From a virus, in IMG/VR virus record IMGVR_UViG_3300000227_000026, positions 1 to 27,164 of that record: a DNA stretch of 27,164 nucleotides, one strand, 5' to 3'. Position 1 is the stretch's first letter, and the number at the start of each line of letters is the position of its first letter. This document shows positions 1-27,164 of the stretch, in pieces. The notes under the pieces were generated by a model. That model was not told the DNA's origin. It did not search any database and was given only the letters and a program-made list of their open reading frames with translations. A program made the position numbers and the translations under genes.

Positions 1-58
1 AAAATCTGCTGTGCCCCAGCGTACTTAGTCCTATACTTCTAATATTTAAAAGACGCAT
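1..58 (-). CDS. Start of an unidentified protein, cut by the window edge
   Basis: On the minus strand an ATG at 58-56 opens a frame that stays open to the window edge and reads MRLLNIRSIGLSTLGHSRF. A purine-rich AGAGAG stands about four bases upstream of the ATG, and the start lies 20 bases past the stop of the HD-domain gene in the same direction, so it looks like the next gene of the leftward operon. Nineteen residues are too few to identify it. The opening is loosely like the first beta strands of SbcC/gp46-type ATPases, but this is only a resemblance. Confidence 0.4.
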   Translation of the reverse strand, partial: MRLLNIRSIGLSTLGHSRF

Positions 59-78
59 TTAACTCTCTATTAATCAAT

Positions 79-657
79 TTAACAATTGATATTATCACAT
101 AAGATGACTTTTAATGTTTTTTGTGAGGACAAGTAATCACATTGATATACAACTAATTCACAAATATTATAATTATTAATATCTTTTAATATAGATGGTG
201 GAGTCCACGGGCCCATATGATATATAATACAACTTTTTATCAGAGTAAAAACTTTTTCAGGTAATATTGATTTATTTTTTTCTATCATATTACCAGCAAC
301 AATAGGATGGTTTTTATATTCCCAAAAATTTTTACCATAATCTGCCTTTTTACCAATATCATGTAATAATAATGCAGATAAAATAATATCAGTTCGAATA
401 TCTGGTTCTATATTTTTCTTCGGGTCGCCATTCCATTGAAACGCATTAAAGAACATATTTGCGTACCAACAAGCAAGACGAATATGCCAAACAAGACCAC
501 CTTCTTTTGTGGCTTCTAATGGGTGATATTTTCCTGTTGTTGATGCTGGTATTTTCTCAATATAATCTGGTGTATCTTCTAAACACTTAGCTGTAAATTG
601 TCTAATTTGTTGGTTGTGAATCTGCTCCAATATATCTTGAAAAACTCGTATATTCAT
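79..657 (-). CDS. HD-domain phosphohydrolase
   Basis: This 192-residue protein carries the metal-binding residues of the HD superfamily in the right order: H58 in a GLVWH segment, the H99-D100 pair in LLLHDIGK, H117 in NHPIVAGNMI, H147 in IIYHMGPW and D174. The HDIGK form is that of cyclic-nucleotide and general HD phosphohydrolases rather than the YfbR/DatZ dNTPase form, which has a different spacing and an acidic residue after HD. The enzyme is expected to be a cytoplasmic metal-dependent phosphohydrolase; the substrate cannot be read from the sequence. Its place in one operon with ThyX and a dNTP diphosphohydrolase-like gene suggests a nucleotide. The start has only a weak Shine-Dalgarno sequence, and it lies 17 bases beyond the thyX stop, so translation may depend on coupling. 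Family is clear; substrate is unknown. Confidence 0.85.
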   Translation of the reverse strand: MNIRVFQDILEQIHNQQIRQFTAKCLEDTPDYIEKIPASTTGKYHPLEATKEGGLVWHIRLACWYANMFFNAFQWNGDPKKNIEPDIRTDIILSALLLHDIGKKADYGKNFWEYKNHPIVAGNMIEKNKSILPEKVFTLIKSCIIYHMGPWTPPSILKDINNYNICELVVYQCDYLSSQKTLKVILCDNINC

Positions 658-674
658 ATAATAAACTCAACTTT

Positions 675-1307
675 TTATATGTCTATTAATTCGTAAACAT
701 ATGTATTTTTTATAGAATTAAGAATTAAATTTGCTAAATATCTAATCTCAAAATGTGCTGTTTTGTTTAAACGAAGTGTAAGAAAATTCTGCAAAGACCT
801 GATATTAATTGACCAAGTTAAGTTAACTCTTAGTGCTTCTGGAATAAAATACTTCAGAAAATCGTTAGATAAATTTATGGTTTTCTTGAATAATTTCATT
901 CGTTCTACATCGACAAACCATGAGCTTTTTAGAGAAGAAATATATTCATTATAATCTTCTAAGCAATCCCATTCATCTTCTTTATAAAAAGGCGTTACAA
1001 AATATTCTTCTAAATCACCACCACTAATTTTTTCTTTTATAAGCATCTTATCTAACGTAAATCTAGTACTTTGTACAGTTAAAGAAGCATGTCTATGACG
1101 TGCTAGTTCTTGTAGGCAAAGTCTTGATATTCCTGTTATATCAAAATTAATAAACACATGTTCTGCAACTGAACCATGTTTTAACAATTTAATTACATTT
1201 TTAACTGTTTCAAACGATGGATTCTTTGTGTTATATGGTTTTTGTATAGCTGACAATAAAATTTCTTTTGGTGGAAGGTTTAAAATCTGAACATTTATAT
1301 TTTTCAT
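675..1307 (-). CDS. thyX: Flavin-dependent thymidylate synthase ThyX
   Basis: ThyX makes dTMP from dUMP, using FAD, NADPH and methylenetetrahydrofolate, and replaces ThyA in many phages. The 210-residue product has the family signature RHRX7S at R70-S80 (RHRHASLTVQS), followed by TRF. Upstream is the typical helix HGSVAEH (44-50), and the C-terminal segment NIRSLQNFLTLRL with a following EIR is also diagnostic. Its length is normal for phage ThyX. The start has an AAGAG Shine-Dalgarno, and the gene lies five bases after the cysteine-rich small gene in the same leftward operon. It probably supplies dTMP for phage DNA synthesis in an AT-rich genome. Family assignment is secure; activity is inferred from intact motifs. 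Confidence 0.95.
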   Translation of the reverse strand: MKNINVQILNLPPKEILLSAIQKPYNTKNPSFETVKNVIKLLKHGSVAEHVFINFDITGISRLCLQELARHRHASLTVQSTRFTLDKMLIKEKISGGDLEEYFVTPFYKEDEWDCLEDYNEYISSLKSSWFVDVERMKLFKKTINLSNDFLKYFIPEALRVNLTWSINIRSLQNFLTLRLNKTAHFEIRYLANLILNSIKNTYVYELIDI

Positions 1308-1312
1308 TTAAT

Positions 1313-1510
1313 TTACTCTTTTAATTTTCTTATTTCTATGGATTCACCTTCACCACATGCAAGTGTATCTGTTCTAACAACTGGATATCTTGTTTCTGTA
1401 ACTATAATTTCTGGTGGGTATCTTCTACAAATACCTATATTATTTGCTGTTTTTGAAAAGTATTTACACTGTGAACAAAAATCTGGTCTTTTTTCTAAAT
1501 ACTTAGTCAT
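1313..1510 (-). CDS. Small four-cysteine protein, possible metal-binding knuckle
   Basis: This protein has 65 residues with four cysteines (C12, C15, C28, C52) in a C-x2-C-x12-C-x23-C arrangement. The pieces CSQCKYF, GICRRYPP and a final TLACGEGE resemble a widespread family of tiny phage and bacterial proteins with CxxCxxF, CRRxPP and WCGEF blocks, whose function is not known to me. A metal site is plausible. The start chosen is the ATG at 1510, which shares one base with the stop of the upstream gene (TAATG) and follows GGTGG about five bases away. An in-frame GTG at 1519 would add three residues but has a poorer ribosome site. It sits between the dNTP diphosphohydrolase-like gene and thyX, so a role in nucleotide metabolism is possible but unproved. 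Confidence 0.8.
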   Translation of the reverse strand: MTKYLEKRPDFCSQCKYFSKTANNIGICRRYPPEIIVTETRYPVVRTDTLACGEGESIEIRKLKE

Positions 1511-1926
1511 TACTTCCACCCCAATATATTTTTCATCAGTTGTGCCATATCTTCATCTTTGAAAAATTCGTTTGGTATATCGTCTAACTCTTTTGGTAGT
1601 TTACCTATATCTATCATCATTTTAGTTTCTTTTAAACAGAGTAAGTTCCAAATTGCTTGTTCTAAATGTGGTTCGTCTTGCCAGTTAGCAAAAAATTTAA
1701 TCAAATGGCGCATAGCTGAATCAAAGTATCTACTTAAAGGTTGTCCTTTGCGCCAATTTTCTCTACCATATTTATTTGCACCCATTTCTGAAACTTTACT
1801 AACTTCCATAATTGCCATAAATTGCAATAAGCTAGGTAATCCTTTACCATCTTCTATATCTCTTTGGCTTCCAGTAGAAAACTGTTGTCTTTTGCCAGAA
1901 TCTAATACTTGTTTATTTATTGACAT
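1510..1926 (-). CDS. dATP/dGTP diphosphohydrolase-family (MazZ-like) protein
   Basis: This 138-residue protein matches the phage family annotated as dATP/dGTP diphosphohydrolase N-terminal domain (DUF5664). Visible family features are DSGKRQQF near the N-terminus (9-16), the block GANKYGRENWRKG (49-61), the helix RYFDSAMRHLIKF (66-78) and the later HLEQAIWNLLCLKE (87-100). These helices resemble the all-alpha MazG/NTP-PPase fold, with acidic residues as likely metal ligands. Members such as MazZ convert dATP/dGTP to the monophosphates. In some phages that feeds synthesis of 2-aminoadenine nucleotides; in others it probably only tunes dNTP pools. It is the first gene of the leftward operon, with a good AAGGAT Shine-Dalgarno six to seven bases before the ATG. 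Family confidence is good; the exact reaction is inferred. Confidence 0.75.
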   Translation of the reverse strand: MSINKQVLDSGKRQQFSTGSQRDIEDGKGLPSLLQFMAIMEVSKVSEMGANKYGRENWRKGQPLSRYFDSAMRHLIKFFANWQDEPHLEQAIWNLLCLKETKMMIDIGKLPKELDDIPNEFFKDEDMAQLMKNILGWK

Positions 1927-1970
1927 TATATTATCCTTCGTTTATCATAGAATTAAAGCTTTAAAAATAA

Positions 1971-1999
1971 ATTCTAATATAGTTTGACAAAATTGTCAA
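1971..1999 (-). promoter_or_regulatory. Promoter of the leftward nucleotide-metabolism operon
   Basis: Read on the minus strand, a perfect -35 TTGACA (1999-1994) is followed by a 17-base spacer and the -10 TAGAAT (1976-1971), one mismatch from consensus. Transcription would start near 1964, giving a leader of about 40 bases before the ATG at 1926. It is the only good promoter seen for the four minus-strand genes. Confidence 0.75.
1984..1999. promoter_or_regulatory. Inverted repeat in the divergent region, possible operator
   Basis: TTGACAA, two bases, TTGTCAA form a perfect 7-base inverted repeat. One arm overlaps the -35 box of the leftward promoter, and the repeat ends 15 bases before the terL start codon. 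A dimeric repressor or activator bound here could control both directions. The symmetry partly follows from TTGACA occurring on both strands, so it may not be an operator. No convincing rightward -10 lies downstream of the plus-strand TTGACA. Confidence 0.4.
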
Positions 2000-2014
2000 G
2001 AAAGAATTTTAAAA

Positions 2015-3985
2015 ATGATTGGTAACTATAATCCTGAAAAAATAAAACAATTAATATTAAAATCAATCAAAAAGACAGATTTTATTGAAAATTTAATTAA
2101 AGAACATCGGGGAAATGAAGAAATTGTATTAAGTGTTATACAAGATACATTTGAAGAAATATTAAAAGAATCCAATCCTTTTAGATGGGAACCAGTTAAA
2201 CCTCAACAGTTTTTATCAGACCCTTATTTCTTAGGGTTTAATCCAGAAACGGGCGAAGGTGTAGCATCTACTTTGCATGAAAAATTAAAAGAAGAATTTT
2301 GTGAAATACATAAAGAAAATGCTACATATTCTGAAGTAGTTTTAACAGGTGGTATTGGTTGGGGTAAATCTTTTTTTATGGAAATATGTATGATATGGCA
2401 ATTATACCTATTGTCATGTTTAAAAGCACCACAATTATTTTTTGGTTTAGGTGCTAATACAAAAATAGCACTTATGATTATTTCTATCACAGAAAAACAA
2501 AGTAAAAAGAACGTATTTTCTGGTATTAAAGAAGCACTTAAAAAGATACCATACTTTATAGAGAACTTCCAATTTGACTCAAAGAGAGCAACAGAATCGT
2601 TGATATTCCCAAATAATATAGAAATAATGAATGCGACATCAGAACATTCATCGACTATTGGTTTAAATATATATTCAGCTTGTCTTGATGAAGCTAACTT
2701 CTTTAAAAAGGTTACTAATTCTAAGAGAGCACAAGAAGCCGGAGAAATATATGATGAAGCATTAGTTCTTTATCAATCTGTTAGACGTAGGCTAGATGCA
2801 CGTTTCTTACAGAATGGCCATAAGCCCGGAATATTTTACATAGCTTCATCTAAAGTATATCCAAATGATTTCACAGCAACATTAGTGGAAAAAGCAAAAG
2901 AAATAGAACGAGAAAACGGAACAAAGTCTATTTATGTAATGGATTATAATCTATGGACTGTAAAACGTGACAGATATTCCAAAGAAGAATTTAAAGTAAT
3001 GGTTGGTGGTATAAATAGCAGAAGTAGGATTATTGATGAATTTGATAATTTACCTATAGTTGGCGAAGTTATACACGTACCAATGGATTTCTACGATGCT
3101 TTCAGAAAGAATATAGACAATTCTATTCGTGATATTGCTGGTGTTGCTACATACACTGTACAACCATTTATAGGAAACAAAGAATATATTGGAAATGCTT
3201 TTTTACATGGAGAACAATTAGGTTTAAAACGAATATTTTCTGTAGATATAGCAACATTATCACCAAAACCAGAATTTTTACAAACAGAATATATAATACC
3301 ACATAAAATAAGGCACCCAGAGGCCGTAAGATATATAGGTATAGATATCGGTATCAAAAACGATAAGTTTGGTTTTGCTATGGGTTATATAGATGGTTAT
3401 ACATTTGTAAAAAAAGAATATTTTAATGCAGAAAAACAAATGTTTGATACTTATGAAGAAAAGCTACCAAAATTAGTCATAGAAATGCTTCTTGTAATTA
3501 AAAAAGAAGAAGAATTTGGTGAAGTAGAATTATCAAGAGTTAGAAATTTAATCTTGCAATTAATGCGTTTTGGATATAAAATAAGACAGGTTTCAATGGA
3601 TGGTTTTCAATCTACAGATATGTTCCAGATTCTTAAAAGATATGGAATAGAAGGTACTTATATATCTATGGATAAAACAACTGAACCTTATGAAACTTAT
3701 AGAAGTGCATTATATGAAGAAAGAGTTTATTCTGTTTATCACCCTATATTAGAACTAGAATTAAACGAACTTGAAAGAAATTACGTAAGTAAAAAAATTG
3801 ATCACAATAGTAAGGGATCAAAAGATTTATCAGATGCAGCTGGTCAAATTGTTTACAACATGCATATAAATCCTATATACAACGATATGCCATTGTTACC
3901 AGTAAGCATTGGAAATAACAATGAAGATATATCACAATCTTATAATGATATTATTGAACAGTTTGAAAAATGGGCTAGAAACTAA
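2015..3985 (+). CDS. terL: Terminase large subunit (packaging ATPase-nuclease)
   Basis: TerL drives DNA into the prohead and cuts the concatemer. The 656-residue protein has both expected halves. The ATPase half shows Walker A GGIGWGKS (112-119) after an adenine-pocket-like stretch, and Walker B ACLDEANF with D225-E226. The RNase H-like nuclease half shows three metal-binding aspartates in the right contexts: D444 in IGIDIG, D529 in VSMDG and D607 in LSDAAG. Length is normal to slightly long for a terminase with its own N-terminal helices. No small terminase gene is visible nearby; it may lie outside the window. The start follows only a weak AAGAAAG ribosome site, and no strong rightward promoter is seen upstream. 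It begins the rightward structural block and is followed 18 bases later by the portal gene. Confidence 0.93.
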   Translation: MIGNYNPEKIKQLILKSIKKTDFIENLIKEHRGNEEIVLSVIQDTFEEILKESNPFRWEPVKPQQFLSDPYFLGFNPETGEGVASTLHEKLKEEFCEIHKENATYSEVVLTGGIGWGKSFFMEICMIWQLYLLSCLKAPQLFFGLGANTKIALMIISITEKQSKKNVFSGIKEALKKIPYFIENFQFDSKRATESLIFPNNIEIMNATSEHSSTIGLNIYSACLDEANFFKKVTNSKRAQEAGEIYDEALVLYQSVRRRLDARFLQNGHKPGIFYIASSKVYPNDFTATLVEKAKEIERENGTKSIYVMDYNLWTVKRDRYSKEEFKVMVGGINSRSRIIDEFDNLPIVGEVIHVPMDFYDAFRKNIDNSIRDIAGVATYTVQPFIGNKEYIGNAFLHGEQLGLKRIFSVDIATLSPKPEFLQTEYIIPHKIRHPEAVRYIGIDIGIKNDKFGFAMGYIDGYTFVKKEYFNAEKQMFDTYEEKLPKLVIEMLLVIKKEEEFGEVELSRVRNLILQLMRFGYKIRQVSMDGFQSTDMFQILKRYGIEGTYISMDKTTEPYETYRSALYEERVYSVYHPILELELNELERNYVSKKIDHNSKGSKDLSDAAGQIVYNMHINPIYNDMPLLPVSIGNNNEDISQSYNDIIEQFEKWARN

Positions 3986-4003
3986 CAACAAGGGGTTTTA
4001 ATT

Positions 4004-5695
4004 ATGTTTAATGTTATTAGTAAGTTGAAAAAATGGTTTCTTAGTGACGAAATAGAAAAAATAATAAAAGAAACAAAAGCTAGTGTATTAGAAGCTGTTG
4101 GAAATATGGCACCACCAAAATCTTTTGTTGATGACGAAGTTGATGATAGTGCTTATAAGTCATGGAAGTCTTTCATAGATAAAAACATGGAATTAAATGC
4201 TTCTGATCGTATTTGTTATACCGATTATAATAATATGGATGTAGAAGTGCCAGAATTGTCACAGGCGTTGGATGTTAATGCTGAATTTATTACATATCCA
4301 TCAGAAACAGATAAAATAGAAATTTTTAAAGTTAAACATAAATCTGCTCGTGTACAAAAACAGATAGAATCTATGTTAAAACGAATTAATTTTAAACAAG
4401 TCTTGTTTTCTATTATTAGAAATACTTTAAAATATGGTGATAATTTTGAAGAATTGATAACAGACCGGGAAAAGACAATGGTTGTTGAATTAAGAAACAT
4501 TCCTATAGAAACAATGATTCCTAATGTTAAAAATGGTATTATTAACCCGGATTCAGCATACATACAGGTTACTGATACTGGTGAAACTGTAGCTAATTTT
4601 AAAAAGAATGAAGTGTTTCATCTTTCTCTTTGTATAGATCGTGAACGCTGGACTAAATATAGAAAAGGTTTATCTATTCTACATTATTCAAGATTATCAT
4701 ACAGACAATTGAGATTAATGGAAGAAGGATTAATGATATCTAGGCTATCAAGAGCCAACCAAAATTATGCTATGATGCTTGATGTTGGTAATCTTGAAGG
4801 TGATGATGCTATAAACTTTATTAAGAAATATAAACAACAACTTCTTAGAAGAAAGTATATAGACCCAAAAACTGGCAAATGGTCATGGGAATACAACCCA
4901 CTTTCAGTAATAGAAGATATAATATTACCAACAAGACAAGGTTCTGGGGCTAATGTTGTTACACTAAACAACTCAAGCAACACTGGTAAAAATATAGAAG
5001 ATATAGAATATCATCAGAATAAAATGATATATTCTACTCATACACCAAAGATTTTTATTGGTAAAGAAACAGATATTAATTCAAAATCAACATCTGATGT
5101 TCAGATGACTACTTTCTTGAGAAAAATAAGAAGGTTCCAAATGATCTATGAACCTCAGTTAAAACAATTTATTGTAGATTGTATGGGTGTTGAAAAAATT
5201 ACAATATTTCCAGATGAATTTACTATTGAATGGCCTATAAGTAACTTTATAGATGAAGAACGAAAATGGAAAATAGAAAAACTTAAGCTAGATGTAGCAT
5301 CTATACTTAGCGAAATGGCACTTGTTGATGATCTTTATATTTACACAAAAATAATGGGTATGACAGACGATGAAGCACAAGAACTAATGGATAGACTTGA
5401 TACAGAAGAAGAAAACTATAAAGACGAACTAGATGCTATGTTAGCAACTGCCGACGATAAAAGTGATTTAACAGCAAAAGAATTTGAAAATCAACCTGAT
5501 GACGATAATAAAGATGATAAAGATGAAGATGAAGAACCGACAAAAGAAGATATCTTGGCGGCTTTACGTACTAAACTTGGTGAAGAAAAGTTTAATGAAT
5601 GGATTAAAATCCAAAAAATCTTAGATAAACACCCAGAAATTAAACATACTCTTGCTGAACTTGTTATGCTTACACAAGCAAAATTATTCCAATGA
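4004..5695 (+). CDS. Portal protein (T4 gp20-like)
   Basis: The portal forms the dodecameric ring at the head vertex through which DNA passes and to which terminase and neck attach. The 563-residue protein directly follows terL. It shows the pattern of gp20-type portals: an N-terminal region with VPELSQALDVNAEFITYP (about 83-100), a helix-rich clip and stem, and a KMIYSTHTPKIFIG region (about 340-353) in the later half. The C-terminus has a highly acidic low-complexity stretch (DDDNKDDKDEDEEPTKED) before a final helix, which is often disordered and may contact scaffold or protease. A Shine-Dalgarno AAGGGG lies upstream. The last four bases overlap the next start (ATGA), showing translational coupling. 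Identity rests on position, length and overall pattern rather than on a catalytic motif. Confidence 0.85.
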   Translation: MFNVISKLKKWFLSDEIEKIIKETKASVLEAVGNMAPPKSFVDDEVDDSAYKSWKSFIDKNMELNASDRICYTDYNNMDVEVPELSQALDVNAEFITYPSETDKIEIFKVKHKSARVQKQIESMLKRINFKQVLFSIIRNTLKYGDNFEELITDREKTMVVELRNIPIETMIPNVKNGIINPDSAYIQVTDTGETVANFKKNEVFHLSLCIDRERWTKYRKGLSILHYSRLSYRQLRLMEEGLMISRLSRANQNYAMMLDVGNLEGDDAINFIKKYKQQLLRRKYIDPKTGKWSWEYNPLSVIEDIILPTRQGSGANVVTLNNSSNTGKNIEDIEYHQNKMIYSTHTPKIFIGKETDINSKSTSDVQMTTFLRKIRRFQMIYEPQLKQFIVDCMGVEKITIFPDEFTIEWPISNFIDEERKWKIEKLKLDVASILSEMALVDDLYIYTKIMGMTDDEAQELMDRLDTEEENYKDELDAMLATADDKSDLTAKEFENQPDDDNKDDKDEDEEPTKEDILAALRTKLGEEKFNEWIKIQKILDKHPEIKHTLAELVMLTQAKLFQ

Positions 5696-6795
5696 AATTA
5701 GAAGCAAAGTTTTCTAAATCTCTATTAAAACGAAATAATGCCGTGGGGATAACCTACGGTGTTAGTCAATCTGAGCGTAAAGATACTGTTAAACAATTCA
5801 TGCAAACAAAAGCTTCTTATAAACAAGAACTTTTTAAACACATGGATTGGTTTTTAACTGGAAAAATTAATCAAGAACAGTATGAAAAATTACAGAAGGA
5901 CACTATTTCCAAACATTTCACTAATAGTTATTTGTTGGGTAAAAAGTTTAATCAAAGAACAGAAATTAATTTAACAGATGCAGAAAGAAGATTTATTGTA
6001 TATCAAACGACAGAAGAAATGAAATATATGTCAAAATTTGCATCGGATATGATTAATTTGTCTGGTAAAATGTCATACAAAAGAAGAATGAATATGTATG
6101 CTGGTGGATTAGACCCACTATTTAAACTTGGAGATATAGCATATTTACCAGAAGATATGCAAATAGAATGGATTTTGGGAATAACTGATAAACATTGTAT
6201 AGATTGTTTAATGTTTGCCAAGAATAGTCCATACACAAAAAGAACATTACCTGGGGTTCCTAGAAGTTGTAATTCACAATGTTTAAATAATTGTAAGTGT
6301 CATTTGAATTACTATACAAACTATGTAAATACAAATTATACAAACTTTATTATAGATAATTATACATCATCAAGAGATGAAATACCTTCTGAAAACGATT
6401 ACTTTTATATAAAGAATCAAATGGATAACTATTATAATAATCGTTTGAAGTATGAAATGACAAAGTTGGATACATTTTTTGACAAGGCCAAAGAAATTAA
6501 GAATAATCTTAACACTTATATTAATAGTAGAAATTTAGCTGTGTCTGTGATTCTTTATAATGCACAACAGATATCAGAACTTAAAAAGTTTAAAAATAAT
6601 CAATCATTTGATTATATTGAAAATACAACAACACTCAAAAGTAATGATATTGTGAGCGCATTTGTTGGTGGTAAACAAGTTTATGGAAAGGTTAAAGCAG
6701 TAGATGGAACAACTATATTTATAGAAACACTATTTGATAAAAATATGGTTGTTGATATTAGTGTTCATACTGTTTTTAAGATTAACAACAAATGA
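5692..6795 (+). CDS. MuF-type minor head protein with C-terminal SH3-like tail
   Basis: The 367-residue protein has a helical N-terminal half and then a cysteine/histidine-rich core: WILGITDKHCIDC at 160-172, followed by C193, C197, C201 and C203 in RSCNSQCLNNCKCHL. This HCxxC plus CxxxCxxxCxC pattern is what SPP1 gp7/Mu gpF (MuF) minor head proteins show, and it follows the portal as they do. MuF proteins sit inside the head near the portal. The last 50 residues, with SNDIVSAFVGGKQVYGKVKA (about 315-334), look like a small beta-barrel of SH3/Tudor type and are not part of the standard MuF core. The start overlaps the portal stop (ATGA) without its own Shine-Dalgarno, and the end overlaps the next gene the same way. 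Confidence 0.75.
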   Translation: MKLEAKFSKSLLKRNNAVGITYGVSQSERKDTVKQFMQTKASYKQELFKHMDWFLTGKINQEQYEKLQKDTISKHFTNSYLLGKKFNQRTEINLTDAERRFIVYQTTEEMKYMSKFASDMINLSGKMSYKRRMNMYAGGLDPLFKLGDIAYLPEDMQIEWILGITDKHCIDCLMFAKNSPYTKRTLPGVPRSCNSQCLNNCKCHLNYYTNYVNTNYTNFIIDNYTSSRDEIPSENDYFYIKNQMDNYYNNRLKYEMTKLDTFFDKAKEIKNNLNTYINSRNLAVSVILYNAQQISELKKFKNNQSFDYIENTTTLKSNDIVSAFVGGKQVYGKVKAVDGTTIFIETLFDKNMVVDISVHTVFKINNK

Positions 6796-7202
6796 TTACA
6801 AAACAACAATTGTTAGAATATTCAAAAGGACAAAAAGTACTTGGTTCTAATTACTTGCAACGTATTGGAACTACGGGTAATTATATCTATATCTATCCAA
6901 TAGATAAAATACAAAAAATGGGTCGTAGATATAAACAGATATATATTAGATTTATTAAAAAGCATAGAAAATTTCTTAAAAAGATTTCATTAAGATATGA
7001 AGCAACAAATGTAGATATTAAACCAAAAAATTGGTATACATCAATTGTTAGTATGAATACAAAAAATGGTGGAACTTTACAACTAAAAATGTCATTAAAT
7101 AACTATAAGATTAAATCTTATCGTTCTGTTAATATGGGTTCTGGTGGTATTTCGACACAACTTGCAAAAAGTAAAAAAATGGGTATTCTGAGGTATAGAT
7201 AA
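6792..7202 (+). CDS. Small basic head-module protein of unknown function
   Basis: I do not recognise this 136-residue protein. It is strongly basic, with a lysine/arginine-rich helix in the middle (RFIKKHRKFLKKISLRYE, about 56-73) and glycine/serine-rich turns near the C-terminus. The alternation of tyrosine/isoleucine strands (NYIYIYPIDKI) suggests a small alpha-beta fold. Its start overlaps the MuF gene by ATGA and its stop overlaps the next small gene by TAATG, so all three are made from one message by coupled translation. Such a basic protein between minor head protein and protease could be an internal head or DNA-contacting protein, but this is inference from charge and place only. Confidence 0.75.
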   Translation: MITKQQLLEYSKGQKVLGSNYLQRIGTTGNYIYIYPIDKIQKMGRRYKQIYIRFIKKHRKFLKKISLRYEATNVDIKPKNWYTSIVSMNTKNGGTLQLKMSLNNYKIKSYRSVNMGSGGISTQLAKSKKMGILRYR

Positions 7203-7342
7203 TGTTAAATTTAGAAGATACTTTAAAAGCGTACGGATTAAATAAAGAACAAATAGAACACTATTTAATTATTTACAATTCTGCTATTTCAAAAAATATA
7301 CCATATCCACACTATTACACTATGACTAAATTATTTGTTTGA
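7202..7342 (+). CDS. 46-residue protein of unknown function
   Basis: This frame begins at an ATG sharing one base with the stop of the preceding gene (TAATG) and ends at TGA 7340-7342. The ribosome site GAGGT at 7190-7194 lies at a good distance, which, with the coupled start, makes it a credible gene despite its size. The product begins MLNLEDTLKAYGLNKEQIEH and continues with a tyrosine-rich tail; it has one short amphipathic helix and no membrane segment. I recognise no family. The -35 box of the next promoter overlaps its stop codon, marking it as the last gene of the terL-led unit. Confidence 0.6.
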   Translation: MLNLEDTLKAYGLNKEQIEHYLIIYNSAISKNIPYPHYYTMTKLFV

Positions 7343-7368
7343 CATTTAATAGTCATTGTGTTTAAAAT
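7339..7368 (+). promoter_or_regulatory. Promoter before the prohead protease/scaffold gene
   Basis: A perfect -35 TTGACA (7339-7344) is separated by 18 bases from TAAAAT (7363-7368), one mismatch from the -10 consensus. Transcription would start about 25 bases before the protease start at 7399. It would boost protease and scaffold over the upstream portal message, which fits the amounts needed in head assembly. Confidence 0.7.
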
Positions 7369-7398
7369 TATAAGTGAACGCAAATGGAGTGTATTCCT

Positions 7399-8628
7399 AT
7401 GAGAAAAAATGAAATTTTAGAAGTACAATGGTTTAAAGAAGCTAAGTATGATATTGTAACCGAAGAAAACGGTAAAAAAAAATACTTAGTTAGTGCTCCA
7501 TTCACAAGAGTTGATTATCCTAATAGTAATAACAGAATTTATCCACGTAAAGTTATGCAAAATGCAATTAACAAGCTTAGACCAAGGGTCATTAATAAAG
7601 AAATAACCATGATGGTAGATCATCCAGATTTGTCTGGTTCTTTAAGAAACATAGGCGCATTGCTTATTGATATTTCAGATATTGATGAAAATGGATACGC
7701 TTGGTATAGTGCACAGATAGCTGATACTGGTGCTGGTAAAGACTTAAAGGCATTAATTGACTTGGGAGCAAAGTTAGGTGTTTCTACAAGAGGTTATGGT
7801 GCTACTGCATATGACCAAGAAGTACCTGGCTTTCCTGGTAAATTTGATGTTATACAGGATGGGTTTGATCTTGAAAGTATAGATTTCGTTGATGATCCTT
7901 CTGTAAAAGACACAAAAACGTATGTTCAATATGAATCTAAATCAAGGAGTAAAAGCATGAAAACAGTTGAAGAACTGAAGGGCGCTTATCCAGAACTTAT
8001 GGAACAATTTAAACAGTTTGTGCTTGCAGAAGCAAAAACTGAAGCTGATACCAGAGTCGAGGAAGCAAAATCTTCTATAAAAACCGAACTTGAATCTGTT
8101 ATTAAAAGTCTAAGTGAATCAATTAAAAAGGTTTGTCCTGATCTTTTCACTGTAATTCCAGAAGTAAAAATTCAGGAAGAAAAAGAAAAAGAAATGCTTG
8201 ATATTAAAAAAGCACTCGATGAAACCAAAAAAGCACTCGATGAAGCTACAGCTAAAATAAAAGAATCTGAAAAGAAAGCTATCGAAGATGCAAAAATGGC
8301 AGCTATTGATACACTCAAAGCAAAACACGAAGATTTTTTCAAACATGAAGTATTCATGAATATTTTTGAACATTGTGTAACAAAAGAAGACGTTGAATCT
8401 GTATTTACAAAACAATACGAAGTTTACACAAAAATCAAAGAATCTATTAGTAGTACTGCCGAACCTAAAAGTAAAATTGATGACGCAGTAAAATCTAAAG
8501 AAAAAGTTCTTGAAAATGGTCTTACAGAAGCTCAAATTATTGATTTTGAAAGAAAAAATAAACAGAGAGCATCTAACAACCTTGAACCGCTTTCTATAGA
8601 AGTTTACAAAACAATCAGTGGAATTTAG
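7399..8628 (+). CDS. Prohead protease fused to scaffold (T4 gp21-type protease plus scaffold)
   Basis: The 409-residue product joins a capsid-maturation serine protease to a scaffold. The first ~180 residues fit the T4 gp21/herpes assemblin-like fold: catalytic His in MMVDHP (codon 7621-7623), catalytic Ser in LGVSTRG (codon 7783-7785), and the closing FDLESIDFVDDPS strand typical of these enzymes. The rest is a charged helical scaffold rich in K, E and A, with a tandem KKALDET/KKALDEA repeat and predicted coiled coil, ending in a conserved-looking basic C-terminus that likely binds the capsid protein. I start at the ATG at 7399, eight bases after GGAGT (7386-7390); an in-frame ATG at 7384 has no good ribosome site. 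The protease is expected to cut scaffold, itself and the capsid protein before DNA packaging. Confidence 0.85.
   Translation: MRKNEILEVQWFKEAKYDIVTEENGKKKYLVSAPFTRVDYPNSNNRIYPRKVMQNAINKLRPRVINKEITMMVDHPDLSGSLRNIGALLIDISDIDENGYAWYSAQIADTGAGKDLKALIDLGAKLGVSTRGYGATAYDQEVPGFPGKFDVIQDGFDLESIDFVDDPSVKDTKTYVQYESKSRSKSMKTVEELKGAYPELMEQFKQFVLAEAKTEADTRVEEAKSSIKTELESVIKSLSESIKKVCPDLFTVIPEVKIQEEKEKEMLDIKKALDETKKALDEATAKIKESEKKAIEDAKMAAIDTLKAKHEDFFKHEVFMNIFEHCVTKEDVESVFTKQYEVYTKIKESISSTAEPKSKIDDAVKSKEKVLENGLTEAQIIDFERKNKQRASNNLEPLSIEVYKTISGI
7957..8628 (+). CDS. Nested in-frame scaffold protein
   Basis: Inside the protease gene an in-frame ATG at 7957 is preceded by AAGGAG (7944-7949) seven bases away, which is the best Shine-Dalgarno of the head module. 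It lies exactly at the junction after the protease's last strand (VDDPS) and a basic linker. Translation from here would yield a 223-residue protein beginning MKTVEELKGAYPELMEQF, which is the scaffold half alone. This is the layout of lambda C/Nu3 and related phages, where much free scaffold and little protease-scaffold fusion are made from one gene. Helical, coiled-coil content and charged composition fit a scaffold. That the internal start is used is inferred from the ribosome site, not proved. Confidence 0.75.
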   Translation: MKTVEELKGAYPELMEQFKQFVLAEAKTEADTRVEEAKSSIKTELESVIKSLSESIKKVCPDLFTVIPEVKIQEEKEKEMLDIKKALDETKKALDEATAKIKESEKKAIEDAKMAAIDTLKAKHEDFFKHEVFMNIFEHCVTKEDVESVFTKQYEVYTKIKESISSTAEPKSKIDDAVKSKEKVLENGLTEAQIIDFERKNKQRASNNLEPLSIEVYKTISGI

Positions 8629-8640
8629 TCGAAACGAAAA

Positions 8641-8669
8641 TTGACAATAAATAATTGATATGCTAAGAT
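8641..8669 (+). promoter_or_regulatory. Major capsid gene promoter with extended -10
   Basis: TTGACA (8641-8646), a 17-base spacer and TAAGAT (8664-8669) preceded by TGC, forming an extended -10 (TGnTAAGAT). The -35 and spacing are ideal, and the TG element compensates for the two -10 mismatches. It starts a leader of about 65 bases carrying a hairpin before the capsid gene. Confidence 0.75.
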
Positions 8670-8682
8670 CTGTTGTAGGAGA

Positions 8683-8706
8683 TTAACAACTGTTACCAGT
8701 TGTTAA
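8683..8706 (+). promoter_or_regulatory. Perfect hairpin in the capsid mRNA leader
   Basis: TTAACAACTG, loop TTAC, CAGTTGTTAA make a perfect 10-base stem a few bases downstream of the predicted transcription start. No U-tract follows, so it is not an intrinsic terminator. Its place at the 5' end of what should be the most abundant message suggests a 5' mRNA-stabilising stem. An operator for a dimeric protein is the alternative. Confidence 0.6.
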
Positions 8707-8740
8707 TGGAAATGAATTAGAAATAAATCGGAGAATGAAT

Positions 8741-9901
8741 ATGAATAAAAATGTATCTTTTATTGAAAGAAATGAAAACTACCATAAGAGATATGGGCAT
8801 CTCGTAGAAGGCGTTAAATCTCAGGTAACTGGTAAAGTTATAGATCAGATTATGCAAAACAAAATGGAAATTTTGATGAATAATCTTATGGAAATGCGCT
8901 GTCAGGAATATGGTGTCGATATTAATAATATTAATATTGCGGAACTTCATGAACAGACTGCAAATAGTGGTATTGCATACGTTGTTAAAACCGAACTGGC
9001 TATGATTGATAAGATTTTCCCTAATCTTCTGATGAATGAAATTGCATCAATCCAGCCACTCGATGAACCAACAAGTACTATTTTTTACACTGATATTCAG
9101 CGTGAAGATGGTACTTCAGTTTCTTCTGCAATTCATACAAATAGAACTTATGGTGATAATGTAGAATATAATCCTTCTGCTCCACAGGCTATCAAAGAAT
9201 TAAATTATGTTATTACTTCTGACACTATTACCACCACTGAAAAGAAACTGAAAGCTTCTATCACCATTGAAGTACAACAGGATTTGCTTAGACGACATGG
9301 TAAAAATGCGGAATCTATCATGACCGCTAACCTTGCTTCTGAAACTGTTCGTGAGTGGGATAGAATGGGTATTCAGGCAATGTATGATGGTGCTACTGGT
9401 GGAGCTGCTGTTTTTAACAAAACAGAACCTTCTGGTCTTGCCTATGAAGATAGAAAATACTGGATGGAAACGTTGTATGAAAAAATGATTGATGTTGATA
9501 ATTCAATTTTTAAGAAAAGATATCGCAAAACCAATTTTATCATTTGTGGTGCCGATGAAGCCGCATTCATTGAAAAAATGCAAGGCTTTAGACCAGTTGA
9601 AGGCGATGTAACTACACAGATGATTGCTACTGGTGGTCGTTATTTTATGGGAACTTTGAAAAACCGCTGGAGAGTATTCGTTGACCCGTTGGAATCAGCA
9701 GGTAAAATTCTGATGGGTTATAACAATCCTTCAAAATGGGAAGAAACTAGTTTCGTATTTGCACCTTACATTCTGGCTTATATGTCACCTTGGTTTGTCA
9801 ATCCTGATACCCTTCGCCAAACTCGTGCCATTCTCTCAAGAGCTGGTATGAAAGTAGTTGTTGGTGATCTTCTTGGTGTAGTTACAGTAACTTCATCGTA
9901 A
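8741..9901 (+). CDS. Major capsid protein (T4 gp23-like, HK97 fold)
   Basis: This 386-residue protein follows protease and scaffold and has the features of gp23-type capsid proteins. A charged N-terminal arm of about 70 residues is followed by AYVVKTELAMIDKIFPNLL and IQPLDEPTSTIFYTD, which matches the gp23 strand near the E-loop, and by a C-terminal domain ending in NPDTLRQTRAILSRAGMKVV. The start is taken at 8741, since GGAG (8730-8733) is seven bases away; the ATG at 8735 touches the ribosome site. A likely maturation cut is after E71 in ELHEQ. The gene uses CAG for about 10 of 14 glutamines, whereas terL uses mostly CAA, as expected for very high expression. It stands alone between its own promoter and terminator. 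Confidence 0.9.
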   Translation: MNKNVSFIERNENYHKRYGHLVEGVKSQVTGKVIDQIMQNKMEILMNNLMEMRCQEYGVDINNINIAELHEQTANSGIAYVVKTELAMIDKIFPNLLMNEIASIQPLDEPTSTIFYTDIQREDGTSVSSAIHTNRTYGDNVEYNPSAPQAIKELNYVITSDTITTTEKKLKASITIEVQQDLLRRHGKNAESIMTANLASETVREWDRMGIQAMYDGATGGAAVFNKTEPSGLAYEDRKYWMETLYEKMIDVDNSIFKKRYRKTNFIICGADEAAFIEKMQGFRPVEGDVTTQMIATGGRYFMGTLKNRWRVFVDPLESAGKILMGYNNPSKWEETSFVFAPYILAYMSPWFVNPDTLRQTRAILSRAGMKVVVGDLLGVVTVTSS

Positions 9902-9913
9902 CTTTAACATGAT

Positions 9914-9947
9914 ATAGAGGGTGGATTTACCACCCTCTATTTTCTTG
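9914..9947 (+). terminator. Strong intrinsic terminator after the capsid gene
   Basis: ATAGAGGGTGG (9914-9924), loop ATTTA and CCACCCTCTAT (9930-9940) pair perfectly over 11 bases, with a GC-rich core, followed by TTTTCTT. It ends the capsid transcript just 13 bases after the stop. The next gene begins only 14 bases beyond the stem, so it must rely on read-through or an unseen promoter. Confidence 0.93.
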
Positions 9948-9954
9948 TAATAAA

Positions 9955-10551
9955 ATGTCAGAAGATTTTGTAAAAATAAAATACACTGATTGTTATGAAA
10001 AGTTATTAGTTATAATAGACAGATACAATTTTACAAAAGAATTTATTAGAAATGAATGGACTTGGGTACCAAAACATGTAGCGGTTAAACTATTAAAAAA
10101 CAATTATTTCATAACAGAACAGGATATTATCTTTAATCCTGATATTTTTAAAAAAGCCGGGTTAAAAATAGGATTAAAGAGATTTGGTGCGTATGGTGAT
10201 TTATTGCAATTGGTTCCTATTGTTAAATATCTTAAGCGCACAACAAATAATAAATATTATTTATTAACAAACGATTGTTATATAGAAGATTTCAAAAAAT
10301 ATAACATATTTGATGATGTGTTTAAATCAAATAAAGCTAGAAATTGGTTTGATAAAGTGATATTCCTAGATGGTGTTCTTGAGAAAGATCATAGCAATTC
10401 AAACCATGAGCGATATTTACACAGGATTCATATCGTTGAAGAATTTTTTAATATAAATTTAGATTATTATGATTTTTCTGTGAATATCAATAGTTCTGAT
10501 AAAAAATATGTATCAGAGATGTTAACAAATGCTATCTTACAACAAAAGTAA
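9955..10551 (+). CDS. GT9-like N-terminal domain protein (half glycosyltransferase)
   Basis: The 198-residue product carries the N-terminal Rossmann domain of heptosyltransferase-type (GT9) enzymes. The segment GLKRFGAYGDLLQLVPIVKYLK (from residue 73) contains the family G-D pair at G81-D82, and the block VLEKDHSNSNHERYLHRI matches ILEKDHSLENNENHQHRV in the next gene. Those two stretches show the genes are paralogues. This one ends where the donor-nucleotide domain would begin, so it is either a truncated copy or a partner subunit. No Shine-Dalgarno precedes the ATG, which lies right behind the capsid terminator, so expression is expected to be low. The 3' end overlaps the next gene by 23 bases in another frame. 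An enzyme lacking the second domain is unlikely to transfer sugar alone. Confidence 0.65.
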   Translation: MSEDFVKIKYTDCYEKLLVIIDRYNFTKEFIRNEWTWVPKHVAVKLLKNNYFITEQDIIFNPDIFKKAGLKIGLKRFGAYGDLLQLVPIVKYLKRTTNNKYYLLTNDCYIEDFKKYNIFDDVFKSNKARNWFDKVIFLDGVLEKDHSNSNHERYLHRIHIVEEFFNINLDYYDFSVNINSSDKKYVSEMLTNAILQQK

Positions 10552-11575
10552 ATTAACACAACTGATTTATTCACCAAAAGATTTTTATCCAATATCTGTT
10601 CATCCCAATATGATAGTCAATCTTTCTGGTTATAAAGATATAGATAGTTTAGCATTTGCTCCATTTTGTACAGATGTTTTAAAAGGTACCAATACTGTAA
10701 CCATACACAGAGATTATGCACTTGGTGATTTAATTCAATTGGTTCCAGTTGCTAGATTGATTAAAAAAGAATTTAATATTAAAACAGTAAATATCATAAC
10801 AAGCACTAGATTTAATCAGGATTTATCTTATTGTTATTCAGATATACATTTTTGGCCTAAAGAATATTTAAATGGTTCGACAACTGGTTTACAATTTGGT
10901 TTTATTATTTCTACAAATGGTATATTAGAAAAAGATCATTCATTAGAAAATAACGAAAATCATCAGCATAGAGTTGCTATTTATTTGGAATTATTTGGAA
11001 TAGTTAATTTTAAAAAAGAAGATTTAAATTGGAAATGTACTATGAAGGGTGGGGTTATTTTGCCTAAATTACAAACAGATAAACCTCTAATAGGATTACA
11101 AATACGTGGTTCTGGGTATATGAAAACATTGCCTTCATGTATGATAAGAAGTATAGCAAATGAACTTTCAAAAAAATACTATGTAGTACTTATAGACCAA
11201 GATATAAATATGGGTTTTGATGGTAAAAATATAATTAATCTTTGTGGTAAACTAAAAATTCCACAGGTTATAGCTTTATTAGAAAAACTTGATTTGTGTA
11301 TTACAATGGATAGTGGTGTTTTGTGGATGTGTCATAGCGCAAATTGTCCAACAATTACTTTTTTGGGTTCAACTAGAGAAGCGGAAAGAATATCATTACA
11401 TCCACAATATCCAAAGAAGGCAAAAGCTATTGATTTGACAAAATATGTTGGTTGTGAGCCTTGTTTTGAGACAAGGGTTAGATGTGGTGGTAAGATTCGT
11501 TGCATGAATGAAGTGAATTATGATATGATAAAAGACGAATTACTTGAAAAAGTAAAATCTATTATAGGAGTTTAA
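10529..11575 (+). CDS. GT9-family glycosyltransferase (heptosyltransferase-like)
   Basis: This 348-residue protein shows both GT-B halves of the GT9 family. The N-domain has YALGDLIQLVPVARLIKK with G66-D67, the position of the proposed catalytic aspartate in WaaC/WaaF. The C-domain has PLIGLQIRGSGYMKTLP (187-202), then ITMDSGVLWMCHSANCPTI with D261-S-G at the donor-binding loop, and the cysteine-rich end CEPCFETRVRC with CM (309-326), typical of heptosyltransferase relatives. It should transfer a sugar from a nucleotide donor. Substrate is unknown: it could decorate virion proteins, host surface glycans or phage DNA bases. It overlaps the half-GT gene upstream by 23 bases and is followed closely by a methyltransferase, forming a small sugar-modification cassette between capsid and neck genes. 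The ribosome site (AGAG) is weak. Confidence 0.8.
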   Translation: MLSYNKSKLTQLIYSPKDFYPISVHPNMIVNLSGYKDIDSLAFAPFCTDVLKGTNTVTIHRDYALGDLIQLVPVARLIKKEFNIKTVNIITSTRFNQDLSYCYSDIHFWPKEYLNGSTTGLQFGFIISTNGILEKDHSLENNENHQHRVAIYLELFGIVNFKKEDLNWKCTMKGGVILPKLQTDKPLIGLQIRGSGYMKTLPSCMIRSIANELSKKYYVVLIDQDINMGFDGKNIINLCGKLKIPQVIALLEKLDLCITMDSGVLWMCHSANCPTITFLGSTREAERISLHPQYPKKAKAIDLTKYVGCEPCFETRVRCGGKIRCMNEVNYDMIKDELLEKVKSIIGV

Positions 11576-11578
11576 ATA

Positions 11579-12445
11579 ATGGGTAGAAAAAAGAAAAATT
11601 ATGACAAACCTGTAGAAGAACAACCAAAAGTCAAAGATAATTTATTAGAATTTGGTGATCTTGAAACAGAAGCTATAATTAGTGGCGATAATGAACTTAC
11701 AATAACAGAATCAAATAATTTTGTTGTAGACTCAGAAGCTATTATTCCAGAAGAAGTAACAGAAGAAATGAAATTAGAAGAATCTATTAGCACATCAGAA
11801 ACAGCAGTTAAAGTTTCTGATGTTGTTGTTAAGACAACTATGGAAGATTATGAGAAGATTTTTAATGAAGAATATTTCAATAATCTGAAAGAAAAAGGTT
11901 GCGATTATACTGCTTATGGTAAGTGGCAAGAAGCATATTGTGGTGTTTTTCAAAGAGCATTTAATCTTAGAAATAAAACCATATTAGATGTAGGTTCTGC
12001 TTATGGTTCTATTAGTTTTGGTTTTAAAATGCAGGGTGTTATGTCTGTAGCTGTTGATGTTGCTAAATGTTTGGTTGGTAAAACATTTAGAGGTATTAGA
12101 TTTGTTAATGCTATGGCTCAACACATGCCAGATATTGATAATAAAACCATAGATTTTATTCATTGTTCTTATGTTTTAAATTATATACCAAAAAATGAAC
12201 TTGTTGATACTTTTAAAGAATTTAAGCGTGTTATAACAGATCATGGCAAAATTCTTGTTATTTTCAACAAAGGTAATGATAATGTATCTGGTATTAATCA
12301 CATGCACACAAATGAAACAGTAATTAATGCAGCAATTGAAGCAAATTTAAAGCTGTTTGAATGTAAAGAAATATTAAAACATTATGATGACCCAGAATAC
12401 AGGTTTATCCAGTCTTATGATTGGAATATCCTGTGTTTTGAATAA
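11579..12445 (+). CDS. SAM-dependent methyltransferase with acidic N-terminal tail
   Basis: The C-terminal two thirds of this 288-residue protein form a class I (Rossmann) methyltransferase: motif I ILDVGSAYGS (135-144), the acidic end of strand 2 at D160 in VAVDVAK, motif with IDFIHCSYVLNYIP (191-204) and VITDHGKILVIF (218-229). It resembles small-molecule or sugar methyltransferases rather than DNA methylases, since no DPPY/NPPF catalytic motif is seen. The first ~85 residues are a low-complexity, acidic, probably disordered tail starting MGRKKKNY, unusual for the family and possibly a tether to virion or partner. A good GGAG ribosome site precedes the ATG, four bases after the glycosyltransferase stop, so the two are co-translated and likely act on one glycan. 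The target is not known. Confidence 0.8.
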   Translation: MGRKKKNYDKPVEEQPKVKDNLLEFGDLETEAIISGDNELTITESNNFVVDSEAIIPEEVTEEMKLEESISTSETAVKVSDVVVKTTMEDYEKIFNEEYFNNLKEKGCDYTAYGKWQEAYCGVFQRAFNLRNKTILDVGSAYGSISFGFKMQGVMSVAVDVAKCLVGKTFRGIRFVNAMAQHMPDIDNKTIDFIHCSYVLNYIPKNELVDTFKEFKRVITDHGKILVIFNKGNDNVSGINHMHTNETVINAAIEANLKLFECKEILKHYDDPEYRFIQSYDWNILCFE

Positions 12446-12460
12446 TTATATATATTTCTT

Positions 12461-12490
12461 GGTTGGTAGTCTTACAAAAGACTACCAACC
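12461..12490 (+). terminator. Hairpin after the methyltransferase gene, weak terminator or processing site
   Basis: GGTTGGTAGTC (12461-12471), loop of eight bases, GACTACCAACC (12480-12490) is a perfect 11-base stem between the methyltransferase and adaptor genes. The following TTGAACAAAA has no U-run, so termination should be inefficient. It may protect or process the message, or partially attenuate transcription into the neck genes. Confidence 0.6.
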
Positions 12491-12515
12491 TTGAACAAAA
12501 ACAGGAGTTAGTTTT

Positions 12516-13193
12516 ATGACAATGGATGAATTCAAACAATTATTATCTGATTTTTATAATATGGACACCATTAATGTACCTCATCTTGATAATATCATAG
12601 CTAGGGCTATACGAAAATTATCCGAATTCTATCCATTTCTTGAAACAAGTTCTATATTTACTATATCAAATCAAACAAGATACACTATTAACCATAGTGA
12701 TCTTATAAAACTTGAGAATGTATATTATAATTCACCATATTCTGTAAATTCTTTTGGTGATTCTGATATAATAGATATCAGAAAACATGGTGGTTTCAGT
12801 TTATCTCAACAAATTACAGATATCTATGAACATGAAACACAGCGAAGAATTAAACCAGTAGATGCTAGAATTGTAAGTAATGATACATTTGACTTGATTC
12901 CTACACCAACAACGATAGAAACTGTTTATTATGAGTATTCAAGGTATAGAACAATAGATGAAATACCAAGAATATTTGAAGATGAACTTATTGCACTTGT
13001 TATTTACTATAAAAATGACCCAACGTATCAAAACAATCGTTCAGCAAATAATGGAAATGTATTTAACTTTGATAGACGTGGAAATACAACAGAATCATCA
13101 TCATTTACACCACAGAATGCCTATGATTTAAGAAAAGACGAATTAAAGTCTATTTGTGATGATATAAAAAAGAAGGTGAATAAACTTGGCTAA
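12516..13193 (+). CDS. Head-tail adaptor (connector) protein
   Basis: This 225-residue protein is the first gene of the neck block and shows the arrangement of phage head-tail adaptors that dock on the portal: N-terminal helices (MDEFKQLLSDFYN, then IIARAIRKLSEFYP), a beta-rich centre and a C-terminal helical pair with the LIALVIYYKNDPTYQ and ELKSICDDIKKK segments. The stretch PTTIETVYYEYSRYRTIDEI resembles central strands of such adaptors. A good AGGAG lies eight bases before the ATG. The last eight bases overlap the next gene. Identification rests on gene order between capsid and tail tube and on the fold pattern, not on a catalytic motif; a general virion structural protein is the alternative. 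Confidence 0.6.
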   Translation: MTMDEFKQLLSDFYNMDTINVPHLDNIIARAIRKLSEFYPFLETSSIFTISNQTRYTINHSDLIKLENVYYNSPYSVNSFGDSDIIDIRKHGGFSLSQQITDIYEHETQRRIKPVDARIVSNDTFDLIPTPTTIETVYYEYSRYRTIDEIPRIFEDELIALVIYYKNDPTYQNNRSANNGNVFNFDRRGNTTESSSFTPQNAYDLRKDELKSICDDIKKKVNKLG

Positions 13194-13788
13194 GTCTAAA
13201 TTCAACTTTTTTGAATTGAATATAGAAGGATTAGATAATTTTTTCAATTATTTATTAAGCTATTCAAAATCTTTTCAAAGTAAAGCAAAAAGAATTCTTA
13301 ACGGTGTAAATACAAAGAATATAAATCGTAAAATAAGAAAAATAGTTAAAACCACTATGAAAAATAGTTCAGAGTTTGAAATAAAAATGGGCAAAAAATT
13401 TAATACATTTGTTGTTGGTTCTTATTCTATAAGAAATATTTCCAAATCTGATACGGAAACATTATTCAAATTACATAATAAATTCGATGATAGTGGTGCT
13501 GATAAACAAATTGTTAAAACACACGGCTCAAATAGTTGGCGATTTTCAACAAAAAGTATGTTTTCTGTAATGAATAGAGGAAGGCGTAGTTATACTATAC
13601 CTTCAGATGGTAGTAAAAGAAAAATGGTATGGATATGCCAAAAGGGAGCATTTGTTGGTAAAGTAATAAGAAAAACTGGCCCACTTCAAATACCAGCATT
13701 TGGTGGATTTAATTTTATTTCACAAATAGAAGATAATATAAAACATTGGTTTTCAACAATTCAAGACAAATTTTTAAATTTAAAATAA
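13186..13788 (+). CDS. Neck/tail-completion protein (HK97 gp10-like position), TTG start
   Basis: The 200-residue product is basic in its N-terminal half and lies where head-closure or gp10-type tail-completion proteins are encoded, between adaptor and terminator. The first good methionine codon is far inside (residue 58), while the TTG at 13186 has a fine AAGGTG ribosome site seven bases upstream and overlaps the adaptor stop by eight bases. I therefore take TTG as the start (MAKSKFNFFEL). Seen features are helical N-terminus, then a beta-rich part with SWRFSTKSMFSVMNRGRRSY and a closing helix FNFISQIEDNIKHWF, similar in outline to HK97-gp10-like proteins, which end in a helix and have a small core. 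Function is inferred from location. Confidence 0.6.
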   Translation: MAKSKFNFFELNIEGLDNFFNYLLSYSKSFQSKAKRILNGVNTKNINRKIRKIVKTTMKNSSEFEIKMGKKFNTFVVGSYSIRNISKSDTETLFKLHNKFDDSGADKQIVKTHGSNSWRFSTKSMFSVMNRGRRSYTIPSDGSKRKMVWICQKGAFVGKVIRKTGPLQIPAFGGFNFISQIEDNIKHWFSTIQDKFLNLK

Positions 13789-13803
13789 AATTGGTATAAT
13801 ATT

Positions 13804-14274
13804 ATGTCAAAAAAGGAAGATATTTTAAACAGAGTTGAATCCATTTTAAAGGCTATTCAAACAACTAACACTTACGATGGTGTTAATTTTTTCAATAACA
13901 ATATTGGTTATGTTGATCGTCAATATATCAATATAACAGAAGATGATATTTTACATAAACCTAATAACTGGATTATATTAAATAATGAAGGAGAAGAATT
14001 TAACGCATTACCTGGTGGAGTATTTGAAAATAAAATAAAAATACAAATTGTTTGCTTCACAAAAGCAAACGAAAATTCACCAAATTTAGATAGTATAATG
14101 AATAGCTTGCAAAAAGATATTTTTCTTGCTATCATAAAAGATGAAACATTGGGTAAATTATGTGATTATGTTTTGCCAATCCTTATTGAAACTGTAGATG
14201 AAATGATTTATCCTTATGGTGGGTTTGTTTTCTCAATGGAAATAGTCTATGCGTTCAATAAAAGTAATATATAA
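13804..14274 (+). CDS. Tail terminator-like protein
   Basis: This protein has 156 residues: N-terminal helix (EDILNRVESILKAIQ), a beta strand set, a middle helix (LDSIMNSLQKDIFLAI) and a final strand FVFSMEIVYAF. This matches the alpha-beta fold order of tail terminator proteins (lambda gpU, SPP1 gp17) that cap the tube and join it to the neck. It lies just before the tail tube gene, which is the usual place. It has no Shine-Dalgarno; the sequence TGGTATAAT stands directly before the ATG, so a leaderless transcript is conceivable but more likely it is chance in AT-rich DNA. It ends 11 bases before the tube gene. Confidence 0.6.
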   Translation: MSKKEDILNRVESILKAIQTTNTYDGVNFFNNNIGYVDRQYINITEDDILHKPNNWIILNNEGEEFNALPGGVFENKIKIQIVCFTKANENSPNLDSIMNSLQKDIFLAIIKDETLGKLCDYVLPILIETVDEMIYPYGGFVFSMEIVYAFNKSNI

Positions 14275-14285
14275 GGAGTAAATTT

Positions 14286-15266
14286 ATGCGTGGAACTGGT
14301 TCAAAAAGTGCAGTTGTTTTTACGCAGGAAGCTACATGGGGAACAATGGATACAACTCCCCAAGCTATACATGGTATAAATTACCGTTCGATTAATCTAG
14401 GTGGTTCTAAAAATACCTTCCAGTCTGAAACTATTAACAGACAACGTGCTGTTGTAGGACTTGCTGATGGTAATAAAGCTGTTCAGGGTAGTATTGTTAC
14501 TGATTTTTTACCAGAAGGTCTTGAAATTCTTATTAGACATCTTCTTGGTAAAGGAACAGTATTAACAACAGGCTCTGGGCCATATACTCATGTTCTTAAA
14601 GGTTCTGTTGATACTCTGGAAGGTCTTTCAATCCAGAAAAGTTTCACAAATATTAATAAACATTTCCTGTATCTTGGTTGTCGTGTTAATGCTATGGATA
14701 TTGATATAGTTCAGGAAGGTTTTCACAGTGTTACGTGGGATTTAATTGGCAAAACCGAAACTGTTCATAATATAGAACAAATTGATATTGATACTGCTAT
14801 ATATCCTACCAAAAACGGATTTACTGGTTATCAGGTTACTATCGAAACCGATCACACTGGTTCATGGGTTGCTCTTGGTAAGTGTGTATCAGGTTCAATC
14901 AAGATTGCAAACAATATTGAAACAGATGGTTATGTTCTTGGTAGCGATGAACGAGAATCAGCAGAATATGGTGTAAGAAACTGTTCTGGTAATTTTTCAA
15001 TGTTTTTTGAAGATACAGAACTTTATGCTCTATATACTGCTGGAACCGAATGTGGTCTGAGATATGTGTTTAATAATGGAACTGAGTCTGTCACAATCCA
15101 ATTCCCGAAAGTTAAACTTGGTGGTGAAAGTCCTTCTATTGATTCACCGACTGGTGTTAATCTGAATTTCACTTTCCAAGCACGATATGATGCTACCAGT
15201 GCTACCGATGTCATTGTAACCATCGTTAACAGCTCTGCATCTATTGAGCTTCAGGAAGGTGAATAA
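14286..15266 (+). CDS. Tail tube (major tail) protein
   Basis: The 326-residue protein builds the stacked hexameric rings of the tail. It has the composition and layout of the phage_tube_2 family: N-terminal GTGSKSAVVFTQEATWGT, long loop with ETINRQRAVVG, then alternating strands (VTWDLIGKTE, SGSIKIANNIET, CSGNFSMFFED) and a closing jelly-like strand set. The gene has the excellent AAGGAG ribosome site and, like the capsid gene, favours CAG and GTT-type codons, so it is probably strongly expressed. Slightly longer than many tube proteins, which may reflect an added surface domain. It follows the terminator-like gene and precedes chaperones and tape measure, as is standard in siphoviruses. No sheath gene is near. 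Confidence 0.85.
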   Translation: MRGTGSKSAVVFTQEATWGTMDTTPQAIHGINYRSINLGGSKNTFQSETINRQRAVVGLADGNKAVQGSIVTDFLPEGLEILIRHLLGKGTVLTTGSGPYTHVLKGSVDTLEGLSIQKSFTNINKHFLYLGCRVNAMDIDIVQEGFHSVTWDLIGKTETVHNIEQIDIDTAIYPTKNGFTGYQVTIETDHTGSWVALGKCVSGSIKIANNIETDGYVLGSDERESAEYGVRNCSGNFSMFFEDTELYALYTAGTECGLRYVFNNGTESVTIQFPKVKLGGESPSIDSPTGVNLNFTFQARYDATSATDVIVTIVNSSASIELQEGE

Positions 15267-15282
15267 TAATTTTAATTATTTG

Positions 15283-15311
15283 TTGATTTTTAAAACAACT
15301 TGTGGTACAAT
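15283..15311 (+). promoter_or_regulatory. Promoter before the tail chaperone genes
   Basis: TTGATT (15283-15288, four of six), a 17-base spacer and TACAAT (15306-15311, five of six) preceded by TGG, giving an extended -10. Its -10 box is part of the upstream arm of the following hairpin, so transcription from here would begin within the hairpin. It would drive chaperones and tape measure after the tube transcript ends. Confidence 0.6.
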
Positions 15312-15336
15312 ATGAATAGTATTGTACCACAATTTT
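15300..15336 (+). terminator. Terminator-like hairpin after the tail tube gene
   Basis: TTGTGGTACAATA (15300-15312), loop TGAATAG and TATTGTACCACAA (15320-15332) form a perfect 13-base stem followed by TTTTC. The stem is moderately AT-rich, so efficiency is likely partial. It reaches almost into the ribosome site (TTAGGAG) of the chaperone gene, and its first arm contains a promoter -10, so it could instead be an operator. Confidence 0.7.
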
Positions 15337-15355
15337 CATTTAGGAGTGTTAAACT

Positions 15356-15784
15356 ATGGGTCTTAAAAGTATTATCAAACAGAATCGTGTTTCTGAAGTA
15401 GCTTTTGATGAAAAGTTTGGTGTATTTTTCCAGTTGGAATTTTTGCACAAATCAGAACTTCAGAAGATTACTGCTCTTTACACCAAGAAAGCTATAAATC
15501 CTCATACAAGACAGATGGAAGATGATCTTGATTTTGAAAAAATGAAAAAGGTTATCTTTGAACGCTGTGTAAAAGGCTGGAAAGGTATGACTTACCGCTG
15601 GCTTGCTACAAAAGTTCCTCTGGATCTTTCTTCTGTAAATCCAGATGAAGAATATCCATTTTCACAGGAAAATCTTGCAGAGCTTGTAGAAATAATGTAT
15701 GGGCTTGATAGTTGGATTTTTGACTCTATTAAAGATGCAGCAAACTTTCAAGATGAAATCGAAAAGGCCGAAATAAAAAACTAA
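15356..15784 (+). CDS. Tail assembly chaperone, short form (lambda gpG-like)
   Basis: This 142-residue acidic protein is located between tube and tape measure and ends on a shift-prone sequence, as tail assembly chaperones do. The N-terminus (MGLKSIIKQN) leads to a beta/alpha domain with FGVFFQLEFLHKSELQKI and a C-terminal helical part; the final residues EKAEIKN are coded by GAA ATA AAA AAC before TAA. These proteins coat the tape measure during tail assembly and are not in the finished virion. A TAGGAG ribosome site precedes the ATG. A fraction of ribosomes should shift back one base on AAAAAAC and continue into the following frame, giving a 277-residue long form. Confidence 0.85.
   Translation: MGLKSIIKQNRVSEVAFDEKFGVFFQLEFLHKSELQKITALYTKKAINPHTRQMEDDLDFEKMKKVIFERCVKGWKGMTYRWLATKVPLDLSSVNPDEEYPFSQENLAELVEIMYGLDSWIFDSIKDAANFQDEIEKAEIKN
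15775..15781 (+). promoter_or_regulatory. -1 ribosomal frameshift site (A AAA AAC)
   Basis: The heptamer A AAA AAC is in the correct phase (X XXY YYZ: codons AAA, AAC, then the stop TAA). Slipping back one base moves ribosomes from the short chaperone frame into the next frame, which is open from 15757 on. An AAAAGG, possibly a Shine-Dalgarno-like stimulator, lies eight bases upstream. No compact stem within the usual 5-9 bases downstream was seen; a weak TTTACA/TGTAAA stem begins 23 bases away. Confidence 0.85.
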
Positions 15785-16188
15785 TTGATTTTGCAGAGTG
15801 GTTGTTTACACCCGGTAGAGGTAGTTGTAAAGATTGTGAAGAACATTACAAATTTAAACATAAAACCAATCCAGATAAATACCCAAATGATCAACCACCT
15901 TGCATATTATCATATGAATGTCCATTTGGTAAACCTACATTAACAGTTAGAAATGGATATATATTCGATTTATATCAGAAATGTGCTCATCAACAGATAA
16001 TGGCTGGTATGGGTCAGCCGATTGGAATAATTTTTCAATCTATCTTGGCACTTTTCGATATTTATGGTATTATTGATACATACGAAAGACGTGAAATATT
16101 TGAAAAAATTCAAATAATAGATCATATTCGTTTGAAAGCTGCTGCTAGTGACTTAGTAAACAAAAGGACAACCAAAACTAATAAATAG
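15781..16188 (+). CDS. Tail assembly chaperone T domain, reached by -1 frameshift
   Basis: This frame is open from 15757 and has no convincing start of its own: the first candidate, TTG at 15802, lacks a Shine-Dalgarno. Joined at 15781 it adds 135 residues beginning LIDFAEWLFTPGRG to the 142 of the short chaperone, for a 277-residue fusion equivalent to lambda gpGT. The T part has a cysteine cluster, CKDCEEHY followed by PPCILSYEC, that may bind zinc, and then helical segments (RREIFEKIQIIDHIRLKAA). In lambda the T domain contacts the major tail protein while the G part holds the tape measure. The stop codon lies inside a hairpin before the tape measure gene. Confidence 0.8.
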   Translation, partial: LIDFAEWLFTPGRGSCKDCEEHYKFKHKTNPDKYPNDQPPCILSYECPFGKPTLTVRNGYIFDLYQKCAHQQIMAGMGQPIGIIFQSILALFDIYGIIDTYERREIFEKIQIIDHIRLKAAASDLVNKRTTKTNK

Positions 16189-16213
16189 AGATACATTAAA
16201 TATGTATCTCTAT
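16185..16213 (+). promoter_or_regulatory. Hairpin spanning the chaperone stop and the tape measure leader
   Basis: ATAGAGATACAT (16185-16196), loop TAAAT, ATGTATCTCTAT (16202-16213) form a perfect 12-base stem. The chaperone stop TAG lies in the first arm. The tape measure ribosome site begins 12 bases after the stem. There is no solid U-run, so it may act in translational coupling, processing or weak attenuation rather than termination. Confidence 0.6.
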
Positions 16214-16237
16214 CTTATGCTTTTAGGAGTTAATAAA

Positions 16238-19200
16238 ATGGCTGAAAAGAAAATAACAGAATTTTATCTGAAGTTAAAGTTAGATGCTGAATCATTTAAA
16301 ATGGTTGATACACAACTTAAAAATATGGCTAAGTCATTTAAATCTCTTGAAAGCAAGATTGAAGAAGCTGGAAAAGGTATTCAATCGAAAATAAGAATGG
16401 CTTTTTTTGGTAAGACAGGCTCAAATACAACAATTAGTTCTTTTTTTAGAACTGAATTTAAAAATATGGCTACAACAATTAGTAATGAATTTAAATCTAC
16501 AATGACAACTGTTGCAGCACAAGTACAGAAAACAAACGATGTTGAGTTTGGTAAAATAGTAAACACAATGATTAAACACATTCAATCATTGGAAAAACAA
16601 ACAATAAGTCAGACAGAAAAAAGTAAAAGTAATATAGCTAAGATTGCTGCCGGTGCTGCTGCACCATTCGGTGCAAAATATTTATCAGCAAAAGATTATC
16701 GTTCATTTTCTGGTAATAAATTTTTTAGACAGGAACCTAATTTAATTAATTTTAAAATATTAACACCAGAACAAAATATTGCTACAAAAATGGCATTAGA
16801 ACAAGATTTATATATAGCAAAAGAAATGGAAAAAACAAAAAAATCTATAGATATTATAAATAAAAATATAATAACTGTAGTTAAAAAGATGAAAAGTCCA
16901 TTAGAACTAATCAACGAACAATTTAATGTACAAAAGTCTGCTGCTTTGCAGTCTATGGCTAAATACTATGGTGATATAGAAAGAAAACAAATAAAAGAAC
17001 TTAATAAATTGGAAAAAAGAGTAAAAGAAGCAGTAAAAAAAGTAACAAATCTTGGTTCAGGTAATATAAAAGGATTTATAAATGACAGCATTATAAATAA
17101 GGGAAACCGAAATGTAATGCAAGATATGAAGGATTATTATACAAAACAGTCAAAAGATACTCTCATGAGTGCTATTAAGCTTGATAATTTACGTGCTTCA
17201 AATTACTGGAAAACACAAGAAAAAATGTATCAAGGTGATTTAAAAATAGAAAATGCTAAGAAAAAGGCACTAATGGATAATATTAAGCTTGGAGTACAAG
17301 CTGCAAAAAATTACATGGATTATCAGGAAAAAATTTATAAAAATGAACAAAGAATAGTAAAACAAAGTTTTAACGTTGTTCAAAGTGGTACATTTGATAG
17401 AATTAAAAACAAAATGAATGAATTTTTTGTAAATAGTTCAAATTTCAAAACGACTTATATTAAAATGTTTGAAGGTGTTTATAATGCATTTAAGAATATA
17501 TTAACATATATTAAAACTTTTAGTAAATTAATAATTGGTATTGGTGTTAGTGGTGTTGCTGCATTTACTGGTTTAAGTATTGCAATAAAATCATTTGGTC
17601 TTGGTATTATTACAACAACAGATAAAATGAGAGGATTCGAAATAGGTCTGCTTGGTATGATGAAAACCATGCCTGCTGTTAATAAACTTATGGAAGCTTC
17701 TTTTAAAGTTGCAGAAAAGTTACCAATTTCGTATGAAGAAGTATATCAATCGACAAAAGCATTTGCTCTTATCACACCATTAAGAACTATGTTACAGGAT
17801 TCTACTAAAGTACATGAAACTTTAAAAGATGCTTATCAAGTTATAATGGCATTATCACAGATAGAACCAGAATGGGGGATAGCTGGTGCTCAGTTCTCTT
17901 TTCGTGAAGCATTATCTGGTGATTTACGCTCATTACAAAGACGTTTTGAAATACCGGTTAATCTTATTTTTGATGAAAAAGGTACACCAATAACTAAATT
18001 TAAAAATAACCCAGAAGCAATCTTGAAAACCCTATCAAAATATCTTAGTAACTTATATGACAAAGCATCATTAGAAAAAGCATCAAGACAATTTTCTGTG
18101 CAAATTAATAAAATTGAAGGCGAATGGTTTAAATTCCAACAAACAATTGGTCAATCTGGATTTTATGATAAAGTTGTAGATAAAATTATTAATATAAGAA
18201 AACAAATTGAATTATTTACATCAACACAAACATTTCAAAAATTTACTAAATCTATATCAAATTCGCTTAGTTCTATAATTGATACTACAGAAAATCTTTT
18301 AATAGATAATTCTGGTGGGCTTCTTAAATTATTAGGAATAACTCCTAATATTGAAAGTATCACAGAAAATATATCTAATGTTTTTGAAACAATAACTGCT
18401 GCTTATAGAACATTCCAAAAAACTATAATGAGTAATGATGTAAAAAACTTTATTAAAAACACTATGGAATTCAGTAAAAAAATGTTTGAAAGTGTTTATG
18501 AAGAATCTGTAAAATTGTTTAAAGGAGTAAAAGCAGATTTAAAATTAGTAGCAGATGTTTTAAATAATACATTATTTCCTATTGTTGACAAACTTGTTGG
18601 TCTTGGTACAAGTGATATTATAAAACGTGGTGTACTTTATTCATTCTTATTTGGGCCGGGTAATATTATTAATATATTACTTGGTTTTAGTATGTCTTTA
18701 AAGACAGCAATAGAAATGATGAATATGTTAGGTCTTAGTGGGCTAAAAACTATAGCAAGTATAGCAGGAAAAATAACATTAGCAATTGCTTCTATTATGC
18801 TTTTATCGGATACTGTAAAAATTATATTTGCAAGTATAGATAAGTCTATAGAAGGTACTACATTTTATAAAATGTGGGCTTGGCTTACTGGAAAAGAAAC
18901 AGTATCTAAATTAGAATCAAAACTGTCTAGTCTTTTAGGTAATTTTAAAGATGCAATTTCTTCTATAGACAATAAAACTATAATTTCTACAATTTCAAAA
19001 TCAACAGGATTAAAAGAAGATATAGTTGCTAAAAAATATCAAAACGCAGATTTTCTTGTTACAATTGGTACAAACCCAAAAGTTAAAAAATCTCTTTTAA
19101 ATATAATACACAGTGAATTAGATTTTATAAGGAATCATTATGCTAATGTTTCTGAAAAAGATATACCAAAATTGAGAGCCAGAGAAACAGAATTATTATT

Positions 19201-22200
19201 TTCTGAGAAAAAAATATCTGCTGTGTTTGATAACATTGATAAATCAAAAGATATTTTAATAAAAATAGCTGAAAAATTAAACAATTCATCTAAAACATTT
19301 GATCAACTTGATTTGAATTTATACATAGACAAAATAACTAAATCCATGGAATCTTTAAAAAATTCAGGTATTGGTGTGTTTGATACTGTTAAAGAATATT
19401 TAAAACCTATGGAAGCTGATGGTGAAGCTCAACTTAAATTGATAGCCAAAGAATTGATTAAATCAAGACCAGATGCTATTAGTGGTTTAACTAGAGAAAC
19501 AAAAATAGCTGGTGCTAGATTGGTTGATATATTTAAAAATGCTGGTTATGAACCTATAATGACAAGTGGCTATCGTAAAGGAGATACTGGTTCTGCTCAT
19601 AGTGTTGGTAAGGCAATTGATTATCAATTAAAGCTCAATGGAGAACCATTATCAACACAGGTATTAGAATCAGAATCTTTTGTAAAACTTATAAAAGATC
19701 TCAAAGCTTCTAATATGATTCAGAATGTAATATTAGAAGAAGGAAAACAACGTAAATTATCAGACGAGTTAATGAATAAGATTGGCCAAGACCCAAAACT
19801 TAAAAAGAAAGGCAAAGGTAATGAATTTGCTGTTCTTCACGTTGAAATAAAAGACTATATAGGAAAAGAACAGCAATTTATTACAGATAATCTTGGATTT
19901 ATTGGTAATATTGATAATATATTATCAAATGCTAATAAAATATTCAAAGATGAAATAGATAAAGGTTCTCAAAATATAGAACCTAGAACATTTAAACAAC
20001 CATACGAATCTTTAATAGAATTAAAATTATTTGTTCAGCAACCATTGGAAGCATTTAAACAGACTATAGACAACTATGAACAGTTTGCAGATATACTTAA
20101 AGATGGTGGCGTTTTTGATGATATAGACAAATTTTATAAATCTTTTGAAGAAGATAACGTATCTAAATTTGGTATAAATAAAATAGAAGATATAAAAAAA
20201 ACAGCAAATATGTTTAAACAAAAGATAAAAGATATTGGTTATTTATCTATAACATTAAATACAATAAGCAAAGAATTTGTAGATACTGCTATGCAATCAA
20301 AAGATAATAATATTGTTGATATAGCATTAACATCTGCACCAAAAATAATAAAACAGCTAAAAAGTATATATGATTTACCATTTATAATAGATGAAAATAC
20401 AAATAAAGAAATTGCAAGGATTGAATCTATATCTACACAAGTATGGAAAGATAGTTTACGTAAAAAATCATACAGTCTTATTGATTTAGCAAAACGATCA
20501 GCAGAAGAATTAGAAGTAGAATTATCAATGATTGTGGCTTCCGAATCTGCTTCTAAAGCTATTATTGATAGCGAATTAAAAACAAACGAACTTAAATCAT
20601 TTAACGATGATCTTAGAAATTTACTTTCTAAAATTTACATAACAAAAGAATCAATAGAAAAAGCTGCTGTTGATTTTATAAAAGAAAGCGATACAGACGC
20701 TATTAAATCATTGAAAAAAAAATACATAGAAATGTCTATAGCTCTTAGAGATGAAAACAAAGAACGATGGAAACGAATTGAATCTATTAAAGATGAAATA
20801 GCTCTTGTACAGAAAATGACTTCTATAAAACAATTAGAACCCAACTGGTCTGAATATATCACAAGTTCATCAAAAGAAATGCGTGACGCTGCTTTTACTA
20901 AATACAAAGACTTCTTAAAAGAAGGCCAAACACCTACTGGTGGATTTTCTGATGTGTTTATTGCTGGTATATTAGAATCACAATCAGAATGGCTTAAAAC
21001 TAGTCAACTGATGTATGAAACTGGTAAACAACTTAATGATAATCTTACATCTACATTTGAAACTGGTTTCTTTGATGTTATGACAAAAGGTATATCATCA
21101 ATTGGTAATATGTTTAAAAATTTATGGAATGTTGTTAAAAATACAATTCTTGGTATTATAGCTAAAATGCTCGCTATGTCTGCTACAAAACTGGTTCTTG
21201 GTATTGACATTCAAGGTGGTATTACTGGTAAAGCTTCTGGTGTTAGTGGTATAAGTAGTATTTTGAGTTCTGTTCTTGGTGGTGGTTCAAATGGTAGTAT
21301 TGGTGGTATATTTAGTGGTATGTTAGGTAATTTTGCCATTCCTAGTGTTGCCGGTGGTGCAAATAAAAATACCGTAGCACAGATGATGAATATAGGCACT
21401 GGTATAGTGGGTGCTACTGGTGGAATTGATCTTACAAGTTTGACAAGGGCTGGTGTTGCTGGTGCGGTTGCTGGTACCAAAGGAAGTGGTATTCTTGGCG
21501 CATTGAATCCAGTTAAAAAGTTTATTAAAGCATATCAAACCCCATTATTAACTACTGCTGCTATTGGTGCGTTTTTAACACAACCCGGTCGTTTATTTGG
21601 GGGTACTAAAGATAAAACTAAAGCTGCACAAGACTCTTATACTCTGTGGTCTGATAGAAGAAATCAACTTGTAAATAGACAAGAAACAGATGCACTTAAT
21701 TATTACATGAGTGGTTCATCTATAACAAATAGTATAATGGGTTATAATTTCCCCGGAATTGGTTATTCTACATGGTCATCTGGTGATGGTTGGTTTAAAG
21801 GCCCAAAAGAAAAACATGCTAATACTGATCCTTATGCTTACATAAATAGTCTTAAAAAATATTTTGAACTTTTATTAATATCTGGCAAAGAACATTATAA
21901 TAAAATGTTTGAAATTAATAAACTTGCAGAAATTAATCAGCTTAAATCACTTAAAATGCAAAATGAATTAGATAAGAACAAACTTGATATTATCCAGAAA
22001 CAATATAATTATTATACGTCTGGTGATTATGCTGATCCAGATAAATTAGCAAAAATAGATGAATGGCGTGATAACTTACTCAATGCTCAGTATGAAAACA
22101 AACAATTACAGAGTGAAATAGTTAAACTTGAAAAAGAAACTGGTTATAAACAAATGGAATATCTCGCTTATGCTCAATGGAATGGCGAAAATCAAATAGC

Positions 22201-23836
22201 TATGATGAAAACTAATATTGAAATTGAACGAGATAAATTAAAAGCTTATGAAAATGGAACCATAGAATGGTATGACGCAAAGTTAAGTTTAATGCGATCA
22301 GAGAAAGAACTTGCTGATAATTTAAAAGAAATTAGTAAACAAGCACAAGTAAGTATAAATAATGGTCTTAAATCTATTTATATGATGGGTGGTGATTTAA
22401 GCAAACTACCTTCAAATCGTATAATTAGTAATACTGGTATACCAGACTATTCAAAATTACCAAAAGGTATACGTCCCAATCTTCAAATTAAACAATTAAG
22501 TTCTCTTGAAAGTTATGTAGAAAGAATAAGAGCAATTGAAAATTTGCAAAAGGGTAATATAAATGACCACTATATGAGTATTGGTGGTGCTTCTAGTATA
22601 ATGGTTGGTAGTGGTAAATTTTACGACCAATATTATCAATCAAAATATACGGGAGATGATGTATCCGTTGAAGAAAAATATCGCGATTGGTTTAATTCGG
22701 AATTGAAACGAATATCTGATATAGGTGGTAAAGTAATAGATACACAATGGGTTAATCCAGAATTTTATAAAAACAATATACCCAAAGGTACTACTCCTAT
22801 AGGTCAAATAAATTATAAAATTGCAGTAGAAGAAATGGTCAAAGGCTATAATATGACTGTTTCTGAAGTTATTGAAAATATTAATAAAGAAATTGAAAAA
22901 ACTCTTGTTCAATATCAAGCAGAAACGAATATCAACAAAAACAAACAAGCTGCTGTTGATGCTTTAACCAGTGTTGATAATAGTATAAAAGAACAATATT
23001 CATTGTTATATCAATCTTTTAATAATTTAATGAATGATGTTTACATGACATATGATGAAAAAGATAAAGCTTATTTAGAAATAGGTGAAAGTTTATCAAA
23101 ATTTTATCTTGATCTTGCTAACAATATTAATTCGTTTATGGATGCTGGTTTAATATCAGAAGATGATTATCTTGTAAATAATTTTAAATATTATATAAAT
23201 CGTGGTTTTAATGAAGTAGCCTTAACTCTATATGATAATATAAAATTAGCTGCGAATAAAGCTAATTTAAAAGGTGATATTCTTACTACAATCAAAGATA
23301 TGAATGATTTTAGTATTGTAAACGAAGTGCTTAATATGCCAGAAATGAAAGATGTAAGAAAGCAGTTAAATTTGATTCCTAATATAGAAAAATATCGTAT
23401 TAATGATATGTTATTCACAAAAGAAAACTATAATCTTGGTGGTAACTTTCAAGACCCATATCAAATGTGGTTTGATTATCAAAAAGAAACAATTCTTAAT
23501 AGGATAAATAATGCCGAACGTGAATCTGATGACTGGTTTGCTGCTCAATCTGATCTGTTTAATTTGATGATAGAAAATGCTCAGAAGATGAAAGAAAAAG
23601 CAAAAGAAGCTCAATGTAAAATGGAAGATATATTTAATAAAATAGAAGAAACAATGAAAATGAGAGTGGCAGAAGAACGAACTACACAAAAAGGTGATAT
23701 AATTTTTATGGATGTTGGTTCTAGTCGTGATGCTCAGAAAATGTTAGATAAAATGATATCCGCTGCTAAAACCAATGATCCAAGTGCAATTGCACTTATT
23801 GAAGAATTTAAAAAGAAAATGTTGGGAATCAGGTGA
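16238..23836 (+). CDS. Tape measure protein with embedded M15-type peptidase
   Basis: The tape measure fixes tail length and later helps DNA entry. The start is the ATG at 16238, eight bases after AGGAG (16225-16229); an upstream in-frame ATG at 16202 lies in a hairpin and has no ribosome site. The 2532-residue product has a helical, coiled-coil N-terminal part, a hydrophobic segment at about 431-452, a second hydrophobic region at about 800-867, an enzyme domain at about 1070-1210, long coiled coils, and a glycine/alanine-rich hydrophobic stretch at about 1620-1790 as in lambda gpH. The enzyme domain has TSGYRKGDTGSAHSVGKAID and later LHVE, giving zinc ligands H1121, D1128, H1201 and catalytic E1203 of M15 (VanY/endolysin) peptidases. 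At 0.15 nm per residue the tail would be about 380 nm long. Confidence 0.93.
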   Translation: MAEKKITEFYLKLKLDAESFKMVDTQLKNMAKSFKSLESKIEEAGKGIQSKIRMAFFGKTGSNTTISSFFRTEFKNMATTISNEFKSTMTTVAAQVQKTNDVEFGKIVNTMIKHIQSLEKQTISQTEKSKSNIAKIAAGAAAPFGAKYLSAKDYRSFSGNKFFRQEPNLINFKILTPEQNIATKMALEQDLYIAKEMEKTKKSIDIINKNIITVVKKMKSPLELINEQFNVQKSAALQSMAKYYGDIERKQIKELNKLEKRVKEAVKKVTNLGSGNIKGFINDSIINKGNRNVMQDMKDYYTKQSKDTLMSAIKLDNLRASNYWKTQEKMYQGDLKIENAKKKALMDNIKLGVQAAKNYMDYQEKIYKNEQRIVKQSFNVVQSGTFDRIKNKMNEFFVNSSNFKTTYIKMFEGVYNAFKNILTYIKTFSKLIIGIGVSGVAAFTGLSIAIKSFGLGIITTTDKMRGFEIGLLGMMKTMPAVNKLMEASFKVAEKLPISYEEVYQSTKAFALITPLRTMLQDSTKVHETLKDAYQVIMALSQIEPEWGIAGAQFSFREALSGDLRSLQRRFEIPVNLIFDEKGTPITKFKNNPEAILKTLSKYLSNLYDKASLEKASRQFSVQINKIEGEWFKFQQTIGQSGFYDKVVDKIINIRKQIELFTSTQTFQKFTKSISNSLSSIIDTTENLLIDNSGGLLKLLGITPNIESITENISNVFETITAAYRTFQKTIMSNDVKNFIKNTMEFSKKMFESVYEESVKLFKGVKADLKLVADVLNNTLFPIVDKLVGLGTSDIIKRGVLYSFLFGPGNIINILLGFSMSLKTAIEMMNMLGLSGLKTIASIAGKITLAIASIMLLSDTVKIIFASIDKSIEGTTFYKMWAWLTGKETVSKLESKLSSLLGNFKDAISSIDNKTIISTISKSTGLKEDIVAKKYQNADFLVTIGTNPKVKKSLLNIIHSELDFIRNHYANVSEKDIPKLRARETELLFSEKKISAVFDNIDKSKDILIKIAEKLNNSSKTFDQLDLNLYIDKITKSMESLKNSGIGVFDTVKEYLKPMEADGEAQLKLIAKELIKSRPDAISGLTRETKIAGARLVDIFKNAGYEPIMTSGYRKGDTGSAHSVGKAIDYQLKLNGEPLSTQVLESESFVKLIKDLKASNMIQNVILEEGKQRKLSDELMNKIGQDPKLKKKGKGNEFAVLHVEIKDYIGKEQQFITDNLGFIGNIDNILSNANKIFKDEIDKGSQNIEPRTFKQPYESLIELKLFVQQPLEAFKQTIDNYEQFADILKDGGVFDDIDKFYKSFEEDNVSKFGINKIEDIKKTANMFKQKIKDIGYLSITLNTISKEFVDTAMQSKDNNIVDIALTSAPKIIKQLKSIYDLPFIIDENTNKEIARIESISTQVWKDSLRKKSYSLIDLAKRSAEELEVELSMIVASESASKAIIDSELKTNELKSFNDDLRNLLSKIYITKESIEKAAVDFIKESDTDAIKSLKKKYIEMSIALRDENKERWKRIESIKDEIALVQKMTSIKQLEPNWSEYITSSSKEMRDAAFTKYKDFLKEGQTPTGGFSDVFIAGILESQSEWLKTSQLMYETGKQLNDNLTSTFETGFFDVMTKGISSIGNMFKNLWNVVKNTILGIIAKMLAMSATKLVLGIDIQGGITGKASGVSGISSILSSVLGGGSNGSIGGIFSGMLGNFAIPSVAGGANKNTVAQMMNIGTGIVGATGGIDLTSLTRAGVAGAVAGTKGSGILGALNPVKKFIKAYQTPLLTTAAIGAFLTQPGRLFGGTKDKTKAAQDSYTLWSDRRNQLVNRQETDALNYYMSGSSITNSIMGYNFPGIGYSTWSSGDGWFKGPKEKHANTDPYAYINSLKKYFELLLISGKEHYNKMFEINKLAEINQLKSLKMQNELDKNKLDIIQKQYNYYTSGDYADPDKLAKIDEWRDNLLNAQYENKQLQSEIVKLEKETGYKQMEYLAYAQWNGENQIAMMKTNIEIERDKLKAYENGTIEWYDAKLSLMRSEKELADNLKEISKQAQVSINNGLKSIYMMGGDLSKLPSNRIISNTGIPDYSKLPKGIRPNLQIKQLSSLESYVERIRAIENLQKGNINDHYMSIGGASSIMVGSGKFYDQYYQSKYTGDDVSVEEKYRDWFNSELKRISDIGGKVIDTQWVNPEFYKNNIPKGTTPIGQINYKIAVEEMVKGYNMTVSEVIENINKEIEKTLVQYQAETNINKNKQAAVDALTSVDNSIKEQYSLLYQSFNNLMNDVYMTYDEKDKAYLEIGESLSKFYLDLANNINSFMDAGLISEDDYLVNNFKYYINRGFNEVALTLYDNIKLAANKANLKGDILTTIKDMNDFSIVNEVLNMPEMKDVRKQLNLIPNIEKYRINDMLFTKENYNLGGNFQDPYQMWFDYQKETILNRINNAERESDDWFAAQSDLFNLMIENAQKMKEKAKEAQCKMEDIFNKIEETMKMRVAEERTTQKGDIIFMDVGSSRDAQKMLDKMISAAKTNDPSAIALIEEFKKKMLGIR
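19430..19860 (+). other. M15 peptidase domain inside the tape measure gene
   Basis: The stretch coding for residues ~1065-1208 has the M15 signature: SGYR, then SxHxxGxAxD (SAHSVGKAID, H1121 and D1128), and HxE (H1201, E1203). All zinc ligands and the catalytic glutamate are present, so it is probably active. M15 enzymes cut D-Ala-D-Ala or L-Ala-D-Glu bonds in peptidoglycan peptides. Within a tape measure it would open the cell wall locally during DNA injection. Confidence 0.85.
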
Positions 23837-23842
23837 TAATTT

Positions 23843-24589
23843 ATGAAAATAATATTTGACTATAGACCAACTGATTCTAATGATACAATTACAATAACTG
23901 CCTCATCAGCTAATGCTTCTTTTCCTGTTAGTAATTTAAAATCAATAGAACCTGTAAAAAGTTGGAAAAGTACAGTAATTACAGAATCTTGGGTAAAATT
24001 AGATTTTGGTACTAATGTTAGCTATAATTCTTTATTTTTAAATAGAATAAATTTTGCTGCCTGTACTGTGGCTATTAGTGTAGATGATGTAAATTATACA
24101 ACAATAGAATCTATTACAGGTATGACAAAAGACGAAATCTATGATGAAAACTATATTCATAAATGGGTTAATCTTAGTGGAACTTATAGATATATAAAAA
24201 TTACAATACCAACACAAACACCATTATTTGAAACAACATATTTTAAAATAGGAAATGTTCTTATTGGAACAGCAATTGAAGTATGGAATCCTAAAGCAGG
24301 TTTTCAGGTTACATATATTCCAAAAATGGCCATAACTGAGTTTAAGTCTGGTTATATAAGTACAGAAAAGCTTGGTAGAACAAGGCGTGCGTTTAATGGT
24401 GTACTTGATAATGTAAAAACAGATGAAATTGTTAAAATGCGTTTAACATATAAACCATTTGTGTTATATTTAGATTATACTGCTGATTCTTCTCAATGTT
24501 TTTTGGTACAATCAGTTAAAGAATATTCAAAATCTTATCAAATGGCTAATATACAAACTTTACCATTTGTTATAGAAGAAATCGTTTAA
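23843..24589 (+). CDS. Distal/minor tail protein with discoidin-like N-terminal domain
   Basis: This 248-residue protein follows the tape measure gene by six bases and uses an AGGTGA ribosome site that contains the tape measure stop, so the two are coupled. The first ~140 residues look like a discoidin/F5-8C galactose-binding jelly roll: ASFPVSNLKSIEPVKSW, then SWVKLDFGTNVSYNSLFLNR, VAISVDDVNYTTI and YRYIKITIP are the typical strand blocks. The remainder (GFQVTYIPKM, then TYKPFVLYLDYT) resembles the ring-forming part of distal tail proteins. It likely sits at the tail tip, joining tube to hub and perhaps touching cell-surface sugars. A Dit-equivalent role is inferred from gene order; a general minor tail protein is the fallback. 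Confidence 0.65.
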   Translation: MKIIFDYRPTDSNDTITITASSANASFPVSNLKSIEPVKSWKSTVITESWVKLDFGTNVSYNSLFLNRINFAACTVAISVDDVNYTTIESITGMTKDEIYDENYIHKWVNLSGTYRYIKITIPTQTPLFETTYFKIGNVLIGTAIEVWNPKAGFQVTYIPKMAITEFKSGYISTEKLGRTRRAFNGVLDNVKTDEIVKMRLTYKPFVLYLDYTADSSQCFLVQSVKEYSKSYQMANIQTLPFVIEEIV

Positions 24590-24599
24590 GGTGGAAATC

Positions 24600-27164
24600 A
24601 TGCTTAGAATTCATACTACAATAGGTTCAGTTGATTATTATTTTGCGTCTGAACCATTAGACTATGATAATAAATACTGGGAACCAAGGATTGTAGATAG
24701 TTTTTCATTAATTCGTTATTTCCAGATGAGCGAAAATACTGGAAATAGAATTAGAACTATAAATATAGAGCTTGGTAATCATGATAATTATTTTGATACT
24801 TTACAGACAAATTATGGACTTTTAAATCAGAAATTTACTTTGTATTATGATGATGGTTCAAACGTAACAAAGAAGTTTGTTGGTCGTGTTAATAAGATTG
24901 ATTCTTATGGAAGTACAATAAGACTAACACTTCGTGAAATAGGATATGAATATTTAGATACTCCATTTCCAGATGCACAAATAGCTTATGACTATTATTC
25001 AGAAAATGGGATAAATGAATCTTGGAACGCTGTACCTATTCATTTTGGTTATGTTTACCGTTTTCCTTTGGCTTGGATAAATCTTGCTTTATCACAATTC
25101 ATGGTTGGTTCTGGCCCGATATACAAAGTTTCTAAAGTCTATTTCAATAAAGAAATAGTGTATGATGAGGCTAGTGGTATAAATGGTTACAAACCAACAA
25201 ATGATTCACGTAATATTAAGGTTCGTATTTATCGTGGCACTGGTTCTAGTGGTAGTCCTGAAATTGTTGATGGAATAGAAAGTGATTGGCCCGGATTTTC
25301 CTATGTAGAATTCTACTATGAAGATGATGGAACACCAGCAGTACCTTTATTAACAGATGGTGCTACTGCACAAGTTTATGCTGATATTCAGGGTATTCAA
25401 AATTCTGTAGATTCTGCACCTGAAAGAAATCCTGCCCAGATAATCTATAATATACTTACAAAACCAACAACTGAATACGAAGGTTATGGTCTTGGTATTA
25501 ACTCTGGTGATGTTGATTTTTCAAGTGCAATAGCAGAATGTGCTACGCAAGCTTTTTATATAGATGGAACCATTAATCAGAAACAGAATTTTGGTATATG
25601 GCTTGATGAACTATTAAGAAGTTGTAGAGGTATATTATATGAAGAAGATGGAAAAATAAAACTTACAATAGATAGTTCTCGGGATACTGTTGCTGCTGCT
25701 TTTGATGAAAGTGGTGAAAATGGTTATAATTGTTTTGTTGAACCTTGGACTGAACCAGAATTAGAAGCACAGATTAATAGAATGAAGCTCAGTTATGATT
25801 TAGAGGCAGAAAGTGGTAAATTTAGAAAAAAACCTGCTGTGAACGAAGAATCACCACTTGGCGATACAAATTTAATTAATTCTACACATGCAACAAGAAT
25901 TGGTAAATGGAATACTTCTGAAATAGAATTCAGATTGATCTCTGATGATCACACGGCACATAAATTAGCTCAATATTATTTTAAAAAAGGTATTTTACAA
26001 CTTAAAAGAGTAAAACTTACGGTAGAAAATGGAATACCATCTACATTAGACGCTGGTAATCTTATAACAATAACCGCTGGTAAATATGGTTGGTCTGCTA
26101 AGACTTTCCTTATTGAACAAATAGAAAAAACAGAAGAACACACAATAATTGATGCCAGAGAATATGATTCATCTGTGTACACTTATACACCTATAACACC
26201 AGCATCTTCACCAGAACAGAATCCATATTCTGCTTATACAAAACCAAATAAACCAGAAATGACAAGTTTGACATTATATAATGATATTTTGTCAGATGGA
26301 ACCACACAAACTAGACTTAATTTTCAGTTTGTAAAACCAATAAACAATGTTATGCAAATTGCTGTGTTTTACAAATTAAACACAGAGCCAGAAAGTTCAT
26401 TTAAAGCTATTGGTAGTACAATAGATGAAAACTTAGATATTATTTGGCAAGGATTAAATTCTGGAAATTATAATTTTAGAGCTGTATCAATTAGTCATAC
26501 CGGGTTAATGAGTGATTTGGGTATAGAAAGTGGTGATAAACATTATTATGGACAACCCAATACCGAAGCATATTTAACAATAACTGCTGATCAAATTGCA
26601 CCCGGTGTACCTATAATTAGTAGTATTGTACCGACAACTGGTGGTGTTACAATTTACTTAGATGTTACTGGTGGTATACCTGATGATTTTTCCCATTTTA
26701 AAATTTATAGAAAAATTGGTTCTGGTAGTGAAGAACTAATAGAAGATAGATGGACTACACAATTATTTAATGATAATGAACATGATCCTAATTATGAAGC
26801 CAGAAGTTATTCAGCTATTGCTGTAGATAAGACTGGTAATGCTTCTTCACAAAGTACTTATAGTTCTAGCGTTAATCCTTTACGAGTTGGTAATGCTGAT
26901 ATTACAACTTCAGAACAGATAATTGCTAAAGACTTTAGAACAGCGTTAAATGCTGGTAATGGAGTAATAAGTGGAATTGTATTTAATAGTATTGGTTTTC
27001 AAGCTTGGAATGGTGCAACAAATACATTTAATATAAATGCTGTTAATGGTAATGTCAACATGACAGGTACCATTTGTGCCTTGTGTGGTGTTATCGGTGG
27101 TTTTACAATTAGTTCAACAGAAGGTTTATACGCTGGAAATGGCAATACTCGTGTTCAAATGAAA
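24600..27164 (+). CDS. Tail-tip hub/attachment protein with fibronectin-like repeats, 3' end outside window
   Basis: An ATG at 24600, after AAGGTGGA overlapping the upstream stop, opens a frame that stays open for 855 codons to the window edge. The N-terminal ~520 residues resemble lambda gpJ/phage tail tip hubs: strands with IRTINIELGNHDNYFDTL, then PAQIIYNILTKPTTEYEGYG and FGIWLDELLRSCRGILYEEDG, the gpJ-like block in which a small helical insert ends in a Cys-Arg-Gly. Next come two fibronectin-III-like units (about 550-650 and 660-755; the second has FSHFKIYRKIG and YEARSYSAIAVDKTGNAS). The last part, ISGIVFNSIGFQAWNG with IGGFTISSTEGLYAG, resembles the trimeric stalk before a receptor-binding region. 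It should form the tail tip that recognises the host; the receptor part is beyond the window. Confidence 0.8.
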   Translation, partial: MLRIHTTIGSVDYYFASEPLDYDNKYWEPRIVDSFSLIRYFQMSENTGNRIRTINIELGNHDNYFDTLQTNYGLLNQKFTLYYDDGSNVTKKFVGRVNKIDSYGSTIRLTLREIGYEYLDTPFPDAQIAYDYYSENGINESWNAVPIHFGYVYRFPLAWINLALSQFMVGSGPIYKVSKVYFNKEIVYDEASGINGYKPTNDSRNIKVRIYRGTGSSGSPEIVDGIESDWPGFSYVEFYYEDDGTPAVPLLTDGATAQVYADIQGIQNSVDSAPERNPAQIIYNILTKPTTEYEGYGLGINSGDVDFSSAIAECATQAFYIDGTINQKQNFGIWLDELLRSCRGILYEEDGKIKLTIDSSRDTVAAAFDESGENGYNCFVEPWTEPELEAQINRMKLSYDLEAESGKFRKKPAVNEESPLGDTNLINSTHATRIGKWNTSEIEFRLISDDHTAHKLAQYYFKKGILQLKRVKLTVENGIPSTLDAGNLITITAGKYGWSAKTFLIEQIEKTEEHTIIDAREYDSSVYTYTPITPASSPEQNPYSAYTKPNKPEMTSLTLYNDILSDGTTQTRLNFQFVKPINNVMQIAVFYKLNTEPESSFKAIGSTIDENLDIIWQGLNSGNYNFRAVSISHTGLMSDLGIESGDKHYYGQPNTEAYLTITADQIAPGVPIISSIVPTTGGVTIYLDVTGGIPDDFSHFKIYRKIGSGSEELIEDRWTTQLFNDNEHDPNYEARSYSAIAVDKTGNASSQSTYSSSVNPLRVGNADITTSEQIIAKDFRTALNAGNGVISGIVFNSIGFQAWNGATNTFNINAVNGNVNMTGTICALCGVIGGFTISSTEGLYAGNGNTRVQMK

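Follow-up and report, generated by a model that had tools for sequence, protein, structure and literature searches.

Why should a phage keep genes for sugar transfer and methylation in the middle of its virion genes? The question is raised by the stretch of 27,164 nt analysed here (the window), which is part of a 30.9-kb contig in a 2.5-Mb metagenome bin, the portion of that contig that was read being phage. Its genes run in the order T4-like portal, head protease, Gp23-type capsid, a block of three genes designated A, B and C, SU10-type adaptor, tail tube and a 2544-aa ORF downstream of the tail tube gene that is probably the tape measure. The preliminary description had read the block as two GT9-like genes and a methyltransferase gene, closely spaced or overlapping, between capsid and neck genes. 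The placement and the tight spacing were borne out, with a Gp23-type capsid gene on the 5′ side and an SU10-type adaptor gene on the 3′ side; as to content, B proved to be a GT9 enzyme and C a methyltransferase, whereas A corresponds only to the N-lobe half of such an enzyme. The features of the locus are as follows.

8735-9901, plus strand: major capsid protein (MCP), Gp23-type (Pfam Gp23, E 4.8e-41; PHROG major head protein)
9884-9898, plus strand: MCP codons for residues 384-388 (TVTSS), proposed O-glycan site (conserved C-terminal Ser; mycobacteriophage precedent)
9914-9940, plus strand: intrinsic-terminator-like hairpin in the capsid-block interval (11-pair stem, then TTTCTT)
9955-10551, plus strand: gene A, 198 aa, small N-terminal beta domain and GT-B N-lobe only (hhalign, AF2)
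10529-11575, plus strand: gene B, 348 aa, complete GT9-type (GT-B) glycosyltransferase (Pfam, AF2/Foldseek)
11579-12445, plus strand: gene C, 288 aa, class I SAM methyltransferase (Pfam Methyltransf_11/25/23 above cut-off)
12461-12490, plus strand: hairpin in the interval between C and the adaptor gene (perfect 11-bp stem, in sequence and fold)
12516-13193, plus strand: SU10-type head-tail adaptor (Pfam SU10_adaptor, E 1.5e-06)

The three genes are same-strand ORFs, A and B overlapping by 23 nt and B and C being separated by 3 nt. The position of the hairpin on the capsid side is kept in most of the relatives with this interval, its sequence differing among them, and in the window this hairpin would lower expression of the block relative to that of the capsid gene. 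The hairpin on the adaptor side is present in relatives L009 and L014 and absent in L007, L008 and L013. At positions 13694-13737 of L007, C is without its usual C-terminal end and reads into the adaptor gene, the intergenic hairpin being missing, and this junction reflects either a deletion at this spot or faulty assembly.

The identity of the three products was assessed by family profiles, profile alignments and structure models. Gene B matches PF01075 (Glyco_transf_9) with an E of 1.8e-10 and 41 bits, against a curated cut-off of 22, and the same family is matched by its homologues in distant phages. It possesses both GT-B lobes, and Asp67 (GD), Lys199 (KxLP), Asp261-Ser-Gly and four cysteines are invariant in 10/10 members, the catalytic motifs aligning with those of WaaF in a profile alignment. 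A Foldseek search with the AF2 model of B (pLDDT 82) returned TibC (4rap), a protein O-heptosyltransferase, as the top match (E 1.4e-10), followed by GT9, WaaF and WaaC. The NCBIfam models gave hits of both kinds, with TIGR04414 (Aah/TibC) matching 3/7 B members (best E 7.9e-07) and TIGR02195 (LPS heptosyltransferase II) matching 7/7 (best E 3.3e-08), so that, as far as sequence models go, they cannot separate a protein-type from an LPS-type subfamily for B. Among GenBank phages, matches to B were weak only (27 Vibrio phage records, 21-26% identity over about 40%).

Compared with known enzymes, B shares with the BAHT group (TibC, AAH), ring-shaped dodecamers which transfer heptose from ADP-heptose to a protein, its best fold match, the DxDxxxGF and SGxxW stretches seen when the profiles are aligned, and a C-terminal four-cysteine motif. 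It differs in the spacing of these cysteines (CX2CX6CX5C, vs Cys339/342/358/370 in the TibC iron finger), in an N-terminal beta region of about half the TibC length, and in standing without an autotransporter substrate and with an extra half-subunit, A, and a methyltransferase, C. The four-cysteine motif (CxPC...CM) was considered as proof of a TibC-type enzyme and rejected, since GT9s from the host-assigned bin carry it as well. With the LPS heptosyltransferases WaaF and WaaC (GT9), B shares the GT-B family and the GD, KxLP and DSG motifs; it differs in carrying a Trp after DSG where His is usual (SGVLW, vs SGLMH in WaaF) and in lying in a phage late operon, paired with A.

Gene A gave zero family matches in Pfam, and its homology to B is confined to the N-terminal lobe (hhalign probability 99.3%, E 3.6e-20; approximately B residues 46-171). 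Its C-terminal donor-binding lobe is absent, so that conventional enzyme activity by A alone is impossible, and the two equivalent GT9 enzymes of the preliminary description give way to one enzyme and an N-lobe-only protein which, judged from the profile alignment, is a paralogue of B keeping the acceptor-side lobe. The AF2 model of A has a pLDDT of 79. Across all full members A is 172-215 aa long, with an invariant GD (Asp82) and an LDGxxExDHS...HR motif that is common to A and B, and nine relatives keep it as a short gene of its own. The dN/dS ratios between the window and L007, the closest relative, are 0.115 for A and 0.135 for B, with 0.113 for the adaptor gene; A and B are thus under purifying selection, and the conservation and dN/dS of A rule out a decaying duplicate or a chance ORF. 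A programmed frameshift fusion of A and B was likewise discarded, since the overlap ranges from 0 to 50 nt and the relative frame is +1, 0 or +2 among relatives, which means that A and B are separate proteins. Single-lobe subunits are known from split GT-B enzymes such as Alg13/Alg14; A resembles these in being a single GT-B lobe, but its partner B is a complete GT-B enzyme, and A is therefore extra and not a missing half.

The small N-terminal domain of A returned nothing significant in Pfam, PHROGs or phages, and the idea of an N-terminal beta domain common to A and B was unsupported by sequence. In L039, L041 and L059, the protein in the A slot retains only this small beta domain, preceded by a tail of basic and acidic repeats and without the N-lobe; in L039/L041 its length is roughly 134-162 aa, varying with the contig and the start codon chosen. 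The repeat number differs between L039 (5812-6258) and L041 (5779-6267), though these phages are near-identical.

Gene C matches Methyltransf_11 with an E of 3.4e-07, above the curated cut-off, and its motif I (LDxGxAxG) is invariant. Its N-terminal tail, roughly 90 aa of low-complexity sequence that is basic and then acidic, is poorly conserved, and the dN/dS of C between the window and L007 is 0.39. Its family matches name no sugar substrate, and zero matches were found among GenBank phages. Prohead-protease sites (LxE) in the tail, as a sign that C is packaged into the head, were considered and dropped, as by eye in alignments these motifs are not conserved. A screen for defence genes with PADLOC gave a sole match, of C to the mads_2 model (methyltransferase region, E 1.5e-05), which was judged generic, and C was not taken for a defence gene. 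A second, tail-less C homologue (E 1.5e-22) lies at 2533-3153 (minus strand) of L028, which is the 120-kb contig of L014; an apparent DNA polymerase gene lies downstream of it on that strand.

The distribution of the block was then determined by searching for relatives with three separate queries, namely capsid, tail tube and block. Ten distinct close relatives are distinguished (L007, L008, L009, L011, L013, L014, L017, L037, L039 and L043); L041 and L059 are near-copies of L039, and L034, a contig of a Bacteroidetes bin, has profile scores identical to those of L014. Three contigs are partial, L011 and L017 stopping within or just past B and L013 beginning 3′ of the capsid gene. The block is present in every close relative with a readable capsid-adaptor interval, including those found by capsid or tail tube; over all the relatives found, close and distant, sugar-transferring genes are present throughout and a methyltransferase gene in nearly all. 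The block is absent from the more distant Gp23-type phages L025, L026, L032 and L033 and from GenBank T4-like phages. The genome collection yielded zero relatives with the first B profile, and a ten-sequence B profile led to three distant phages, L062, L063 and L064, in each of which a GT9 homologue of B begins directly 3′ of the capsid gene. After B, L062 has a 320-aa ORF and a second GT9; L063 has a GT9-GT2-GT9 fusion, a GT2 and a GT1-like enzyme; and L064 has a GT9-GT2-GT9 fusion and methyltransferases (the second one by eye). No gene matching C was found near B in L062 and L063.

The capsids of these three phages are 24-35% identical to that of the window, and in the capsid tree all capsids with B directly 3′ form one clade (support 97/95), which indicates that the adjacency of capsid and B is old and that the genes after B vary. 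Because the N-lobe of A is lacking in L039, L041 and L059, and a match to C near B in L062 and L063, neither the A lobe nor C is strictly required. Between pairs of phages, the identities of A and B rise and fall with those of capsid and adaptor (r 0.83-0.91), consistent with vertical inheritance. Looking for the triplet beside capsid genes in other phages had been proposed as a check on the preliminary description, and the block occurred in every relative examined and not sporadically. These results demonstrated that the block is a core locus and not a sporadic insertion.

Other features of these contigs were observed in passing. In L007, a tryptophan-halogenase domain (PF04820, E 1.8e-85) is fused to a DUF4942-containing region within a 939-aa ORF (2-2818, minus strand), which is unusual for a phage contig, and a 792-aa ORF in the terminase position (2979-5357) has an intein (PF14890, E 3.6e-14), its 656-aa homologue in the window (2015-3985) being without one. 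In L014 (4747-7131) and L017 (1-1887; by eye), the homologue of the window gene at 5692-6795 is interrupted by an intein-like sequence that contains a DUF559-type nuclease domain, apparently at the same site in both.

What, then, is the block likely to modify? The major capsid protein, encoded directly upstream, appears to be the likeliest acceptor. In mycobacteriophages, glycans are reported on the C-termini of capsid and tail-tube proteins (PMC12619734), and the MCP of the window ends in ...TVTSS, which is a candidate O-glycan site, perhaps. A terminal Ser was found in 13/13 cassette-bearing capsids and 0/12 others, a correlation that is confined to one clade and phylogenetically amounts to one event. 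The dN/dS of the capsid gene is 0.088 (window vs L007). Near the MCP N-terminus (residues about 20-27), an HLxEG sequence conserved in most relatives resembles a T4-type prohead-protease site (LxE|G) and implies a short cleaved propeptide.

The closest functional parallel is provided by the cluster O mycobacteriophages, in which an O-methyltransferase and glycosyltransferases are encoded between the portal and capsid protease genes (PMC4351075). The two systems (Corndog gp35-gp38 and Firecracker gp33-gp36 in cluster O) are alike in having glycosyltransferases and a methyltransferase in the virion block beside capsid genes. The capsid is reported as glycosylated in cluster O, and glycosylation of the capsid is reported to require Corndog gp38 (PMC12363180, citing Freeman et al. 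2023). They differ in their enzymes, a TylF-type methyltransferase and GT2/GT25-like transferases there (in Firecracker gp33 TylF-type, gp35 GT2-like and gp36 GT25) vs GT9 and Methyltransf_11 here, in their place, a portal/protease interval there vs a capsid/adaptor interval here, and in the half-glycosyltransferase, which cluster O does not have. Since the enzyme families differ, the likeness is one of function and layout, not of descent.

Taken together, we consider it somewhat probable that the block forms a late-expressed module for modifying the virion, in which B glycosylates a virion protein, A is accessory and C methylates the sugar. B would move a nucleotide sugar supplied by the host, possibly a heptose, onto a particle protein, probably the major capsid protein and perhaps its Ser/Thr C-terminus; A, co-translated with B and no independent enzyme, would serve as an accessory or acceptor-presenting subunit; and C would then methylate the added sugar to form a cap. 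A heptose donor is plausible, as the host-assigned bin, which is linked to the phage by binning alone, has an HldE-type heptose kinase, with sub-threshold matches only for an HldD-type epimerase; no sugar epimerase family was found in the five phage contigs. Virion decoration had been hinted at by the late structural position, and it is now the best-supported reading on the strength of the fixed place beside the capsid gene, the cluster O analogue and the likeness of B to protein and LPS glycosyltransferases alike.

The first of the alternatives, which we think unlikely, is that the block alters a host-surface glycan (the LPS core) late in infection, B adding the sugar and C methylating it. 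The GT9 family is dominated by LPS heptosyltransferases, which makes LPS modification possible, and the TIGR02195 matches and the WaaF and WaaC folds described above point the same way. A benefit can be imagined, also with low probability, in that progeny would not stick to debris or infected cells would exclude other phages. However, exclusion genes are usually early or lysogenic, and the block in all relatives lies inside virion genes, directly 3′ of the capsid gene; neither a membrane anchor nor an export signal was noticed in the block sequences, and no lysogeny genes in the window. Host-surface modification is therefore less likely than virion decoration.

It is also quite improbable that A serves chiefly as a minor virion protein or assembly factor, its GT-like lobe being a binding fold, with C directly methylating a virion protein and B acting separately. 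Such a role would suit the A-slot protein of L039/L041, which has the basic and acidic repeats and only the beta domain of A and shares its low-complexity N-terminus with C, as well as the family matches of C, which point to no particular sugar as substrate. Yet A retains the GD aspartate and the LDGxxExDHS...HR motif in common with B, which a mere scaffold need not, and the analogous cluster O enzymes were detected in infected cells and not in virions (PMC4351075).

Within the preferred reading of virion decoration, A and B might also form a shared-donor enzyme, in which A supplies a second acceptor lobe that uses the single donor lobe of B, giving two acceptor sites (for example, one where the capsid protein receives the first sugar and one where the growing glycan receives the next), C adding the cap. 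We know of no example of such a GT-B arrangement, and we regard it as distinctly doubtful; if true, it would belong to a system of capsid glycosylation that goes back to the ancestor of an entire Gp23-type phage clade. Lastly, glycosylation of phage DNA against restriction, a target named in the preliminary description, is highly improbable: phage glycosyltransferases that hypermodify DNA exist (PMC12619734), but B is GT9-like, the block has a structural position away from replication genes, and no ThyA-type dCMP/dUMP hydroxymethylase occurs in the 120-kb relative and four other phage contigs, possibly incomplete.

As far as the literature surveyed goes, the phages with established virion glycosylation are a few mycobacteriophages, and the locus described here suggests that coat glycosylation extends well past them. 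The conserved half-glycosyltransferase A is a structural puzzle and the least explained part of the block. Capsid and GT9 genes stay adjacent across a clade in which capsid identity falls to 24%, and the genes 3′ of B diversify into apparent glycan-building operons. If virion decoration is the true function, coat glycosylation would be an old, core trait of this uncultured phage lineage.

Follow-up and report, generated by a model that had tools for sequence, protein, structure and literature searches.

A predicted M15-like zinc peptidase domain in the tape measure protein of a tailed phage

Several tape measure proteins (TMPs) carry cell-wall hydrolases, and the enzyme families differ. The closest described case is motif 3 (MT3) of the mycobacteriophage TM4 TMP, with the sequence G-W-R ... 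H-P-S-G-R-A-L-D ... D-H-V-H-V. Phage lacking the motif are viable but have shorter tails and are impaired in injecting DNA into stationary cells; a point mutant in the motif behaves similarly to the deletion (PMC1796659). The MT3 motif is also found in the bacterial protein VldE (Spr1875), an L-Ala-D-Glu endopeptidase whose zinc site resembles those of the M15 family, and homology to VldE makes TM4 MT3 a LAS-type zinc peptidase (PMC11667670). Relatives of MT3 occur in 755 phage records (actinobacteriophages); among the rows sampled, most carry a tape measure annotation. The other wall enzymes borne by TMPs, a GH23 transglycosylase in enterococcal phages and a CHAP domain in phiCbK (PMC10194240, PMC3556154), belong to families unrelated to the domain described here. 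Among free enzymes, the nearest are those of PF08291 (Peptidase_M15_3), which includes E. coli MepK/YcbK and many phage endolysin-type peptidases, and the T5 endolysin, an L-alanyl-D-glutamate peptidase of the M15C type (2mxz). A limited literature search found no published description of a PF08291-type domain in a TMP, and none of 60 phage records in a sampled list of matches to one M15_3 protein is annotated as tape measure.

The DNA analysed here, referred to as the window, is a stretch of 27,164 nucleotides (C29:3406-30569, minus strand, of the 184-contig assembly G000) and holds the structural half of a tailed phage. The phage is incomplete, as the contig comprises only 30,866 bases. The structural genes are as follows (window coordinates):
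2015-3985, large terminase
4004-5695, T4-type portal
7384-8628, S77 head protease (head maturation protease)
8735-9901, Gp23-type capsid protein
12516-13193, SU10-type adaptor
14286-15266, tail tube (PF18906)
15356-16188, tail assembly chaperones
16202..23836, + strand, TMP ORF, 2544 aa from the first ATG

The last ORF is assigned as the TMP from its position after the tail tube and tail assembly chaperones, its size and its hydrophobic segments (residues 440-470 and 850-879), and it aligns with the TMPs of two relatives. A second ATG at 16238 gives a TMP of 2532 aa, the form numbered in the initial annotation; because an earlier ATG is present in the ORF, residue numbers here are higher by 12. 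As a single sequence, the whole TMP has no significant match in Pfam, PHROGs or PDB. Similarly, tblastn with the domain or the TMP against 50,697 phage records, and contig scans of genomes with the domain and the conserved TMP segment, returned no relatives, and the sole match in a protein search of 98 genomes is the window's own TMP. Relatives do come from IMG/VR scans with the capsid, tail tube and conserved TMP segment, which yield a small group. Besides the window, two of its members reach through the TMP: L003 (TMP of 2786 aa) and L011 (2493 aa, on a 120 kb contig). A third, L002, is an 87% relative that ends before the domain.

The predicted peptidase domain lies in the middle of the TMP and has the following elements:
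19469..19867, + strand, M15-like (LAS superfamily) zinc peptidase domain, predicted, TMP residues ~1090-1222
19565..19576, + strand, S1122-x-x-R1125, common to all three TMPs
19598..19621, + strand, H1133-x6-D1140, putative first two zinc ligands, within S-x-H-x2-G-x-A-x-D (codons 19598-19600 for H1133 and 19619-19621 for D1140)
19736..19738, + strand, E1179 in V-I-L-E, best candidate for the catalytic Glu
19739..19834, + strand, loop of ~32 residues from the E1179 strand to the strand of the last zinc His
19838..19846, + strand, H1213-V-E1215, putative third zinc ligand and an acid, H[VI]E in all three TMPs (codons 19838-19840 for H1213 and 19844-19846 for E1215)

The His, Asp, His and Glu named in the initial annotation are thus all in place, as H1133, D1140, H1213 and E1215. 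The first three form the zinc ligand pattern H-x6-D ... H, which is kept in L003, while in L011 the spacing from His to Asp is three residues longer; comparable inserts occur in T5-type lysins (L065). Both relatives, although divergent, have the domain at the corresponding mid-TMP position with H, D, H and H[VI]E, and seven residues (S1122, R1125, H1133, D1140, E1179, H1213 and E1215) are invariant among three domains that share only 17-32% identity. Between the window and L011, 24 of 50 positions are identical in the block with the zinc motif, against about 7-13 of 50 in most neighbouring blocks; this better conservation than in most of the surroundings argues for functional constraint. The pattern of the three-sequence motif does not appear in 3 x 3000 shuffled TMPs. 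S1122 and R1125 correspond to S291/R294 of VldE and S71/R74 of VanXYg (the transition-state arginine), for which catalytic roles have been shown or proposed (PMC11667670).

Homology to M15 enzymes emerges with the relatives. The domain of the window, searched as a single sequence, has no significant match in Pfam, PHROGs or PDB. However, the L003 domain alone matches PF08291 with 24.7 bits (E 2.6e-5), above the curated cut-off of 23.2 bits, and reaches only 18.9 bits when searched within the whole 2786-aa protein. A profile of just the three TMP domains (window, L003 and L011), compared with an M15_3 profile of 37 sequences (36 PF08291 domains from genomes plus E. coli MepK), scores 44.5, with a probability of 93 and a P of 2.5e-7 for one comparison. 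In the controls, the same profile gives no more than 14.5 for stretches elsewhere along the TMP alignment and no more than 23.0 over 200 column shuffles. The match is confined to the domain's stretch of the TMP, and its strong part is local, covering only the half with S-x-x-R and H-x6-D; the second half of the domain was placed by the joint alignment and by a full-length alignment with MT3. Other members of the superfamily are detected at lower scores: T5-type M15C endolysins match the TMP-domain profile locally (31.1, shuffles at most 21.2) and MT3 domains match it over the full length (25.3, shuffled at most 17.3). The best PDB profile match is the T5 endolysin 2mxz (E 0.006). An AlphaFold2 model from a two-sequence alignment has a mean pLDDT of 59, with 70-86 in the core, and a Foldseek search with this model gave no significant match, the M15 enzyme VanY ranking 8, 9 and 28 (E 0.7-2.2). 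With ligands kept in the orthologues, the L003 match, the profile score and the absence of the motif from shuffles, the domain stands above chance, and the M15 type and zinc ligands read in the initial annotation are supported by orthologues and profiles. TMP residues ~1090-1222 are accordingly predicted, in fold and in activity, to be an M15-like zinc peptidase with M15_3 as the nearest Pfam family.

The domain shares S-x-x-R, H-x6-D and the third zinc His with M15_3 enzymes, which like the window domain have no HxH His, and one M15_3 branch has a Glu in the strand preceding that of the third zinc His, as found here. In contrast to M15_3, the domain sits in a TMP, its window copy is too divergent for a direct match, the loop of ~32 residues is absent from the M15_3 proteins compared, and an acid follows the last zinc His at H+2, as in M15C. 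With the T5 endolysin it shares the zinc motif S-K-H-x-x-G-x-A-x-D and H-V-E; the endolysin, however, is a free enzyme with a catalytic Asp three residues before the last His (H-3), whereas the TMP domain is embedded and lacks the acid that VanX, too, has there. MT3 is likewise a LAS zinc peptidase in a TMP, with the same order R ... H-x6-D ... strand ... long loop ... H, and the window loop resembles the long MT3 loop in position and length. They differ at the last ligand, which is D-H-V-H-V with HxH in MT3 and A-V-L-H-V-E in the window: the HxH His of MT3 and M15A enzymes is a Val in the window (V1211-L-H1213) and L011 (V-M-H), and H-L-H is found in L003 only. A pure MT3 assignment was rejected, as HxH is missing in two of the three TMPs and the profile similarity to MT3 is weaker than that to M15_3.

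The position of the catalytic acid varies among M15 enzymes. In M15B/C enzymes it is at H-3 relative to the third zinc His, where the window has Ala1210; in M15_3 and hedgehog relatives it lies on the strand before the one with that His, and this strand holds E1179 here. In the joint alignment E1179 (V-I-L-E) shares a column with the glutamate (LI[DWF]E) of those M15_3 proteins that have DQ[LMV]I[DWF]E. The Glu chosen in the initial annotation, E1215, is at H+2 of the last zinc ligand, a position also occupied by Glu in M15C lysins (HFE/HVE). In the T5 lysin, the catalytic acid is the Asp at H-3 (D-G-G-H-V-E), despite its Glu at H+2. Given the M15_3 column, the Ala at H-3 and the use of an H-3 Asp by M15C enzymes that also have Glu at H+2, E1179 is favoured by the alignment and is probably the better candidate; a conserved Glu is thus present as the initial annotation held, and E1215 was probably the wrong one.

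These comparisons point to a likely function as a tail-carried entry enzyme, an M15-like zinc metallopeptidase within the TMP that would cut stem peptides or crosslinks, and cell-wall penetration at infection is its most likely role by analogy with MT3. An M15 fold that has degenerated into a wall-binding or structural TMP module, still able to bind zinc or peptidoglycan but not to cut, would agree with the restriction of the strong match to one half of the domain, with the missing HxH His and H-3 acid and with the failure of single-sequence searches. It is nevertheless an unlikely reading, since TMPs so divergent in this domain have all kept the ligands, the Ser, the Arg and two acids, since the block around the zinc motif is more conserved than most of its surroundings, and since M15_3 enzymes also do without the HxH His.

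Far less probable still are two explanations in which the wall is not the target. Some TMPs, such as lambda gpH, are cleaved during assembly, and a peptidase inside the TMP could perform such cleavage, on the TMP itself or on another virion protein. A maturation protease of this kind is highly improbable, as to our knowledge M15 and LAS enzymes act on peptidoglycan peptides with D-amino acids, a separate head maturation protease is encoded at 7384-8628, and the related MT3 domain acts at entry (PMC1796659). The least probable explanation, to which we give almost no weight, is that a structural stretch of the TMP unrelated to M15 happens to contain H, D, H and E. The lack of single-sequence profile matches and the low-confidence fold are what such a stretch would show, but an orthologue matches above the Pfam cut-off, the profile score lies far above those of shuffles and other TMP windows, and the motif recurs in three TMPs.

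As an entry enzyme, the domain would be carried inside the tail tube with the rest of the TMP, which on cell contact would leave the tail first, so that the domain could fold in the periplasm. Zinc would be bound by H1133, D1140 and H1213, with R1125 and an acid (probably E1179) activating the water. Hydrolysis of stem peptides or crosslinks, at a peptide bond that may be L-Ala-D-Glu, D-Ala-mDAP or mDAP-mDAP, would then clear a way through the wall for the TMP/DNA channel. The phage is assumed, through binning, to infect the bacterium of the bin that contains its contig. The bin holds three penicillin-binding transpeptidase genes, two LpxC genes and one Omp85 gene, which fits a diderm host with peptidoglycan; a 16S search of the bin found none.

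The initial annotation regarded an M15 domain in mid-TMP as an uncommon arrangement. This view is weakened by MT3 of the TM4 TMP, which belongs to the same zinc-peptidase superfamily: a LAS zinc peptidase in a TMP is already known, and the domain described here is a further, divergent example. What holds of the claim, within the literature searched, is narrower and concerns the PF08291-type enzyme. The domain adds a phage lineage of presumed diderm hosts and, by profile, an M15_3-type enzyme to the TMPs that carry wall hydrolases. TMP-borne hydrolases are probably under-counted, given that such domains can be missed by single-sequence searches and become visible only once divergent relatives are aligned. 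If the link to the M15_3 branch is true, it points to repeated acquisition of zinc peptidases by tape measures. A more specific scenario is speculative and rather doubtful: a siphovirus lineage with T4-type capsid proteins would have captured an M15_3-type peptidase in its TMP independently of the actinobacteriophage MT3 domains, and have acquired a comparably long loop beside the last zinc ligand. By analogy with the zinc-zipper loop of VldE, this loop might cover the active site until ejection.

The N-terminal parts of the related TMPs contain tandem repeats, of about 40 aa in two copies in L002 (11917-14580) and of about 25 aa in several copies in L011 (8684-16165), which the window lacks or in which it differs; such differences are a possible way of changing tail length. 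Upstream of the TMP gene, an AAAAAAC slippery heptamer (15775-15781) lies in the right phase directly before the stop of the ORF at 15356-15784, and the -1 frame is open at 15757-16188, which together fit a programmed -1 frameshift of the tail assembly chaperones. Within 4004-15266, a Phage_tube_2 tail tube is combined with a T4-type portal, an S77 protease and a Gp23 capsid protein, and no sheath gene was recognised within the window. Genes for a GT9-type glycosyltransferase (PF01075) and a methyltransferase lie between the capsid and adaptor genes (10529-12445); the pair is also present in L011, in the same order, and possibly serves modification of virion or host-surface glycans. Downstream of the TMP gene, a very long ORF resembling a tail-tip or fibre protein (24591-27164, running on into L007, G000:C29:1-3405) has cysteine-rich repeats containing GVYG near the contig end. 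At the other end of the window, the structural genes adjoin nucleotide-metabolism genes on the minus strand (79-1926), which encode an HD-domain protein, a ThyX-type thymidylate synthase and a dATP/dGTP diphosphohydrolase N-terminal domain.
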